Shown: one piece after another, positions 1-64,000 of the stretch
How positions within the stretch are numbered: position 1 is the stretch's first letter
How the letters are laid out: each line of letters starts with the position of its first letter
From: Paraflavitalea soli
Lineage (GTDB): Bacteria > Bacteroidota > Bacteroidia > Chitinophagales > Chitinophagaceae
Assembly: GCF_003555545.1 (NCBI RefSeq)
Contig: NZ_CP032157.1
Coordinates: 6,390,546-6,454,545 of the forward strand
Direction of reading: 5' to 3'
Length of the DNA: 64,000 nt
Made by a program: the position numbers and the translations under genes
Notes under the pieces: model-generated
What the model was told of the DNA's origin: nothing
Seen by the model: the letters and a program-made list of their open reading frames with translations, nothing else
Database searches by the model: none

Positions 1-3000
1 TATTATTTGTTGCGTAGTAAAGACACCTGCACACAAGCCATCATTGATTATTCTATTACCGACACAAGGCTGCGCAACGATGGCTACCTCGGCAGTTCGC
101 CCGCCAAAGATGTGTTGGACCCCGTATGGCTTTCCCCGAAACAAATATCCTATATCGGTGCAGATCCCGTAGGAGTGTCCAATACCTGTGCCTGCACAGG
201 AGGAAGCAGCACCGTAGTTTGTGACTCTTTGCAAGCCATCCTTAATGATTATAACACCTATGGGGGTATTCCCCACCTCGATGCCAGCGGCGCCGATACC
301 ACCAACTGGAAGATTAATTTTGGAGGTACTACCTATTATAAAGTAGGTGTGCCGTTGGGTGAGGTCGTTAAGAATGGGGTACTGAAGCTGCCGAACTATT
401 ATACAGATACATTGCCCGATGCGGCCCCTTACAAGTATGTAGATTATGATAGAGTAAAGGATACACTTTGCCTTGATTCGGCAGGATTTACATTTGAAAC
501 GCGGTTAAAATTACCCGATAGCCTGGTCATCCCTAATGGTTATAATGATTCCTGGTGGATCAGTTTATATTCCGACCCTGCTAAATCGGGCAGCATATTG
601 GTCTCACTCAAACTTACAGCTGGCAATGGATCGGCTATTTGTACCCACCAGGGCGATCCCAAAGCAGTTTGCACCCCATTGTATGTGCCCCACCTCCCGC
701 TGGATAATTGGCGAACAGTAAGATTACAGTTCCGCAAGCGGCAGTTCAGTTACTATATAGATACCGCGCTCCAGGGTACTGCTACACTGGATGCGCCCAT
801 GACAAAACTCTATTGGTGGACACTTTTGCAATACGCGCAGAAAGGAGAAGTTGATTATATCAGGATCTATGATACTACCGGAAGGTATTTGTACAAAGAG
901 GAATTTGATGATCCGCATAATTTAGCACGGCCTATACCTGCTGCAGATTGTAATGGTTGTCAACCCGGCTTTGTAAAATATTTCAACCAGCGTACCAGTA
1001 ATAATTACAGCTATAATCAAATTCAGGCTATCTACAATAGTACCTGTGGCACGCTGCTGGGTGATTGCCCTGAATATGAACCTGTAAACACCCTGTGCGG
1101 CCGCACAGAGCCGGTATTTCCGCCAGCAGCCTTGGTCCAGCATTCTCCTTGTGATGACTCTACCTTGTTTGCGGTATCCAAAGGAACCCTGTTGTATGAG
1201 GCGTACCGCGATTCATTGATCAACAGCTTCGACAACCGTTACCTGGCCAAATGCCTCAATGCCCGGTATACCGAAAGCTTTACCGTAGATCAGCCCATCA
1301 GTGAATATCACTATACCCTGTATTATTATGACCAGGCAGGCAACCTGGTGAAGACCATTTCTCCGCAGGGTGTCGATGTAAGCAAATTTGCCTGGGCAGC
1401 CAGTTATAGTGACTCTGTAAAGACCGCCCGTCGAAACCGGCAGGTGCTGAAGCCAGCCCATGGTTTGCTCACCCAATACAAGTACAATTCCCTCAACCAG
1501 GTCGTGACCCAGACATCTCCGGATGGGGGTCTTACCAATTTCTGGTACGACAGGCTGGGCAGACTGGCAATATCGCAGAATGCCAAACAAAGATCGGCAG
1601 GCAGCAGCAATGACCAGGACAGGCTGTACAGCTATACCAAATACGATCCCCTTGGCCGTATTACTGAAGTGGGTCAGATGAAAAATACCAGCGCCAACGG
1701 CACCATGGCCAATGCTGTGAGTCGTAACCCTGCCATGCTGGATACCTGGTTGTTAAACCTCAATAACCGGCGGGAGCAGATCACCCAAACCATCTATGAC
1801 CTGCCTTATAGCGGTTTTATTGGGGCACCTGATCCCAGTACCGTAATAGCCCAAAGGAATATCCGTAACCGGGTGAGCTATATTACCTATACAGAAAATA
1901 GCAATCCTTCTGCCCATAACCAGGCCACTTTTTATACCTATGATATACTGGGTAATGTGGATACCCTCTTGCAGGATTATGGTTGCGGTACTTGTGGCAC
2001 ACTCGCTACCTACAACATGATGAACCGCAACGGCAATCCCCGTAAGAAGTTCGCGTACCAGTATGACCTGATCAGCGGCAAGGTGAATATGATGCTGTAC
2101 CAGAATGGTTGGAATGATATGTGGCTGCACCGCTATTCCTATGATGCGGAGAATAGGCTTATTTTGGTGGAAACCAGTAATGATAGTCTCGTATGGGAAA
2201 AAGATGCCCGCTACGAATATTACCGCCACGGACCTTTGGCCCGTACAGTGATCGGTGATCAATTGGTACAAGGTATAGACTATGCCTATACACTTCAAGG
2301 TTGGCTGAAAGGGATGAACAGCACCGGTTCTACAGCTACCCATGATATGGGTGGTGACGGGCGCACGGGAAGCATCAACCAGTATGTTGCCCGCGATGCC
2401 CTGGGCTTTAACCTCAACTATTTTGGAGGTGAATATGCACCTATCAATAGTACAGTAACACCGTTTCCTAAGTATTATGGCCTCACCACCGGTGGATTGC
2501 CCGACAGTATGTACCGGCCCTTGTACAACGGCAATATCAGTAGTATGGCTACTTATATCCGCAGGTTTGAAGGAGCGGAGCCTGCGCAGCTGAATGTGTA
2601 CAAGTACGATCAGCTCAACCGGTTAACACGGCAGGATGTGTATAAAAGTTTTAACCCCACTTCCAACAGTTATGCAGGATTGGCTACTTCCAATATGTTC
2701 CGTGAGCGCGTAACTTATGATGCCAATGGCAATATCACTACCTACCGCCGCAATGCGGGCGGGGAGTTTGATAACCTCATGGATGACCTGACCTATCAGT
2801 ATTATCCGGCCGGCAACCAGTTAAAGCGGATTGACGATAAAGTAGATGCCAACAGGTATGGGTCCAATAGCTGGGAAATAATCACAGATATAGATGGACA
2901 TGTAGACAGCAGTAACTATGTGTATGACGAAATAGGGAACCTGATCCAGGACAAACAGGAAAAAATTACCAACATCAAATGGACCGTATACGGTAAGATC

Positions 3001-4542
3001 GCGGAAATAACACGTAATGCCATTGCTGCCGATAAGGTGAATACTACGCGCATAGCATATTCCTATGATGCACAGGGCAATCGCATCAGTAAAGTGGTAG
3101 AAAAGGCCGGCAGTACTGTTAAAGACTTTACCTGGTATGTGCGTGATGCCCAGGGTAATCTGGTGGCAACCTATAAGGCCAGTGGCAGTGTGGATACGAC
3201 AACCTTACAAAACCTGAACCTAACCCTGTTTGAACAAAATATCTATGGCAGCAGCCGGCTAGGTACGTATGCCTTTGGTGGTGGTGTGGATGGCGGCCCT
3301 GTAAGCCGTCAGTTCTACAGTGGTGGCTATCTTGAGCGCGGCTGGCGGCAATATGAACTGTCGAACCACCTGGGCAACGTGCTCACCACCATCTCCGATA
3401 AAAAGTTTGGTGTATCTTCAGGGGGTATAGGGACTGCGATAGACTATTACGAGCCCGATATGGTGAGTGCCAATGACTATTATCCTTTTGGGATGGTTAG
3501 CCGGGTTGGTACCAGCAGTACCGGGGTCAATTACCGGTTTGGCTTCAATGGAAAGGAAGCAGATAATGAGGTGAAGGGTTGGCAGAATCAGTTGGACTAC
3601 GGGATGCGGATTTATGATCCAAGGGTGGGGAGGTTTTTGAGCACAGATCCTATGTCAAGAAGCTATTCCGGAGAAAGCAATTATAGTTATGCTGGTAATT
3701 CTCCTATTATGCTTACAGATTTTGATGGTTACTTTAAAATCTCTCCTTATTTTGCAAAAAAATATCCAAGTTTAACAAGAGTGTTGCAGTATTATTTACC
3801 GCTTCTTAAAGATAACCCTCAAGTCAAAGCTGCTTGGGTTAAAACGATTGGATTTAGTAGTAATGCGGAAGGAGAAAAAGCATTTGATGAAATGGTTACG
3901 TTTGGAAGTGGGCCTTGGATTACCCCGACAAGACCTTCCAAAGAAATTAAATCAAATATGCTCTCACGATTTGCTGAACCTGCTCCTGAAGGTGAGTGGT
4001 CTGAAGCTCCAGCGGCTTATGCAGATAATTTGGCTATTAGCTATTTTAGCTTAGAAGCGCTTGAGGCTGCGATCAAAAAAGGTGATGATAAGGAAATAGG
4101 AACTAATATGTTTATTGTTAGCACAGTTATAATGCATGAGGCGACGCATTGGGGAAAATGGAAATATAATTGTTGCGAAGCAAATAACTATTACTATGAA
4201 AAAGGTGCAACATTTGAAGAAAATGCATTTGGACAGAGATTTTCTTATAGGCATCCCAATATTGCTGATATGGAATTAAATGCATTAGATAAGGCTTTGA
4301 TGAATAAATATAGCAGTAGTGAGCGTGGTAGATATGGTAGCCCTTCTTTCGGTTTAACGATTAATAGCTTTAATAAAAATAGCTTTTATTGGAGGTTTGC
4401 TAAAACAGCTCCATTGAGTTCTGGTCAATTAGGAGATCCTGTGGTTATAGAGAATCGTGATGAAAAGAAAGTGCTCCCGAAGCCGTATCAGCAGAAAGAA
4501 AAAGCTCAGTCAAGTAACGATAAAACCACTTATAATCATTAA
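1..4542 (+). CDS. RHS/YD-repeat polymorphic toxin, 5' end outside window
   Basis: The frame is open from base 1, so the N-terminus lies outside the window; about 1,513 residues are visible. In order: a concanavalin/LamG-like segment (about residues 150-300), many tyrosine/aspartate-rich YD repeats (about 430-1150, for example YDQAGNLVKTI), and the RHS-associated core ending DYYPFGM...GMRIYDPRVGRFLSTDP near residue 1210. The last 300 residues have a different, AT-rich composition and form the toxin tip. This tip holds HEATHWGKW near residue 1377, a match to the HExxH zinc-metallopeptidase motif. In this family the YD repeats form a shell around a variable C-terminal toxin released by autoproteolysis at the core. 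Peptidase activity of the tip is inference from one motif. A 128-residue lipoprotein gene follows after 2 bp and is the likely immunity partner. Confidence 0.9.
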   Translation, partial: YYLLRSKDTCTQAIIDYSITDTRLRNDGYLGSSPAKDVLDPVWLSPKQISYIGADPVGVSNTCACTGGSSTVVCDSLQAILNDYNTYGGIPHLDASGADTTNWKINFGGTTYYKVGVPLGEVVKNGVLKLPNYYTDTLPDAAPYKYVDYDRVKDTLCLDSAGFTFETRLKLPDSLVIPNGYNDSWWISLYSDPAKSGSILVSLKLTAGNGSAICTHQGDPKAVCTPLYVPHLPLDNWRTVRLQFRKRQFSYYIDTALQGTATLDAPMTKLYWWTLLQYAQKGEVDYIRIYDTTGRYLYKEEFDDPHNLARPIPAADCNGCQPGFVKYFNQRTSNNYSYNQIQAIYNSTCGTLLGDCPEYEPVNTLCGRTEPVFPPAALVQHSPCDDSTLFAVSKGTLLYEAYRDSLINSFDNRYLAKCLNARYTESFTVDQPISEYHYTLYYYDQAGNLVKTISPQGVDVSKFAWAASYSDSVKTARRNRQVLKPAHGLLTQYKYNSLNQVVTQTSPDGGLTNFWYDRLGRLAISQNAKQRSAGSSNDQDRLYSYTKYDPLGRITEVGQMKNTSANGTMANAVSRNPAMLDTWLLNLNNRREQITQTIYDLPYSGFIGAPDPSTVIAQRNIRNRVSYITYTENSNPSAHNQATFYTYDILGNVDTLLQDYGCGTCGTLATYNMMNRNGNPRKKFAYQYDLISGKVNMMLYQNGWNDMWLHRYSYDAENRLILVETSNDSLVWEKDARYEYYRHGPLARTVIGDQLVQGIDYAYTLQGWLKGMNSTGSTATHDMGGDGRTGSINQYVARDALGFNLNYFGGEYAPINSTVTPFPKYYGLTTGGLPDSMYRPLYNGNISSMATYIRRFEGAEPAQLNVYKYDQLNRLTRQDVYKSFNPTSNSYAGLATSNMFRERVTYDANGNITTYRRNAGGEFDNLMDDLTYQYYPAGNQLKRIDDKVDANRYGSNSWEIITDIDGHVDSSNYVYDEIGNLIQDKQEKITNIKWTVYGKIAEITRNAIAADKVNTTRIAYSYDAQGNRISKVVEKAGSTVKDFTWYVRDAQGNLVATYKASGSVDTTTLQNLNLTLFEQNIYGSSRLGTYAFGGGVDGGPVSRQFYSGGYLERGWRQYELSNHLGNVLTTISDKKFGVSSGGIGTAIDYYEPDMVSANDYYPFGMVSRVGTSSTGVNYRFGFNGKEADNEVKGWQNQLDYGMRIYDPRVGRFLSTDPMSRSYSGESNYSYAGNSPIMLTDFDGYFKISPYFAKKYPSLTRVLQYYLPLLKDNPQVKAAWVKTIGFSSNAEGEKAFDEMVTFGSGPWITPTRPSKEIKSNMLSRFAEPAPEGEWSEAPAAYADNLAISYFSLEALEAAIKKGDDKEIGTNMFIVSTVIMHEATHWGKWKYNCCEANNYYYEKGATFEENAFGQRFSYRHPNIADMELNALDKALMNKYSSSERGRYGSPSFGLTINSFNKNSFYWRFAKTAPLSSGQLGDPVVIENRDEKKVLPKPYQQKEKAQSSNDKTTYNH

Positions 4543-4544
4543 TA

Positions 4545-4931
4545 ATGGCGACTAAAATTTTTATTTTCCTTAGTGCTATATTCTTAATATCATGCAGAAG
4601 CAGTGAATTTGATGCAGAGGAGGTTGCTAAAAGCTATTGTGATTGTCTAAAAAGTAATAGTACAAGTAAGGATTTTCTTGCTGCAAAAACAATTTGTGAT
4701 GGATCGTTACTGCAGTCAAATCGTTATTTTAGAATTAATTATATTGAATCAACTTATGGAAGATATATGGTCTTCTTGCCGAAAGGCCTTAGAGATAGTT
4801 CAGCGGGTTTTAATTTAAGGTTTTACAATTATATCGAAGCAAATTGCTGCAAATTGGCATTCGAGAATTGCAACAAAGAGGATTCTCTGATAAAACAGAG
4901 GCAAGCTGTTGATTCTTTTCTTAAGAAATAA
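4545..4931 (+). CDS. Probable immunity lipoprotein of the RHS metallopeptidase-like toxin
   Basis: This 128-residue protein starts 2 bp after the RHS stop, the usual place for an immunity gene. It begins with a hydrophobic stretch ending in a lipobox (LISC, Cys at about residue 17), so it should be a lipoprotein facing the periplasm. The mature part has several cysteines (YCDC, ICDG, NCC, ENC) that could form disulfides. I do not recognise the family. The gene is AT-rich like the toxin tip, which suggests the two arrived as one cassette. The lipoprotein signal suggests that the toxin is neutralised in the periplasm rather than the cytoplasm. The immunity role is inferred from position and size only. 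Confidence 0.6.
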   Translation: MATKIFIFLSAIFLISCRSSEFDAEEVAKSYCDCLKSNSTSKDFLAAKTICDGSLLQSNRYFRINYIESTYGRYMVFLPKGLRDSSAGFNLRFYNYIEANCCKLAFENCNKEDSLIKQRQAVDSFLKK

Positions 4932-4993
4932 TACACATTGGAAGGATAAGGTGGTAGTGTACCGATTGGTGCTTGCAGGAAAATAAAATATGT

Positions 4994-5022
4994 AAAGGAG
5001 TTGATTTACAGTCAACTCCTTT
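4994..5022 (+). terminator. Hairpin terminator after the first toxin-immunity pair
   Basis: Perfect 11-bp inverted repeat AAAGGAGTTGA / TCAACTCCTTT with a 7-base loop, 62 bp after the immunity stop. The 3' arm ends in TTT but the T-run is short, so termination strength is uncertain. Confidence 0.6.
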
Positions 5023-5138
5023 GCTGTTGAGGGGTGAAAAAGCTGTGGATAGAAAGGTCTCCAATATGCTGATCGGCCGGAAAATGGCTACTATATTGAG
5101 TTGTAAAATCTATCGTGTACCGATTGGAGCCTGGAAAT

Positions 5139-5510
5139 ATGGAATGTAACTATTGCAAAGGAAGTTGTGTCAGGAAAGGTTTTTATAATGGCGTGCAGCG
5201 GTATAAATGCAGGCATTGTTTCCGGGACCAGCGGGAGATTTACAGGAATAAAAAATACACCAGTCTGACGGATGATCAGGTTGCCCTATTGAATAAAGAG
5301 GGAGTAAGTATTCGTTCAATCGGTCGGGTATTAACAATTCCCAAGTCTTCAGTTCAAAGGCGGATGGAAAGGAGTGCTGGACAGGTGAAAGTGCCTGTTT
5401 ATGAGGAAACCAAACAGGTATATGAAGTAGATGAGCTATATACTTATGTAGGCAGAAAAGCAATCCTTGTTATATCATGTATGCCATCAACAGAAAGACC
5501 AAACAGGTGA
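5139..5510 (+). CDS. IS1-family transposase, N-terminal part (InsA-like)
   Basis: The protein opens with a zinc-ribbon of two CxxC pairs (CNYC near residue 2 and CRHC near residue 24), followed by a helix-turn-helix region (VSIRSIGRVLTIPKSSVQRR). This is the DNA-binding half of IS1-type transposases. The ATG at 5139 is preferred over an upstream GTG because it starts just before the first CxxC. The frame runs into YEVDELYTYVGRKA and then loses family resemblance; the catalytic half continues in the -1 frame. The ORF ends out of register at 5510. Confidence 0.75.
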   Translation: MECNYCKGSCVRKGFYNGVQRYKCRHCFRDQREIYRNKKYTSLTDDQVALLNKEGVSIRSIGRVLTIPKSSVQRRMERSAGQVKVPVYEETKQVYEVDELYTYVGRKAILVISCMPSTERPNR

Positions 5511-5791
5511 TAGATTTTATTTGCGGGTCCGGGAGTAAGGGGAATATAAACAAGATCATAAAAACATTACTAAAGCTGTCGCCCCAAGGAATATATACCG
5601 ATAAGCTGAATATCTTTACCGCAGTGATACCGGAAAACCTACACCGGACCTTCCAATACAAAACGAATAATATAGAGCGCAGGAATCATACACTGCGTAC
5701 CCATTTGAAAAGATTATCCCGCAAGACAATCTGTTACAGCAAGAGTCAGGCCATGCTGGAAGCCTGCTTCAAATTATATGCATGGCAATAA
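5477..5791 (+). CDS. IS1-family transposase, C-terminal catalytic part (InsB-like)
   Basis: This frame carries the IS1 catalytic half: YAINRKTKQVIDFICG, GIYTDKLNIF, then NNIERRNHTLRTHLKRLSRKT, typical of the DDE-type core of IS1 transposases. It joins the upstream half by a -1 shift at the AAAA run at 5456-5459, which would give the continuous sequence VGRKSNPCYIMYAINRKT. The shift could be programmed, as in IS1 itself, or a decay mutation; the A-run is shorter than the classical IS1 slip site. No convincing terminal inverted repeats or target duplication were found, so the element may be inactive. Confidence 0.7.
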   Translation: MYAINRKTKQVIDFICGSGSKGNINKIIKTLLKLSPQGIYTDKLNIFTAVIPENLHRTFQYKTNNIERRNHTLRTHLKRLSRKTICYSKSQAMLEACFKLYAWQ

Positions 5792-5899
5792 GGTAACTGG
5801 TAGTTCTTTGAAGTATGGAAGCTGAATAGCGGTAAAGCTGGTGCAGTGAGTGAAACAACGGGGGCTGAATAGTGATACTGCAGATAGCTATTCAATAGG

Positions 5900-6213
5900 T
5901 TTTACCGAAGTAGGACAGCTAATAACACCAGCGCCAACAGTGCCATGGCCAATGCCGTGAGCCGTAACCCTGTCATGCTGGATAGTTGGTTGTTAAACCT
6001 CAATAACCGGCGGGAGCAGATCACTCAAACCATATATGACCTGCCTTATAGCGGTTTTATTGGAGCACCTGATCCCAGTACTGTAATAGCCCAAAGGAAT
6101 ATACGCAACCGGGTGAGCTATGTGACTTATACAGAAAACAGCAATCCTTCTGCCCATAACCAAGCCACTTTTTATACCTATGATATTCTGGGCAATGTGG
6201 ATGCCCTCTTGCG
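5900..6213 (+). pseudogene. Remnant of an RHS core (internal segment duplicate)
   Basis: This stretch is a near copy of bases about 1660-1973 of the RHS gene (NAVSRNP.MLD.WLLNLNNRREQITQTIYDLPYSGF and onward). It has no proper beginning. At 6213 it jumps directly to sequence matching base 3466 of the large gene, so about 1.5 kb of core is missing, and the jump changes the reading frame. It is a deleted, frameshifted remnant of a second rhs gene or of a recombination donor. Confidence 0.85.
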
Positions 6214-6240
6214 AGTGCCAATGACTATTATCCTTTTGGG

Positions 6241-6810
6241 ATGGTTAGTAGGGTAGGTACCAGTAGCACCGGGGTCAATTACCGTTTTGGCTTCAATGGA
6301 AAGGAAGCAGATAATGAAGTGAAGGGATGGCAGAACCAGCAGGATTATGGTATGCGGATTTATGATCCGAGGGTGGGGAGGTTTTTGAGTGTGGATCCGT
6401 TGACGAAGCAATATCCTTGGTATACACCGTGTCAGTTTGCAGATAATATGTCCATCCTTCACAACGTTAGAACCATTGCATCCAGTGGTGTTAACAATGG
6501 ATTAAATGGAGTTCACAAGCTCAGTAATATAATGGAAGCGGGAATGGCATTTGTTGGAAAAAACGCCAAAAAGATATATGCTGAAGGTGGAAGATTTATT
6601 GGCTGGGAAAGTTCTGATGGATTAAAGCTATATAGACCTCCTGCTTATAAAACCGGAGGAGTTGCAGAGGGATCTGTACAAGCCAACTTCTTGCAACGAA
6701 CCTCGTCAGAATACTCTTGGACATCAAAATCTTCAGAGGCAAAAGCACACATATCTAATACTCATGTCAACAGCGATGCAAAGTTTAATTACAATGCGGA
6801 AAGGCAATAA
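6241..6810 (+). CDS. Orphan RHS core end with an alternative C-terminal toxin tip
   Basis: From 6214 the sequence matches the RHS core end (SANDYYPFGMVSRVG...YDPRVGRFLSVDP) and then diverges completely from the first gene's toxin. The tip of about 130 residues includes GRFIGWESSDGLKLYRPP, AEGSVQANFLQR and AKAHISNTHVNSDAKFNYN; I do not recognise its activity. The first in-frame ATG is 6241, inside the core; an in-frame stop lies at 6181. Orphan tips of this sort, kept downstream of an intact rhs gene with their own immunity gene, are known in enterobacterial Rhs and CDI loci as a reservoir for tip exchange. Whether this one is translated alone is unknown. Confidence 0.7.
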   Translation: MVSRVGTSSTGVNYRFGFNGKEADNEVKGWQNQQDYGMRIYDPRVGRFLSVDPLTKQYPWYTPCQFADNMSILHNVRTIASSGVNNGLNGVHKLSNIMEAGMAFVGKNAKKIYAEGGRFIGWESSDGLKLYRPPAYKTGGVAEGSVQANFLQRTSSEYSWTSKSSEAKAHISNTHVNSDAKFNYNAERQ

Positions 6811-6820
6811 ATAACATTAT

Positions 6821-7213
6821 ATGAAAAAATTAAGAGTAGTAGATTTTTTGTTCGAAACCTTTAATATAACTAGCGACGAGTTTTGTTGTTCACTAGCCAT
6901 ATTTTATACCTTCGAAAACACTAATATTGAAGAGTTAGAGATTGATGATTTGACATATTTCAGCATCACTATCGGAACACCTAAGGGAATTGGTTCATAT
7001 TTTGAAAAAATCAGAGACAATAGTATTAATATCATTAGCTATTTTCCTCATATTGCAGTTGTGGACACGTTTGACAAGGAATCCTTAAAGGCAATTATTA
7101 AGGAGAAATTAGAAACCATTGTTGGAAAAAATGAAAACGAAGTAATAAAGAAAGCAATGATATTTTTTGATTGGCAGTATCAGGACGATGAATATGAGTT
7201 AAATAAATTATGA
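6821..7213 (+). CDS. Probable immunity protein of the orphan RHS tip
   Basis: A 130-residue protein beginning 10 bp after the orphan tip, MKKLRVVDFLFETFNI, ending FFDWQYQDDEYELNKL. It has no signal peptide, so it should act in the cytoplasm, in contrast to the lipoprotein immunity candidate at 4545. It is acidic and AT-rich like the tip before it. I do not recognise the family. The role follows from adjacency and size; a hairpin terminator closes the pair. Confidence 0.6.
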   Translation: MKKLRVVDFLFETFNITSDEFCCSLAIFYTFENTNIEELEIDDLTYFSITIGTPKGIGSYFEKIRDNSINIISYFPHIAVVDTFDKESLKAIIKEKLETIVGKNENEVIKKAMIFFDWQYQDDEYELNKL

Positions 7214-7284
7214 CATACTAAGGGACAGCAGTGTACAACTTGGGCAGTATACAACTTGTCACCTGCGTAAATTTTAAATACCTA

Positions 7285-7313
7285 AAGGATTGGCATTGAG
7301 CCAGTCCTTTTTT
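7285..7313 (+). terminator. Rho-independent terminator after the orphan toxin-immunity pair
   Basis: Arms AAGGATTGGC and GCCAGTCCTT (10 bp, one G-T pair), 5-base loop, followed directly by a T-run. Confidence 0.8.
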
Positions 7314-7365
7314 GTTATCATCCATTCAAGGGAAGTAGAGATGTTTCCCTTGTTTATTTAAAACA

Positions 7366-7421
7366 GTCCCCTAACTGGTGCAAGTATGCAGCCGAGCTCT
7401 GTGCGGCAGGGGACTTGTGCC
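7366..7421 (+). other. Interleaved complementary arms, possible pseudoknot RNA
   Basis: GTCCCCT (7366-7372) pairs with AGGGGAC (7408-7414), while GGTGCAAGT (7377-7385) can pair with ACTTGTGCC (7413-7421), 7 of 9 positions. The order arm1-arm2-arm1'-arm2' is that of a pseudoknot or of two alternative hairpins. An inner GCCG/CGGC pairing lies between. No known RNA family was recognised. Confidence 0.3.
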
Positions 7422-7819
7422 TGAATAAAATATCTCGACCGCTGGTAATATCAGCGTTTTTTTGTTAGGTGGACCTCATAATTTTTTCCGTTATGTACTG
7501 GGTAGATCTGTTGATCCGAAATGAATAGGAGATATAATGTAGTATATCTGACAGTACTATATAAACAATAAAAGCATAGAGCTGTATGGTTGTTGTGTTA
7601 TGACAAGCCATACTTACACCTGGTTTCTAAGCCGCCACATAAGCATCAACTTCACCAGTCACTACTCTCAGACCCACTCTATCCGGTAGCAGCTCTCGGC
7701 AACTTCATCACAAAACATCAAAAACCCGCCAGCAAAAATAATGCGGCATGCCGGCCCCTGGCTGCGCACAGCTGCGCCTCCCCCAATCACCCATCCATTG
7801 AAAATACATCTTCACCAAC

Positions 7820-9091
7820 TCATATCCGTAAACCCAGGCAACGACGACTTCCCTTCAGCACCACTCGCCATTTACCCCTCGCCACTAGCCCCACCCCATG
7901 GTCGCCAAAAACGGTTCGGCATAAAGCTTCAGTACCAGTCAGCATCCATGGATCCCGCACCAACTTCTGCGGGGAATATCGGCTGATGCAATCCGCGCAT
8001 TTATTCCGCTTCCTTTTTGGCCTTGCGCTCATGCCGCATTGAATACTGCAGGCAGCTTTTGCTGTTATTTTTTCATTTTTAATTGTTTTGTTATGAAGTA
8101 TTACCTCGTCGCTTCCACTTCCTGCTCGCTCGTAGGCATTGAGCAGTGCACCGTTTTTGTTGTTGGCCCTTCGCGTCAGGCGGCCTTTGAAAGGCAGTAC
8201 AAAGGCCGCATCCTCATGGTCAGCACTTGCCGGCAGGCCTTGCCTCCCGTGCCCGGTTGCGTCTATCAGTAAGGGCTCCGGCCCTTTTTCTATTTCCGTC
8301 ACCATAATCTCCTCCTCGTTGCCTTCTTGCCTCGATGCCTCGTTGCCTTTTCCAATCCACTCCACCACTCGCATCGTACCTCCCTTCACTAGCTTAACTG
8401 TTTCACCCACCAGTTGGTAAAACGAAATGCCCACCAGCCAGAAACAGCCTTGCGCATCCACTGGCGGAATTTCCTGCTCCACACAAAAGCCAGCCCCTGC
8501 TGCACGTCCCATCACACAAAGCGGCCCTTCCTGTATGTCCCGTGTAAACTTTCTCTTGTCAAAATCGATTGTCAGCAGGCAGCTTACCAACCGGTAATGC
8601 GTAGCTTCCGCCGGTATGCTTTTCTTCTTCCGCAGCCGGAATGCCGGGATATCAATTTTCACTTTACCTGCTTCCCGGCAAAGATGATTACCAGTATTGA
8701 AAGGCAGCACATCATTCAGTTCCCTGTCCACATGGAATTCAAATCCTGCCAGCCCCGAAAAGTCCCCCGCGCTCATCGTCCGCTCGCCCTTGTCATGTAC
8801 GCGATCACCCATGATCACATCATGCAGCCAACCAGTCATGCGGCTACTCAAACGCTGATTGTTCACACCAGCCAACACCGGCCCCATCGCCTGGCGAAAG
8901 AGCTTCGAGGCCGCCGCAGCACGTCCGAACTCCGCCGCATTGCGCCGCGTATTGAGGAAGTTGGCGCCATACTTCATGGCATGTGCACTGGGGCTTCCTT
9001 TCTCCTTTACCTGCTTGCCATACGCATTCGTAAAGTAAGTTTGTCCTCCAATCGATCCATGGATCTCTATATTCGATACATACCTGGCCAT
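7820..9091 (-). CDS. Conserved Bacteroidota hypothetical protein, C-terminal third doubtful
   Basis: The 423-codon frame starts MARYVSNIEIHGSIGGQTYF. Its first 270 or so residues look like a real protein: a pattern such as GSPSAHAMKYGANFLNTRRN...EFGRAAAASKLFRQAMG followed by a beta-rich domain is familiar from short uncharacterised proteins in this phylum. No signal peptide or membrane segment is seen. The last 120-150 residues (from about RANNKNGALLNAYERAG) have the composition of read-through intergenic DNA, with Cys/Arg-rich low-quality sequence. The original stop may therefore have been lost by a frameshift near 8150-8280. Function unknown; it stands alone between long gene-free gaps. Confidence 0.55.
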   Translation of the reverse strand: MARYVSNIEIHGSIGGQTYFTNAYGKQVKEKGSPSAHAMKYGANFLNTRRNAAEFGRAAAASKLFRQAMGPVLAGVNNQRLSSRMTGWLHDVIMGDRVHDKGERTMSAGDFSGLAGFEFHVDRELNDVLPFNTGNHLCREAGKVKIDIPAFRLRKKKSIPAEATHYRLVSCLLTIDFDKRKFTRDIQEGPLCVMGRAAGAGFCVEQEIPPVDAQGCFWLVGISFYQLVGETVKLVKGGTMRVVEWIGKGNEASRQEGNEEEIMVTEIEKGPEPLLIDATGHGRQGLPASADHEDAAFVLPFKGRLTRRANNKNGALLNAYERAGSGSDEVILHNKTIKNEKITAKAACSIQCGMSARPKRKRNKCADCISRYSPQKLVRDPWMLTGTEALCRTVFGDHGVGLVARGKWRVVLKGSRRCLGLRI

Positions 9092-9834
9092 ACACGTTGA
9101 TTTTTATTGAATGTACTATCATTGCTCACCGTTACAAAATGGTCACCGTCGTACCTTGATCCATCCTGTCACTTGATGTCGCAATGAATTGTTAAATCTT
9201 GTACAGACTAAAATTACAGCTCCACAGTACCCGTGCCTAGTACATTGGGATACCATCAGGGACACCCTGTGACAAGACCAGGGACACCCCTTGATGAACG
9301 GTAACACCGGCGATGCGCCCGCCCCAGGCGGCAGGTAGCCCACTCCGCAGAAATGGCTTTCCGCAGAGCAGCCCCCGGCTGTTTCCCATATCATTCTCTG
9401 ATCAACGGGTGGTACACGCCCCATCAGGGCCATAGTAGTTCCCGGGTAAGTCCTGGGTTCTCCGTGGTCAAGTCCGGGTCAGCAGTAAAGCAACAGTAAA
9501 GGAATAGTGGAGCAATAGTATCAGTTCATTACTCAAATGCAGGCGCAGTGCTGGTTTGTATGGTTGCCAATTGGCAAATGCTGGCCCCTGGCGGGTTTGA
9601 TCGAATCAGAAGAATTGAAATCAGACAGGTAACGCATAAGAATTACTTCCTTATACAATCTACGAAATATGCTTCAATAAACTGACCACTGACTAAAATA
9701 GAAGCAGATTGCTTAAAGCTGAGTTGTAGTACAGCTGGGAGAGTTTACTAGTATGCCATTAACAGACTGGGAAAGCTAATGTCCATGCCATCCCACAGAT
9801 CCGCGAAATCCGTATAATCCACCAATCCGCGATT

Positions 9835-9867
9835 TAAAAATGACCCCGCTCTCTCGAACGGGGCCAT
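9835..9867 (-). terminator. Minus-strand terminator with no recognised gene upstream
   Basis: Read on the minus strand, ATGGCCCCG and CGGGGTCAT form a 9-bp stem (one G-T pair) followed by TTTTT. Transcription would come from the 9.9-10.6 kb side, where no convincing gene is visible. Confidence 0.5.
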
Positions 9868-10260
9868 TCCATACAAATATCAGATCAATATAGGTGATTA
9901 CATACTCCCCTGTACTTTTCATTCATTTAGATGTTTAAAAATAAACTACACAACCGTTAGACCCTAACAGCTTCGACTTTTACATCGTAGCTCCTCATCC
10001 CGGCCAAATCCTGCCTTTCATTCCCCGCTGCATCCGGACCCTTGTCCTTTTTTGCCTGGTGGCTGGCACGCCAGGCCTTTCATAGATCACAGCCGTAAAA
10101 ACGAAAACCAGTGGCAATAGCCCTCAGCCGGTAGCTATACACAAAATGTGAATAGCAAAAAGCTAAGATGGTAAAAGCTACTGTTAAAACCCAACCGCTT
10201 GTAGCTAACAGCTAAAAAACTAGTCCCGCCACAACTTGTCCCGCCACAGCGGGAGCGGGC

Positions 10261-10291
10261 GCTCGCAGCTCTAAGCTCGTGGCTCCAAGCT
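10261..10291. repeat. Dispersed AGCT-centred repeat, copy 1
   Basis: GCTCGCAGCTCTAAGCTCGT followed by GGCTCCAAGCT. It shares its ten-base units (GCTCGYAGCT) with intergenic copies near 17.6, 22.2 and 32.2 kb. Confidence 0.6.
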
Positions 10292-10711
10292 TGCTTTCAG
10301 TGTTGCACAACACTTAGTTCCATCAACCATGCTTAGAGGCCTCGTCCACATGGTCAATTGCTTTGGTAACTGTTCAACACAAACATACAACACCCAGATA
10401 CCCCTTTCCAATACCCCATTGTATATTTTGTAATTTTTGTAAAAAATCGACGCACATTACGTCGATTTTTTACAAAAATGACGATTTATACAACAACACA
10501 TTTGGAAATAGCCTGGCCGTTATAGTAAGTTTGTGAAGTGTTGATACCGAAAGAGGAATCAGAAAAAGGTAGAACGGGATAAAGAGAACCAAAGAAAACA
10601 ACAGAAAGGAAAAATCAAAGCACGGAGTAATTCTACATTCTACATGTCTCGTTCCTGAAATCTCCTTACATAAATGGGTAGTAAGTATACAGAAACCTAA
10701 ATTTACCCATT

Positions 10712-11086
10712 ATGAGTTCAAACAACAAGGGCGGTCGGGATCCTGTCCATGACAACATCCTCAAGATCGCAGTAGCCCGTGAGTATCTAAGTAGTGATCT
10801 GGGCTATATGAAATTGGCTATCAAGTATGGTCTTCCTGGTCCAAGTACAGTCCGGCATTTTGTAAAATGGTATAAGGCAAACTATCCCACGGGAGAAATA
10901 CCACCTGTCCAGCCGACACAACAATCGCAGCAGCCTGCCACAACCAGTGAAGTAGAAGAACTCAGAAAGCAATTACAACAGGCCAATCTCAAAGTAGCAG
11001 CCTGGGAAATGTTACTTGAAAATGCCGGTAAGGAGCTGGGAGTGGACATTGTAAAAAAGTTTGGTACCAAACAGTCCGGCAAGTGA
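10712..11086 (+). CDS. IS3-family transposase OrfA
   Basis: This 124-residue protein has an N-terminal helix-turn-helix (LAIKYGLPGPSTVRHFVKWY) and a C-terminal leucine/glutamine-rich coiled coil (SEVEELRKQLQQANLKVAAWEM). This is the DNA-binding and dimerisation half of IS3 transposases. Its stop TGA overlaps the GTG of OrfB. An A-AAA-AAG heptamer in the right phase at 11053-11059 would allow a -1 shift into OrfB and so make the full-length transposase. Confidence 0.85.
   Translation: MSSNNKGGRDPVHDNILKIAVAREYLSSDLGYMKLAIKYGLPGPSTVRHFVKWYKANYPTGEIPPVQPTQQSQQPATTSEVEELRKQLQQANLKVAAWEMLLENAGKELGVDIVKKFGTKQSGK
11053..11059 (+). other. A-AAA-AAG slippery heptamer for -1 frameshifting
   Basis: The zero-frame codons are AAA AAG preceded by A, the classical -1 slip heptamer of IS3-group elements. 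After the slip the -1 frame is open (VWYQTVRQVKQHYPQ) and leads straight into OrfB. Confidence 0.7.
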
Positions 11087-11994
11087 AACAGCACTATCCT
11101 CAGGCAGCGATAGGCACACTTTGCGCATTGTTTGGTAAAACAAGGCAGGCTTATTATGAACATGGATGGCAGGCGGCCAACGGGCAGTTGCGGGAAGAAC
11201 TTGTATTGGACCTGGCAACACAAGCACGCAAAGTCTTAAAGAAAGAAGGCGCTGTAAAATTACTGGGCTCTCTGCGACCAGCCCTGCAGTCCCATAACAT
11301 CACAATGGGCAGGGACCGGTTCTTTAAACTACTCAGAAAGCATAACATGCTGCAAAAGCGTAAAAAGAACCATGCCCGTACCACCTGGTCGGACCACCCT
11401 TATCGAAAATGGCCCAACCTGATCAAAGGGCTGGAAGCACTAAAGCCTCAGCAACATTGGGTGAGCGACATTACCTATCTGCGGACAGAAAAGGGATTTA
11501 TGTACCTGTCGTTGATAACGGATGCCTATTCCAGAAAAATAGTCGGTTATCATGTAAGCCAGAACCTGCGGGTCCAGGGATGTCTGATAGCCCTGAACAA
11601 AGCTATCAGGTCCTTAAAAGACTATGTACCCCAAAGTCTTATCCACCACTCAGATAGAGGGATACAATACTGCTGTGACCAGTATGTAAGTGTATTACAA
11701 ACAAATCAGATCCGCATCAGTATGACCCAGACAGGGAGTCCGTATGAAAATCCGGTTGCAGAAAGGGTAAACGGCATCCTTAAAACAGAACTGGATTTGG
11801 ATAGGGTTTTTGAAGGCTATAGCCAGGCAACAAGCGTTACCCATAACGCCATTGACCTGTATAACCGGCTGCGCCAACACATGAGCTGTGATAACCTTAC
11901 ACCTGATCAGGCTCACCTTAGAGAGGGAAAATTGAAAAAAAGATGGAAGCCCAGGAAACGTAAAAACAATCCGGGTGACCAACAAAGTTCCTAA
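11083..11994 (+). CDS. IS3-family transposase OrfB (DDE integrase)
   Basis: This 303-residue catalytic half has an integrase core. The three acidic residues are visible in WVSDITYL, HHSDRGIQY and NPVAERVNGILKTEL, the D-D(35)E signature of the rve family. A helical HTH_21-like region precedes the core, and a basic tail (KKRWKPRKRKNN) ends it. The frame begins with GTG overlapping the OrfA stop as GTGA; translation is either coupled or, more likely, by -1 frameshift at 11053. No stop or missing catalytic residue was found, so the transposase looks functional. Confidence 0.9.
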   Translation: MKQHYPQAAIGTLCALFGKTRQAYYEHGWQAANGQLREELVLDLATQARKVLKKEGAVKLLGSLRPALQSHNITMGRDRFFKLLRKHNMLQKRKKNHARTTWSDHPYRKWPNLIKGLEALKPQQHWVSDITYLRTEKGFMYLSLITDAYSRKIVGYHVSQNLRVQGCLIALNKAIRSLKDYVPQSLIHHSDRGIQYCCDQYVSVLQTNQIRISMTQTGSPYENPVAERVNGILKTELDLDRVFEGYSQATSVTHNAIDLYNRLRQHMSCDNLTPDQAHLREGKLKKRWKPRKRKNNPGDQQSS

Positions 11995-12085
11995 CCTGTA
12001 AAGCGATATCCGTATTATTGCCTAAGCATGTAAAGTAAAAACCGTATTGACCTGCCCAACTGTAAGGTTTTTTCAGTACAAGACA

Positions 12086-12635
12086 CATCCTAAATCCGCA
12101 TCCCTTCAGCATGGCTTCTCCATAGCTTCAGCATACCTTCAGTATGGATAGAGTATGCTAATAGCATCAAACGCCAAAACAGCCACTTTTAGCAGAGACT
12201 GAGAGGGAAGCTGGCGCCTCCCACCCAAAGCAACAGTGGATGTAGATACGTTGCACCGCGGGCAACCGCTTCACAAAGTTCTTTGGAAAAGCTGTCTTCG
12301 TTGTCATCTGAGCAATGTCACCCTGAGCTTGGCGAAGGGTTATCGAAGGCGCTTGTAATGCGAGGTTTGCTCCGCAGCCTTGTCCCGACAGAGCGGTAGC
12401 GAGGTCGGGATCACAGCAGCAGAAAGACTGCCTGACCAGAGAACCCATTTAAAAAATACAAGGAGCCCCATCGATGCTGGTTCCTTTTCAAAGCCCTTTG
12501 AAGCAGAACTTGCCCCTTGATGCCGGGCGCTTCGAAGCAATAGTGTATTGATGGCAGATTGTTCCCGCACCCTTGCGTATGTAGCGTTGGTGGTGTGCGG
12601 CGAGATACCATTTTATACAAGGGAAAGGACAGCCA
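12086..12635. other. Gene-free interval with dispersed repeat
   Basis: No supported gene in 550 bp. It contains a copy of the TCACCCTGAGCTTGGCGAAG dispersed word (12316-12339) and GC-rich stretches with small inverted repeats (GTCCCGACAGAGCGGTAGCG and neighbours near 12380-12410). Confidence 0.5.
12316..12339. repeat. Dispersed CCTGAGCTTGGCGAAGG word
   Basis: TGTCACCCTGAGCTTGGCGA followed by AGGG. Related words (CCTGAG...TCGAAGG) recur at 26818-26918. This class of short intergenic word is widespread in bacterial genomes. Confidence 0.5.
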
Positions 12636-13208
12636 TTATCGTACAGGAACAAACACCATATGAACAGCCCGTGGCGTCTCAACCACACCCTTGTTGTCAA
12701 GCTGGATGCATGCCGCATTAACCCCCTCAAACAATCTCCTCCCGGCGCCCAGTAGGATAGGGGCTATATGCACACGCAGTTCATCAAAAAGCCCCGCATT
12801 AAGATATTGCTGTATCACATGCGCTCCGCCCATTACCCAAATATATTTATCTCCCGCAACTGCCCTGGCTTGCGCAAGCGCAGCTTCAATGCCATCAGGT
12901 ACAAACGTAAATCCTTCTCTTGCTGTGGTAGGAATATGAGTAGTAAGAACAAAGGCAGGAACGACAAAAGGACTAACACTTTCCCAAACCCCATCGATCG
13001 CAGTATGATAAGTGGTGCCGCCAACAATAACCGCACCCGACCCTTTTACAAAATCGTCAAGTAAAGTAGCAGCTTCTTCCGTTTTAGCCCCAAACAACCA
13101 CTCATGCAGCCGCTGTCCGCCATCACCCATGGGATTAGCCTCAGTAATATTCGGGCCTGCCACAAACCCATCCAACGACATCGTAATGTCTAAAATAACT
13201 TTCCCCAT
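12636..13208 (-). CDS. RibD C-terminal/dihydrofolate reductase-like family protein
   Basis: This 190-residue protein begins MGKVILDITMSLDGFVAGPN, the typical start of the DHFR-like family fused to or related to the RibD C-terminal domain. An NADPH-binding segment VIVGGTTYHTA lies near residue 75, and YIWVMGGAHVIQQYL then LRVHIAPILLGAGRRLFEG near the end. Members reduce flavin or pterin-type substrates; the substrate here cannot be told. The ATG at 13208 is chosen over one 84 bp upstream because the family starts with this motif. It has no operon partner and lies next to the IS-bearing accessory region. Confidence 0.85.
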   Translation of the reverse strand: MGKVILDITMSLDGFVAGPNITEANPMGDGGQRLHEWLFGAKTEEAATLLDDFVKGSGAVIVGGTTYHTAIDGVWESVSPFVVPAFVLTTHIPTTAREGFTFVPDGIEAALAQARAVAGDKYIWVMGGAHVIQQYLNAGLFDELRVHIAPILLGAGRRLFEGVNAACIQLDNKGVVETPRAVHMVFVPVR

Positions 13209-13332
13209 AACCTGTAAGTAAGAGATGATAATTAGGTATCTAAAATAACCCAACCCATCTGTCCTGCAAACAGCGTCACATTTATTAAACACCTACATCA
13301 GTCAAACACACATCAAATACTTATATCTCCGG

Positions 13333-14589
13333 TCAGACGAGCTTCTTCAAAGCCGCCCGCAACTGCCCGATCATAGCCGGTATCTCTTCAACCTTACAGG
13401 TACCCACACTCAGGCGGTACCAGGGAGAACTGCGGTCTGCACCAAAAGCATAAAATGGAACGATCGCCAGTTTGGCTTCGTTCAGCAAATAAGCCGTTAC
13501 ATCACCCTGGTCTTTCAGTACCACCCCATCAGCCATTTTCTTGCCCGCCAGGTCTATCTTGATCGTCAGGTAGATCGCTGCCTGCGGCGTGATCGCATCC
13601 ACAGAAAAGCCTTCCCCTTTCAGTTGTTGTAAACCATCATAAATACCACGCAGGCGCGCTTCCACCGCCGCCCTGAACTGTTGCAGGTAAGCATCGATAT
13701 CATCGTGCATGTACAGGTACTTCGCCACCGCTTTTTGCTCCGCCATCGGCGCCCAGGCCCCCACATGACTAAGGATCGCTTTCATTTTATCCATAATGAT
13801 CCGCGGTCCAAAAGCCCAGCCTACCCGCACACCCGTAGCCGCAAACACTTTGCTGATCGCATCAATATACACCGTGTAGGCACGCATGCCCGGCCGCAGG
13901 TTTACCGGATCATAATGCCGGATATCTCCAAAGGTCAGTTGCCAGTACATCTGGTCATACATCACATATAATTTCTTCTCTCCCTCACCCCTGGTGGCAT
14001 TTTCCGCCAGCACCATATCACAGATCGCTTCCAGGTCCGCCTTGGTAAAAGTAGTACCCGTGGGGTTTTGAGGAGAACACAAAGCCAGCAAAGTGGCCCC
14101 TTTCAGATGAGGGCGGATATATTCTACCGTAGGCATGAAATTATTCTCCGCAGTAGCTTCTACCACCACGTGTTCCGCGCCTACAAAATGAGTATAGTGA
14201 TTATTATTCCAGGAAGGTACCGCATAGATTACCTTATCTCCGGCATCGCACACCGCCCTGAACAGCGAATAGATCAATGGACGGCCACCTGAAGCTACCA
14301 GGATCTCCGGTAGCCCGTATTCCAGCCCCTCACGCTGCTTCAGGAAGGCGGCGATCGCTTCCCGCAGGTCCGTATTGCCTTCTCCCAGTGGGTAATTCGT
14401 AAAATGTTTGCGGTAAGCAGTAACGATTTCATCTTCCAGCGCCTGCGGTATGGGAAAGATAGAAGGGTCGAAGTCCCCCACCGTAAAGTTGTAGATCTTT
14501 TCTCCCTGGCTGATTTTTTCGCGGATCTCCCCGCCTAATTTCACGATCTCCGAACCGATAAGCGTTTCGGACAAATGGCTAAGTTTCAT
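13333..14589 (-). CDS. Class I/II PLP-dependent aminotransferase
   Basis: This 418-residue protein has the fold-type I features: NPTG at residues 175-178, a PLP-contacting Asp in YDQMY (212) and the Schiff-base lysine at 247 in DAISKVFAATG. The C-terminal substrate-arginine segment is SSPWYRLSVGTC. Length and motifs fit the aspartate-aminotransferase-like group, cytoplasmic and homodimeric. The amino-acid substrate is not evident from sequence alone. It is a single gene with its own short upstream gap. Confidence 0.85.
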   Translation of the reverse strand: MKLSHLSETLIGSEIVKLGGEIREKISQGEKIYNFTVGDFDPSIFPIPQALEDEIVTAYRKHFTNYPLGEGNTDLREAIAAFLKQREGLEYGLPEILVASGGRPLIYSLFRAVCDAGDKVIYAVPSWNNNHYTHFVGAEHVVVEATAENNFMPTVEYIRPHLKGATLLALCSPQNPTGTTFTKADLEAICDMVLAENATRGEGEKKLYVMYDQMYWQLTFGDIRHYDPVNLRPGMRAYTVYIDAISKVFAATGVRVGWAFGPRIIMDKMKAILSHVGAWAPMAEQKAVAKYLYMHDDIDAYLQQFRAAVEARLRGIYDGLQQLKGEGFSVDAITPQAAIYLTIKIDLAGKKMADGVVLKDQGDVTAYLLNEAKLAIVPFYAFGADRSSPWYRLSVGTCKVEEIPAMIGQLRAALKKLV

Positions 14590-14681
14590 AGCCCCAAAAA
14601 TACAGAAACCATCCGAAGTAACGGGACATTAGTCCAAAGCAGCTGAACACGAAGCAGACGCATCAGTCTCTCTGCCTTCCC

Positions 14682-14713
14682 TTCTGTATCCTGTATTCTA
14701 AATGCTGTATTCT
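14682..14713. repeat. TTCTGTAT-rich dispersed repeat, copy 1
   Basis: TTCTGTATCCTGTATTCTAA then ATGCTGTATTCT. The same wording recurs at 60691-60730, in each case in a short intergenic gap. Confidence 0.6.
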
Positions 14714-14716
14714 TTC

Positions 14717-16003
14717 CTAATCGTACTTCCTCAATATATTCAACACCTCCCCATCCACCTTCGTGGCCGTATCACTCAGCGGCTTGCCAAAATACTTCGT
14801 CTCATATTCATTCCGGTATACCCCATTCGCCTGCTTTTGCGCAAATCGTTCTTTGTCCAACCCTACATACAAAGAATACGCCGCCGCAAACAATCCCAGC
14901 GCCAGGTAACCCGCCAGGTATACCCGGCTAAGCCCCTTCAGCCAGCCCTTGCTGTTAAAAGGCGTTTGTAAGATCACCACCACCAGCAAAGGAAGCACCG
15001 GCACCCAAAACCGGGGGTCATAATAAGGCCAGTTCATAATGATCACCGAATAAAACAACAGGTACATCCGGATATAAAACGGAATGCGGCTTCTCTTCGA
15101 GAAAGTATTATACATCAGCCACCCAAAAATGATAACACCCAGTGCCACAAACAATCCTTTACCCATTGATCCCGGCAAATAACCCATCAGTTTGCTCGAA
15201 GGCATATTAAAAAACACTTCCGTCAGTTCCGTGAAGTGATTCTTGAGATTCTCACCGATAAAATTACCCACTCCCTTCTCCAGCGGCCCTTTCAACAGGT
15301 TCGTATAATCCGTGATCTTCAGCTTGCTCGCCGAAAAAATGATCCCGGCAATGCCAATCGCCACAATCGCCAGCAACAATACCTTATTCTTTTGCACTAT
15401 ACGCTTCAGTTCATTTTTATATTGCCACGCCACCCCCAGCACCAGCGCAGGCAGCAACGAGATGCCCACCGTACGTGTCAGTACCGTCAGGATACAGAAC
15501 AGGAAGGCAAGTCCTAGCTGTAAATAGCTTTTATTCTTCGTGTAGAGATGGAAACAATACAGGCTGGCACAGGAAAAGAAAATGTATTGCATCTCAGAAA
15601 GCGGATGCGTCACAAACTTGATGACCGTCCAGTTGAACAAGGCCAGCACCCCAAAAAGAAACGGATGCACCTGCCCCGCAAAGATCTTATATACGAAATA
15701 CAGCCCCGCAAAAACAAACGCACAGTTCACAAATACGATAGAAAAAGAATTCAACACTCCCAGCTTCGAAAGCCCGATCAGCAACCCCGTATATCCATAA
15801 GGAAGATAGTCAGTGGCAGCAAAAGAACCCGGTGCACACCCATATTCAATACAATCCTTGATATTGTAGTAACGGATAGAATCAAAGTGAATATGCAGCG
15901 GTGTAAAACAGCCCGCCAGGTATACCAGCGCCATGCCAAACATCGCCAGCTTAAACAAATTCGTCAAAGTAGTATTTACCGGATAGTATGTAGGTTGCAC
16001 CAT
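14717..16003 (-). CDS. Multi-spanning membrane glycosyltransferase (GT-C-like)
   Basis: About 428 residues with roughly ten hydrophobic segments (for example LFKLAMFGMALVYLAGCF, FVNCAFVFAGLYFVY, VLLLAIVAIGIAGIIF). The N-terminal loop HFDSIRYYNIKDCIEYG contains an acidic residue after the first membrane segment, as expected for GT-C enzymes that use polyprenyl-phosphate sugars. The ATG at 16003 leaves 13 bp after the methyltransferase stop; an earlier in-frame ATG would overlap that gene. It is the last gene of a three-gene operon with a GT2 enzyme of the polyprenyl-phosphate sugar synthase type, so it may transfer the lipid-linked sugar outside the membrane. That pathway is inference. Confidence 0.7.
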   Translation of the reverse strand: MVQPTYYPVNTTLTNLFKLAMFGMALVYLAGCFTPLHIHFDSIRYYNIKDCIEYGCAPGSFAATDYLPYGYTGLLIGLSKLGVLNSFSIVFVNCAFVFAGLYFVYKIFAGQVHPFLFGVLALFNWTVIKFVTHPLSEMQYIFFSCASLYCFHLYTKNKSYLQLGLAFLFCILTVLTRTVGISLLPALVLGVAWQYKNELKRIVQKNKVLLLAIVAIGIAGIIFSASKLKITDYTNLLKGPLEKGVGNFIGENLKNHFTELTEVFFNMPSSKLMGYLPGSMGKGLFVALGVIIFGWLMYNTFSKRSRIPFYIRMYLLFYSVIIMNWPYYDPRFWVPVLPLLVVVILQTPFNSKGWLKGLSRVYLAGYLALGLFAAAYSLYVGLDKERFAQKQANGVYRNEYETKYFGKPLSDTATKVDGEVLNILRKYD

Positions 16004-16016
16004 AGTGAACACACGT

Positions 16017-16760
16017 TTAGTGGGGTTTGCGGCCAACAGCGATCGTCGATAGACCGAACGAATGAAAACTAATCCTGTCAATCACCTGTAGGATCGGTAT
16101 CAGTTTGTCAAAAAACAGTAATTGCTTCCTCGGAATAAGGCGCCGTCTCAACAGGCTGCCATTAATAAACCAGCCAGGCATGCCTGCAACATTAAAGTAT
16201 TGCTGATGGATCACTTCCAATCCTGCTCCCTTTTCCAATGCGCGAAGCGAGCGCCCCGTATACCTTTTGAAATGTCCCAGCTCCTTGTCAAACGAATTAT
16301 ACAGGAACTGAAACGCAGGTACCAATACAATTAAATGCCCGCCCGCCTTCAGCAGCTGCATACAATTCGATACAGCTTTTTTATCATCCTCAATATGCTC
16401 TATCACATTCAGCGCTACAACCGTGTCAAACTGTTGCAATAAATGGCTGTATCGTTGTGTGAAATCGGGTGTTGCCAGGTCGATCGACGTCACCCCCGCC
16501 AAATTGCGATTGCTGCCAAATTGCTGCAGCAAATAATTGCAATATTCCTCACGCAGGTCACTCGTGGTAAGCCGGATATTATTTTCCAGGAATAACCTAG
16601 ATATATTACCAATGCCACTGCCCACTTCCAGCACATGCCCCTTACAATAAGGACTGATCGTATCAAATAACCAGCGGTTAAAACGCGTAGCCGCCGCAAA
16701 TCGCTCTAATGTTTGTAGCCCCGTGGGGTCAGTTTCATGCAAATGACCTGGCTCCGTCAT
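16017..16760 (-). CDS. Class I SAM-dependent methyltransferase
   Basis: A 247-residue enzyme with the Rossmann motif [14 protein letters not shown], an acidic motif near [10 protein letters not shown], and [13 protein letters not shown] (motif IV region), all typical of the Methyltransf_11/UbiE-like group. The ATG at 16760 overlaps the stop of the upstream GT2 gene as ATGA, which argues for translational coupling; an earlier in-frame ATG would overlap that gene by 34 bp. Context suggests methylation of a sugar or lipid intermediate of the same pathway as its two neighbours. Confidence 0.85.
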
Positions 16761-17500
16761 CGACTGAAGATATTGTACTTTATAATACAATAAATGGCCC
16801 TGAAACCATCTTTCCAGTTGATCTTTTTACCTTCCGCATAAGTACGGCCATAATAGGAGATACCCACCTCATAGATCCGGACATCCTTTACACGTGCTAT
16901 CTTGGCCGTCACCTCAGGCTCAAATCCAAAGCGTTTTTCCTTCAGCTCTATGTTTTGAATAACCGGGGTACGGAACAACTTATAACAAGTCTCCATATCC
17001 GTCAGGTTCAGGTTCGTGAACATATTAGAGGCCATCGTCAGCATCTTATTACCCAGCGAGTGCCAGAAGAATAAGATACGGTGCGCATTACCCCCCAAAA
17101 AGCGCGATCCGAATACCACATCAGCATGCCCTTTCAGGATCGGCTTGATCAGGTCATTAAACTCCTCCGGATCATATTCCAGATCCGCATCCTGGATCAC
17201 CGTATAATCTCCCGTAGCCTTTTTAATACCTGTATGCAGCGCGGCGCCCTTTCCCTGGTTCACCTCGTGTTTGTAGTATTGAATATTCAGCCCCGGATTG
17301 TCAGCCTTGTATTTAAGAATGGCTTCCTCCGTATTGTCCTTCGAACAGTCATTCACGATGATAATTTCCTTCTGAATATCGTTCAGCAATTTCACTTCCG
17401 CTATCCGGTCCAGGATCAGGTGAATAGTGGGGCCTTCATTATAAGCCGGGATTACAATGGAGAGCTTGTTAAATGGATGCATGTTGGTTGAAACGTTCAT
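16757..17500 (-). CDS. GT2 glycosyltransferase, polyprenyl-phosphate sugar synthase type
   Basis: A 247-residue family 2 glycosyltransferase: [14 protein letters not shown] at the start, [12 protein letters not shown], then [19 protein letters not shown] with the DxD metal-binding site. The later [10 protein letters not shown] and [10 protein letters not shown] segments are characteristic of the dolichyl/polyprenyl-phosphate mannose synthase-like branch. No C-terminal membrane helices are seen, so it is soluble or peripherally attached. It is the first gene of the operon with a methyltransferase (4-bp overlap) and a membrane GT. Confidence 0.88.
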
Positions 17501-17854
17501 TTTTTTATGGTTATGCAGATAAAGCCAGGTTAATCGTCAATGGTCAATCAAGAATAAGTGCCACTCGGCCAACAGGAGTTTCAAGGGTATTGGGAAGATC
17601 AAAAAGGGGCTATTTCCAGGCTCGCAGCTCGCTGCTCAATGCTCGTAGCTTTTGAATTAGGCCGCAAACTAATAATAACACCGCTTTTATGCAAGCCTTT
17701 GATTTTAAATATTCCCTATATGACCCCTATTTCAATGCTTTTGGGTAAAATAACCCTCCCCAAACTAAACCCAGGATTATTTTTCCCCGTATCCCATACA
17801 AAATACTATTATAACTATCTTTATTGACGTTTAAACATTAAAACAATCTGCATT
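17501..17854. other. Divergent intergenic region
   Basis: No gene in this 354-bp gap between divergently transcribed genes. It contains an AGCT-type repeat (17619-17650) and must hold promoters for both the glycosylation operon and the YceI gene; none could be assigned with confidence. Confidence 0.5.
17619..17650. repeat. Dispersed AGCT-centred repeat, copy 2
   Basis: GGCTCGCAGCTCGCTGCTCA then ATGCTCGTAGCT. Same units as the copies at 10.26, 22.2 and 32.2 kb. Confidence 0.65.
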
Positions 17855-18496
17855 ATGAAGAAATTACTCCTTGCTGCCACCGTATTTATAGCTGCGGGTG
17901 CCGCCCTCGTAGCTTTTCGCTCCGCTCCATCCACGCCAGGTAAAATAACCGCCCCCGCACCAGCCCCCAGGGCCGGTAAATGGACCCTCGACAAATCACA
18001 CTCCAATGTGAGGTTCACCATTACCCACAATGTCGTATCCGAACTGGATGGCGCTTTTACCACCTTCGATGGCTCCCTCGAAAGCACCAAAGCCGATTAT
18101 TCCGACGCTAAGATCACCTTTACTATAGAAGTTGCCTCCATCAGCACCTACAATGAGAACAGGGATAAACACCTGAAAAGCGCCGATTTCTTCGATGCTG
18201 AAAAATTCCCCCAGATAAAGTTCGAAAGCACCGCTTTCAAGCCCCTGGGTGGTAATAAATACAAACTTGAAGGAAACATGACCGTAAAAGACATCACCAA
18301 AGCCGTGAGCTTTGATGTTACTTTTGGCGGAACCATAAACACCCAGCGTGGTGCCAAAGCAGGTTTTAAAGCCAAAACCACCATCAACCGCTTTGATTAC
18401 AACCTCAAATGGGACCGCGCCACAGAAGCTGGCGGCCTCGTAGTAGGAAAAGACGTAGAAGTGACCATCAACACAGAACTCAACGAAGTAAAATAA
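17855..18496 (+). CDS. YceI-family periplasmic protein
   Basis: A 213-residue protein with a signal peptide (KKLLLAATVFIAAGAALVAF), an Ala/Pro linker, then the YceI domain from about residue 42: GKWTLDKSHSNVRFTITHNV, followed by the beta-rich lipocalin-like fold with LKSADFFDAEKFPQIKFES. YceI proteins bind isoprenoid or amphiphilic ligands in the periplasm. No operon partner; a strong hairpin terminator follows 14 bp after the stop. Confidence 0.92.
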   Translation: MKKLLLAATVFIAAGAALVAFRSAPSTPGKITAPAPAPRAGKWTLDKSHSNVRFTITHNVVSELDGAFTTFDGSLESTKADYSDAKITFTIEVASISTYNENRDKHLKSADFFDAEKFPQIKFESTAFKPLGGNKYKLEGNMTVKDITKAVSFDVTFGGTINTQRGAKAGFKAKTTINRFDYNLKWDRATEAGGLVVGKDVEVTINTELNEVK

Positions 18497-18509
18497 AAGA
18501 TAATCTTAA

Positions 18510-18546
18510 GGGTGGGTCGCCTTCAAAGGGCGGCTCACCCTTTTTT
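18510..18546 (+). terminator. Terminator hairpin, repeat family copy 1
   Basis: Arms GGGTGGGTCGCC and GGCGGCTCACCC pair over 12 bp with two G-T pairs and are followed by TTTTTT. The same core hairpin recurs at 22085-22123 and 26926-26970 with different outer stem bases. Confidence 0.9.
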
Positions 18547-18673
18547 ATTGCCCAATTCCCCGGCCTCCCCGATGAAATATCCTTCCCCAAAACCCGTTTT
18601 AGTATCTTACAGCCCTATAACCACGAGTTAACAAGTTTTGCTTTTATTTTGAATAAATTTAGCGCCTCAGACC

Positions 18674-20113
18674 ATGAAGAAAATTGTATCCCTGGCATGT
18701 TTATCCATCCTCGTCACCCTGGCCCAGGCTCAGACAGGCTATAATATCGATATTACCCTCAAGCCCTATAAGAACACTTATATCTACCTCGGCTACCATT
18801 ACGGCAAAATGAAAGCCCTGGCCGATTCCGCTTTACTCGATGAGAATAGCCACGGCGTCTTCAAAGGAAAGCAATTACTGGCCGGAGGCATCTACTTTGT
18901 CGTCTCCCCCCGTAAAGAGATCCTGTTCGAATTGCTCCTCGATAAACAACAGAACTTTTCCATCAAGGCCGATAGCGTAGGATTGCCCAACAGCGTCACC
19001 TTTACCGGTTCCGCCGACAATACCTCCTTCCAGGATTATACAAAATTTGCCAATACCACCGGTATGGCCATCGGAAAGCTCAACACCGAATATGCTGCCG
19101 CCCCCAATAAAAAAGATTCTGCTGCCATTACCGCCAGGATAAAGATCCTCAGCGATAAAATGCAGCAACACCGCGACAGCATCACCAAAAAACAGCCTGA
19201 GTCCATTCTATCCGCCCTCTTATTGGCGATGAAAGAGCCCGTCGTGCCCCCAGCCGCCAAACACCCCAAAGGCAAATACGACTCCGCCTACGCTTTCTAT
19301 TACTATAAATCCCATTTCTGGGATGGCGTGTCCCTCACCGATGAAAGACTCATCAGGACCCCCTTCTTCGAACCCAAGATCGACAAATACTATAAAGACC
19401 TCGTATCCCCCAATCCTGATTCCATCAACCACGAAGTAGACCAGATGTTGCTCTACTCCAGGACCAATAAGGAGATGTTTAAATTTCTCCTCGTGCACTT
19501 TGTACAGAAATACATCAATCCCGAATACATGGGCCAGGATGCTGTATTTGTGCACCTCTTTGAAAAGTACATCAATACCGGCGAAGCCGACTTCTTTACC
19601 GATCAATACAAAGAGCACATGACCAAACGGGCCTACAGCCTAATGGCCAACCAGATCGGTCAGCCCGCCGCCAACATGGAAATGGTCGACACCCTCAATA
19701 AGCCCCTTCCCCTCTATAATGTGAAAAGTGAAATGATCGTCGTTTGCTTTTGGGACCCCACCTGCAGCCATTGCAAAGAAGTAGTTCCCAAGGTCGACTC
19801 CATCTACAATGCCAAATGGAAAAAACTGGGCGTTACCGTATATGGTGTAATGGTGGATGGAGGTATGGAGCTCTGGAAACAGTTCATTCACGACAAAGGA
19901 CTCAAGAACTGGTTGCACGTGTACCAGTTGCCTTCCCAGCAGATGGCCGAATCCACTGCCGGTAAAGCAGGTTACAGGCAGCTATATGATGTTTACCAAA
20001 CACCTATTCTCTATTTGCTGGATAAAGACAAACGCATCGTAGCCAAAAAGCTCAATTACCAGCAACTGGATGAAGTCATAAACCTTAAACTAAAAAACAC
20101 TAAATCCAACTGA
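18674..20113 (+). CDS. TlpA-like thioredoxin-fold protein with DUF4369-type N-terminus
   Basis: A 479-residue secreted protein: signal peptide (IVSLACLSILVTLAQAQ), a beta-rich N-terminal domain of the DUF4369 kind (TLKPYKNTYIYLGYHYGK), a helical middle region, and a thioredoxin-like domain from about residue 330. This last domain has the redox pair Cys364-SH-Cys367 in WDPTCSHCKEVVP and the cis-Pro segment YQTPILYLLDKD. Such proteins reduce or shuffle disulfides in the periplasm of Bacteroidota. The next gene, a SurA-like chaperone, starts 7 bp later, so both probably serve folding of exported proteins. Confidence 0.85.
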   Translation: MKKIVSLACLSILVTLAQAQTGYNIDITLKPYKNTYIYLGYHYGKMKALADSALLDENSHGVFKGKQLLAGGIYFVVSPRKEILFELLLDKQQNFSIKADSVGLPNSVTFTGSADNTSFQDYTKFANTTGMAIGKLNTEYAAAPNKKDSAAITARIKILSDKMQQHRDSITKKQPESILSALLLAMKEPVVPPAAKHPKGKYDSAYAFYYYKSHFWDGVSLTDERLIRTPFFEPKIDKYYKDLVSPNPDSINHEVDQMLLYSRTNKEMFKFLLVHFVQKYINPEYMGQDAVFVHLFEKYINTGEADFFTDQYKEHMTKRAYSLMANQIGQPAANMEMVDTLNKPLPLYNVKSEMIVVCFWDPTCSHCKEVVPKVDSIYNAKWKKLGVTVYGVMVDGGMELWKQFIHDKGLKNWLHVYQLPSQQMAESTAGKAGYRQLYDVYQTPILYLLDKDKRIVAKKLNYQQLDEVINLKLKNTKSN

Positions 20114-20120
20114 TCAGCTT

Positions 20121-22067
20121 ATGTCTTTCCTGCGAAAAATGTTGACCGCATCAGTATGCATAACCGGTCTCACTACTGCTCATGCGCAAACCCTGTTCAC
20201 CTATGGCGCCAAATCAGTATCTAAGGATGAATTCCTGAAAGCCTACAATAAGAACAATACCGAAACCGCCCCTTCCGGGCAGGCTTATCGCGATTACCTG
20301 GACCTCTACACCCGGTTCAAGATCAAAGTACAGGCCGCATTGGATGCAAAATTGGACACCCTGCCCAATCAGCAACAAGAGCTGGCTGCTTTCCGCAGTC
20401 AGGTCGTGGAAAGCTATATGAATGACGATGCCAGTGTCAATGTACTGATGGACGAGGCCATGGAGCGCAGCCAGAAAGACCTGCACATCGCACATATTTT
20501 CGTGGCCGCAGGCCCTACAGCCACAGCCGAACAGATACAACAGGCCCAGCAAAAGATAAAAGCCGCTTTCGCCCGTTTACAGGCAGGCGACGATTTTACC
20601 AAAACCGCCCTTACTTACTCAGAGGATCCATCCGTACAAAGCAATAAGGGTGACCTTGGCTTCATAACCGTTTTTGTACTTCCTTATGCCATGGAAACCC
20701 TGGTGTACAATACCCCCGCGGGAAAGTTTACAGAGCCTTCCCGTAGCAAAAATGGCTTTCACATTTTTAAAGTATTGGAAGAACGCAAAGCCTTTGGCAA
20801 AATGAGGGCTGCACAAATACTGCTTGCCTTTACCCCCGATGCTACCGATGCCCAGCAACAGGCCACCGCAAAGAAGGCCGATTCCCTCTACCAGGCGTTG
20901 CAGCAGGGGAGCGACTTTAAGCAGCTCGCCGCTGCATTCAGCAACGATAACCTCACCTTCCAGACTGGTGGTGAAATGATGGCCTTCGGTGTGGGCCGGT
21001 ATACCCCTGCTTTCGAAAAGGCCGCCATGGCACTCGAAAAAGACGGCGATATATCCCGTCCCGTGTTGACCGAATTTGGCTACCACATCATAAAACGTCT
21101 CCAGCACCTGCCCATTCAGACCGATAAGACCAACAAACAATGGCAGGACGAGATAAAACAGCAGATACTCCAGAGCGATCGTATGGAAGTGTCGAAAAAA
21201 GTACTCTACAAAAAGATCATTCAATTGACAGGCGTTAAAAAATTACCCGTCAACGAAAAAAGCCTGTCCCTCCTTACCGGCAACATCCTCCAGAATAAGC
21301 AGGCCTCGCTGCCGGTAGGTCTCACCGCCGCTACCCCATTATTCACTGTGGGTAAGCAAACCTTCCGTGTGAAAGACTGGCAGGCTTACCTGCAGTCCAT
21401 CCGCGGCGTGGAAGACTTGCGCGCAGGAAAGACCAACGCCCAGCTCCTGGATCAGTTCATCGAAATATCAGCCCTCGACTATTACCGCGGGCACCTGGAA
21501 TCCTACAACAAAGACTTCGCTTACCAGCTCAATGAATTCAAGGAAGGAAACCTGCTCTTCGAGATCATGCAGCGCAACATATGGGACAAAGCCGCTGTTG
21601 ACAGCGTTGGGTTGAAGAAATATTACGACGCACACAAGAATAACTATTGGTGGGAAGCGAGTGCAGACGCTATAATATTTACTGCTGCCGGAGATGCCAC
21701 TGCTGAAGAGACCAGGAAAAAACTGGAGGCTGATTACCACAGTTGGAAAAAGATACTGGAATCCAGCGACGGGACCATCCAGGCCGATTCAGGTCGTTTT
21801 GAGCTGGGCCAGATTCCCGTTGTTGAACGTACCAATTTTCAGCCAGGCCTTATTACAGCCCCTGTAAAAAATGAGACCGATCACAGCCTCACGTTTGCCT
21901 ATATCATAAAACTGCGTCCTGACCGTGAGCCGCGCGACTTTGCAGATGCCCGCGGTTTTGTGATCAACGATTACCAGGCTGCCCTCGAAGACAAATGGAT
22001 CGCAGAACTGAAGAAAAAATATCCCTTAAAGATCAACGATGCTGTGGTAAAGACCTTGCCGCACTAA
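20121..22067 (+). CDS. SurA/PpiC-type peptidyl-prolyl isomerase
   Basis: A 648-residue periplasmic protein with a signal peptide (MLTASVCITGLTTAHAQ), a SurA-like helical N-terminal part, and two parvulin domains. The first runs from IAHIFVAA with the signature GDLGFITVF and FHIFKVLEER; the second from MRAAQILLAF with GGEMMAFGVGRYTPAF and FGYHIIKRLQ. Two parvulin domains after an N-terminal chaperone region fit SurA-like outer-membrane protein chaperones. Co-transcribed with the thioredoxin-fold gene; terminator at 22085. Confidence 0.88.
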   Translation: MSFLRKMLTASVCITGLTTAHAQTLFTYGAKSVSKDEFLKAYNKNNTETAPSGQAYRDYLDLYTRFKIKVQAALDAKLDTLPNQQQELAAFRSQVVESYMNDDASVNVLMDEAMERSQKDLHIAHIFVAAGPTATAEQIQQAQQKIKAAFARLQAGDDFTKTALTYSEDPSVQSNKGDLGFITVFVLPYAMETLVYNTPAGKFTEPSRSKNGFHIFKVLEERKAFGKMRAAQILLAFTPDATDAQQQATAKKADSLYQALQQGSDFKQLAAAFSNDNLTFQTGGEMMAFGVGRYTPAFEKAAMALEKDGDISRPVLTEFGYHIIKRLQHLPIQTDKTNKQWQDEIKQQILQSDRMEVSKKVLYKKIIQLTGVKKLPVNEKSLSLLTGNILQNKQASLPVGLTAATPLFTVGKQTFRVKDWQAYLQSIRGVEDLRAGKTNAQLLDQFIEISALDYYRGHLESYNKDFAYQLNEFKEGNLLFEIMQRNIWDKAAVDSVGLKKYYDAHKNNYWWEASADAIIFTAAGDATAEETRKKLEADYHSWKKILESSDGTIQADSGRFELGQIPVVERTNFQPGLITAPVKNETDHSLTFAYIIKLRPDREPRDFADARGFVINDYQAALEDKWIAELKKKYPLKINDAVVKTLPH

Positions 22068-22084
22068 TAAAATACTCCAAAAAG

Positions 22085-22123
22085 AAAATGGTGGGTCGCC
22101 TTCCAAAGGCGGCTCACCATTTT
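22085..22123 (+). terminator. Terminator hairpin, repeat family copy 2
   Basis: 16-bp arms AAAATGGTGGGTCGCC and GGCGGCTCACCATTTT, loop TTCCAAA, then a T-rich run. The inner ten base pairs match copies 1 and 3; the outer pairs differ but still pair. Confidence 0.9.
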
Positions 22124-22193
22124 CTTTTATACAATAGCTTCTTAAGTTTTCTACAATACCTCCGCGTAACGCATTTACAACTCTAAGCAAACG

Positions 22194-22223
22194 GCTCGTA
22201 GCTCGCAGCTCAAGGCTCGCAGC
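22194..22223. repeat. Dispersed AGCT-centred repeat, copy 3
   Basis: GGCTCGTAGCTCGCAGCTCA then AGGCTCGCAG, between the SurA-like gene and metF. Confidence 0.65.
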
Positions 22224-22227
22224 CTTC

Positions 22228-23181
22228 CTACACCAGCTCCTTCACCGCATTATAGATCACCTTTGGCTTGCCCAGTGTATAATAGTGCAATACAGGTACA
22301 TTGGCTGCTTTCAGTTCTTTCGACTGCTGTAGTAACCATTCCGAACCTACTTGCTCTACATCCCCATCCGTTTTGGCCTTCAGTATCTCATTACTCAGCT
22401 CTGTAGGAATATCTACATGGAAGGTCCTGGGTATTACACTCAGTTGTTTCTTATTCGTGATCGGCTTCAATCCCGGAATAATAGGAATTTCAATACCTGC
22501 TTCCCGGCAACGCTTTACAAAATCAAAATACTTCTGGTTATCGAAGAACATCTGCGTTACTACATATTCAGCCCCGGCCTCTACCTTGGCTTTCAGCCAA
22601 TCCAGGTCACTCTGCAGGTTGGGTGCTTCAAAATGCTTCTCCGGATAACCCGCCACCCCGATACAGAACTTCGTACGGAAACCATCGCGGATATCTTCTT
22701 CCAGGTAAATGCCATTATTCAGGTTTACCACCTGTTTCATCAGGTCCAGCGCATAGCGGTTGCCCCCCGGTTCTGGTTCAAATACCGTTTCATTTTTGGC
22801 CGCATCCCCGCGCAATACCAGCACATTGTCTACCCCAATGAAGTTCAGGTCGATCAGTGCATCTTCCGTTTCCCGCTTGTTAAAGCCCCCGCAGATCAGG
22901 TGCGGTACTGCATCTACCTTATAATGGTTCATAATAGCCGCACAAATACCTACCGTTCCCGGCCTTTTGCGTACCTCTACCTTGTCAAACGTTCCGTCCG
23001 CCTTCTTTTTAAAGACATGCTCACTACGGTGATACGTAACATTAATAAACGAAGGCTTAAACTCCATCAGCGGGTCCAGGTGATCAAAGATCGAATTGAT
23101 CGTCTTCCCCTTCAAGGGAGGTAATATTTCAAACGAGATCAGCGGCTTGTTGGCCTGCCTGATATGGTCAATTACTTTCAT
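22228..23181 (-). CDS. metF: Methylenetetrahydrofolate reductase
   Basis: A 317-residue TIM-barrel flavoenzyme that reduces 5,10-methylene-THF to 5-methyl-THF for methionine synthesis. Visible family segments: ISFEILPPLKG at the start, FINVTYHRSEH, VPHLICGGFNKRETED, NVLVLRGDA and EYVVTQMFFDNQKYFDFV (the flavin and folate contact region). Full length with no odd feature. No SAM or B12 riboswitch was recognised in its 5' leader, which instead contains a GCCGACT repeat. Confidence 0.95.
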   Translation of the reverse strand: MKVIDHIRQANKPLISFEILPPLKGKTINSIFDHLDPLMEFKPSFINVTYHRSEHVFKKKADGTFDKVEVRKRPGTVGICAAIMNHYKVDAVPHLICGGFNKRETEDALIDLNFIGVDNVLVLRGDAAKNETVFEPEPGGNRYALDLMKQVVNLNNGIYLEEDIRDGFRTKFCIGVAGYPEKHFEAPNLQSDLDWLKAKVEAGAEYVVTQMFFDNQKYFDFVKRCREAGIEIPIIPGLKPITNKKQLSVIPRTFHVDIPTELSNEILKAKTDGDVEQVGSEWLLQQSKELKAANVPVLHYYTLGKPKVIYNAVKELV

Positions 23182-23239
23182 TAATTAACTGTTATAACTG
23201 GATATATTGCTCAATTGCTTCTTTCTGCTGCCTCACGCC

Positions 23240-23272
23240 TCATTGCCGACTGCCGACTGCCAACTGCCGACT
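23240..23272. repeat. TTGCCGACT tandem repeat, copy 1
   Basis: ATTGCCGACTGCCGACTGCC then AACTGCCGACT, roughly seven-base units. A diverged copy occurs at 31060-31089. Confidence 0.6.
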
Positions 23273-23421
23273 CCAAATCAGCGTGCAAACATAAACAACG
23301 AATCCCGGATGGCAAATACTTGTTACCCGGGCCTGTTTAACATTATTTTGCAACTAATCCGGCCTCCCCGTCAATTGAAATGGATTAGTTCCGGTATTTT
23401 TGTCCCTAAACGTAATAACAC

Positions 23422-24228
23422 GTGATCAGTGAAATTCATACCCACGACCTGGTAAAGATATATCGCAACCGTACCGTTGTAAATCATGTATCTGTGAGCG
23501 TAAAACAGGGCGAGATCGTGGGGCTGCTCGGACCCAATGGGGCCGGAAAGACCACTACTTTTTACATGGTAGTGGGCCTCATCAAGCCCGATGAAGGCCA
23601 GGTATTCCTCGATACACAGGAAATTACCCGCCTCCCCATGTATAAAAGGGCCCAGCTGGGCATCGGTTACCTCCCGCAGGAAGCTTCCGTATTCCGCAAG
23701 CTCACCGTGGAAGAGAACATCATGGCCGTACTGGAAATGACCAAACTCAAAAAGGCACAGCAAAGGGAAAAGCTCGAAGCCCTCCTCGATGAATTCCGCC
23801 TCCACCACGTCCGCAAAAATAATGGCGATAGCTTGAGCGGTGGCGAACGCCGCCGTACAGAAATTGCCCGCGCTTTGGCCGTAGATCCCAAATTCATCCT
23901 CCTCGATGAACCTTTTGCAGGCGTTGACCCCATTGCCGTAGAAGACATCCAAACCGTGGTAGCCAGGTTAAAATACAGGAATATCGGTATCCTCATCACC
24001 GATCACAACGTAAATGAAACCCTCTCCATTTGCGACCGCGCTTACCTCCTCATCGACGGTAAAATATTCAAGCACGGCACAGCCGAAGAATTGGCCGAAA
24101 ATGAACAGGTACGTCGCTTATACCTGGGCCGCAACTTCGAGCTCAAACGCAAAGACTACCTCCACGAAGAAGCCATGAAAGGCATGCAAAATATGTCCTC
24201 CCTCAATGAGATCGAAGATATTGAGTAA
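23422..24228 (+). CDS. lptB: LPS export ABC transporter ATP-binding protein LptB
   Basis: A 268-residue ABC ATPase: Walker A GPNGAGKT (37-44), Q-loop region [19 protein letters not shown], signature LSGGERRR (138-145), Walker [14 protein letters not shown] and switch His in [11 protein letters not shown]. The [12 protein letters not shown] segment is diagnostic of LptB, which powers lipopolysaccharide transport to the outer membrane with LptF/G and LptC. The start is GTG; no in-frame ATG lies before Walker A. A C-terminal extension of about 20 residues ([17 protein letters not shown]) is longer than in proteobacterial LptB. Confidence 0.95.
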
Positions 24229-24304
24229 GTTAATGCATTAAAAAACAGTGATTATATTGCCCTGTACCTGACTGTCAGCCATACTCTCAGTATTATTCTT
24301 TATT

Positions 24305-25825
24305 TTGCTGCCAGTGAAATTACTATCGCCTGCTATATCATCTCTGGCCCGCATGAGGTTATGGCGCATTGAAGGTTGGAAAAACAACCCTGCCGATGCC
24401 CAACGCGAGGTTTTACAGGACCTGGTTACCTCCGCGCAAAACACCGAGTTTGGCCGCAAATACAACTTTTCAGGGCTTTTTAATATCCGGTCTTTCAAAC
24501 AAACCGTGCCCATACACGAGTACGAGGATATGAAGCCCTACATCCAGCGTACCATGAAAGGCGAGCAGAACATAATATGGAATACCCCCATATACTGGTT
24601 TGCCAAAAGCAGCGGTACCACCAGCGATAAGAGCAAGTTTATCCCCGTGAGCGATGAAAGCCTGGAGGATTGCCACTATAAAGCTGCCAAGGATGTGCTC
24701 ACGTTCTATTACCAGTTCAATCCCGACTCCGACCTGCTTACCGGCAAAGGCCTGGTATTGGGAGGTAGCCATACCATCAATCCCCTCAACCACGAGGCAC
24801 AGTATGGCGACCTGAGTGCTGTACTCCTGCAAAACTCACCATTCTGGGGCCACTGGCTTCGTACCCCCGATCTGAGCATAGCCCTGATGGACGAATGGGA
24901 AAGCAAGATCGAATTGCTGGCCCAAAGCACCATCAAGGAAAACGTGACCTCTATCTCCGGCGTACCCACCTGGACCCTCGTCCTGTTCCGCCGTATATTG
25001 GAGATCACCGGCAAGACTTCCATAGCCGAAGTATGGCCCCATCTTGAGTTGTACATGCACGGCGGTGTTTCTTTCACCCCCTACAAAGAGCAGTTTCAAA
25101 AGCTCATCGGCAAGCCTATCCATTACCTCGAGATGTACAATGCCAGCGAAGGTTTCTTTGCAGCACAGGATATCCCGGGCGGAGAGGGCATGCTTTTATT
25201 TGTAGACCATGGTGTTTTCATGGAATTCATGCCCATAGAGGAATATGGCAAGCCCCATCCACAGACCATTGGTCTCGGAGAAGTGGAGCTGGGTAAAAAT
25301 TATGCCCTCGTCATCAGCACCAATGGCGGGTTGTGGCGATACCTGGTAGGCGATACCATCCAGTTCACCTCCTTAGCTCCTTTCAGGATCAAAGTAAGTG
25401 GCCGTCTCAAACATTATATCAATGCTTTTGGGGAAGAGGTCATTGTTGATAATACCGATAGGGCGGTAGCCATCGCCTGCGAAAAGACTGGTGCCATCGT
25501 AAATGACTATACCGCCGCACCCGTATACTTCAGCGACAATGGCAATGGCGCTCACGAGTGGCTCGTGGAGTTTGAAAAAGAGCCTGCTGATATAGAAGCA
25601 TTCACTTCCCACCTCGATGCTGCCCTCAAAAGCATCAATAGCGATTATGAGGCCAAGCGCCATAAGGACATCGCCCTGCGCATGCCCTTATTGCGATCAC
25701 TCCCCAAAGGCATCTTCAATACCTGGCTCAAGAGCAAAGGAAAGCTGGGCGGTCAGCACAAAGTTCCCCGCCTAAGCAACGATCGCAAACACCTCGAAGA
25801 AATACTGGCCATCGCCGACCGCTAA
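24305..25825 (+). CDS. GH3-family (auxin-responsive GH3-like) acyl-acid-amide synthetase homologue
   Basis: About 506 residues with the adenylate-forming GH3 fold: phosphate-binding loop WFAKSSGTTSDKSKFIP (near residue 100), the ATP-contact segment YNASEGFFAAQD and hinge region LWRYLVGDTIQF, followed by the small C-terminal domain. Plant GH3 enzymes conjugate acyl acids such as auxin or jasmonate to amino acids; the role of bacterial homologues is not settled. The frame has no ATG near its start: TTG 24305 or GTG 24314 are the only options before an ATG at 24352 that would cut into the conserved domain. It follows lptB by 76 bp. Confidence 0.85.
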   Translation: MLPVKLLSPAISSLARMRLWRIEGWKNNPADAQREVLQDLVTSAQNTEFGRKYNFSGLFNIRSFKQTVPIHEYEDMKPYIQRTMKGEQNIIWNTPIYWFAKSSGTTSDKSKFIPVSDESLEDCHYKAAKDVLTFYYQFNPDSDLLTGKGLVLGGSHTINPLNHEAQYGDLSAVLLQNSPFWGHWLRTPDLSIALMDEWESKIELLAQSTIKENVTSISGVPTWTLVLFRRILEITGKTSIAEVWPHLELYMHGGVSFTPYKEQFQKLIGKPIHYLEMYNASEGFFAAQDIPGGEGMLLFVDHGVFMEFMPIEEYGKPHPQTIGLGEVELGKNYALVISTNGGLWRYLVGDTIQFTSLAPFRIKVSGRLKHYINAFGEEVIVDNTDRAVAIACEKTGAIVNDYTAAPVYFSDNGNGAHEWLVEFEKEPADIEAFTSHLDAALKSINSDYEAKRHKDIALRMPLLRSLPKGIFNTWLKSKGKLGGQHKVPRLSNDRKHLEEILAIADR

Positions 25826-26055
25826 CCTCCCGCTTTAACTGCCTCTTTAGAACTTGCTCCGCAATAGGTGCTACCGCCGCTTCGTTAAAATCATGTCAAA
25901 GGGTATTCATGCCCCTTTAGGGGGTAACGCTTTGTAGAAATGTATGTAGACAAATGCTTTTGCCCTGTAGGGGCTACCCTCCACCCCTCGCAACCCGATC
26001 ATAATTGCAGAAATTAGATGTTTTCTATACTTTCGGGCCCTAATTTATTATCAAT

Positions 26056-26814
26056 ATGAAATTACTGGAAGGAAAAGTAGCCATAGTTACCGGGGCTGCC
26101 AGGGGAATCGGGGAAGCCATTGCCCTTAAATTGGCAGAACAAGGTGCTCAGATCGCATTTACCTATGTGAGCGACAGCAGCGCTGAAAAAGCTAAAACAT
26201 TACAACAAAAAATAGAAGCCCTGGGCGTAAAAGCCAAAGCCTACCAAAGCAATGCCGCTGACTACGCAGCCAGCGAAGCTTTCGTTAATGACGTAGTAAA
26301 GGAATTTGGTACCGTAGATGTATGTGTCAACAATGCCGGTATCTCCAAAGACAACCTCCTCCTGCGTATGAGTCCCGACCAATGGGATGATGTCATCAAT
26401 GTAAACCTCAAAAGCGTTTACAATATGACCAAACAGGTTATTCGTCCTATGATGAAAGCCAGGAAAGGTTCTATTATCAACATGAGCTCTATCATTGGCA
26501 TTCGTGGTAATGCTGGTCAAAGCTCCTATGCCGCTTCCAAAGCAGGTATCATAGGTTTTACCAAGTCTATCGCTCATGAACTGGGTAGCCGCAATGTGCG
26601 TTGCAATGCCATTGCACCCGGATTTATTGAGACCGACATGACCCACTACCTCAAAGATGCCGGCGATGCTTCCAAAGCATTCCTCGAAAAGATCCCCTTA
26701 GGTCGTTTTGGTAAGGCAGAAGAAGTGGCCGATACCACTTTATTCCTTGCCTCTGATCTCAGCTCTTACATTACCGGTCAGGTCATCTCCACCTGCGGCG
26801 GCTTAAATATTTAA
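26056..26814 (+). CDS. fabG: 3-oxoacyl-[ACP] reductase
   Basis: A 252-residue short-chain dehydrogenase: TGAARGIG cofactor motif (12-19), NNAG (92-95), catalytic Ser near 144-145 and Y158-x3-K162 in SSYAASKAG. The NADPH-reduction step of fatty-acid elongation is expected; overall length and the C-terminal YITGQVISTCGGLNI match FabG. A possible -7 box TACTTTCG lies at 26025-26032. The 230-bp gap before it holds GC-rich repeats of the CCCCTTTAGGGG kind. Confidence 0.92.
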   Translation: MKLLEGKVAIVTGAARGIGEAIALKLAEQGAQIAFTYVSDSSAEKAKTLQQKIEALGVKAKAYQSNAADYAASEAFVNDVVKEFGTVDVCVNNAGISKDNLLLRMSPDQWDDVINVNLKSVYNMTKQVIRPMMKARKGSIINMSSIIGIRGNAGQSSYAASKAGIIGFTKSIAHELGSRNVRCNAIAPGFIETDMTHYLKDAGDASKAFLEKIPLGRFGKAEEVADTTLFLASDLSSYITGQVISTCGGLNI

Positions 26815-26925
26815 AATGTCAGCCTGAGTCCCGCTGAGGCGGGATAAACTCTGTCGAAGGATTTCTGTCGGCTGTCAGCCTGAGCTCGTCGAAGGCGTCA
26901 AAAAGAACTTGTCGAAGCCCATAAT

Positions 26926-26970
26926 AGATAAAGGGTGGGTCGCCTTCCAAAGGCGGCTCACCCTTTATCT
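26926..26970. terminator. Bidirectional terminator hairpin, repeat family copy 3
   Basis: 19-bp arms: AGATAAAGGGTGGGTCGCC and its complement with two G-T pairs, loop TTCCAAA. It lies between convergent fabG and enoyl-CoA hydratase genes. The inner stem is shared with copies at 18510 and 22085. Confidence 0.85.
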
Positions 26971-26994
26971 TTGTCATTACGGTTTTCCCTTCTT

Positions 26995-27030
26995 TGTCAT
27001 TTCGAACGAAGCGCAGCGCAGTGAGAAATC
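26995..27030. repeat. TGTCATTTCGAACGAAG dispersed word
   Basis: TGTCATTTCGAACGAAGCGC then AGCGCAGTGAGAAATC. Words like GTCATTTCGAncGAAG...GAAATC recur in intergenic DNA of many Bacteroidota. Nearby (26818-26918) are CCTGAG...TCGAAGG words. Confidence 0.5.
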
Positions 27031-27084
27031 CGCTATCGAAGCAAACGCCTCGAAGTAAAAGATTGCCTTATTGCCCCGTTACCG

Positions 27085-27861
27085 CTATGCCTTTTTTGCC
27101 TTGAAAGAAGCGATCGCATTCTTACTAAACGTGCTCAGCACCAGCCGGCCACTGATTGCAGCCCGTTCCGTCAACAGCTGGTCCCAGTGTTCCGTACCCT
27201 TCCACAGCATATGCTTCATCTCCAGCATCGCATCCGGGCTGGAATGCGCCAATGTATACGAAAGCCGCGACACACTCTCATCCATATCTGTTGCGTTGCT
27301 GTGCAGTTCCGCATACAGCCCTTTACGTTTGGCCCAGTCCGCACTCCGCCACATCGTGGCATCGATAGCCAGGTGACCAAATGCAGCCGATCCGATCTTT
27401 CTTTCTACCGCAGGCCCTACCACAAATGGCCCGATGCCTACAGCCAGCTCACTTAATTTAATATCCGCCCCTTCTGTGGCAATGGTATAATCCGCTGCGG
27501 CAGCAAGCCCCACGCCGCCGCCCACACATTTGCCGTGTATACGTGCTATGATAAATTTAGGACACTTGCGCATCGCATTGATCACATGCGCAAAGCCTGT
27601 AAAAAAATGCAGTCCTTCTTCTTTTGTGGTGATGGCCGACAGCTCATCAAAAGAAGCCCCGGCACAAAATGCTTTGTCGCCGGCCGATCGAAGTACGATC
27701 ACCCGTGTGTCACGTTCATTACCTGCTCCATGGATCGCATGCACCAGCTCTTCCAGTATCCGGTGCGGCAGCGAATTACTCTGCGGATGAAAAAATTCAA
27801 TAGTGGTTACCGCATTGTGCGTTTCTGTTTTTACATAGCCATTTTTTATCTCGTGGATCAT
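27085..27861 (-). CDS. Enoyl-CoA hydratase/isomerase family protein
   Basis: A 258-residue crotonase-fold protein. The oxyanion-hole segment DKAFCAGASFDEL is near residue 65 and HGKCVGGGVGLAAAADY near 110, followed by KLSELAVGIGP. Crotonases hydrate or isomerise acyl-CoA thioesters. It begins 16 bp after the paaZ stop on the same strand, so it probably takes part in phenylacetate-type or related ring-derived acyl-CoA degradation, comparable to PaaF/PaaG, but the exact member cannot be assigned. Confidence 0.85.
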   Translation of the reverse strand: MIHEIKNGYVKTETHNAVTTIEFFHPQSNSLPHRILEELVHAIHGAGNERDTRVIVLRSAGDKAFCAGASFDELSAITTKEEGLHFFTGFAHVINAMRKCPKFIIARIHGKCVGGGVGLAAAADYTIATEGADIKLSELAVGIGPFVVGPAVERKIGSAAFGHLAIDATMWRSADWAKRKGLYAELHSNATDMDESVSRLSYTLAHSSPDAMLEMKHMLWKGTEHWDQLLTERAAISGRLVLSTFSKNAIASFKAKKA

Positions 27862-27877
27862 ACCCTAAAAGTTAACG

Positions 27878-29923
27878 TTATTGGAATTTAAGTTTGACCA
27901 TAGTTAAAATAGTAGCTACCGCTACCTGTTCCCCTGTTTGATCCGTAACTTCCACCAGCCATTTTACAATACCCTTCTTCACATCATCTCCTTCTTTCTT
28001 CTCCTGTACCGTTTTTTCCTTGCAGGTAAGTTGTACCCCGATCGTTGTGCCGGCATATACTGGTTTCAGGAAGCGGCATTCTTCCAGTCCATAATTCAAC
28101 AATACCGGCCCTTTCTTCGCATCAACAAACAACCCCGCCGCAGCACTCAGGATAAAATACCCGTGCGCTACCGGCTTCTCAAAAATGGTTCCTTCCAGCG
28201 AAGTGTGATCAGTATGCGCGTAAAAATGATCCCAGCTTACATTGGCAAAGTTTACAATGTCTGCTTCCGTTACCGTACGTTTATGCGTGATCACCGTATC
28301 CCCGATCGCCAGCTCTTCAAAATACTTCCGGAAAGGATGCTTCTCTTCCTCCTTTACCGCTGCCCCGCGCTGGTATACATTCGTGATCGAGGTGATCACC
28401 GAAGGGGAGCCTTGTACCGCTACCCGCTGCATATAATGTTTTACCCCGCGTACCCCGCCCATCTCTTCTCCGCCGCCTGCCCGGCCCGGGCCGCCATGCA
28501 CCAGTTGCGGTAGCGGCGATCCATGCCCCGTGCTTTCCCTGGCGCATTCATTGTTCAATACCAGGATGCGGCCATGATGCGAGGCCGCGCCCAATACAAA
28601 GTTCCGGGCAATCGAATGATCCGCCGTTACGATCGAACATACCAATGAACCTTTCCCTTTTTTGGCCAGCGTAGTGGCGTCTGCTAATGATTTATAAGGC
28701 ATGATCGTGCTTACAGGTCCAAAGGCTTCTACCTCATGCACCGCAGCATTTTCAAATGGCTTTTCGTTTACCAGCAACAGCGGGCTCATAAAAGCGCCTG
28801 TAGTGGCATCCGCGTCCACTACCTGCACACTGTCCAGCGAGCCGAATACGATCTGTGAAGAAGCCAGTAACTTCTGTACCTGGTTTTTCACTTCTTCCCG
28901 TTGCGTTTGTCCCGCCAGCGCACCCATGCGTACCTGCTCATTCAAAGGGTTGCCGATCGTGGTTTGGCCAAGCGCCTTGCCTATAGCTTTCCATACATCT
29001 TCCATCTTATTTTCCGGTACAAAAATGCGGCGTATCGCCGTACACTTTTGACCCGCCTTCACCGTCATTTCTTTCCGCACTTCTTTTACAAAAATGTCCC
29101 ATTCCGGCATGCCCGGTTCTACATCTCCCCCCAGCACTATACAGTTCAGCGAGTCCGCTTCCATAGTGAAGGGAACATTTTCCGACAGCACCCTGCCATT
29201 CGACTTTAGTTTTAAACCCGTGGTGGCCGACCCTGTAAAGGTGATCACATCCTGCGATACCACATGGTCCAGCATATCCCCCGCCGATCCGCACAACAAC
29301 TGTAGCGCCCCGTCAGGCAAAATACCCGAAGCAACTATTTCCTTCACCACCGCTTCCGTAAGATAGGAGGTCACCGTAGCAGGTTTCACAACAGCAGGCA
29401 TACCCGCCAGTAAGTTCACCGCTATCTTTTCCAGCATACCCCACACCGGGAAATTGAACGCATTGATATGGATCGCCACACCTTCGCGTGGTACCAATAA
29501 GTGCTGGCCCATAAATGAACCCTGCTTGCTCAAGCCTATCCCTTCTCCATCCACGCAAAAAGGCTCATCCGGAAACTGCCGCCGCAGCGACGCATAAGAA
29601 AACAGGTTGCCGATGCCCCCTTCAATATCTATCCAGCTATCCGCTTTCGTGGCCCCCGTCTGATAGCTGATCTTGTAAAACGTTTCCAGGTGATTCCGTA
29701 GGTGCATCGCCAGCCCACGCAGCATACGCCCCCTTTCGTGAAAAGTAAGTTTTCGAAGCGCCGGGCCGCCTGTATTCCTGCCATAGTCAAGAATACTGGC
29801 AAAATCAAGACCGGCTGTTGAAGCATGACCGATCAACGATCCGTTCACCGCATCATACAGCGGTTGCCCCGTTCCATCGCCCGTGATCCATCGTCCTGTT
29901 ACATAATTGGCAAGTTTATTCAT
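27878..29923 (-). CDS. paaZ: Bifunctional PaaZ: aldehyde dehydrogenase plus MaoC-like hydrolase
   Basis: A 681-residue fusion. Residues 1-510 are an aldehyde dehydrogenase with the general base Glu ([10 protein letters not shown], about 255) and the nucleophile Cys ([14 protein letters not shown], about 294). From about 530 there is a MaoC-type hot-dog domain with [12 protein letters not shown]. In phenylacetate catabolism this enzyme opens the oxepin-CoA ring and oxidises the resulting aldehyde. ATG 29923 is preferred to a TTG 12 bp upstream. No paaABCDE or paaK is in the window, so either the pathway is split over the genome or the substrate differs. Confidence 0.9.
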
Positions 29924-29931
29924 ATAGCAAA

Positions 29932-30450
29932 TCAATTAATGATAATAGAGGCCGCCAGCGAAGCATACCCCCTTTGCGTTTTATTATAACCAAACCCCGT
30001 CCAGCCAGCCTGCACATTTACACGGTTGAAGCTCTTTGGTAAATTAATGCCTGCTGCTATTCCATAACCAGGCCGGAAAGCCGATGATGACATGTCATTC
30101 ATCGAAAACCAGGTAAGCCCCCCACGCATCGATACATAGGCTTGCGACGACAGGTATGCTTTAATACCTATTAATAACGGCAAGGCAAATGCCTTGTTCC
30201 GCGCTGCTTCATAATTTACCTTATCTCCCGTAAAATAGATATAACTGGCTTCAGCTTCTGCTGCAAAGGTCTTGGAAAATCGGCTTTCCGCCCCCGCCAG
30301 CCCTCCAATACCTACCGTATTGTTGGTGATTTTGGATAAGCCAAAGGCTACCTGCGCCCCAAACCGGTAACTGTAGTTGGACTTATTTTGGGCGCCGGCT
30401 GTCAGGCCCATAAAAAGAAGGATAAGAAAGCCCACACAGCACTTTTTCAT
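29932..30450 (-). CDS. Small outer-membrane beta-barrel-like protein
   Basis: 172 residues from the ATG at 30450, chosen because it begins a clear signal peptide (MKKCCVGFLILLFMGLTAGAQ); the frame is open further upstream. The mature part alternates hydrophobic and polar residues with many Gly/Ala/aromatic residues (YRFGAQVAFGLSKI, SRFSKTFAAEAEASYIYF, VNVQAGWTGFGYN) and ends in a short beta strand, as in 8-stranded porin-like OMP_b-brl proteins. Function unknown. Confidence 0.65.
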   Translation of the reverse strand: MKKCCVGFLILLFMGLTAGAQNKSNYSYRFGAQVAFGLSKITNNTVGIGGLAGAESRFSKTFAAEAEASYIYFTGDKVNYEAARNKAFALPLLIGIKAYLSSQAYVSMRGGLTWFSMNDMSSSAFRPGYGIAAGINLPKSFNRVNVQAGWTGFGYNKTQRGYASLAASIIIN

Positions 30451-30504
30451 AAATGACCGGTATTGTGGTACTAAAATACTGTAAACGTTCATTAATATGC
30501 ATTG

Positions 30505-30512
30505 TATTTTTG
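30505..30512 (+). promoter_or_regulatory. Possible -7 box of the lipoprotein gene
   Basis: TATTTTTG fits the Bacteroidota TAnnTTTG consensus 40 bp before the ATG at 30553. No matching -33 TTTG was seen. Confidence 0.35.
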
Positions 30513-30552
30513 TGATCTCCATCTTTAACAGACACATTAAAAGCAAAGAATT

Positions 30553-31026
30553 ATGCATAATAAGATAAATTTATTTATAGCCATCGCATGCTTCCTCATC
30601 ATGGCTTGCAATGATACCTCTACCGATACCCCCAGGACCGATGGGTTCAGCGCCAAACCCATCACCAGGGAAGACTCCCTGCACAAAGAAGTAATGGACG
30701 GTCATGACGTGGGCATGGCAAAAATGGGCCGTATCCGGAAATACCTGGCACAGGTACAGCAGCAGCTGGACAGCATCGGTAAACTAACTGTAAAACAACA
30801 GGATAAACAATACTTACAATCTCTGACAGCCTTACAGCAGGAATTAAAAAACGCAGAGAGCGGCATGAATACCTGGATGGATGAATACAAAGACGATTCC
30901 GCAAAAACCAATGAAACCCTCCGCATACAATACCTCCAGACTGAAAAGGAAAAAGTCCAGGCTGTTAAAACCCGGATTCTCCAAAGCCTTCAACACGCAG
31001 ATTCCCTATTGTTAAAACCCCGTTAA
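30553..31026 (+). CDS. Helical lipoprotein of unknown function
   Basis: A 157-residue protein with a lipobox (CFLIMAC, Cys at 19). The mature part is almost wholly helical, with a probable coiled coil: YLAQVQQQLDSIGKL, LQSLTALQQELKNAESGM, LQTEKEKVQAVKTRILQSL. Similar short helical lipoproteins in Bacteroidota are sometimes labelled viral A-type inclusion-like on coiled-coil similarity alone; that label carries no functional meaning. The gene is monocistronic and divergent from the small barrel gene. Confidence 0.7.
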   Translation: MHNKINLFIAIACFLIMACNDTSTDTPRTDGFSAKPITREDSLHKEVMDGHDVGMAKMGRIRKYLAQVQQQLDSIGKLTVKQQDKQYLQSLTALQQELKNAESGMNTWMDEYKDDSAKTNETLRIQYLQTEKEKVQAVKTRILQSLQHADSLLLKPR

Positions 31027-31059
31027 CGGAAAAACAGTCCTCTTCCGAAAGCTGTACCA

Positions 31060-31089
31060 TTGCCGACTATCGATTGCCGATTGCTGACT
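31060..31089. repeat. TTGCCGACT tandem repeat, copy 2
   Basis: TTGCCGACTATCGATTGCCG then ATTGCTGACT; diverged relative of 23240-23272. Confidence 0.5.
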
Positions 31090-31157
31090 CCCGCCTCCGC
31101 ACCCCAATGTCACCTTGTCAGAAAAAAGAATTGGTAGCAAGTTTGACGTAAGGAGGT

Positions 31158-32147
31158 ATGGAAAACTCATCACCCGTTCAAATGGTCCAGCATGCCGATG
31201 CAGCCTTGTTGGATGCCTATTCAAAAACAATTACCGGTGTCGTCAATACCATTGCCGAAGCCGTAGTGCATATACAGGTTACCAAAAAAGTACTTGACCG
31301 CCAAACCCGTCAGGAGCGGTTAACCCCCGGCAGCGGTTCCGGTTTCATCATTTCTTCCGATGGTTTCATTGTTACCAACCACCACGTCATTGAAAACGCC
31401 ACCACCATCAAGGCATCCCTGGCCGATGGCAGACTGGTAACTGCCGAATTGAAAGGAGCCGATCCTTCTACCGACATAGCTGTGTTGAAGATCTATGAGA
31501 CCAACCTCAAGGCCTTGGCCTTTGCCGATTCCGGTCAGCTGCAGCCGGGGCAGATAGCAATTGCCATTGGTAATCCCCTGGGATTACAGCATACTGTTAC
31601 TGCGGGTGTCGTAAGCGCCCTGGGAAGAACATTGCGCGCATCCAATGGCCGCCTCATTGATGATATCATTCAAACCGATGCATCCCTTAATCCGGGTAAT
31701 TCGGGAGGCCCCCTTGTCAATTCCCTGGGTCAGGTCATAGGTGTGAATACCGCCATGATACCTACTGCACACGGTATCTGTTTCGCCGTATCTTCCAACC
31801 TGGCAGCCTATGTGGCTGGAAAACTCATTATACATGGCATCGTAAAACGTGCCTGGCTGGGCATTGCTGGTCAGTTAGTCAACCTTACTGAGCGTATGCG
31901 GGCCGCCAATAAACTGATCGCAAAAACAGGTGTGTACGTATTTGAGATTGTGGCCGATGGTCCCGTCTACAACAATGAACTCCGTACCGGCGACATCATT
32001 GTAGGCTTCGGTGAAAAAGCCGTCAGCTCTGTAGATGACCTCCACCAGCAACTGAATGACCAGGTCATAGGCCAGCGCACACCACTCCACATATTGCGTG
32101 GCGGTCATAAAACGACCATTACCGTTATCCCCGGCGAAATGAAATAA
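31158..32147 (+). CDS. HtrA/DegP-like trypsin-fold protease with PDZ domain, no signal peptide
   Basis: A 329-residue S1C-type protease. The triad is His76 (VTNHHVIE), Asp106 (STDIAVLKI) and Ser182 (NPGNSGGPLVN); GSGSGFIISSDGFIV precedes. A PDZ domain follows from about residue 230 (AWLGIAGQL...GDIIVGFGEKAVSSVDDLHQQL). Unlike classical DegP/HtrA it lacks a signal peptide or anchor: the N-terminus MENSSPVQMVQHADAALLDAYS is polar, so it should be cytoplasmic. An AAGGAGGT stretch directly abuts the ATG (31150-31157), too close to act as a normal ribosome site. Terminator at 32152. Confidence 0.85.
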   Translation: MENSSPVQMVQHADAALLDAYSKTITGVVNTIAEAVVHIQVTKKVLDRQTRQERLTPGSGSGFIISSDGFIVTNHHVIENATTIKASLADGRLVTAELKGADPSTDIAVLKIYETNLKALAFADSGQLQPGQIAIAIGNPLGLQHTVTAGVVSALGRTLRASNGRLIDDIIQTDASLNPGNSGGPLVNSLGQVIGVNTAMIPTAHGICFAVSSNLAAYVAGKLIIHGIVKRAWLGIAGQLVNLTERMRAANKLIAKTGVYVFEIVADGPVYNNELRTGDIIVGFGEKAVSSVDDLHQQLNDQVIGQRTPLHILRGGHKTTITVIPGEMK

Positions 32148-32151
32148 TAAA

Positions 32152-32187
32152 AAAAGTCCCTCACACATATCACTGTGAGGGACTTTT
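32152..32187 (+). terminator. Terminator of the protease gene
   Basis: Perfect 14-bp arms AAAAGTCCCTCACA and TGTGAGGGACTTTT with an 8-base loop, 5 bp after the stop codon; symmetrical, so it may act on both strands. Confidence 0.85.
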
Positions 32188-32195
32188 GTATTCTT

Positions 32196-32226
32196 GCTCG
32201 CAGCTCGTAGCTCAAAGCTCGCAGCT
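32196..32226. repeat. Dispersed AGCT-centred repeat, copy 4
   Basis: GCTCGCAGCTCGTAGCTCAA then AGCTCGCAGCT, between two convergent genes. Confidence 0.65.
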
Positions 32227-32232
32227 GGCTGT

Positions 32233-35200
32233 TTATCGTACAATCAACTTCTTCAGATAGCTCTTGTGGTCATGCTCTACCTGCAGCAGGTATACCCCCG
32301 ACGCCAGCTTACCTGCTTCTATAGTTTGAGCATACCGGCCAATGAATCCCGGCGTACGGTTGATGAATACTTTTTGCCCAACCGCGTTCATGATCGTTAT
32401 ATTCAGGTCAGCTTTCTTGCTCACTGTAAAGTCCAGCACAAAGCGGCCATCATTTGGATTAGGCATCACCTTCAGCCCAATCTCCGAGGGGTCAATATTA
32501 GGAATGCCCGTCACACCAAACGTGATCTCGTTCGAAGGACTATTACAGCCCATCGCTGTAGTTACAATAGTTTGGTAAATGCCACTCTCTGTAGCATTAT
32601 ACGTTTGACCTAATGCACCTGGTATCGCATTGCTGTTCAGGTACCATTGATTGCCCGAAGCCACACTGCTGCTCAAAGTACTGCCGTTTAGCGTAATGAC
32701 AGGTGTCACAGAATTAGTGGCTACCACCGGCACCCTGTCACTGGCGCATCCGTTCAGCCGCACACGCATATCATAGAAGAAATAGTAGAACAATTGAAAT
32801 TGATTCGGATTAGTGGTCGACGTAGCACTATTGCCCGTAATAGATACCACTCCCGGAATGCTGAAAGGATAAGGACTACCAGTAACTCCATTATTCCGGA
32901 ATAGCGTAGCACCATCACTCATTTGCATCAGCAGAATATGATCACCCGGATCAGGTACAGCCAGGTTCACCGCAAACACAGCGCCTACATCATTCGGATT
33001 ATCCACCTGGTTACCAGGTCCCGGAGTAGGATTCGTAGCGCCTACAGCCAGCGTGGTGGTTGAAATAGGACTATAAGTAAAAGAGCCATCCGGATTGACC
33101 GTGCCCAGGTCAGCAACAGTGATCGTTACTTTTCCGGGATTGCCCACATACAGCTTCACGCTTTCGATGGTTAGCGGTACCGAAGTGGTAAACTTCAGGT
33201 AGTTGCCGGAGGTGGCATTGCCATAACCACCCACACCCAACGTGTTTTTGTTTACCGGACCTACTTTACCACTCAGATCATTCCTCCCCACATAATAAGT
33301 CTTGTCGGCCCTTATCACCGTGCTGGTCGCAGAAGCACTGCCTACAGCAATAGGAGTGGTAGCAGTGGCGCTTTCATACCATACCATCAGATCCGAACCC
33401 GCATTGCTGGCGCTTAACAATACACTCGTATTGTTACAGATCTCTGCCTGTGCCACCGGTGCAGCCGGAGCCGTATTCACTACCATCGTAGTTGTTTGCT
33501 CATCATTGCCTGCATTCTGATCGCCCGCTGTTACCGCTTTTACTGAAATGGTATAGGTCTTACCCGCCACTGCGGCAAAAGGAGTTTGGAAAGTATATTC
33601 CACTTCCCCCGCAGCTGCAACCGTAGGTACATACGTACCTGATAAATTAGTGATCAGGTTGGCCCCTTCTTTCACAGTACCTGATAATACAATATTGGAT
33701 TTGGCAGTAGTGCCAACATTCTTGAACCGGATACTCACATACTGGCTGGCATTGGCGCAACCCGTACTGAACGGAGATACAATAGTTGTAATGCCAATAT
33801 CATTCGATGGATTGGTAAACAGGATACGGTAATCCTGTGTTTCCCCTTTGCCATAGGGCGTACAGGGTGCTACATCACCGGCATTGGAGGTTTCCTGCAC
33901 AATTACCCGCAGCACACCATAATTACCCGGTGCAAATCCGGCGGGTATCGTCACATTGGTCTGGAATACATTGTCCCCGTTAATAACCGGGCTGGTGGCA
34001 AGCAGCTCCCCGGCATCATCAAAATCGCCGTCGTTATTAAAGTCAAGCCAGGCCTTCACAATTTTGTCGACCGGGCCGCCCGCACAGGCATTCACCCGCA
34101 CATACAGCGGCACCGTACTATTGGGTTCAACAGCCCCTGAAATATTGGTAAAGTTGCTATACCCGGCACAGCCCGCTGCATTGAGTTTTTGAATACCGCC
34201 AAATGATACACTGTCGATGCGTGCACCATTGCCTATCGTGGGAGCAGATGTTTTACAATAGGCTGCACCGCCTGCTCCGCTCACAATCAGTGAATAAGCC
34301 TGCGATCCCCGTGCTAATGTCCCCTTATTAGAAATCGTGATCGTGTACGTAGCCCCCGGCTCTACATCCCCCACCTCGATCTTTTCTACATTGTCGCGGA
34401 TATTATCGCCCGTAGTAGCTGCCGCAGCGGGTACACCAGGGTCCAGTATCCACGGCATATATGTAGTAGCCCCCTTCGTGATCCTGATATCGAGGTCATG
34501 GATCAGTTTGATAGCATTATTATTGACTACCTGCGCACCGGGAGTACCCCGGGGATCAGTCCAGCAAAGCGTAGCAGTCAGGATACCTTTGCCCGAAGCC
34601 ACTACATCAAAGCTTACAGGCGCACCACTATTTAAAGTGTTCTCCCGGATCAGGAAGCTATTGCCGCTGTTGGCGCCTGTGATCACATTCGCTGCTTTCG
34701 CTGCATTGACTACCCCCCATCCATATTTATAATCAGGCCCTGCTGTAGGGCCCGCTTCATCAGCCGTATGTATCACCAGTGCTTTCAGCGTAGCAGATCG
34801 CATAAAGGCGCCACTGTGCAGCTGCGCATAATATTCCTGTAACAAGGTCAGCGAACCCGCTGTGGCTGGTGTAGCCATAGAAGTGCCGCTGTAAATGGCA
34901 TAGGCATTATCAGTGGTACCAATGGAGGAAAACAGGTTTACCCCATCAGCAACCACATCCGGTTTTATACGCCCGTCATCCGTGGGGCCCCAGCTGCTGA
35001 AACTGGAGATTACCGCATCTTCCGGACGGCTATAGCCCGAAGGGATGGCTTGAATAGCACCAACAGTCAATATATTTTTAGCAGTACCCGAAGTAGGGAT
35101 AATATCATAGCCGTCATTGTTGCTGATCCCCGCAGGCCTGGTGCCCGCATCGATCAGCACACCAGAACTGCTGTAGCGCCAGTAAGGTTGTCCTACTGCA

Positions 35201-36009
35201 GGGCCCGTCTGGTTACGGTTATTGCCCGAAGATTTTACGATCAGGTGATAAGGTGCATTGTAAGCAATAGAATCCCATACCTCCGCCTCCGTTGAGTAAT
35301 AGCCGAATTTGTAATCTTCATTCGTATTCCATTGTCCCCTGAATTCCCACCGGTTCGAACCCGTATTCTGATACCAGCCACAGATCGTTCCATAGGAGTG
35401 GTTCGACAGCAGCATGCCATTGTTGCTCTCCAGCAACATCTCAGAAAGGTTGTTATCGAAATCATATACCACCAGGTCCTGGTAGCCATAAGCCATGCCC
35501 TTGGCCCGGGGATTGACACCCGAAGCGATCAGCGTGCCAGCTACGTGCGTAGTATGATCGCTGATCGAAACGTTTTGCTTATTCACGATGCGCCCGTTCA
35601 GCTCCACATGCGTGGGCCGGGCACGGCCACCATCCCAAACCCCCAGCTTCCCTTTTACAGAAGCCGAAGAGCCCGAAAGCGTAAGCCCCAAACCTCCACC
35701 CGACCAGAGTTTATTCGTACTCGTCGTGGCGGCTGCATCAATATTGTTGTCCGTGCTCGTATAAATAGGGTAACCTCCGGCGTCGATATCCGTCAGCACC
35801 ACCAGCTCACCATTTTTATTTTTGAAAGACAAGGGCCAGTTCTTTTCTTTGGCTACCTTTCGCAGGTGTTCAGCAAGCACCTTTTCCTTGGCGGCTTGTT
35901 CCGTAGCCGCACGTTGTAAAATAGCTGTCCGCGTAACCGTTTGAGCATACGTGCTTGTCCAAAAACCAGTAAGTAGAACAAAAAGGGGTACAATTTTCTG
36001 CTTAGGCAT
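32233..36009 (-). CDS. Secreted subtilisin-like (S8) protease with T9SS sorting domain
   Basis: A 1,258-residue exoenzyme. After a signal peptide (VPLFVLLTGFWTSTYAQ) and propeptide-like segment comes the S8 catalytic domain with Asp126 (LGVWDGGRA), His152 (DHTTHVAGT), the oxyanion Asn in SSGNNRNQ and Ser375 (YSGTSMATPATAG). It continues with a beta-sandwich proprotein-convertase-like region, GEVED-type and adhesion-like beta repeats. It ends with an Ig-like Por secretion domain (KVMPNPNDGRFVLDF...GVYLLQVEHDHKSYLKKLIVR). That ending directs export by the type IX system and surface attachment or release. Monocistronic. Confidence 0.92.
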   Translation of the reverse strand: MPKQKIVPLFVLLTGFWTSTYAQTVTRTAILQRAATEQAAKEKVLAEHLRKVAKEKNWPLSFKNKNGELVVLTDIDAGGYPIYTSTDNNIDAAATTSTNKLWSGGGLGLTLSGSSASVKGKLGVWDGGRARPTHVELNGRIVNKQNVSISDHTTHVAGTLIASGVNPRAKGMAYGYQDLVVYDFDNNLSEMLLESNNGMLLSNHSYGTICGWYQNTGSNRWEFRGQWNTNEDYKFGYYSTEAEVWDSIAYNAPYHLIVKSSGNNRNQTGPAVGQPYWRYSSSGVLIDAGTRPAGISNNDGYDIIPTSGTAKNILTVGAIQAIPSGYSRPEDAVISSFSSWGPTDDGRIKPDVVADGVNLFSSIGTTDNAYAIYSGTSMATPATAGSLTLLQEYYAQLHSGAFMRSATLKALVIHTADEAGPTAGPDYKYGWGVVNAAKAANVITGANSGNSFLIRENTLNSGAPVSFDVVASGKGILTATLCWTDPRGTPGAQVVNNNAIKLIHDLDIRITKGATTYMPWILDPGVPAAAATTGDNIRDNVEKIEVGDVEPGATYTITISNKGTLARGSQAYSLIVSGAGGAAYCKTSAPTIGNGARIDSVSFGGIQKLNAAGCAGYSNFTNISGAVEPNSTVPLYVRVNACAGGPVDKIVKAWLDFNNDGDFDDAGELLATSPVINGDNVFQTNVTIPAGFAPGNYGVLRVIVQETSNAGDVAPCTPYGKGETQDYRILFTNPSNDIGITTIVSPFSTGCANASQYVSIRFKNVGTTAKSNIVLSGTVKEGANLITNLSGTYVPTVAAAGEVEYTFQTPFAAVAGKTYTISVKAVTAGDQNAGNDEQTTTMVVNTAPAAPVAQAEICNNTSVLLSASNAGSDLMVWYESATATTPIAVGSASATSTVIRADKTYYVGRNDLSGKVGPVNKNTLGVGGYGNATSGNYLKFTTSVPLTIESVKLYVGNPGKVTITVADLGTVNPDGSFTYSPISTTTLAVGATNPTPGPGNQVDNPNDVGAVFAVNLAVPDPGDHILLMQMSDGATLFRNNGVTGSPYPFSIPGVVSITGNSATSTTNPNQFQLFYYFFYDMRVRLNGCASDRVPVVATNSVTPVITLNGSTLSSSVASGNQWYLNSNAIPGALGQTYNATESGIYQTIVTTAMGCNSPSNEITFGVTGIPNIDPSEIGLKVMPNPNDGRFVLDFTVSKKADLNITIMNAVGQKVFINRTPGFIGRYAQTIEAGKLASGVYLLQVEHDHKSYLKKLIVR

Positions 36010-36096
36010 AAAGTTTTTTGCAGTTATTTTAAAAACGATACTTTAGAAATCCCGGATACTAATCCGTCATTAAATTTACTCATAAACCTCCCGAAA

Positions 36097-36555
36097 ATGA
36101 TAAAAAAGCTTGTAAATCCACTGTTATTATTACCGTTAGTAATATTCCTCTCCTCATATACGTGCATTTTTGGCAGAAAGGAGGGATTAAAAGGAAATAT
36201 TTATAGGGTACAGGGCAACCAGATGCCAGCCCCCGGGGAGCCATCTACCCGCCCCCAACCCTTCCAGACCACCCTTTATATTTATGAACTTACCAATGCC
36301 TCCCAGGTAAAAAACGCTGCACAGGCTTCTTTTTATACAGCCATCAATACAAAATTCATAAAAGAAGTACGATCAGATAAAAAGGGCGCTTTCAAAATCA
36401 AACTGCCTCCCGGCCAGTATTCCCTGTTCGTTAAAAAAGACAATCTTTTTTATGCCAATGTGTATGATGACAAAAACAACATTGCCCCCGTTGCAGTCAT
36501 AAAAGGCCAATATACCATCGTGGAAGTAAAAGCCGACTATGGCGCTATATACTAA
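36097..36555 (+). CDS. Secreted protein with carboxypeptidase-regulatory-like fold
   Basis: A 152-residue protein with an N-terminal hydrophobic segment (LLLLPLVIFLSSYTCIF; a Cys follows but the lipobox is weak). It is then beta-rich: LKGNIYRVQGNQMPAP, QTTLYIYELTNAS, GAFKIKLPPGQYSLFVKKDNLFYANVYDD, VIKGQYTIVEVKADY. The GxFxxxLPPGxYSLFV pattern is that of a transthyretin-like/CarboxypepD_reg domain. Function unknown; it stands alone. Confidence 0.65.
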   Translation: MIKKLVNPLLLLPLVIFLSSYTCIFGRKEGLKGNIYRVQGNQMPAPGEPSTRPQPFQTTLYIYELTNASQVKNAAQASFYTAINTKFIKEVRSDKKGAFKIKLPPGQYSLFVKKDNLFYANVYDDKNNIAPVAVIKGQYTIVEVKADYGAIY

Positions 36556-36577
36556 TCTGGGCTACCCACTTACCCGT

Positions 36578-36608
36578 AAAAAAAAAGCCTCCCGTTTCCG
36601 GAAGGCTT
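36578..36608 (-). terminator. Minus-strand terminator
   Basis: On the minus strand AAGCCTTCC and GGGAGGCTT pair around a short loop and are followed by nine T residues; it terminates the gene at 36631-37077. Confidence 0.75.
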
Positions 36609-36630
36609 CAAATCCATCACACTTTATATT

Positions 36631-37077
36631 TTACCATTTCCCTCTGTGGTCACGGTCATCATCCCGTTGGCTATAATCATGGTACCTGTCATTGCCACGG
36701 CCCCATTTGTCATCACGCCCATAAGGATCAAAACCTGACTTTCTTACTACTACATAATCATTGCGGTTCACATTCAGGTTTACCAATTGGTCGGGCGCCA
36801 CAAACACATTATCACTGTAAAGCACCTTTGTTCTCATGCCACCGAAGATGCCCCTGCGTTCCATGCGGTAGATCTCAACCCGGTGATTACCCGGTCTAAT
36901 GCTGTTTAGTACAAGATCATTGCGATCCATATTATAACGCTGGCCATCAATTTTTACAATGAGGTTACCAAAAGTATTGCTCGTCACTGAAATCTTTCCT
37001 TTCTTCGGACGATCAGCGGCAAAGGTTGCAACACTAAGGCTTAACAGGATCGCGGCGAGTGTAAAGATCTTTTTCAT
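36631..37077 (-). CDS. Small secreted protein with PEGA-like domain and charged tail
   Basis: A 148-residue protein with a signal peptide (MKKIFTLAAILLSLSVATFA). It has a beta-rich core (ISVTSNTFGNLIVKIDGQRYN, GNHRVEIYRMERRG, NLNVNRNDYVVVRKS) reminiscent of PEGA-type surface domains, and a low-complexity His/Asp/Arg tail (DRYHDYSQRDDDRDHRGKW). The tail might bind metal or simply be a solubility tag. Function unknown. Confidence 0.65.
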   Translation of the reverse strand: MKKIFTLAAILLSLSVATFAADRPKKGKISVTSNTFGNLIVKIDGQRYNMDRNDLVLNSIRPGNHRVEIYRMERRGIFGGMRTKVLYSDNVFVAPDQLVNLNVNRNDYVVVRKSGFDPYGRDDKWGRGNDRYHDYSQRDDDRDHRGKW

Positions 37078-37245
37078 AACTTGTTTCCTCCGTTTTGTTT
37101 TATACTATAATAGAGTGCAAACAAGCCATTCCGTTTACAAAAGCAATGTTAAAGCCCGGAACCCCCTTTCTTACCAATTTACCGATCGCCCATAGCCCCA
37201 TTCTGCTTTTTTCTTGTTATCTTTTAACAGACAAAACCAGCTGCT

Positions 37246-38955
37246 ATGAGATACCTGCTCTTGATCACCTTCCTTTTTCTCGTATACAACGTTAGCGCAC
37301 AACAGCCCATTTCAATTACCTGGGCTGCTAAACATAGTGCTAAGCCGTTGGATGGCCGCCTGCTACTCCTGCTGTCCAACAACAACCGCACCGAGCCCCG
37401 TTTTCAGATAGCCGATGGGCCACAAACCCAGTTGGCATTTGGCATCGATGTAGAGAACTGGAAAGCCGGCGAATCAAAAATAATCACCCCTGCTGCCTTT
37501 GGCTATCCCATCCAAAGCTTGGCCCAGGTACCTCACGGAGAATATTATGTGCAGGCATTGCTCCACCGGTATGAGACCTTTCACCGCAATGATGGCCACA
37601 CCGTAAAATTGCCGATGGACAGGGGAGAAGGACAACAATGGAACCAGGCCCCCGGTAACCTGTACTCCAAACCCGTCAAAATACGCATTGACGCCAGGCT
37701 GAAGAACATCATCCGCATTGAATTGACAGAGGCCATTCCACCAGTCAAAGAACCAGAAGACACCAAATACATTAAGCACATCAAAATACAAAGTAAGCTC
37801 CTCACTGCATTTTGGGGCCGGCCCATGTACCTCGGCGCCCATATATTATTGCCTGAAGGCTGGGATACCCATCCCGATGTGAAATATCCCCTGGCTATCT
37901 TCCATGGTCATTTTCCGGATGATTTTGATGGCTTCCGTACTATCCCGCCCGACTCTACGCTCAAGCCCGATTATATAGAACGGTTCAAACTGTCTGGTTA
38001 CAATAAGATCGTACAACAGGAAGCCTATAATTTCTATAAACAATGGACAGGTCCCCATTTTCCACGTGTCATTGCCATCGAGATCCAACATGCCAATCCT
38101 TATTACGATGATTCCTATGCCGTCAACAGCGCCAATCTCGGCCCTTATGGCGATGCCATCACTTATGAACTCATTCCCGAAATTGAAAAACGTTTCCGTG
38201 GCATAGGAGAGGGCTGGGCCCGTTTCATGTATGGTGGCAGTACCGGCGGCTGGGAAGTATTGGCAGCCCAGGTATTCTATCCCGATCAGTACAATGGGTG
38301 CTATGCTGCCTGCCCCGATCCCATCGACTTCAGGGCCTATACAGTAGTAGATCTGTACAAAGACAAGAACGCCTATTTTCTGCAAAGCGACTTTAAGAAA
38401 ACACCCCGCCCGGGCAGCAGGAATTACCTGGGCCATGTGAGCGCTACCCTGCAGGAGATCAATTACCGTGAACTCGTACTCGGCACCAAAAGCCGCAGTG
38501 GTCAGCAATTTGATATATGGGAAGCCGTGTATTCCCCCGTCGCCACCGATGGATATCCCAAACCCATTTGGGATAAACGCACCGGAGCCATCGACAGTAC
38601 CGTGGCAGCTTACTGGAAAGAGCATTATGATCTCTCTTATATTATGAAAAGAGACTGGGCAAAAATTGGCAGTAAATTAAAGGGTAAGGTCCATATCTAT
38701 TGTGGCGACATGGACAATTACTACCTCAACAATGCCGTATACCTAACCGAAGAAATGCTGAAGGCCCTCGACAATCCCACCTATGATGGGGAAGTAGATT
38801 ACGGCGACCGGGCCGAACATTGCTGGAATGGCGATCATACACAGCCCAATTATATTTCCCGACTGCGTTATCACCAGATGTTCATTCCCAAATGGGCCGA
38901 AGAAATGAAAAAGCGCGCTCCTGCCAATGCAGATATAAACAGCTGGAGATATTGA
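37246..38955 (+). CDS. Secreted alpha/beta-hydrolase esterase-like protein
   Basis: A 569-residue protein with a signal peptide (YLLLITFLFLVYNVSAQQ), an N-terminal beta domain and an esterase-D-like hydrolase domain. The nucleophile Ser332 lies in MYGGSTGGWE; an acidic residue in ACPDPIDFR and a His in AEHCWNGDH can complete the triad. It belongs with putative secreted esterases of Bacteroidota; the substrate is not deducible. Single gene, with its terminator at 39007. Confidence 0.8.
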   Translation: MRYLLLITFLFLVYNVSAQQPISITWAAKHSAKPLDGRLLLLLSNNNRTEPRFQIADGPQTQLAFGIDVENWKAGESKIITPAAFGYPIQSLAQVPHGEYYVQALLHRYETFHRNDGHTVKLPMDRGEGQQWNQAPGNLYSKPVKIRIDARLKNIIRIELTEAIPPVKEPEDTKYIKHIKIQSKLLTAFWGRPMYLGAHILLPEGWDTHPDVKYPLAIFHGHFPDDFDGFRTIPPDSTLKPDYIERFKLSGYNKIVQQEAYNFYKQWTGPHFPRVIAIEIQHANPYYDDSYAVNSANLGPYGDAITYELIPEIEKRFRGIGEGWARFMYGGSTGGWEVLAAQVFYPDQYNGCYAACPDPIDFRAYTVVDLYKDKNAYFLQSDFKKTPRPGSRNYLGHVSATLQEINYRELVLGTKSRSGQQFDIWEAVYSPVATDGYPKPIWDKRTGAIDSTVAAYWKEHYDLSYIMKRDWAKIGSKLKGKVHIYCGDMDNYYLNNAVYLTEEMLKALDNPTYDGEVDYGDRAEHCWNGDHTQPNYISRLRYHQMFIPKWAEEMKKRAPANADINSWRY

Positions 38956-39006
38956 CCAAAGAGGAGCACCACTTGCTACTCTCCACTAGCCACTTACTAT
39001 TAAAAA

Positions 39007-39050
39007 GACCTGACAGGTTTTGCTTGCGTCGCAAACGAACCTGTCAGGTC
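39007..39050. terminator. Hairpin between esterase and adk
   Basis: GACCTGACAGGTTTTGC and GCAAACGAACCTGTCAGGTC form a long stem with a small bulge, serving convergent genes. The perfect outer arms are GACCTGACAGGTT / AACCTGTCAGGTC. Confidence 0.75.
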
Positions 39051-39076
39051 TATAATGAAATACTTTATTGACTTTT

Positions 39077-39658
39077 TTACGCCAACTGACGTGCTTCGAT
39101 CTGTCTGCTCAAGGAATGGAAGATCTCCTCAATAGTTCCTACCCCTTTTACATACACCACCTTGCCAAAACCGGCATAATAACCCGCTACAGGAGCCGTT
39201 TTATTTTCATATTCTACCAGCCTGGCGCGGATAACATCCTCATTCGTATCATCACTGCGGCCCGAGCTCTTGCCACGGTTCAGCAGGCGTGCTACCAGCT
39301 CTTCGCGGTCCACTTCCAGTGCCAGCACAATAGCTATTTCCGAGCCTTTTCCGATCAGCAGGCTGTCCAGTGCTTCTGCCTGGGCCACCGTCCGGGGGAA
39401 ACCATCAAATAAAAATCCCTTCGCCTGAGGATTGGCATCCAGGGCCGAGCCGATCATGCCGATCACTACTGCATCCGGCACCAGCTGCCCCTTATCCATA
39501 AAGCTCTTCGCCTCCAGACCCAGTTTGGTCTGATTGGCAATCTCTTTACGCAACAGGTCGCCTGTAGAAAGATGGATCAAACCATACTTTTCAATAAGAT
39601 TCTCAGACTGCGTGCCCTTTCCGCTTCCGGGAGGGCCAAATAAAATCAGGTTAAACAT
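39077..39658 (-). CDS. adk: Adenylate kinase
   Basis: A 193-residue nucleoside monophosphate kinase that converts ATP and AMP to two ADP. P-loop GPPGSGKGT (8-16), AMP-binding HLSTGDLLRKEI, the FLFDGFPRTVAQAEAL signature (about 85-100) and the LID region LLNRGKSSGRSDDTNEDVIRAR. The LID is the short type without a zinc-binding Cys cluster. Confidence 0.95.
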   Translation of the reverse strand: MFNLILFGPPGSGKGTQSENLIEKYGLIHLSTGDLLRKEIANQTKLGLEAKSFMDKGQLVPDAVVIGMIGSALDANPQAKGFLFDGFPRTVAQAEALDSLLIGKGSEIAIVLALEVDREELVARLLNRGKSSGRSDDTNEDVIRARLVEYENKTAPVAGYYAGFGKVVYVKGVGTIEEIFHSLSRQIEARQLA

Positions 39659-39835
39659 GATACTTACTTCACTTGATGAATGGACAAATATAAAGGAACA
39701 CCCTTAAAAATCCTTTAACATTCCCCGGTTTCTGATTAAAAATGGTGAGAAAACCTGCAGTTCCTTTGTAGAAAAGAAAATGTTAAGTTGCATTCTTTGT
39801 CACCTGCCCGACAACCTTAACAAACCCTTGCCTCG

Positions 39836-39843
39836 TAAGTTTG
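39836..39843 (+). promoter_or_regulatory. Possible -7 box of msrB
   Basis: TAAGTTTG fits TAnnTTTG, 10 bp before the first ATG of msrB; no good -33 box was seen. Confidence 0.35.
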
Positions 39844-39853
39844 TTATAAATCA

Positions 39854-40450
39854 ATGCACATGAAACGAATTTCCCAATACCTGGCCTTCCTTATGCTGGC
39901 AACCCTTTTCCAGCATTGCAGCTATTCCCAGTCCACCGACAACCAGAAAAAAATAGTTATGAATAATTCTAAAAAAGATACCACCAATCCCGTTTATTCC
40001 CGTACCGACACATCCAAAGTGAACATTTCCAACGAAGAGTGGAAGAAAGTCCTGCCCGATGATATTTATTACATTGCCAGGATGAAAGGCACCGAGCGCC
40101 CCGGTACCAGCGCTTTTGAGCACTCCAAAGAAGTGGGTACCTATTATTGCGCCGCCTGCGGTAATGCCCTTTTTAAAAGCGATACCAAGTTTGAAAGCGG
40201 CTGCGGATGGCCCAGCTTCTATGCTCCCATCAGCAAAACCAGCATCATCTACCTGCCCGATAATTCCCATGGAATGAACCGCACAGAAGTAGAATGCGGC
40301 CGTTGTAAAGCCCACCTCGGACACGTTTTTGAAGATGGCCCGCCTCCCACAGGCTTGCGCTATTGCATCAATGGTGTAGTACTCGACTTTGAAAAAGCCA
40401 AAGAGGCCGAAACCAAATACAACGATGATAAAAAGAAGAAAGGCGAATAA
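39854..40450 (+). CDS. msrB: Exported peptide-methionine (R)-S-oxide reductase
   Basis: A 198-residue MsrB with an N-terminal export signal (RISQYLAFLMLATLFQHCSYSQ). The catalytic Cys171 is in LRYCINGVVLDF; the structural zinc site is Cys99/Cys102 (YYCAAC) and Cys148/Cys151 (VECGRC); GCGWPSFYAPI is the usual substrate-binding motif. It repairs oxidised methionine in periplasmic proteins. An ATG 6 bp downstream (39860) is an equally good start. Terminator at 40476. Confidence 0.93.
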   Translation: MHMKRISQYLAFLMLATLFQHCSYSQSTDNQKKIVMNNSKKDTTNPVYSRTDTSKVNISNEEWKKVLPDDIYYIARMKGTERPGTSAFEHSKEVGTYYCAACGNALFKSDTKFESGCGWPSFYAPISKTSIIYLPDNSHGMNRTEVECGRCKAHLGHVFEDGPPPTGLRYCINGVVLDFEKAKEAETKYNDDKKKKGE

Positions 40451-40475
40451 ATAAAATGCCGAAAAGCATTGATGA

Positions 40476-40503
40476 GGGCAGTTCCGGAAGGACTGCCCTT
40501 TTT
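40476..40503 (+). terminator. Terminator of msrB
   Basis: GGGCAGT and ACTGCCC arms, loop of about nine bases, followed by TTTTT. Confidence 0.85.
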
Positions 40504-40570
40504 CGTATGGGCTCAACGCCGTGGCCTGCCCAGCTTGTATCTAACTATAATTCTAATACAAGTTAAAGAG

Positions 40571-40614
40571 GGACTAAACACGGACTAAAGACGGACCAAA
40601 CTCGGATAAAAGAC
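40571..40614. repeat. Four 11-bp tandem units
   Basis: GGACTAAACAC, GGACTAAAGAC, GGACCAAACTC, GGATAAAAGAC, exactly 11 bp apart, about one helical turn, roughly 350 bp before the SusC promoter. Confidence 0.6.
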
Positions 40615-40918
40615 ACAAAAAATACCTGTTTAAGTAGTCTTTAATTATTTTAGGGTGGCAGTATAGAGACCTTATTGTATACGCAAAATACTTATCTGGA
40701 TGTGTTCGAAGCCAGTAACCACGCTAAATAAATGAGCAGCCTTCAGATCTGACAGCCGCATGGAAAAGTTCACCCGATCCATTATATTTGATTTTTATTT
40801 AAAGTCTTCCGCCAGCAAGCTTTGAGCATAAAGCCCAACCGACCAGCCATTTTGATCTCCCCAGGCAGCCCTGAATGCACGCTACACAGATTAAAATTCG
40901 TAGGAAAATAAAAACTTA

Positions 40919-40952
40919 TTTGGAATTGTGTATAGATTACACATTATATTTG
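40919..40952 (+). promoter_or_regulatory. Bacteroidota-type promoter of the starch operon
   Basis: -33 box TTTG (40919-40922) and -7 box TATATTTG (40945-40952, consensus TAnnTTTG) with a 22-bp spacer. One GTGTA-N5-TACAC palindrome sits within the spacer and another begins at the end of the -7 box. Confidence 0.6.
40928..40942. promoter_or_regulatory. GTGTA-N5-TACAC palindrome, site 1
   Basis: GTGTATAGATTACAC, between the -33 and -7 boxes. Its centre is 24 bp from the centre of site 2. It is a likely operator, probably for the Nudix-like regulator encoded at 51671. Confidence 0.6.
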
Positions 40953-40966
40953 TGTAGCAGATACAC
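40952..40966. promoter_or_regulatory. GTGTA-N5-TACAC palindrome, site 2
   Basis: GTGTAGCAGATACAC, beginning at the last base of the -7 box and so covering the likely transcription start. Confidence 0.6.
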
Positions 40967-40997
40967 ATTATTAATACACCTAAACGAAAGCTTGTTT

Positions 40998-43900
40998 ATG
41001 ACGCCGAAACGATCGCTTGTGGGAGTCTTGACTCTCCTCTTGTGTCTACCTGTATTCTCCTGGGCACAGAGCAAAACCGTTACCGGTAAAATTACCGATG
41101 CCAGCAACGGCACTCCGGTACCCGGAGCTTCGGTCACCGCCAAAGGTTCCAAAGTGGGAACCTCTTCCAAAGCAGATGGCAGTTTTTCCTTAACCGTTCC
41201 TGCCGCAACAGCTACCTTAACTATTTCCGGCGTAGGCTTCGAATCGCAGGATGTACCTGTGGCCGCCGATGTCATCATTGTCTCCCTCAAGGCTGCCGCT
41301 TCCAACCTCAATGAGGTGGTGGTGATCGGTTATGGCACCCAGCGTCGCCGCGATGTTACCGGCGCCATTACCAAGGTAAGCGCCGAAAAGATCACTTCCA
41401 TTGCTGCGCCCAGCTTTGAAGCAGCCCTCCAGGGCAAGGCGCCTGGGGTGCAGGTAATACAGGGTAGTGGTTTGGCTGGCTCTGGCTCGGTGATCCGTAT
41501 CCGCGGTATTGCCTCCATTGGAGCCGGCGCCGATCCTCTTTATGTAGTGGATGGTATTCCCATCATATCCGATCCTTTCCTGCGCGCGAATAATGGTGGC
41601 ATGAACCAAAACCCTCTGGCAGCCATCAACCCCAATGATATTGAATCCATCGAGATACTGAAGGATGCCGCAGCTGCCGGTATTTATGGAAGCCGTGGTT
41701 CCAATGGTGTGATCCTGATTACCACCAAACGCGGTAAAAGTGGTCAACCCTCCTTCAACTACAACAATAAAATTGGAATCTCTACCTATGCCAACAGACC
41801 CGATTTCGTGAGTGGCTCCGAATGGCTGCAACTGCGCCAGGAGGCCTGGGAAAATGATGGCAATACTGGCAAAGCCCCCCTGCCTGGTGGCCTTACCTGG
41901 GAGCAGGCTTCCAAAAACAATACCGACTGGTGGGATCAACTTACCCGCAACGGGTTTATCAATGAGCATAGCCTGAGTATGACCCAGGGCAATAAGCTCG
42001 TGAAAAGTTTTGTGGGTGCTACTTACAGTGAGAACCAAAGCTACCTGAAGAACAACAGCTATACCCGCCTGGGCTTGCGTACCAACTTTGACTTTACCAT
42101 TACTCCCAAATTCAAAGCCACCCTGAGCGCTGCCTACAACCGTGGTATCAACAAACGTGTTCCTGCCGCCTGGGCAGGTGGTCTGGGCGATGCCATGAGT
42201 ACCGCATTACCGATCTATCCCGTCTATAATGATGATAAGACCTGGTTCACCGGTGGCGCCAATCCTGTTCGCCGCCTCAATGAGACCATCTGGAGAAATA
42301 CCGACAACCTTATAATAGGAGGACTGGTACTTGATTATGAAGTGATCAAAAACCTCAACGTACGTGTCAATGGCTCTTACAATTATCAGAACGGCATAGA
42401 CGATCAATGGGAGTCTGGCAACTGGATCAACGATACACAAAAACCTGGTCTGGCAAAACGTTCTCCCTACAGGGGTAAGAACTGGGTAGCTTCCGGAACG
42501 GCTACCTACAACTGGACCTACAAGGATGACCACCGTTTTACCTTCCTGGCAGGTATTGAGTTCCAGGAAAAGAGTTTTAACAACAGGGTATATGTAGAAA
42601 AGAATTCAGACAAGCCTTTCTATAAAAACAGGTCCTTATATAAACACGCCCTTGACTCTATCAAGCAAACTGCCACACCACTCAATGGCCCGGCGTATAA
42701 CGCAGAAACCTTTGCCAGTGCCTTTGGCCGGATCAACTATGTTTACAAAGAGCGATACGCTTTACAGGCCTCTATACGCCGCGATGGTTCTTCCAAATTC
42801 GGCCCCAACAAAAAATATGGTGTATTCCCCACCATCTCTGCCGGCTGGACCATCAGCCAGGAAGATTTCATGAAAGACCTTACATTCATCAACTTCCTGA
42901 AATTGCGGGCAAGCTATGGCCTCACTGGTAATTCAAACATACCTTCCGGACAGTATTACGATACTTATTATGCGGGTAATCCATACAACACACAGCCTAC
43001 CTTATATCCAGGCAATGTAGGTAACCCCGATCTGCATTGGGAAGAAACGGTCAATATAGATCTCGCAGTAGAGTTTGCTGCTTTCAACAACCGTATCACC
43101 GGTGAGGTGGCTTATTACAATAAGAAAACCACCGACCTCCTGCTCAATACCGCCATCTCGCCTTCTACCAGTTTCGGTACAGCTTTTCGTAATGTGGATG
43201 GCAGCGAAATATTGAATCAGGGTGTTGAAGTAAGCCTGAATGCAAAAGTGGTCAATAAAAAAGACCTTACATTTAGTATTGGTGGAAACATTGCTAAGAA
43301 CTACAACGAGCTCATTAGCCTGGGTGGATTGAGCGCCGATGCAGCAGGCGGCGGTAGCAACGATACCCGTGTAGTAACCGGTTATCCTATTGGTACCAAT
43401 TACCTCGTACGCTATTATGGCGTTGATCCCAACGATGGCCTGCCCATCTGGTACGACAAAGCCGGTAAGCTCACCAAAACCTTCAGCCTCGACAATCGCA
43501 TGCCCGTAGGTTCTGTAGTACCTGATTTCATTGGCGGTATCAACCACAACCTTAGCTATAAAGGTTTTGAATTTACCAGCTTGTGGACCTTCACTATTGG
43601 TGGTAATATTTATGATGGCTCTGCCAAAAGACAGGATGGTATTGTTACCGATTGGGTTATCCGTCGTGACCTGCTCGACAGGTGGCAGAAACCAGGCGAC
43701 CAGGCTAAGTTCCCCCGCCTCACCATGAATACAGGCACCTATGCCGGGCTGAGCAGCGAATGGCAATACAACAGCACCATGTTCCTGTATGATGCTTCTT
43801 ACCTGCGCTTGCGTGAACTGTCACTTGGCTATCGCTTTGATCCCAAAATGCTCACCAGGCTCCATGTAAAAGGCGCCCGCGTATTTGTAACAGGTATGAA

Positions 43901-44051
43901 CCTGCTCACCTTTACCAAATACCCCGGTGGTGATCCTGAGATTGCCCGTGATTTTGAAAGCGTTACCGACCGTAACCTTAGCCCGAATATTACCTACCTC
44001 ACCCCGCCTCAGCAGAAGTCATGGGTAATAGGGTTAAACGTTACATTCTAA
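40998..44051 (+). CDS. SusC/RagA-type TonB-dependent outer-membrane transporter (starch locus)
   Basis: 1,017 residues from the ATG at 40998, chosen because it begins the signal peptide (LVGVLTLLLCLPVFSWAQ). Then a carboxypeptidase-regulatory-like domain (TVTGKITDASNGTPVPGASV), the SusC linker NLNEVVVIGYGTQRRRDVTGAI, the plug with GKAPGVQVIQGSG and DPLYVVDGIPI, and a 22-strand barrel ending LTPPQQKSWVIGLNVTF. It imports oligosaccharides through the outer membrane with its SusD lid, powered by TonB. The neighbouring alpha-amylase points to starch-like alpha-glucans. First gene of the operon. Confidence 0.93.
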   Translation: MTPKRSLVGVLTLLLCLPVFSWAQSKTVTGKITDASNGTPVPGASVTAKGSKVGTSSKADGSFSLTVPAATATLTISGVGFESQDVPVAADVIIVSLKAAASNLNEVVVIGYGTQRRRDVTGAITKVSAEKITSIAAPSFEAALQGKAPGVQVIQGSGLAGSGSVIRIRGIASIGAGADPLYVVDGIPIISDPFLRANNGGMNQNPLAAINPNDIESIEILKDAAAAGIYGSRGSNGVILITTKRGKSGQPSFNYNNKIGISTYANRPDFVSGSEWLQLRQEAWENDGNTGKAPLPGGLTWEQASKNNTDWWDQLTRNGFINEHSLSMTQGNKLVKSFVGATYSENQSYLKNNSYTRLGLRTNFDFTITPKFKATLSAAYNRGINKRVPAAWAGGLGDAMSTALPIYPVYNDDKTWFTGGANPVRRLNETIWRNTDNLIIGGLVLDYEVIKNLNVRVNGSYNYQNGIDDQWESGNWINDTQKPGLAKRSPYRGKNWVASGTATYNWTYKDDHRFTFLAGIEFQEKSFNNRVYVEKNSDKPFYKNRSLYKHALDSIKQTATPLNGPAYNAETFASAFGRINYVYKERYALQASIRRDGSSKFGPNKKYGVFPTISAGWTISQEDFMKDLTFINFLKLRASYGLTGNSNIPSGQYYDTYYAGNPYNTQPTLYPGNVGNPDLHWEETVNIDLAVEFAAFNNRITGEVAYYNKKTTDLLLNTAISPSTSFGTAFRNVDGSEILNQGVEVSLNAKVVNKKDLTFSIGGNIAKNYNELISLGGLSADAAGGGSNDTRVVTGYPIGTNYLVRYYGVDPNDGLPIWYDKAGKLTKTFSLDNRMPVGSVVPDFIGGINHNLSYKGFEFTSLWTFTIGGNIYDGSAKRQDGIVTDWVIRRDLLDRWQKPGDQAKFPRLTMNTGTYAGLSSEWQYNSTMFLYDASYLRLRELSLGYRFDPKMLTRLHVKGARVFVTGMNLLTFTKYPGGDPEIARDFESVTDRNLSPNITYLTPPQQKSWVIGLNVTF

Positions 44052-44071
44052 ACAATCAAATCCACGCAACA

Positions 44072-45454
44072 ATGAAAAAAGCTATTTATATAATATTGCT
44101 GGGATGTATAACGGTGTACGTTTCATCCTGCAACAAATTTCTCGAACGAAAACCAGCAGGGGCCTTTACGGAGGATGAAGCGCTTAAGAACGATACTGAC
44201 CTGCAGGCCCTCATCAATGGCGCTTATACCGATTACTGCAACAAAGTATACAACGGAAAGCTCCAGTGGATAGAAGACCTGCTGGGCGATCAGGCAGTAG
44301 GTACATTATACACCGGCGATGATGGAGAGATCTTTAAACGCAAGACTTCCATCTTTGGTGATTACAAGAACGGCATGTATACCGACATGTATCGACCGGC
44401 CTATGTTGGCAATAAGGTACTGGAAAATATTGGTAAAGCAGGAACGCGCAAAAATGACATTGAAGGACAGGCCTACTTCCTGCGCGCACTCACCCATTTT
44501 GATGCAGTACGCCTCTGGGCCCAGCCCTGGGGATATAGTGCCGACAATTCCCATCCAGGCATCGTCCTCCGTACAGTGGCCGATGTTACACCCGGTACAC
44601 GCAGCTCCGTAAAAGAAGTGTATGAATCTATTATAGCCGACCTGAAAAAGGCCGAGAATTTACTGGGCGATGAGGTGGTGCTTGGCTTTGCCAATAAATG
44701 GTCTGCCAAAGCATTCCTTGCCAGGGTATATTTCATGCAAAACGATTTCGCCAATGCTTTTGCTTATGCCGACCAGGTGATCAGGAGCAACAAATTCCTG
44801 CTGGATGCTTCCTATGCCAACCGCTTTTCTATAGGTCTGTCCAAAGAGATCATCTTTGGGTTCAAGTTTGTTGACAATAACCTTTATCCCGGTGGCGAAC
44901 TGAGAAACCGTTACCGCAGCGACGTGGGTTTTAATGCCCAGAGCAGGTTTAATGTCACCAGCTTGTTTTATGCAGCAGCAACTACAGCCGGCGATGTACG
45001 CGGCACAGCCTGGTACAGCACCACCCTGGCGCCCGGATACAATGTGCTCACCAAGTATAACAAGAATAATTTTGATGTGCCCCTTATGGGCTATACAGAG
45101 ATTAAGCTCATCCGTGCTGAAGCAGCTGCCGAAACCGGCGGGGCCAACCTGGCTACTGCCATTACCGATATCAATGACATCCTCACCCGTGCTTACGGTG
45201 GCACTTCCAAAAACCTGCCTGTGAATGCCCTTGCAGCAACAGTGATCAATGCCGCCCGTCGCGAAAGAGAGCTGGAACTGGTAGGCGAAGGCAATCGCAT
45301 CCAGGAGATCAAACGAATTGGTGCCCGCACAGGTGTCAATATCGATCGCCGTGGCGGTCGTTGGAACTGTCCCGGACTGGCCTTGCAATTTCCTATTAGC
45401 GAACAAGCTGCCAACGCTTCTTTCCTGATGAACCAGGAAGGCGGATGTGATTAA
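44072..45454 (+). CDS. SusD/RagB-type nutrient-binding lipoprotein (starch locus)
   Basis: 460 residues with lipobox (YVSSC). Typical SusD features: TDLQALINGAYTDYCN, the helical TPR-like scaffold with AYFLRALTHFDAVRLWAQPWGY, and the C-terminal INDILTRAYGG...ARRERELELVGEGNRIQEIKR block. It caps the SusC transporter and binds the glycan. The ATG at 44072 gives the signal peptide directly; an earlier in-frame ATG would overlap susC. 20 bp after SusC. Confidence 0.92.
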   Translation: MKKAIYIILLGCITVYVSSCNKFLERKPAGAFTEDEALKNDTDLQALINGAYTDYCNKVYNGKLQWIEDLLGDQAVGTLYTGDDGEIFKRKTSIFGDYKNGMYTDMYRPAYVGNKVLENIGKAGTRKNDIEGQAYFLRALTHFDAVRLWAQPWGYSADNSHPGIVLRTVADVTPGTRSSVKEVYESIIADLKKAENLLGDEVVLGFANKWSAKAFLARVYFMQNDFANAFAYADQVIRSNKFLLDASYANRFSIGLSKEIIFGFKFVDNNLYPGGELRNRYRSDVGFNAQSRFNVTSLFYAAATTAGDVRGTAWYSTTLAPGYNVLTKYNKNNFDVPLMGYTEIKLIRAEAAAETGGANLATAITDINDILTRAYGGTSKNLPVNALAATVINAARRERELELVGEGNRIQEIKRIGARTGVNIDRRGGRWNCPGLALQFPISEQAANASFLMNQEGGCD

Positions 45455-45476
45455 TAAACCCATTTAACTAAGAAGT

Positions 45477-45977
45477 ATGAAGACCATACCATTTCTAACA
45501 ATACTCTTGATAGCCGGTTTATTATTCACCGGCTGCCGGCCCGATGGCTATGAACCCATCGGAAATGCCAATGACAATATCACTGCCATATCGGGCGCTT
45601 GGAAACTAACCAAGGTTACACAAACAGATGCTGAGTCACAACGCAAGGGTTTTCCTTATGCCGTGGAAGACATTACTACACTCTTCAATTATGCTTCCCT
45701 GCAGCTCACTTTCAACCTCGCCAGTGGCGCTCCGTCCACCTTTACCATCAACAATGGTTCAGCGCCTCCTATTACCGGTATTACTTCAGGCACCTGGTCG
45801 GTGGATGACATAAAAACACCGAAAACCATTTCATTGAAAAATGGAGCCATTACAGAAGCGATGACATTGGGCAGTTATCCCAACTCCGTGAATGGTAAAT
45901 TAAAAGTAAAGGTTACACGGACCGATGTAGCTACCAATAAGCTGCTCATTGTATATGATTATGAATTTTCCCGTTAA
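45477..45977 (+). CDS. Small lipoprotein, DUF5004-like
   Basis: 166 residues with lipobox (LLFTGC). The mature part is beta-rich with an early ISGAWKLTKVTQTD and YASLQLTFNLASG, then GTWSVDDIKTPKTISLKNG, which resembles lipocalin-like DUF5004 proteins that often lie in glycan loci. It is probably a surface accessory protein. Family assignment by resemblance only. Confidence 0.6.
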   Translation: MKTIPFLTILLIAGLLFTGCRPDGYEPIGNANDNITAISGAWKLTKVTQTDAESQRKGFPYAVEDITTLFNYASLQLTFNLASGAPSTFTINNGSAPPITGITSGTWSVDDIKTPKTISLKNGAITEAMTLGSYPNSVNGKLKVKVTRTDVATNKLLIVYDYEFSR

Positions 45978-45994
45978 CCCCCAAAGAAGCTATT

Positions 45995-46792
45995 ATGAAA
46001 AAACTATTGATACTTTCACTGATAATACTGGGCAGTCAGCTGGCCATGTCACAGTGTGTATTCGAGAACTACACCATCAGCCCGACCACTTTTACGGCAG
46101 AAGATGAAATTACCATCAGCTTCGATTTTACTGGTACTGCCGTGGCTGGCGAAACAGACCTGTATTTGTGGACCTGGTCCAACAAAGAGGCCACAGGGTT
46201 TACCGGTAAAGACGGCATTGTGAATACCGAATGGGCCAATTCCCCTGCCTCCGCAAAATTAACCCCCGTGGCCGGTGCTCCCAACAAATTCACCTACAAG
46301 TTTACCGCTACTACCATGTACAATCAGACGCCCGGGCAATTGAAGCATTTTCAATTCCTGGCCAAAACAAAAAATGGGAGCAAGCAATCATGCGATAGCA
46401 AGAAGAATGCTTTTGATCCACTCGTATTTGTACCCAGCATGCTACGCATTTTCCCGGCAAAGGTTGGCCAAAATGATGTAGTGTCCCTCTATTTCCACCA
46501 GGACCTCGCCACCTCCATTGATGAACAACGCATGGAGCCTGTATCAGTAACCGTAGAAGTATTTGACAATACAGGCGCTTCTGCCGGTCAACCCCTCACA
46601 TTACCTGTCAAGAGCGCTGGCACCAAACTGTGGAAAGCTTTCTTTGTGCCCACCCGTTCTTACACCCCTGGTGCAGGAAAGAAGTTCACAAGGTTTACCT
46701 ATAAGTTCAATGGCACAGTACGCGATGCCAGCAACCAGCCCGTAACCGTTAGTACGGCAGTTGTTGAAGTGACTTTAGCCGAAATGAAATAA
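45995..46792 (+). CDS. Secreted accessory protein of the starch locus, DUF4961-like
   Basis: 265 residues with a signal peptide (KLLILSLIILGSQLAMSQ) and two beta-sandwich-like halves: CVFENYTISPTTFTAEDEITISFDF with DLYLWTWSNKEA, and LRIFPAKVGQNDVVSLYFHQDL onward. Similar proteins lie beside SusC/D and GH13 genes in this phylum and may contact the glycan. No enzymatic motif. 17 bp after the previous gene. Confidence 0.55.
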   Translation: MKKLLILSLIILGSQLAMSQCVFENYTISPTTFTAEDEITISFDFTGTAVAGETDLYLWTWSNKEATGFTGKDGIVNTEWANSPASAKLTPVAGAPNKFTYKFTATTMYNQTPGQLKHFQFLAKTKNGSKQSCDSKKNAFDPLVFVPSMLRIFPAKVGQNDVVSLYFHQDLATSIDEQRMEPVSVTVEVFDNTGASAGQPLTLPVKSAGTKLWKAFFVPTRSYTPGAGKKFTRFTYKFNGTVRDASNQPVTVSTAVVEVTLAEMK

Positions 46793-46824
46793 CATCCCTC
46801 TAAACAATAATAATATTGTTGCTT

Positions 46825-48561
46825 ATGAAAAAGTTCCTGATGCTTGCTGTTCTGTCCGTCGTACTGTTCGCCGGCTGCCAGAAAGCAGATTTTGATAGCA
46901 CAGTCACAGGCGAAGCCCTGGGTGCATTCACCCTCAATACACCTGCTACCAATGCAGCCCTTGTTTTAAATGCAGCTACCCCCACAGCCAAAGTGGAGAT
47001 CAGCTGGACAGCTTCAAAACCAGGTGTAGATGTTACCCCCGTATACAAATGGATCGCTGCCCTCAAAGCTACCGGTAACCTCGATGCTCCTTTACTGGAA
47101 ATTCCTTCCGACAACAATGGGGCTGATGCCAAATTAACCCTCACCCAAAAACAACTGGATGATGTCCTGAAAGCTAAAGGCATTGCCGATGGCGCCAAAG
47201 CCGACCTCATATGGAGTGTAAAGGCCGACAACGGTTCTACCCAACTGGTTGCCGGAGATATCAGGAACATCAGCATCACCCGCATGAAAGATGGTGTTAC
47301 AAACTTTATCCTGCTGAGCCCGGCTTCTGCTACTGCACCTATAACCGTCAATCCTGTCTCTACCGCAGACAGTGTTAGATTCAAATGGACAAAAGGCTTA
47401 CCGGCAACCGGCGGTCCGGCCATTACTTACCAGGTGGCATTCAGCAAGGACGGTAATTTTACCTCTCCCTTGTTTGCCATCCCCGCTTCCAACACCGGCA
47501 AGGATACTGCCCTAAGTATCGCTGCTAAGCAATTCAATGATTCACTCGTAAAATATGGCTTCACTGATCTCTCCCAAACGGTAAGCCTTAAATGGACTGT
47601 TATAGCTACCTCCGGTACCTGGAAGCAACAGGCCGATTACATCAACGACATTGCTTTCCTGCGCGAAGTGAACTTTTACCTTGTAGGGACTCCGAATGGA
47701 TGGAGTATCGACAATCCCCTCAAACTGATTGTGGACCAGAAAGCCGATCGTTACGGTACCGTATTCTACACCTACATCAAACTGGCAGCCAACGATGAAT
47801 TCAAATTCTTTAAGACGCCAGGTGACTGGGGTTCCGGCTATGGAGACAATGGCGCTGGTACTACCCCCGGCAGCTACAAAACAGGTCTCAATGTAGGTGG
47901 CAACCTCAAGGTTACCACTGCTGGCATTTACCGCCTTACCATCGACACGAAGAACGAACTCGCCTATGTACAGCAAAAGCAGGTGGGCGTGGTAGGCGGT
48001 ATGCAGGGGTGGACACCGGCAACTCCTTTGTATGGTGCTTACCTGCAGCGCGATAAATTTCTCATCATTGTTCCATCTTCCGGTACCGATGAATTCAAAT
48101 TCCATGATGCGTCACTCGGCGCCGCCTGGAACTTTGGCATTGGTGACGACCGTTGGTGGGGTGGCGCTGATGGCAAACTGGTGCAGGATGGTGGCGATCC
48201 TAACATTAAAGCTCCTTATTCGCCTTATACAAGATTGATCTGGGATGCTACCAATGTGCAGCAGATGAAATACAATGTCTACCAGGGTAAACTGCGCATC
48301 ATTGGCGGCGCCCCTGTTATAGGCGACTGGAACCCTGCCAATGCACTCGACATGGATTACCAGGGTAATGGAGTCTGGAAGAAAACCATCACGCTCACAG
48401 CGTCTACCGAATTCAAATTTGTAAGCGCAGAAGGATGGGACCTTAACTATGGAGCAGACGGAGCCGGTAAGATCAAAGAAGGCGGAGACAACATCACCCG
48501 TGCTGCCGGCACGTATACCGTTACCGTTGACGAATACAACAGAACCTATACCGTTTTGTAA
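46825..48561 (+). CDS. SusE/SusF-like starch-binding outer-membrane lipoprotein
   Basis: 578 residues with lipobox (VLFAGC). The N-terminal SusE-type Ig-like domains (ALVLNAATPTAKVEISWTASKPG and a second copy near VNPVSTADSVRFKWTKGLP) are followed by about three starch-binding modules with aromatic pairs, such as YLVGTPNGWS, VGVVGGMQGWTPA, IIGGAPVIGDWNPA and ExKFxxxxDW-type strands. It should hold alpha-glucan at the cell surface for the amylase and SusC/D. ATG at 46825 is used; a TTG lies 9 bp upstream. Confidence 0.85.
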   Translation: MKKFLMLAVLSVVLFAGCQKADFDSTVTGEALGAFTLNTPATNAALVLNAATPTAKVEISWTASKPGVDVTPVYKWIAALKATGNLDAPLLEIPSDNNGADAKLTLTQKQLDDVLKAKGIADGAKADLIWSVKADNGSTQLVAGDIRNISITRMKDGVTNFILLSPASATAPITVNPVSTADSVRFKWTKGLPATGGPAITYQVAFSKDGNFTSPLFAIPASNTGKDTALSIAAKQFNDSLVKYGFTDLSQTVSLKWTVIATSGTWKQQADYINDIAFLREVNFYLVGTPNGWSIDNPLKLIVDQKADRYGTVFYTYIKLAANDEFKFFKTPGDWGSGYGDNGAGTTPGSYKTGLNVGGNLKVTTAGIYRLTIDTKNELAYVQQKQVGVVGGMQGWTPATPLYGAYLQRDKFLIIVPSSGTDEFKFHDASLGAAWNFGIGDDRWWGGADGKLVQDGGDPNIKAPYSPYTRLIWDATNVQQMKYNVYQGKLRIIGGAPVIGDWNPANALDMDYQGNGVWKKTITLTASTEFKFVSAEGWDLNYGADGAGKIKEGGDNITRAAGTYTVTVDEYNRTYTVL

Positions 48562-48744
48562 CTGGGCCATAAATGATGGCCTGCCAGGACTTTAATGGCC
48601 AGGTCACCATACAGTAGAACGGCAGGTCACCCTGTCGCGGGGTTTGGCTCCGCAGGAGCCGCCGCTTTGTAGAAACAACATTGCGTTGAAAAGAGCGGAC
48701 CCCCGTAGGGGACGCCCCATAGCGTAAAGCAAAAACGATTGCTG
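48562..48744. other. Intercistronic spacer with repeats
   Basis: 183 bp of GC-rich repeat-like DNA between the SusE-like and amylase genes (GGTCACC words, CTCCGCAGGAG, GTAGGGGACGCCCC). The longest gap inside the operon; no clear promoter or terminator seen. Confidence 0.4.
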
Positions 48745-51645
48745 ATGAAGTCATTTGTCCTTGCTATAATAAGCGTAGTCCTGTGTGTAACCACCGGCAC
48801 CGCACAATTACTCACTACGTCGCCGGCTTTCCCTGCCGACAATGCTGCACTCACCATCACAGTGGATTGCACCAAAGGCAACCAGGGCCTGTTGAATTAT
48901 GCCAATACCAATGACGTGTATATACATATTGGTGTGATCACCAACCTCAGCGCCAACAATACCGATTGGAGATATTCAAAGTTTACCTGGGGAGTGACCA
49001 CCGAACCTGCTGCCAAAGCCACCTGGATATCCGCCAATAAGTACCAGTACACCATCAGTAATATCCGTAGCTTCTTCAATGTACCAATGGGCGAAACCAT
49101 CCGGAAGGTGGCCCTTCTTTTCAGAAATGGATCAGGTTCCCTGGTGCAGCGCATATCCGATCCTTCAGTAGATATGGGCAATATGTACATCACCGTGTAT
49201 GACAATGTCCTTACAGGCAGGTTTACCGCTCCGCCCATGGAAGATAGGTTCATACCCGTTCCCGAACCCATCACCAAAACCACCGGCGAGTCCATCGAAA
49301 TAACTTATGCCTCTAGTAATACAGCCAATCTCAAATTGTTCTTCAATGGAACAGAGATCAATAGTGTAGCAGGCAATACCCTTATCCAGGCAACACCCAC
49401 CATCACAGTGGCCGGTAACCAGCAAATAGTCGGTAGGGTTACCGATGGTATCACCACCCATTCAGATACCATTAGTTTCTTTGCAGCGCCAGCCGTCAAT
49501 ATCCAGCCTTTACCTGCTGGTGTAAGGGATGGTATTAACTACGAACAGGGCGATACTTCGGCCATTTTGGTATTGTATGCGCCCAACAAAAACAAAGTAT
49601 CTATCATTGGCGATTTTAATAACTGGATAGAATCCGTCAATTACCAATGCAATAAAACGCCCGACGGCCTCCGGTTCTGGAAACGCATCACCGGCCTTAC
49701 CCCAGGTACCGAATATGCTTACCAGTTCGTCATTGATAATACCCTCAGGATAGCAGATGCCTACACATCAAAAGTATTGGATCCCAACAATGACCAGTTC
49801 ATTGCCGCAGCCACCTATCCCAACCTCAAGCCTTATCCAACGGGCAAAACCACCGGTATTGTGAGTGTATTGCAAACCGCAAAACCCGCCTATACCTGGC
49901 AGGTCAATAATTTCAGCCGCCCCGACAAGCGCAACCTGCTTATCTATGAATTGCTCCTGCGCGACTTTGTAGGCAACCACGATTGGAAGACATTAAAAGA
50001 CACCCTGAGCTACCTGAAGCGTCTTGGCATCAATGCCATTGAGCTCATGCCTTTCAATGAATTTGAAGGCAATATCAGCTGGGGTTATAACCCTTCCTTC
50101 TACTTTGCACCCGATAAATATTATGGCCCGGAAACCAGCCTCAAAGCATTGATTGATGAATGCCATAAACAAGGTATCGCCGTCATCATGGATATGGTAC
50201 TCAATCATTCCTTTGGCCAGTCGCCCATGGTGCAGTTGTATTTCGATGCTGCCAAAGGCCGGCCCACCCCCGAAAGCCCCTGGTTCAATACCGCAGCCAA
50301 ACATCCTTTCAATGTTGGGTACGATTTCAACCATGAAAGCCCCGCCACCCAATACTTTGTGAGCCGCGTAGTAGAGTTTTGGCTAAAAGAATACAAGCTC
50401 GATGGGTTTCGTTTTGACCTCTCCAAAGGATTTACCCAGAAAGCCTCCTGCGATGCAGATGGTAATAATTGCAACCAGGCCAACTGGGATGCCTATGATG
50501 CCAGCCGCATTGCCATCTGGAAAAAATATTACGATACCATTCAATCCAAATCCAATGGCAGCTACGTCATCCTGGAACACCTGGGTGTGAACGATGAAGA
50601 GAAGGAGCTGGCAGCCTATGGCATGATGCTGTGGGGCAATATGAACTATGCTTTTAATGAAGCCACCATGGGTTACACCGGCACCTCCGACTTTAAAGGT
50701 GCCATCCATGTGGAAAGAGCATGGAGCCAGCCCAACCTCGTAGCCTATATGGAAAGCCATGATGAAGAGAGGCTCATGTACAAGAACACCCAGTTTGGCA
50801 ACGCCTCCGGCGCCTATAATGTGAAAGACCTCATCACTGGTCTACGGAGAAATGAAATGGCAGCCGCTTTCTACTTTACCATACCAGGCCCTAAGATGAT
50901 CTGGCAGTTTGGCGAGCTGGGTTACGATTATTCCATCAACTATTGCGAGAACGGTACCATTAATAACACCTGCCGTACTGACCCCAAACCCCTTAAATGG
51001 GACTACCCTCAAAATGCCGATAGGAAGAAGCTATTCGACATATACAGCGTAATGCTTGCCCTCCGCAACCACCCGGCCTATAAGAACGGGTTTACAACCG
51101 ACCGCATCACATGGAATCTTTCCGGGGCGTTCAAATGGTTGAAACTGACTACTGATACGTCTAATATACTGGTAGTTGGAAATTTTGATGTTACAGCTGT
51201 TACCGGCTCCGTGCAGTTTCAAAATGCAGGCACCTGGTACGATTACCTGACCGGCCAAACCATTGCTGCCACTGGCAATTCACAAACCATTTCCTTGCAA
51301 CCCGGCGAGTATCATGTATATTTGAACCGAAACATAACAAATATTCTTACCCCCGTCACCGATCTCGACAACCAGGGTAAGGATACACGGTTAAGCGTCT
51401 ATCCCAACCCGGTCACATCGAACTCTACCATTGAATATGAACTACCGCTCAATACGGAAGTAACTTTTTCCTTGCTAAATGTAAATGGTCAACGGATCTC
51501 CGAACTACAGGCAGGTTTTAAGACCAAAGGAGTCCATCAATTACCTTTGTACAAATTGAAAGGTGCCAGGCCAGCGGCAGGATTGTATTTTGTGCGAATG
51601 AGGTTTGGCAACAACAGCCTGATCAGAAAACTAATTATTAATTAA
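48745..51645 (+). CDS. GH13 alpha-amylase with T9SS sorting domain
   Basis: 966 residues. Signal peptide (SFVLAIISVVLCVTTGTAQ), two N-terminal beta domains including a CBM48-like module (VSIIGDFNNWIESVN), then the GH13 barrel. Conserved regions: VIMDMVLNHSFGQSP (I), DGFRFDLSKGF with nucleophile Asp558 (II), VILEHLG with acid/base Glu611 (III), MESHDEER with His672-Asp673 (IV). After the C-domain a Por secretion domain closes the protein (LSVYPNPVTSN...GLYFVRMRFGNNSLIRKLIIN). Bacteroides SusG is a lipoprotein; here surface display uses type IX export. Cleaves alpha-1,4 glucan. Confidence 0.93.
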   Translation: MKSFVLAIISVVLCVTTGTAQLLTTSPAFPADNAALTITVDCTKGNQGLLNYANTNDVYIHIGVITNLSANNTDWRYSKFTWGVTTEPAAKATWISANKYQYTISNIRSFFNVPMGETIRKVALLFRNGSGSLVQRISDPSVDMGNMYITVYDNVLTGRFTAPPMEDRFIPVPEPITKTTGESIEITYASSNTANLKLFFNGTEINSVAGNTLIQATPTITVAGNQQIVGRVTDGITTHSDTISFFAAPAVNIQPLPAGVRDGINYEQGDTSAILVLYAPNKNKVSIIGDFNNWIESVNYQCNKTPDGLRFWKRITGLTPGTEYAYQFVIDNTLRIADAYTSKVLDPNNDQFIAAATYPNLKPYPTGKTTGIVSVLQTAKPAYTWQVNNFSRPDKRNLLIYELLLRDFVGNHDWKTLKDTLSYLKRLGINAIELMPFNEFEGNISWGYNPSFYFAPDKYYGPETSLKALIDECHKQGIAVIMDMVLNHSFGQSPMVQLYFDAAKGRPTPESPWFNTAAKHPFNVGYDFNHESPATQYFVSRVVEFWLKEYKLDGFRFDLSKGFTQKASCDADGNNCNQANWDAYDASRIAIWKKYYDTIQSKSNGSYVILEHLGVNDEEKELAAYGMMLWGNMNYAFNEATMGYTGTSDFKGAIHVERAWSQPNLVAYMESHDEERLMYKNTQFGNASGAYNVKDLITGLRRNEMAAAFYFTIPGPKMIWQFGELGYDYSINYCENGTINNTCRTDPKPLKWDYPQNADRKKLFDIYSVMLALRNHPAYKNGFTTDRITWNLSGAFKWLKLTTDTSNILVVGNFDVTAVTGSVQFQNAGTWYDYLTGQTIAATGNSQTISLQPGEYHVYLNRNITNILTPVTDLDNQGKDTRLSVYPNPVTSNSTIEYELPLNTEVTFSLLNVNGQRISELQAGFKTKGVHQLPLYKLKGARPAAGLYFVRMRFGNNSLIRKLIIN

Positions 51646-51670
51646 GCTTTACCAGCATAACATCAACAAT

Positions 51671-52390
51671 ATGGGAACCGCTTTGCAGAAAACCATTCAA
51701 CAGTTAAGGTCAGAGAACAGGGAGTATTTCCAGATAGCCCTTTCTGTAGACTGCGTGATCTTTGGATTTGATGAAAATGAATTGAAAGTACTCCTCATCA
51801 AATCTGATCTGGAAGAGTTTAATGACCAATGGTCTCTTCTCGGCGACCTCGTAAGTCCGGATGAAAACCTCGACAGCGCTTCTTACCGCGTATTGAAAGA
51901 GCGTACCGGCCTCGATGACGTCTACCTCGAACAGGTCTATACGTTTGGTGATGTGAATCGTCACCCGGCTGGCCGGGTAATTACTACCGCCTGGTATTCC
52001 CTCATCAATGTCAAGGATCACCAACTCGATCTGGCTCACAATGAATTGCATTGGCACCCCGTAACTGAGATCACTACATTGGCTTTTGACCACAAAAAAA
52101 TATTGGATACCTGCCTGAAGCAATTGCAATCAAAGATCGACGAGCACCCCATTGTATTTAACCTGTTGCCGGAAAAGTTCTCCCTGCGTGAACTCCAGAG
52201 CCTGTATGAATCCATCCTGGGCACCAAGCTCGATCGCCGCAACTTCCGCAAGAAGTTCTTCCTCATGGATTGGCTCATCGATGTAAATGAACTGGAGCAG
52301 GATGTGCCCCACAGACCCGGTAAATTGTACCGGTTCAATGCTGCCAGGTTTTCCAATGGTAAGGTGAAGCTCGAAGAAGCTGTCCATTAA
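51671..52390 (+). CDS. Nudix-domain/winged-helix transcriptional regulator (NrtR/AraR-like)
   Basis: 239 residues. An N-terminal Nudix-like domain (residues 18-150; IALSVDCVIFGFDENELKVLL) and a C-terminal winged helix (FSLRELQSLYESIL...LDRRNFRKKFFLM). The Nudix box reads GDLVSPDENLDSASYRVLKE then RTG: the catalytic REuxEE is degraded to RVLKER, so hydrolysis is unlikely and the domain probably senses a sugar metabolite, as in NrtR- and AraR-type regulators of sugar use. It starts 25 bp after the amylase stop, so it is probably transcribed with the operon. Likely binds the GTGTA-N5-TACAC sites; that link is inference. Confidence 0.88.
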   Translation: MGTALQKTIQQLRSENREYFQIALSVDCVIFGFDENELKVLLIKSDLEEFNDQWSLLGDLVSPDENLDSASYRVLKERTGLDDVYLEQVYTFGDVNRHPAGRVITTAWYSLINVKDHQLDLAHNELHWHPVTEITTLAFDHKKILDTCLKQLQSKIDEHPIVFNLLPEKFSLRELQSLYESILGTKLDRRNFRKKFFLMDWLIDVNELEQDVPHRPGKLYRFNAARFSNGKVKLEEAVH

Positions 52391-52419
52391 TTAATACCTG
52401 CTGTTATTAATACTTTACG

Positions 52420-52462
52420 CATCCCTTTTTGCATGCCTGGTGCTTGTAAAAGGGATGTTTTT
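52420..52462 (+). terminator. Terminator of the starch operon
   Basis: CATCCCTTTT and AAAAGGGATG arms (10 bp) with an 18-base loop, followed by TTTTT, 30 bp after the regulator stop. Confidence 0.75.
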
Positions 52463-52682
52463 CTGTGGTTTTACACTACCGAAGCCCATCGTTTCCTTTC
52501 CTTCCTGCTACCCCTTTATGCTTCCTTTTTCTAATATTTCCTGCCAAAAATCAGGGCTAATAGCTTGATAACTATATTCTTGTCATGATTGTGACGTATG
52601 ATAATTTTTATCCTAACCGCATCATTTTCATCCGGAAATAATTGTTAAATAATTTGTAAATACGATATAAATAGGTTAAATT

Positions 52683-52697
52683 GTGTATAAGCTACAC
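52683..52697. promoter_or_regulatory. GTGTA-N5-TACAC palindrome, site 3
   Basis: GTGTATAAGCTACAC. It begins at the last base of the presumed -7 box of the second SusC gene, the same placement as site 2 of the first operon, and shares the flanking ATTGTGTATA with site 1. Confidence 0.6.
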
Positions 52698-52735
52698 GTT
52701 CATTCCGCCATTTTATAACTACCTAACTGATTGCT

Positions 52736-55700
52736 ATGACATCAAATCGATTGTTTACAGCATCTGCTTTGCTATTGCTGACTCTGTGTTTCAGCGCTGC
52801 CACCCTCGCTCAGGATAAAATTATCACCGGAAAAATTTCAGACTCAAAAGATGGGACACCTGTAGTAGGTGCTTCAGTAGTGCCTAAAGGATCTGCCAAA
52901 GGTACTTCTACCGGCACAGACGGCTCCTTCCGCGTCAATGTGGCCGAAGCCGTCACTACCCTGGTAGTTTCTTCCGTAGGGTACATCACCCTGGAAGTAG
53001 ACATCACCGGGAAAACTGTTGCCAACATCTCACTCGAAGCCAGTAACTCCGCCCTCAATGAGATCGTGGTGGTGGGTTATGGCACTGCCCGCAAAAAAGA
53101 CCTCACCGGTGCCGTGGCATCCGTTAAAGCCAAAGACTTTAACCAGGGTATTCAAACTTCCCCCGACCAGCTCATTCAGGGAAAAGTAGCTGGCGTACAG
53201 ATCATGAACAACAGTGGGCAGCCAGGTGGTGGCACTACTGTTAAGATCAGGGGCAACTCCAGCATCCGGGCTGGCAGCAATCCGCTTTATGTAGTGGATG
53301 GTATTCCGCTCGACGGCCGTTCCGCCCGCCCGGGTGGTTCTGGCGCAGGTATTGGAACTTCTCCTGCCGCCAATCCCCTCAATTTTATGAACCCCAATGA
53401 CATCGCCTCCATCGAAGTATTGAAAGATGCTTCCGCTACTGCTATATATGGATCAAGAGGTGCGTATGGGGTCATTATCATTAACACGAAAAGAGGACAA
53501 ACAGGCGCCCCTAAAATGGATGTAAATTTTTATGTGGGTATGAGTAAGCTGATCAAGCAGCTCAAAGTATTGGATGCAGGCGAGTACAAGAAAGCATTGG
53601 CCGATTATGGATTGACCACCGGCGATTACGGCGGCAGCGTAGATGCTATGGACGCTATCTTAAGAACCGCCTGGACTCAGAACTATGACGTAGGTTTCAG
53701 CGGTGGTACTGAAAATGGCCGCTACCGCATCTCAGCAGGCTACCTCGATCAGGAAGGCATCATCCGAAAATCTAATTTTAAGAAATACAGCACCAATATC
53801 AGTGGCTTCTTTAAGTTCCTGGAAAGTAAAAGACTCGGTGTTGACTATAATATCATTGCCTCTCAAACGGTAGAACAGATTGCGCCCGTTTCCAACGATG
53901 CCGGCTTTACCGGTAGCATCATCGGCCAGGCATTGCAATGGAACCCTACCCGGCCCCTCATCAGAAAAAAAGCCAATGGTCAGGATTCCCTCGATATAGA
54001 TAAGAACTCTTCTACCGTCAACCCCCTCGCTATGTCTGAGGCTTATGACGATCATTCAAAAGTCACCAGCATATTAGGTAGCATCTCTCCCTATTTTAAG
54101 ATCACCAAAGACCTGGAATACCGCATGCTGTTCAGCATTAATTATAGTACCGGTATCAGGAATGCGCAGATCGCCAAATATATCAACCTGCAGGATATTG
54201 GCCCCAGTACCGATTACCCCGACGGAAGGGGCGTGGCTTACACCGGTACCAATGAACTTACCACCAAGCAGTTTACACATACCCTCAACTATAATAAAAA
54301 GATATCACCATCATTCAACATCAATGCCTTACTCGGGTTTGAGTACATGAAGTTTGATACCAAGGGTAGCGGCATGAACGCCCGCGATTTTGGAAGTTAT
54401 AATATACCTTTTACCAATTATTTCCAGTTTAGCTCTCAATCTACCCGCGGCACCTTTTCCTTTGCTGATCCCACCACAGAACTCCAGTCCTACTTTGGTC
54501 GCGCGATCGTCAACTATAAAGACAGGTATTTACTGACAGCTACTTTCCGGGCCGATGGTTCTACCAAATTTGGTAAGAACAACCGCTATGGATACTTCCC
54601 TTCCTTCGCGGTAGCCTGGAACGTACAGAACGAATCATTCTTCGATGTCGATTTCATAAATACACTGAAAGTAAGAGCTGGTTGGGGTAAAACCGGTAGC
54701 CAGGATGCTCCTCCCGGTTCAGCCCAGGAGCGTTATGGCTTCAATGGTCCCAACTCTACTTTTAAAGTAAATGCCGAAAACAAAGACCTCAAATGGCAGG
54801 CCGATGAGCAGATTGATATCGGGCTCGACTTTACAATATGGGAAAACAGGATCAGCGGTACCATCGATTATTTTCATAAGAAAACAACCGGACTGCTCTA
54901 TCCTACCATCACAGCCCAGCCTGCACCTCCGGGAGCTCCGCCTACCTGGAAGAACCTGGATGCGGAGATCGTAAATAAAGGCGTGGAAGTAACCGTACAG
55001 GCCAATATCATCAAAACAAGAGAGTTCAGCTGGGACCTGGGTGTCAATGCCTCCTTCCTGAAAAATGATGTGAGTGGATTACCCGCTCCCATCGCTACCG
55101 GAGGCTTGCACGGACAAGGTATTTCCGGCGCTACCGTAGAGCAGATCACCAACAACCAGCCCATCAATGTATTTTATACCAAAAGGTTCTTGGGCATTGA
55201 TAAAGGAACCGGATTGGCCAATTATTCTGATGACGGATATGTACTGTATTACCTGGGCAATCCCAATCCTTCAACAGTATTAGGGATCAGCACATCCGTA
55301 AACTATAAGAAATTCTTTGCAGTGGTCAACATGAATGGAGCCATGGGACAAAAGATCTATAACAATACCGCCAACACCGTATTGCCCATTGGTAACCTTA
55401 TCGGTGGCCGCAACATCGCCAGGGCATTGATAGGTACCGAAGTCAAGGAAAACCTCGCCAATCCCATTTCCCCTTCTTCCCGCTATATTGAAAATGGTAG
55501 TTACCTCAAGCTGGCCAATGCCACCATTTCTTACAATGTGGGCAATATTGGAAAGGCATTGAAGAACCTCAATGTGTATATAGCCGGACAGAACCTGTTT
55601 GTAATTACCAAATTCACAGGGTTTGATCCCGAAGTAAATACCGATAAGCAAGTAAATGGTATTCCTTCTGTGGGAATTGAGTATACGCCTTATCCTTCAG

Positions 55701-55741
55701 CCAGGTCATTCCAGATCGGGTTAAACTTTTCTCTTCAATAG
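52736..55741 (+). CDS. SusC/RagA-type TonB-dependent transporter, second locus
   Basis: 1,001 residues with a signal peptide (ASALLLLTLCFSAATLAQ), a regulatory-like domain (IITGKISDSKDGTPVVGASV), ALNEIVVVGYGTARKKDLTGAV, plug (GKVAGVQIMNNSG, NPLYVVDGIPLDG) and a barrel ending ARSFQIGLNFSLQ. It is clearly a paralogue of the first SusC but with a different barrel, so the substrate may differ. The shared palindrome at the promoter hints at co-regulation with the starch operon. No glycoside hydrolase is encoded next to it. Confidence 0.93.
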   Translation: MTSNRLFTASALLLLTLCFSAATLAQDKIITGKISDSKDGTPVVGASVVPKGSAKGTSTGTDGSFRVNVAEAVTTLVVSSVGYITLEVDITGKTVANISLEASNSALNEIVVVGYGTARKKDLTGAVASVKAKDFNQGIQTSPDQLIQGKVAGVQIMNNSGQPGGGTTVKIRGNSSIRAGSNPLYVVDGIPLDGRSARPGGSGAGIGTSPAANPLNFMNPNDIASIEVLKDASATAIYGSRGAYGVIIINTKRGQTGAPKMDVNFYVGMSKLIKQLKVLDAGEYKKALADYGLTTGDYGGSVDAMDAILRTAWTQNYDVGFSGGTENGRYRISAGYLDQEGIIRKSNFKKYSTNISGFFKFLESKRLGVDYNIIASQTVEQIAPVSNDAGFTGSIIGQALQWNPTRPLIRKKANGQDSLDIDKNSSTVNPLAMSEAYDDHSKVTSILGSISPYFKITKDLEYRMLFSINYSTGIRNAQIAKYINLQDIGPSTDYPDGRGVAYTGTNELTTKQFTHTLNYNKKISPSFNINALLGFEYMKFDTKGSGMNARDFGSYNIPFTNYFQFSSQSTRGTFSFADPTTELQSYFGRAIVNYKDRYLLTATFRADGSTKFGKNNRYGYFPSFAVAWNVQNESFFDVDFINTLKVRAGWGKTGSQDAPPGSAQERYGFNGPNSTFKVNAENKDLKWQADEQIDIGLDFTIWENRISGTIDYFHKKTTGLLYPTITAQPAPPGAPPTWKNLDAEIVNKGVEVTVQANIIKTREFSWDLGVNASFLKNDVSGLPAPIATGGLHGQGISGATVEQITNNQPINVFYTKRFLGIDKGTGLANYSDDGYVLYYLGNPNPSTVLGISTSVNYKKFFAVVNMNGAMGQKIYNNTANTVLPIGNLIGGRNIARALIGTEVKENLANPISPSSRYIENGSYLKLANATISYNVGNIGKALKNLNVYIAGQNLFVITKFTGFDPEVNTDKQVNGIPSVGIEYTPYPSARSFQIGLNFSLQ

Positions 55742-55754
55742 CAAAAAACTTTTT

Positions 55755-57266
55755 ATGAAATATACACGATTGCTTTTTTTCATAATACCCGTCTTCCTGT
55801 TGGTCGCTTGTACCAAGCTCGAAGAGAAGTTAAACGGAGAGGTATCACCCGATCAGGTAGCTGGCGGCGGATCTTCTACGGCCAGTTTGCTAAAAGGGGT
55901 GTATGATGCCATGCGCAGCCCTTACCAGGACCAAAGCCGTTTCTGGGCAGCCCAGGAACATACCAGCGATGAATGTATAGGGCCCACAAGAGGTGGCGAT
56001 TGGGATGATAATGGCGTATGGCGCATTCTTCACGTGCACAAATGGGATGGCGATCACCTGTTCTTACGCCAAACCTTTGAAGACCTGGGAGGCGTAATTT
56101 ATGCCGGCACCGATATGCTGCGTTTTAACCCCACTGCGCAGCAAGCTGCAGAAGCAAGATTCCTGAGAGCCTTTGCCATGTTCTCCATGCTCGATGGCTG
56201 GGACCAGGTTCCTTATCGTGAGCCAGGTGGTGATATCCTCCAGGCGCCTAAAGTAAGAAAGGGAACAGAAGCATTGGACTATATTATTGCAGAGGTAAAT
56301 GCCATCATGAACGACCTGCCGGCAACCCCTGTCAACAAAGCCAATAAGGATGCCGCCAGGGTATTATTAATGAAATGCTACATCAACAAAGGTGTTATCG
56401 CCAACCGCGCTACCCCAGCCTTTGCCGCCGCCGATATGGACCAGGTCATTACTCTGGCCGACCAGATCATTAACAGCAACAAGTATAAGCTGGCCACCCA
56501 ATACTTCGACAATTTTGCGCCCAATAACGATGTTATCTCTACCGAGAATATCTTTACCGCAGAAAATATTGGCGGCTCTTCCAGTGGTAACGTTCGTTCC
56601 CGCTGGTTCTGTACTTTACACTACAACAACAATCCCGGAGGCTGGAATGGTTTTACTACCCTGTCCGACTTTTACAACAAGTTCGAAGCCGCTGACGTTC
56701 GCAGAAGCCAAAGCTACCCCGGCGTGACCAACGTATCCGGCATCAAGCCCGGCTTCCTCGTAGGACAGCAATTTGATCAGAATGGTGTAGCGCTGAAAGA
56801 CAGGGGCGGTCGCCCCCTCGCATTCACGCCCGAAGTAAAAGCCATCGAGATCGGTACCAACCTCGAAGTGACCGGTATAAGAGTTATTAAATACCCGATA
56901 GACTATAATAATGGTGATAATTCCAACAACGACTATGTATACTATCGTTATGCCGATGTGATTCTCATGAAAGCTGAAGCCCTGTTAAGGAAGAACAATG
57001 CTGCCGCCGCTTTGCCACTGGTGAACGAAGTGCGCACCAAAAGAGGTATCGCAGCATTGGCATCTGTAAACCTCGATCAGCTGCTGGATGAAAGAGGCCG
57101 CGAATTCTACTGGGAGGGCATGAGAAGGAATGACCTGATCCGCTTTGGTAAGTTCCTGCAACCCTGGCAGGAAAAACCAACCGACGATCCTAAGAACCTG
57201 TTATTCCCCATTCCTAACCAGCAAATTGCAGCTAACCCAAATCTTGTACAAAATACCGGGTATTAA
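55755..57266 (+). CDS. SusD/RagB-type lipoprotein, second locus
   Basis: 503 residues with lipobox (LLVAC). SusD hallmarks: STASLLKGVYDAMRSPYQ, AARVLLMKCYINKG, YYRYADVILMKAEALLRKN and ALPLVNEVRTKRGIAAL...LLDERGREFYWEGMRRNDLIRFG. It pairs with the preceding SusC (13-bp gap). It has Trp-rich stretches near residue 80 (DECIGPTRGGDWDDNGVWR) that may be the ligand face. Followed by a strong hairpin. Confidence 0.92.
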   Translation: MKYTRLLFFIIPVFLLVACTKLEEKLNGEVSPDQVAGGGSSTASLLKGVYDAMRSPYQDQSRFWAAQEHTSDECIGPTRGGDWDDNGVWRILHVHKWDGDHLFLRQTFEDLGGVIYAGTDMLRFNPTAQQAAEARFLRAFAMFSMLDGWDQVPYREPGGDILQAPKVRKGTEALDYIIAEVNAIMNDLPATPVNKANKDAARVLLMKCYINKGVIANRATPAFAAADMDQVITLADQIINSNKYKLATQYFDNFAPNNDVISTENIFTAENIGGSSSGNVRSRWFCTLHYNNNPGGWNGFTTLSDFYNKFEAADVRRSQSYPGVTNVSGIKPGFLVGQQFDQNGVALKDRGGRPLAFTPEVKAIEIGTNLEVTGIRVIKYPIDYNNGDNSNNDYVYYRYADVILMKAEALLRKNNAAAALPLVNEVRTKRGIAALASVNLDQLLDERGREFYWEGMRRNDLIRFGKFLQPWQEKPTDDPKNLLFPIPNQQIAANPNLVQNTGY

Positions 57267-57286
57267 TCAATAAGTTGGCTAATTTA

Positions 57287-57317
57287 CAGGAGGTCATTTT
57301 TATAGAATGACCTCCTG
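57287..57317 (+). terminator. Perfect 12-bp hairpin between SusD and the FG-GAP gene
   Basis: CAGGAGGTCATT and AATGACCTCCTG with a 7-base loop, then TTTGTTT. It looks like an intrinsic terminator, yet its 3' arm ends only 7 bp before the ATG of the next gene. It may be a leaky terminator that lowers expression downstream, or a translation-control hairpin. Confidence 0.6.
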
Positions 57318-57324
57318 TTTGTTT

Positions 57325-60300
57325 ATGAAACATCGACACACACTTGCCTGCATGGTACTGACTTTTGTTGCATGCTTGTCCTGTAAACAAAAGCAGTCTC
57401 CCACCACTTTGTTCCAGCAAATGGAACATACCGGTATCGACTTCAGCAATACAGTACAGGATACGCCGGACTTCAACATATTCACCTATCGTAATTTCTA
57501 TAATGGGGGAGGTGTAGCCATAGGTGATATCAACAACGATGGACTGAGCGATGTTTTCTTTACCGCCAATTCAGGAAGTAACAAACTCTACCTCAACAAA
57601 GGCAACTGGCAGTTTGAAGATATTTCCGAAAAAGCCGGGTTTACCACCAAAAAGAAATGGAGCACCGGTGTTGTAATGGCCGACGTGAACAACGATGGCT
57701 GGCTCGATATCTACGTCTGTAATGCAGGCTATCAAAAAGGCGTAGGGCAGGAAGATGAACTCTTCATCAATAACCACCAGCTTGGTTTTGCCGATTCGGC
57801 CGCTGCCTATGGATTGACCGACAATGATTATACCACCCACGCTTCCTTTTTTGATTATGATCTTGATGGCGACCTCGACCTGTATTTACTCAACAACAGC
57901 TTTATCCCCGTTAATACACTCAATTACGCCAATAACCGCGATCTCCGGGCAAAAGATTGGCCCGTAGCCGATTTCCTGAAGGGCGGAGGCGACAGGCTCA
58001 TGAGAAATGATAACGGTAAATTTACAGATGTAAGCAAAGAAGCAGGCATCTATGGTAGCCTGATTGGATTTGGCCTGGGAGTTACCGTAGGAGATGTCAA
58101 CAATGATCACTACCCCGACATCTATGTCTCTAATGATTTCTTTGAACGCGATTACCTCTATATCAACCAGCAGAATGGCACCTTTAAAGAAGAACTGGAA
58201 CAAAGCATCCAACACATCAGCCTGTCCTCCATGGGAGCCGATATGGGAGATATAAACAACGATGGCTATCCTGATATCTTTACTACCGATATGTTGCCGG
58301 ATAATGATTACCGGTTAAAGACTACCGCTTCCTTTGAGACCATTGATGTAAACCGGCTCACCATTAAAAAGGGATTTTACCACCAGTACATGCAAAATGC
58401 ATTGCAGGTAAACAATAAAGACGGGCGCTTCCTCGAAACTGCTCACTATAGCGGCGTAGCCGCATCAGACTGGAGCTGGGGTGCGCTCATTTTCGATGCA
58501 GACAATGACGGCCTTTCCGATATCTATGTGTGTAATGGCATTTACCGTGACATCACTGACCAGGATTTTATAGATTTCTTTGCCAATGAGATCGTACGTA
58601 AAATGGCCCTCACAGGAAAAAAGGAACAGATAGACGAGATTATAGCCAAAATGCCCTCCCGGCCCATTTTAAACAAGGCCTTCAAAAACCTGGGCCAACT
58701 GCGCTTTGAAGATGCCGGTACTTCCTGGGGCATCACCCAGCCTTCTTTTTCCAATGGCGCCGCTTATGGTGATCTTGACAATGATGGCGACCTGGATATG
58801 GTCGTAAGCAATGTCAATGAAAAAGCCTTTATATACCGCAACAATAGCCGGGAAACCACCGGCAATCATTATATCGGCATTTCCCTCAAAGGCAGGGGAG
58901 CCAACACTTTTGCGGTTGGCAGTACCGTGAAAGTATACCAGGGCGATCAGGTCATGAGCCGCGAAATAATTCCCGGCCGCGGCTTTCAGTCTTCCATAGA
59001 TTATAAAGCCATCATTGGCCTGGGCAAAAAAAGCGTGGATTCTATGATCATCATATGGCCCGATCGTACCTATACCCGCTATGATCGCCCGGCCAGCGAT
59101 TCTCTGTATACCATTCAACAGCCCGATAACGGGAAAATATCAATGCAGCCCGCTCTCCCTACTGTACAGCCTTTGCTGGAAAGGGTAGCCAGCACTTTTG
59201 ATAAGCACCAGGAAGATGATTATGTGGACTTTTATTATGAACGTAATGTTCCGATGATGCTCTCCCGCGAAGGCCCCAAAGCTGCCCTGGGTGATGTGAA
59301 TGGCGATGGTCTCCAGGATGTATACATCTGCGGTCCATCAGGTACCGCAGGCCAGTTGTACCTGCAAACAGCGAATGACTTCGTGAAGAAACCCGAACAA
59401 ATATTTAATCAATTTGCCAATTTTGAAGACGTCACCGCACTGTTCTTTGATGCTGATAAAGATGGCGACCTTGATCTCTTTGTTGGCACCGGGGGCAATA
59501 ACCACCCTGCAGGCAGCCGGGAAATGCAAAACAGGCTTTACTTCAACGACGGCCAGGGGAATTTTGACATTAATACTTCCGCCCTGCCCGCCAATAAAGA
59601 CAATACAGCCGTAGTGCTGGCCCACGACTTTGATGGAGATGGCGATATTGACCTCTTTGTAGGCAGTCGAAGTATTCCCGGCAATTATGGTACCTCCCCT
59701 GAAAGTTACCTGCTGCTCAATGACGGGCATGGCAAGTTTACCGATATCGCTAAAACGAAGAACCCCGATATTGCCAGGATAGGATTGGTAACAGGGGCCG
59801 TACTGGCCAATATAACCGGTGATCAAAAGCCCGAATTGGTCATTGCGGGCGAATGGATGACGCCCCGCATCTTTTCCTGGCAAGGCGATCATTTCACTGA
59901 AATAAAGACCAGCCTCGGCCAGTTGTACGGCTGCTGGCAAACAATGGCCGCTGCCGATATCGACAATGATGGTGATCAGGATTTGATATTGGGCAATATG
60001 GGAGAGAATTTCTACCTCCGGCCATCTGAAAAGGCGCCCCAGAAAATATGGATCAATGACTACGATGGCAATGGCATCACCGATAAGATCATGACCCGCA
60101 GTGATAATGGACGCGATGTAACCGTTTTCATGAAGCGCGACCTGACCGATCAATTGCCCTCCGTGAAAAAACTAACCCTAAAACATGAAGACTTTGCCCA
60201 AAAGACAATACAGGACCTGTTTGCTGCCGACCTGCTGGATAAAAGCCTCGTAAAGACCATCAATTATGCGCCTTCCTGTATTGCCGTAAACGAGGGTAAC

Positions 60301-60660
60301 GGCAAGTTTACTATTAAGAAATTACCCCTCGAAACACAGCTATCCTGCATCAATAGCATCCTCTGCACCGATGTAAACAAGGATGGCTTCACCGACCTCG
60401 TAATGGGGGGTAATTGCTTTGGTTTTCTGCCCCAGTTTGCCCGGATGGATGCTTCCTTTGGCCATGTCTTGTTAAACAACGGCAAGGGCGATTTTGCAGC
60501 GTTGTCCAACAAACGGGCAGGACTGGAATTAACAGGCGTAATACGGGATATAAAAGAGCTGCCTGCTAAAAATGGCCGGCTCCTGCTCGTACTCCAGAAC
60601 GACGAGTTTCCTGTCCTGTTCCGCCTGAAAGGAGTAAAGTCGGCTAATACAATGCCGTAA
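57325..60660 (+). CDS. FG-GAP/VCBS-repeat lipoprotein with ASPIC/UnbV domain (CRTAC1-like)
   Basis: 1,111 residues from the ATG at 57325; an earlier ATG at 57307 lies inside the hairpin arm. Lipobox VACLSC. The protein is filled with calcium-loop FG-GAP repeats (GDINNDGLSDVF, ADVNNDGWLDIY, DYDLDGDLDLY, GDVNNDHYPDIY, FDADKDGDLDLF, DFDGDGDIDLF and others), probably two beta-propellers. In the middle is an ASPIC/UnbV segment (VGSTVKVYQGDQVMSREIIPGRGFQ). Such proteins often follow SusC/SusD pairs in Bacteroidota; they are surface proteins of unknown role, perhaps binding glycan or glycoprotein. Confidence 0.88.
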   Translation: MKHRHTLACMVLTFVACLSCKQKQSPTTLFQQMEHTGIDFSNTVQDTPDFNIFTYRNFYNGGGVAIGDINNDGLSDVFFTANSGSNKLYLNKGNWQFEDISEKAGFTTKKKWSTGVVMADVNNDGWLDIYVCNAGYQKGVGQEDELFINNHQLGFADSAAAYGLTDNDYTTHASFFDYDLDGDLDLYLLNNSFIPVNTLNYANNRDLRAKDWPVADFLKGGGDRLMRNDNGKFTDVSKEAGIYGSLIGFGLGVTVGDVNNDHYPDIYVSNDFFERDYLYINQQNGTFKEELEQSIQHISLSSMGADMGDINNDGYPDIFTTDMLPDNDYRLKTTASFETIDVNRLTIKKGFYHQYMQNALQVNNKDGRFLETAHYSGVAASDWSWGALIFDADNDGLSDIYVCNGIYRDITDQDFIDFFANEIVRKMALTGKKEQIDEIIAKMPSRPILNKAFKNLGQLRFEDAGTSWGITQPSFSNGAAYGDLDNDGDLDMVVSNVNEKAFIYRNNSRETTGNHYIGISLKGRGANTFAVGSTVKVYQGDQVMSREIIPGRGFQSSIDYKAIIGLGKKSVDSMIIIWPDRTYTRYDRPASDSLYTIQQPDNGKISMQPALPTVQPLLERVASTFDKHQEDDYVDFYYERNVPMMLSREGPKAALGDVNGDGLQDVYICGPSGTAGQLYLQTANDFVKKPEQIFNQFANFEDVTALFFDADKDGDLDLFVGTGGNNHPAGSREMQNRLYFNDGQGNFDINTSALPANKDNTAVVLAHDFDGDGDIDLFVGSRSIPGNYGTSPESYLLLNDGHGKFTDIAKTKNPDIARIGLVTGAVLANITGDQKPELVIAGEWMTPRIFSWQGDHFTEIKTSLGQLYGCWQTMAAADIDNDGDQDLILGNMGENFYLRPSEKAPQKIWINDYDGNGITDKIMTRSDNGRDVTVFMKRDLTDQLPSVKKLTLKHEDFAQKTIQDLFAADLLDKSLVKTINYAPSCIAVNEGNGKFTIKKLPLETQLSCINSILCTDVNKDGFTDLVMGGNCFGFLPQFARMDASFGHVLLNNGKGDFAALSNKRAGLELTGVIRDIKELPAKNGRLLLVLQNDEFPVLFRLKGVKSANTMP

Positions 60661-60690
60661 TTGGCTCAGGGCCTTCAAAGCGCGGACCCA

Positions 60691-60730
60691 TTCTGTATTC
60701 TAAATTCTGTATCCTGTATTCTCTATTCTG
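60691..60730. repeat. TTCTGTAT-rich dispersed repeat, copy 2
   Basis: TTCTGTATTCTAAATTCTGT then ATCCTGTATTCTCTATTCTG; relative of 14682-14713. Confidence 0.6.
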
Positions 60731-60732
60731 GC

Positions 60733-60740
60733 TATCTTTG
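60733..60740 (+). promoter_or_regulatory. Possible -7 box of the TPR gene
   Basis: TATCTTTG fits TAnnTTTG and lies only 6 bp before the ATG at 60747, implying a very short or no leader. The box adjoins the dispersed repeat, so the repeat may have supplied part of the promoter. Confidence 0.35.
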
Positions 60741-60746
60741 GTTTCT

Positions 60747-61769
60747 ATGAAACAATTGTTTGTTGCAGCTATCTTGTGCTTATCAATAAGTACCATTACC
60801 GCTCAGGAACAGGATTGGAAAGCCTTACAGGAAAAAGCCAAAGCCTTTACCCGGCAGGGCGACTATTCCAATGCCATCATGGTGTTGAACCGTGCATTGG
60901 AAAAAGAGTCTAATAATATCGAATTAAAAAAGGACCTGGCTTTTACCTATTACCTCAATCGTGATTATGTGAAGGCACTGGAAGTGGCCAAACCATTACC
61001 AGAACAACAGGATGCAGATGTGCAGAGCTACCAGATACTGGGCCTGGTATACAAAGCCATTGAGGAAGCCAAAGACGCTGAGAAAATGTACAAAGCGGCG
61101 TTGAAGAAATTCCCCAACAGTGGTGTTTTGTACAGCGAATTTGGAGAAATGCTCTGGAGCAAAAAAGCCTACACCGACGCTATTGAACAATGGGAGAAAG
61201 GCATAGAGGTCGATCCCAATCATTCCGGCAACTACTACAATGCTGCCAAATATTACTTTTTCACCAAAGACAAGATATGGGCATTGGTCTATGGAGAGAT
61301 ATTTGTCAACCTCGAAAGCTACTCCAAACGTACCGCCGAGATTAAGATCGTCCTCCTGGATTCCTATAAAAAACTGTTTACCGACAGCGACATGGGCAAA
61401 AATCAGGACAACAAGAACGAGTTTGTAAAAGCGTGGTTCGACATCATGAAAACACAATCCGCTTATGTAGCCGACAATGGCATTACGCCCGAAACCTTAT
61501 CGGCTATAAGGACCAAATTTGTGGTCAGCTGGTTTGAAAAGTATGCGAAAAGGTTCCCTTATCGCCTGTTTGATTACCAGCAGCAATTGCTGAAATCGGG
61601 CATGTTTGAAGCCTATAACCAATGGGTATTCGGTGCAACCGCCAATTTGGCCGCCTATGAAAGCTGGACCAAAACCCACGCCGATGAGTACAATCAGTTC
61701 AATACCTTCCAGCATAACCGGGTTTTTAAGCTGCCTGCAGGCCAGTATTATCAAACCCCCAACAAATAA
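60747..61769 (+). CDS. Periplasmic tetratricopeptide-repeat protein
   Basis: 340 residues with a signal peptide (LFVAAILCLSISTITAQ) and at least four TPR-like units: AKAFTRQGDYSNAIMVLNRALEKE, LAFTYYLNRDYVKALEVAKPL, LGLVYKAIEEAKDAEKMYKAALK, FGEMLWSKKAYTDAIEQWEKGI. The C-terminal half is helical without clear repeats. TPR proteins act as scaffolds; the partner is unknown. ATG 60747 is used rather than a TTG 9 bp upstream. Terminator at 61799. Confidence 0.85.
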   Translation: MKQLFVAAILCLSISTITAQEQDWKALQEKAKAFTRQGDYSNAIMVLNRALEKESNNIELKKDLAFTYYLNRDYVKALEVAKPLPEQQDADVQSYQILGLVYKAIEEAKDAEKMYKAALKKFPNSGVLYSEFGEMLWSKKAYTDAIEQWEKGIEVDPNHSGNYYNAAKYYFFTKDKIWALVYGEIFVNLESYSKRTAEIKIVLLDSYKKLFTDSDMGKNQDNKNEFVKAWFDIMKTQSAYVADNGITPETLSAIRTKFVVSWFEKYAKRFPYRLFDYQQQLLKSGMFEAYNQWVFGATANLAAYESWTKTHADEYNQFNTFQHNRVFKLPAGQYYQTPNK

Positions 61770-61798
61770 TTAGCAAAAGCTATCCAAACGCCCCTGCA

Positions 61799-61823
61799 GC
61801 CCCGCTTTGGCGGGGCTTTTTTT
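61799..61823 (+). terminator. Strong terminator
   Basis: GCCCCGC and GCGGGGC arms with a TTTG loop followed by seven T residues. Confidence 0.92.
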
Positions 61824-61937
61824 ATTACCACTTATTTGTTAATTTGATGGCCAATAGCCGGGAAAAACAACAACAGGGAGTGTCCGGATGTTGTACCTGT
61901 GAGCCCCTTGATTTAATTCACGCAAACAACGATTGTT

Positions 61938-63743
61938 ATGACCGAACCCAGGCGACTTTTTGATTGTCTTCAATACCACCTTGAACGCACTCCCCTGCCA
62001 GATATGCTGGCCGGCAAGGAAAACGGTCAGTGGCGCTCCTATAGCACACAACAGGTAAAAGAAACCGTAGATAAATTAAGCGCAGGCTTACTCAACCTGG
62101 GCATTAGTGCCGGTGATTCAACAGCCGAAGGCCGTGATAAAATCACCGTTATCAGTAAGAATCGTCCTGAATGGCTCATGCTCGATATGGCCGTGCAACA
62201 GATTGGCGCTGTGCTCACCCCGGTATATCCTACCATCAGCGTTCCTGAATTGGAATTTATTCTGCAGGATGCACAGGTGAAAATGGTATTTGTGAATGAC
62301 GAAGACCTGTACCACAAAGTGATGCATGTAAAAGACAGCGTGCCTTCCTTAAAAGAGATTTACACATTTGAGCAAGTGCCCAATGCCAAACATTGGAAAG
62401 AGATATTGTCCCTGGGCGATGCGACTGCTGCTGAAAAAGTGCGTACCATCGCAGCATCCATCCAATTTGAAGACCTTGCCACCATCATCTATACTTCCGG
62501 CACTACCGGCAAGCCCAAAGGAGTAATGCTTTCTCACCGTAATCTCATTAGCAATGTAATGGATTCTATTCCCTGCTTTCCTCCCGGTGAAAACATGCGC
62601 GCATTATCCTTTCTGCCCTTGAACCACGTATTTGAGCGTATGGTGAGCTATATCTATTTATTCAAAGGTACCTCCATCTATTATGCAGAAAGCCTGGAGA
62701 CTATCGGTGATAACCTCAAAGAGGTGAAGCCTACCATGTTCACCACCGTGCCCCGCCTCCTGGAAAAAGTATATGACCGCATCATGGCGAAAGGAGCAGA
62801 GCTTACAGGTATCAAAAGAAAGCTCTTCTTTTGGGCCCACGACCTCGCCACCCGCTTTGAGATCAATAAGAACATGGGAATCGGTTACAGGATGCAACTT
62901 GCCCTGGCCAACAAACTCATCTTTAGTAAATGGCGCGAGGCCCTCGGCAATAACTTATTGTGTATCGTTACTGGCGGCGCTGCCTGCCAGGTACGGCTCA
63001 TTCGTATCTTTACTGCTGCCGGTATACCTATCATGGAAGGTTATGGACTAACAGAAACCTCTCCCGTTATCAGTGTCAATCGTTATCAGGAAGAGGGCAG
63101 GATGTTTGGTACAGTAGGACCACTCATCAACCATGTGGAAGTGAAGATCGCAGAAGATGGTGAAATCCTCTGCAAAGGACCCAACATCATGATGGGCTAT
63201 TACAAACGCCCCGACCTTACAAGCGACTCCGTGGTGGATGGCTGGTACCATACGGGCGACATAGGTATGCTGGTCGACAATAAGTTCCTGAAGATCACCG
63301 ATCGGAAAAAAGAAATGTTCAAGACCAGCGGCGGCAAATATGTGGCACCCCTGCCCATCGAGAATAAATTGAAAGAATCACCCTTTGTTGAGCAGGTCAT
63401 GGTCGTAGGCTCTGAAAGGAAGTTCGTAGGTGCCCTCATCGTTCCTTCTTTGAGCAACCTCAAAGACTGGGCAAGACAACAAGGCATCCAGACAACCGCC
63501 TTGCCCCAACTGATCAAGGATCCCAAAGTCATCCACTTATACAAAGACCTGGTAGAGAGCTTCAACAAGTATTTTAACCACGTAGAACAGATCAAAAAGT
63601 TTGAGCTCCTTCCTGATGAATGGAGCGTTGAAACAGGCGAAATGACTCCCAAATTAAGCCTCAAGCGAAAGGTGATCATGGAGAAGTTCCGGGATGCCAT
63701 TGAGCGTATTTATCATGATGTCAGGCCGGAAGCCGTCAGCTAA
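61938..63743 (+). CDS. AMP-forming long-chain acyl-CoA ligase
   Basis: 601 residues of the ANL superfamily. P-loop motif IIYTSGTTGKPKGVML (about residues 189-204), VTGGAACQ and MEGYGLTETSPVIS (A5), GWYHTGDIG (A7), the hinge KITDRKKEMFKTSGGKYVAP (A8) and a C-terminal lysine in GEMTPKLSLKRKVI. This is the pattern of long-chain fatty-acid CoA ligases (FadD15/ACSL type). It activates fatty acids for degradation or lipid synthesis. Cytoplasmic or membrane-associated; no signal peptide. Confidence 0.92.
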   Translation: MTEPRRLFDCLQYHLERTPLPDMLAGKENGQWRSYSTQQVKETVDKLSAGLLNLGISAGDSTAEGRDKITVISKNRPEWLMLDMAVQQIGAVLTPVYPTISVPELEFILQDAQVKMVFVNDEDLYHKVMHVKDSVPSLKEIYTFEQVPNAKHWKEILSLGDATAAEKVRTIAASIQFEDLATIIYTSGTTGKPKGVMLSHRNLISNVMDSIPCFPPGENMRALSFLPLNHVFERMVSYIYLFKGTSIYYAESLETIGDNLKEVKPTMFTTVPRLLEKVYDRIMAKGAELTGIKRKLFFWAHDLATRFEINKNMGIGYRMQLALANKLIFSKWREALGNNLLCIVTGGAACQVRLIRIFTAAGIPIMEGYGLTETSPVISVNRYQEEGRMFGTVGPLINHVEVKIAEDGEILCKGPNIMMGYYKRPDLTSDSVVDGWYHTGDIGMLVDNKFLKITDRKKEMFKTSGGKYVAPLPIENKLKESPFVEQVMVVGSERKFVGALIVPSLSNLKDWARQQGIQTTALPQLIKDPKVIHLYKDLVESFNKYFNHVEQIKKFELLPDEWSVETGEMTPKLSLKRKVIMEKFRDAIERIYHDVRPEAVS

Positions 63744-63760
63744 GAGTGCAAATTGTACTT

Positions 63761-63794
63761 ACTTCCGGACTTTCCGTCTTCCGGACTTCCGGTC
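63761..63794. repeat. CTTCCGGACT short tandem repeat
   Basis: ACTTCCGGACTTTCCGTCTT then CCGGACTTCCGGTC. Ten-base units in a 186-bp gap, in the style of the other intergenic repeats in the window. Confidence 0.5.
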
Positions 63795-63928
63795 TATAAG
63801 GAGTTTTTCCTCCATTTCATCCCGTCAATACCACAGTTCAGGCACCTCACCATTGCCCGGGGAGTTGATCTGGCAGACATTTGTGCAGTATCTGTAGTTG
63901 CATATTGTTTACCAGCCAACACCTTTGT

Positions 63929-64000
63929 ATGAAAAAGATAGCCATCCTGTTATGCATTTTTGCTTCAATGGGATTTACAGTAGCCAAAGAAAATGATGCC
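63929..64000 (+). CDS. Start of a secreted protein, 3' end outside window
   Basis: 24 codons are visible: MKKIAILLCIFASMGFTVAK then ENDA. This is a signal peptide with probable cleavage after the FTVA segment. The frame is still open at the window end. Nothing can be said of the mature protein. Confidence 0.6.
   Translation, partial: MKKIAILLCIFASMGFTVAKENDA

Follow-up and report, generated by a model that had tools for sequence, protein, structure and literature searches.

Among Bacteroidota, starch use by way of SusC and SusD has served as the founding model of how glycans are taken up; its control is, to our knowledge, understood mainly through SusR in Bacteroides. The 64-kb window (the whole stretch of DNA that was analysed) contains two SusC/SusD loci, between which a Nudix/winged-helix protein is encoded, and copies of a short palindrome at both SusC promoters. 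Is this protein the reader of the palindromes, and which genes would it control? According to the comparisons given below, the palindromes are very probably operators of the neighbouring, presumably sugar-sensing protein, which would control starch genes at several genomic locations in this environmental bacterium.

Palindromes, promoters and genes of the two SusC loci

A scan of the window found GTGTA-N5-TACAC exactly three times, at 40928-40942, 40952-40966 and 52683-52697, as reported in a first-pass annotation; three copies did not appear in any of 100 dinucleotide shuffles (mean 0.04). Among all palindromes of the form w-N5-rc(w) in the window GTGTA ranked joint top with ATTTT, with three copies each (mean 0.09). 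As far as exact matches are concerned, the statement that the window has no others was right; one-mismatch matches at 452 and 47024 are near chance level (1.24 expected, five found when the three exact copies are counted).

The consensus of the -7 box is TAnnTTTG. At the first SusC promoter, read directly and letter by letter on the plus strand, a -33 box TTTG (40919-40922; compared with the familiar consensus) precedes the predicted operator 1, GTGTATAGATTACAC (40928-40942), which lies between the -33 and -7 boxes. The last G of the -7 box TATATTTG (40945-40952, plus strand) is the first base of the predicted operator 2, GTGTAGCAGATACAC (40952-40966), 24 bp from operator 1. The second SusC promoter, checked in the same way, has a -33 box TTTG (52653-52656, plus strand) and an imperfect -7 box TTAAATTG (52676-52683, plus strand; two mismatches to the consensus), whose last G again begins a predicted operator, operator 3, GTGTATAAGCTACAC (52683-52697). 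All three operators are exact matches, with no strand assigned. The geometry described earlier, site 1 between the boxes and sites 2 and 3 starting on the last base of the -7 box, therefore agrees in every letter.

All genes of both loci are on the plus strand. The first locus begins with a SusC-like TonB-dependent receptor (40998-44051; Pfam Plug, CarbopepD_reg_2) and a SusD-like protein (44021-45454; SusD-like_3, SusD_RagB; longest ORF, the true start may be later), followed by a DUF5004 protein (45477-45977; PF16395), a protein of unknown function with a weak DUF4961 match below the curated cut-off (45995-46792), a SusE/SusF-like protein with CBM20 (46816-48561; SusE, SusF_SusE, CBM_20) and a GH13 alpha-amylase with a T9SS sorting tail (48739-51645; Alpha-amylase, Por_Secre_tail). 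The regulator gene (51671-52390; NrtR/AraR family by Pfam) starts 25 bp after the amylase stop and is probably the last gene of this operon. A hairpin followed by a T-run (52419-52458, plus strand; -19.1 kcal/mol, z -2.48, an energy equalled by 2 of 200 shuffles), absent from the terminator-scan output, is probably the terminator. The second locus consists of a SusC-like receptor (52736-55741; Plug), a SusD-like protein (55755-57266; SusD_RagB), an FG-GAP/UnbV-ASPIC protein (57307-60660; domain search) and a TPR protein, by sequence analysis the probable last gene (60738-61769). A terminator-like hairpin on its 3' side (61798-61817, plus strand; 8 pairs, 7 of them G-C, with a T-run) lies in a stretch where the scan gave 2 against 2.1 expected by shuffles. 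We infer the operon borders at both SusC loci.

The regulator and its known relatives

The earlier description of a degenerate-Nudix/winged-helix regulator between the loci was confirmed by Pfam: NrtR_WHD (87.7 bits), AraR_C (46.3) and NUDIX (38.9) were all above cut-off, and the protein thus combines the Nudix-like domain and the NrtR-type winged helix of the NrtR/AraR family. Its Nudix box is impaired: in REUxEE, V replaces the first E and R78 the last, and D59 takes the place of G.

NrtR is an ADP-ribose-responsive repressor of NAD genes. The regulator shares family and fold with it (NrtR_WHD), and its R78 is a basic residue where SoNrtR has Lys76; however, it reached 133.9 bits, well short of the NCBIfam NrtR cut-off of 400, and has Ala at the place of SoNrtR Arg98 (PMC4666351). 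Its best solved relative is BtAraR (E 3.3e-53), i.e., BT0354, the L-arabinose-responsive NrtR-family regulator of Bacteroides (PMC4666351). BtAraR was crystallised on a GTGT-N7-ACAC operator, and the palindrome of the window has the same 15-bp frame; the tandem sites of BtAraR are 21 bp each and 3 bp apart, giving a 24-bp register, and arabinose releases BtAraR from them (PMC4666351). BtAraR resembles the regulator in its Nudix-like plus winged-helix architecture, in its DNA-contact residues and in an operator that occurs in tandem with a 24-bp step and is placed at SusC and sugar operons; its gene, too, is inside its own regulon.

The contact residues D178, R180, N181, R183, K184 and R205 were identical in all 58 close orthologues, and K179 was kept in 4 of them and replaced by R in 54; at the level of sequence, and by comparison with BtAraR alone, a dimeric GTGT-N7-ACAC operator is therefore accompanied by conserved DNA contacts. 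The differences from BtAraR concern the ligand pocket, the recognised targets and the tree. The arabinose pocket (R34, F36, G48, F49, R86, H131) is not kept as a set in the clade of the regulator: R86 and H131 were retained in 58 of 58 orthologues, but R34 was replaced by S in 55, G48 by D in 57, L67 by R in 57 and F36 by L in 46, and the targets recognised are alpha-glucan rather than arabinose genes. In the tree BtAraR pairs with a paralogue from the same genome (73680-74309; support 99/94, long branches), and the clade of the regulator stands apart. An orthologue of AraR was rejected because of the replaced pocket residues and the separate clade. XylR (BT0791) of Bacteroides, likewise of the NrtR family and acting on sugar operons (PMC4666351), was set beside the regulator by description and differs in its xylose regulon.

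SusR of Bacteroides thetaiotaomicron is an activator that is bound to the membrane, binds maltose and has direct repeats as its predicted sites (PMC3878776). Starch-use operons with SusC/SusD would be under control in both cases, but the regulator is a Nudix/wHTH protein at short palindromes; a SusR-type protein (membrane-spanning activator, direct repeats) was rejected, since Nudix and wHTH domains fill the 51671 protein and the sites are palindromic. No NrtR-family starch regulator appeared among the titles listed by literature searches. In all likelihood, the protein is a member of the NrtR/AraR family which serves as alpha-glucan (starch/maltodextrin) regulator in many Chitinophagaceae, with the palindromes as its predicted operators.

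Occurrence of the palindrome and content of the regulon

Around regulator orthologues a first sample gave 24 copies in 17 of 40 loci, the most frequent palindrome of its form (mean for any word 1.3); a second sample, partly from the same genomes, gave 33 copies in 30 of 56 loci (mean 1.5), with AAAAA as a close runner-up (27). The spacing was specific: in the 40 loci GTGT-N7-ACAC occurred 44 times, against 2-9 times at other spacings from 0 to 14. The CRP operator is TGTGA-N6-TCACA, and its half-site TGTGA is similar to TGTGTA, so another factor, CRP/FNR-like or unrelated, could own the palindromes and the Nudix gene be a mere neighbour. This has a very slight probability, considering that the palindrome frame is that of the BtAraR crystal and that the sites track the presence of orthologues across genomes; a CRP/FNR-type site was rejected on spacing, TGTGA-N6-TCACA being found once in the 40 loci against 32 times for TGTGT-N7-ACACA.

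Within the family, TGTGTAN5TACACA was present in 46 of 59 genomes with an orthologue and in 6 of 29 without, at densities of 0.47 and 0.08 per Mb, respectively (p=2.4e-7). Per-Mb rates are given because the control palindrome, TGATGTN5ACATCA, is more gene-internal and was itself somewhat enriched in genomes with an orthologue (1.6-fold per Mb, p=0.009). The absence of the exact 17-bp pattern from 13 of the 59 counts against the link; one of the six orthologue-less genomes (G047, 83% complete) had four copies, and 59 genomes of other families had 9 in all.

Fifty-six of 62 sites lay between genes and no more than 400 bp from a gene start, compared with 4 of 31 for the control palindrome, which is less AT-rich and therefore an imperfect control for gene-internal location. 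The median distance from site end to ATG was 48.5 bp (108 sites), and a T two bases before the palindrome, as expected from overlap with a -7 box, was found on the gene-distal side instead of at the mirror position in 58 against 17 discordant sites (p=2e-6). Phylogenetic footprinting, proposed earlier as a check, gave a positive result. In eight aligned genomes GTGT and ACAC of operator 1 were identical, its N7 was 0.68 identical and the stretch between operators 1 and 2 was 0.92 identical. SusC1-like promoters had an operator in 14 of 15 and the tandem pair in 9 of 15 cases (one half-site base free), the pair being present at all nine with a SusC identity of at least 62%. Some site regions and promoters are not independent, since they were chosen for containing the pattern.

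More distant homologues had the exact GTGTA-N5-TACAC in 0 of 10 loci; five of these had instead GTGT-N7-ACAC near the regulator or a SusC gene. The idea that the exact form is kept by all homologues was thus rejected, distant ones having GTGT-N7-ACAC at most. Five of seven Flavobacteriales-type loci had a site just upstream of the regulator in a regulator-MFS-GH13-amylase cluster, and three Runella loci had no site. Also against the link, the site of seven Chitinophaga loci follows the regulator and has no recognised starch gene beside it (Pfam for L131 only), and in 23 of 58 close loci no amylase, SusC, SusEF or FG-GAP homologue was seen within the flanking DNA examined.

A genome-wide search, likewise suggested earlier, gave a divided answer. 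The 8.44-Mb genome has 9 exact copies against 5 of the reversed pattern (19 against 8 with one mismatch tolerated, exact ones included), which by itself is unimpressive; the frequency of the 15-mer is uninformative as a test, and position and context were therefore used. Five of the nine are promoter sites, two at SusC1 and one each at SusC2, a secreted alpha-amylase (at 5.346 Mb) and an MFS-cyclomaltodextrinase pair (at 2.956 Mb); by the ORF lists, the other four are inside ORFs (L002, L004, L009) or on the 3' side of a gene (L001). Chance would fit the raw count, but has a negligible probability and was rejected on shuffles, enrichment, promoter position, regulon content and footprint.

The regulon was called local in the first-pass annotation; this did not hold, in view of the further sites at the amylase and the MFS-cyclomaltodextrinase pair and of a content conserved in relatives. 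There, sites are found upstream of GH13, GH77, GH31, phosphorylase, SusC and MFS genes, sometimes also of PFK, aldolase and PEPCK. The 55 nearest genes (25 of 43 families) included 13 TonB plug, 12 GH13, 4 GH77, 4 MFS, 2 PFK, 2 phosphorylase, 1 GH31 and 1 PEPCK; at least 19 of the 55 were outside the alpha-glucan/TonB/MFS classes, which counts against a starch regulon. Neither the five promoter sites in this genome nor the 25 of 43 families listed for relatives included arabinose genes, and there were no NAD genes among the targets identified. The suggestion that the second SusC/D/FG-GAP operon is coupled to starch use is supported: operator 3 was identical in every letter in five of five genomes of the genus, with diverging upstream flanks, and present in G075 with another N5.

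The operators could also be bound by one of two NrtR-family paralogues of the same genome, the AraR-like 73680-74309, in a stretch with arabinofuranosidase-type genes, and 6079536-6080174, or be shared by these proteins. Both retain D-K/R-R-N in the recognition helix, and BtAraR itself reads GTGT-N7-ACAC. Nevertheless, this seems highly unlikely: the F-R-K common to the regulator and BtAraR is F-S-R in the paralogues, alpha-glucan and not arabinose genes make up the recognised targets, the 17-bp pattern was present in 4 of 14 family genomes having other NrtR homologues alone, and the 19.9-kb stretch with the 73680 paralogue contained no GTGT-N7-ACAC. The link of the operators to the 51671 protein, deduced in the first-pass annotation, gains support from the BtAraR operator frame, orthologue enrichment, promoter footprinting and genome co-occurrence.

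Proposed mechanism

Most likely, the protein is an autoregulated repressor freed by an alpha-glucan-derived sugar or sugar phosphate. A dimer would read GTGT-N7-ACAC with its recognition helix D-R/K-R-N-F-R-K, like BtAraR, and would cover the -7 box and start region at both promoters of the window, with a second dimer between the -33 and -7 boxes at the first; it should therefore repress transcription, and its own operon (SusC-SusD-...-amylase-regulator) would be among those repressed. Binding of the sugar or sugar phosphate in the altered Nudix pocket would release it, and the common operator would join the second SusC/D/FG-GAP operon, the secreted amylase and the MFS-cyclomaltodextrinase pair in one regulon. 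Binding, repression and effector are the parts which we infer; operators, positions, conservation, family and regulon content are read from the DNA. The protein could instead be an activator recruiting polymerase at or near the promoters when sugar is present, like SusR, the known starch regulator of Bacteroides, in function, which is an activator (PMC3878776); the position of site 1 upstream of the -7 box would agree. Yet this appears unlikely in view of the overlap of sites 2 and 3 with the -7 box and start region, of the median of 48.5 bp between site end and ATG, and of the release of BtAraR from DNA by arabinose.

If the preferred reading is true, the task of starch control would be carried out here by a protein quite different from that of gut Bacteroides. 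A conserved Nudix-type regulon would supply a testable control circuit for Chitinophagaceae and a ready operator code for regulon prediction in environmental Bacteroidota genomes; the NrtR family would widen from NAD and pentoses to alpha-glucans, and the FG-GAP/UnbV SusC/D locus would gain a likely place in starch use. More tentatively, and with a probability somewhat below even, a former nucleotide-pyrophosphatase fold might have become the alpha-glucan master switch of Chitinophagaceae, with a relative in Flavobacteriales-type bacteria, and in some species might also govern the branch point between glycolysis and gluconeogenesis (PFK, aldolase, PEPCK), as a cytosolic sensor of a phosphorylated glucose derivative doing the work of SusR. 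The sensing of phosphorylated glucose is suggested by the loss of the arabinose-binding Arg (S45), by D59, and by R78, present in 57 of 58 orthologues at the phosphate-holding place of SoNrtR Lys76.

Probable operators in the window and in the whole genome

Exact copies of GTGTA-N5-TACAC were confirmed at 40928–40942 and 40952–40966, before the first SusC gene (40998–44051), and at 52683–52697, before the second (52736–55741); shuffled sequences gave an expectation of 0.04 in 64 kb. The promoter consensus is -33 TTTG / -7 TAnnTTTG, and the first-pass annotation had placed site 1 between the boxes and sites 2 and 3 starting on the last base of the -7 box, which was borne out; the -7 box of the second SusC promoter is imperfect (TTAAATTG).

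A genome-wide search, suggested in that annotation, covered the single contig of 8,443,189 bases. Exact matches numbered nine versus five for the reversed pattern, and five of the nine were promoter sites, the other four lying, according to ORF lists, within ORFs or at the 3' side of a gene. Besides the three in the window, one promoter site belongs to an 802-aa GH13 amylase bearing a T9SS tail (L083), whose ATG lies about 42 bp downstream of it, and another to an MFS transporter gene (L084), after which comes a cyclomaltodextrinase gene; here the ATG is about 46 bp downstream. A WGR/HEAT gene begins on the other side of the latter site, some 120 bp off; a row of WGR/HEAT, SWIM and reverse-transcriptase genes (L084:9395-16265) adjoins this operator.

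The probable regulator and its relation to AraR of Bacteroides

The protein encoded at 51671–52390 (+) matched NrtR_WHD, AraR_C and NUDIX (Pfam), all above cut-off, and the NCBIfam NrtR model well under cut-off; its Nudix box is degenerate. The best solved relative was BtAraR (BT0354; 5bs6 and others; E 3.3e-53), the arabinose-responsive NrtR-family regulator of Bacteroides. According to PMC4666351, its co-crystal operator consists of GTGT, seven bases and ACAC, GTGT being defined by the authors from contacts; tandem sites are 21 bp long and mostly 3 bp apart, and DNA binding is abolished by arabinose. The operators of the window have the same GTGT-N7-ACAC frame, and operators 1 and 2 are 24 bp apart.

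AraR numbering was carried over to the regulator by an offset of three, with all AraR residues checked matching the expected letter. In 58 close orthologues (identity at least 53%) the DNA-contact residues D178, R180, N181, R183, K184 and R205 are identical throughout, K179 is replaced by R in 54 and retained in 4, and K204 is H in all. The pocket residues R86, F129 and H131 are retained, but R34 is changed to S in 55, G48 to D in 57 and L67 to R in 57 of the 58.

The matches listed from the open-licence PMC literature included no starch or maltose regulator of the NrtR family; PMC4666351 does not mention either sugar, and the passages of PMC5507952 held nothing relevant. The starch activator of Bacteroides is SusR (PMC3878776). 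The family and the operator code are therefore known; judged by these matches the regulon is new, and the pocket is altered; binding, sign and ligand are predictions.

Conservation and predicted regulon in related genomes

Footprinting with regulator orthologues, which the first-pass annotation had proposed, supported the operators. In all eight chosen first SusC promoters (G000–G004, G033, G006, G040) two operators, 24–26 bp apart, flank the -7 stretch; one half-site base is changed in the second copy of G004 and G006, and A replaces the inner T in the first copy of G001. Identity to the window, itself counted, was 1.00 and 0.97 for half-sites versus 0.68 and 0.75 for N7, 0.92 between operators, 0.49 for 80 bases upstream and 0.85 for the downstream leader. 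In an unselected test, 110 bases upstream of all searched genes with a SusC1-like N-terminus (identity at least 44%) contained GTGT-N7-ACAC in 14 of 15 loci and the tandem pair, one changed base allowed, in nine. These nine were all the loci with at least 62% identity; of the six with 44–61%, five had a single site and one none. Four loci (L249, L230, L272, L276) had been chosen for containing the pattern; the remaining 11 each had one site or more. All five genomes of the genus share site 3 letter for letter, and G075 has it with a different N5.

A regulator homologue (E ≤0.001) was found in 96 of 147 related genomes; in the regulator tree, the window's genome stands nearest Paraflavitalea/Niastella. 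In 40 orthologue loci (L040–L079, 747 kb, runs of N left aside) GTGTA was the commonest w in w-N5-rc(w), with 24 copies in 17 loci (next word 14, mean 1.3), and GTGT...ACAC pairs peaked solely at spacing 7 (44 vs 2–9). GTGTA was again first in 56 loci from named genomes (971 kb; organisms partly the same), with 33 copies in 30 loci, followed by AAAAA with 27. The organisms include Paraflavitalea, Niastella, Pseudobacter, Pseudoflavitalea, Chitinophaga, Filimonas and Ilyomonas. Of the 58 close loci, 37 had an operator in either form, and in 35 the stretch examined contained a homologue of the amylase, SusC, SusEF or FG-GAP protein. An operator-like site about 150–165 bp downstream of the regulator is conserved in Chitinophaga (L130, L131, L133, L135, L136, L138, L163), and no starch gene was recognised beside it (Pfam for L131 only). 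The regulators of L154 (labelled Williamsia) and L184 (Sphingomonadales) fall among those of Bacteroidota, these labels being probable binning or naming errors.

TGTGTAN5TACACA occurred in 61 of the 147 genomes. Within the family, 46 of the 59 genomes that carry an orthologue had it, versus 6 of 29 that do not (0.472 vs 0.079 per Mb, p=2.4e-7), as did 4 of 14 with only other NrtR homologues; the control palindrome TGATGTN5ACATCA gave 0.233 vs 0.149 per Mb (p=0.009). Other families (59 genomes) had nine copies altogether. In 60 hand-picked regions, 56 of 62 sites lay between genes and no more than 400 bp from a gene start, four were within ORFs and two had no near gene, versus 27 of 31 control sites (30 loci) within ORFs. 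The 55 nearest genes (25 of 43 Pfam families listed) included TonB plug 13, GH13 12, GH77 4, MFS 4, PFK 2, carbohydrate phosphorylase 2, and GH31, PEPCK and DeoC-type aldolase 1 each; TonB, alpha-glucan and MFS classes make up 36 of 55, assuming no protein bears two. Five amylases have a divergent MFS neighbour (L221, L253, L268, L270, L276). In relatives, sites at the genes for phosphofructokinase, DeoC-type aldolase and PEPCK (L223, L267, L225 and L266; L267 from ORF size and tally) suggest that control by the operator also extends to glycolysis and gluconeogenesis.

Predicted mechanism and deeper relatives

The predicted first operon begins with SusC and has the regulator gene, 25 bp past the amylase stop, as its last member; its probable end is a hairpin with T-run (52419–52458), which was absent from the list of the terminator scan. 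By this layout the regulator would be autoregulated. The second operon is predicted to extend from SusC2 to a TPR gene and to end at a terminator-like hairpin (61798–61817). A repressor over the -7 box and start region would fit, since the median distance from site to ATG is 48.5 bp (108 sites, each oriented by its nearest gene) and TTG, with which a -7 box ends, is preferred to its mirror on the flank facing away from the gene (58 vs 17, p=2e-6); the full TAnnTTTG ending on the first G of the site occurs in only 4 of 108. In SoNrtR, an ADP-ribose-responsive relative, Lys76 contacts phosphate (PMC4666351). R78 of the regulator occupies this place and some regulons contain glycolytic genes, which weakly indicates a sugar phosphate as effector.

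In six of seven Flavobacteriales-type loci (42–44% identity) the regulator stands beside MFS, GH13 and amylase genes, the contig of the seventh ending there; the exact palindrome lies directly upstream of the regulator in five, and L177 has a GH65 gene nearby. No site was found in three Runella loci and the truncated L189. The exact palindrome was also absent from ten loci around homologues that are more distant, eight of them in other families and two (G019 and G047) in the same family. Five of these ten had GTGT-N7-ACAC near the regulator or a SusC gene; in four the inner base is T or C, and their recognition helix reads NFRRK, not NFRKK, possibly a specificity switch. The sites of L322–L325 read GTGTT..AACAC and GTGTC..GACAC, paired with NFRRK.

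In the tree BtAraR groups with the second NrtR-family gene of the window's genome (G000:C1:73680-74309; L085:7660-8364) with support 99/94, and the starch clade stands apart from both, a tentative placement because of long branches. This paralogue has a largely AraR-like pocket, its stretch holds arabinofuranosidase and GH43 genes, and it may perhaps be the arabinose regulator of this genome.
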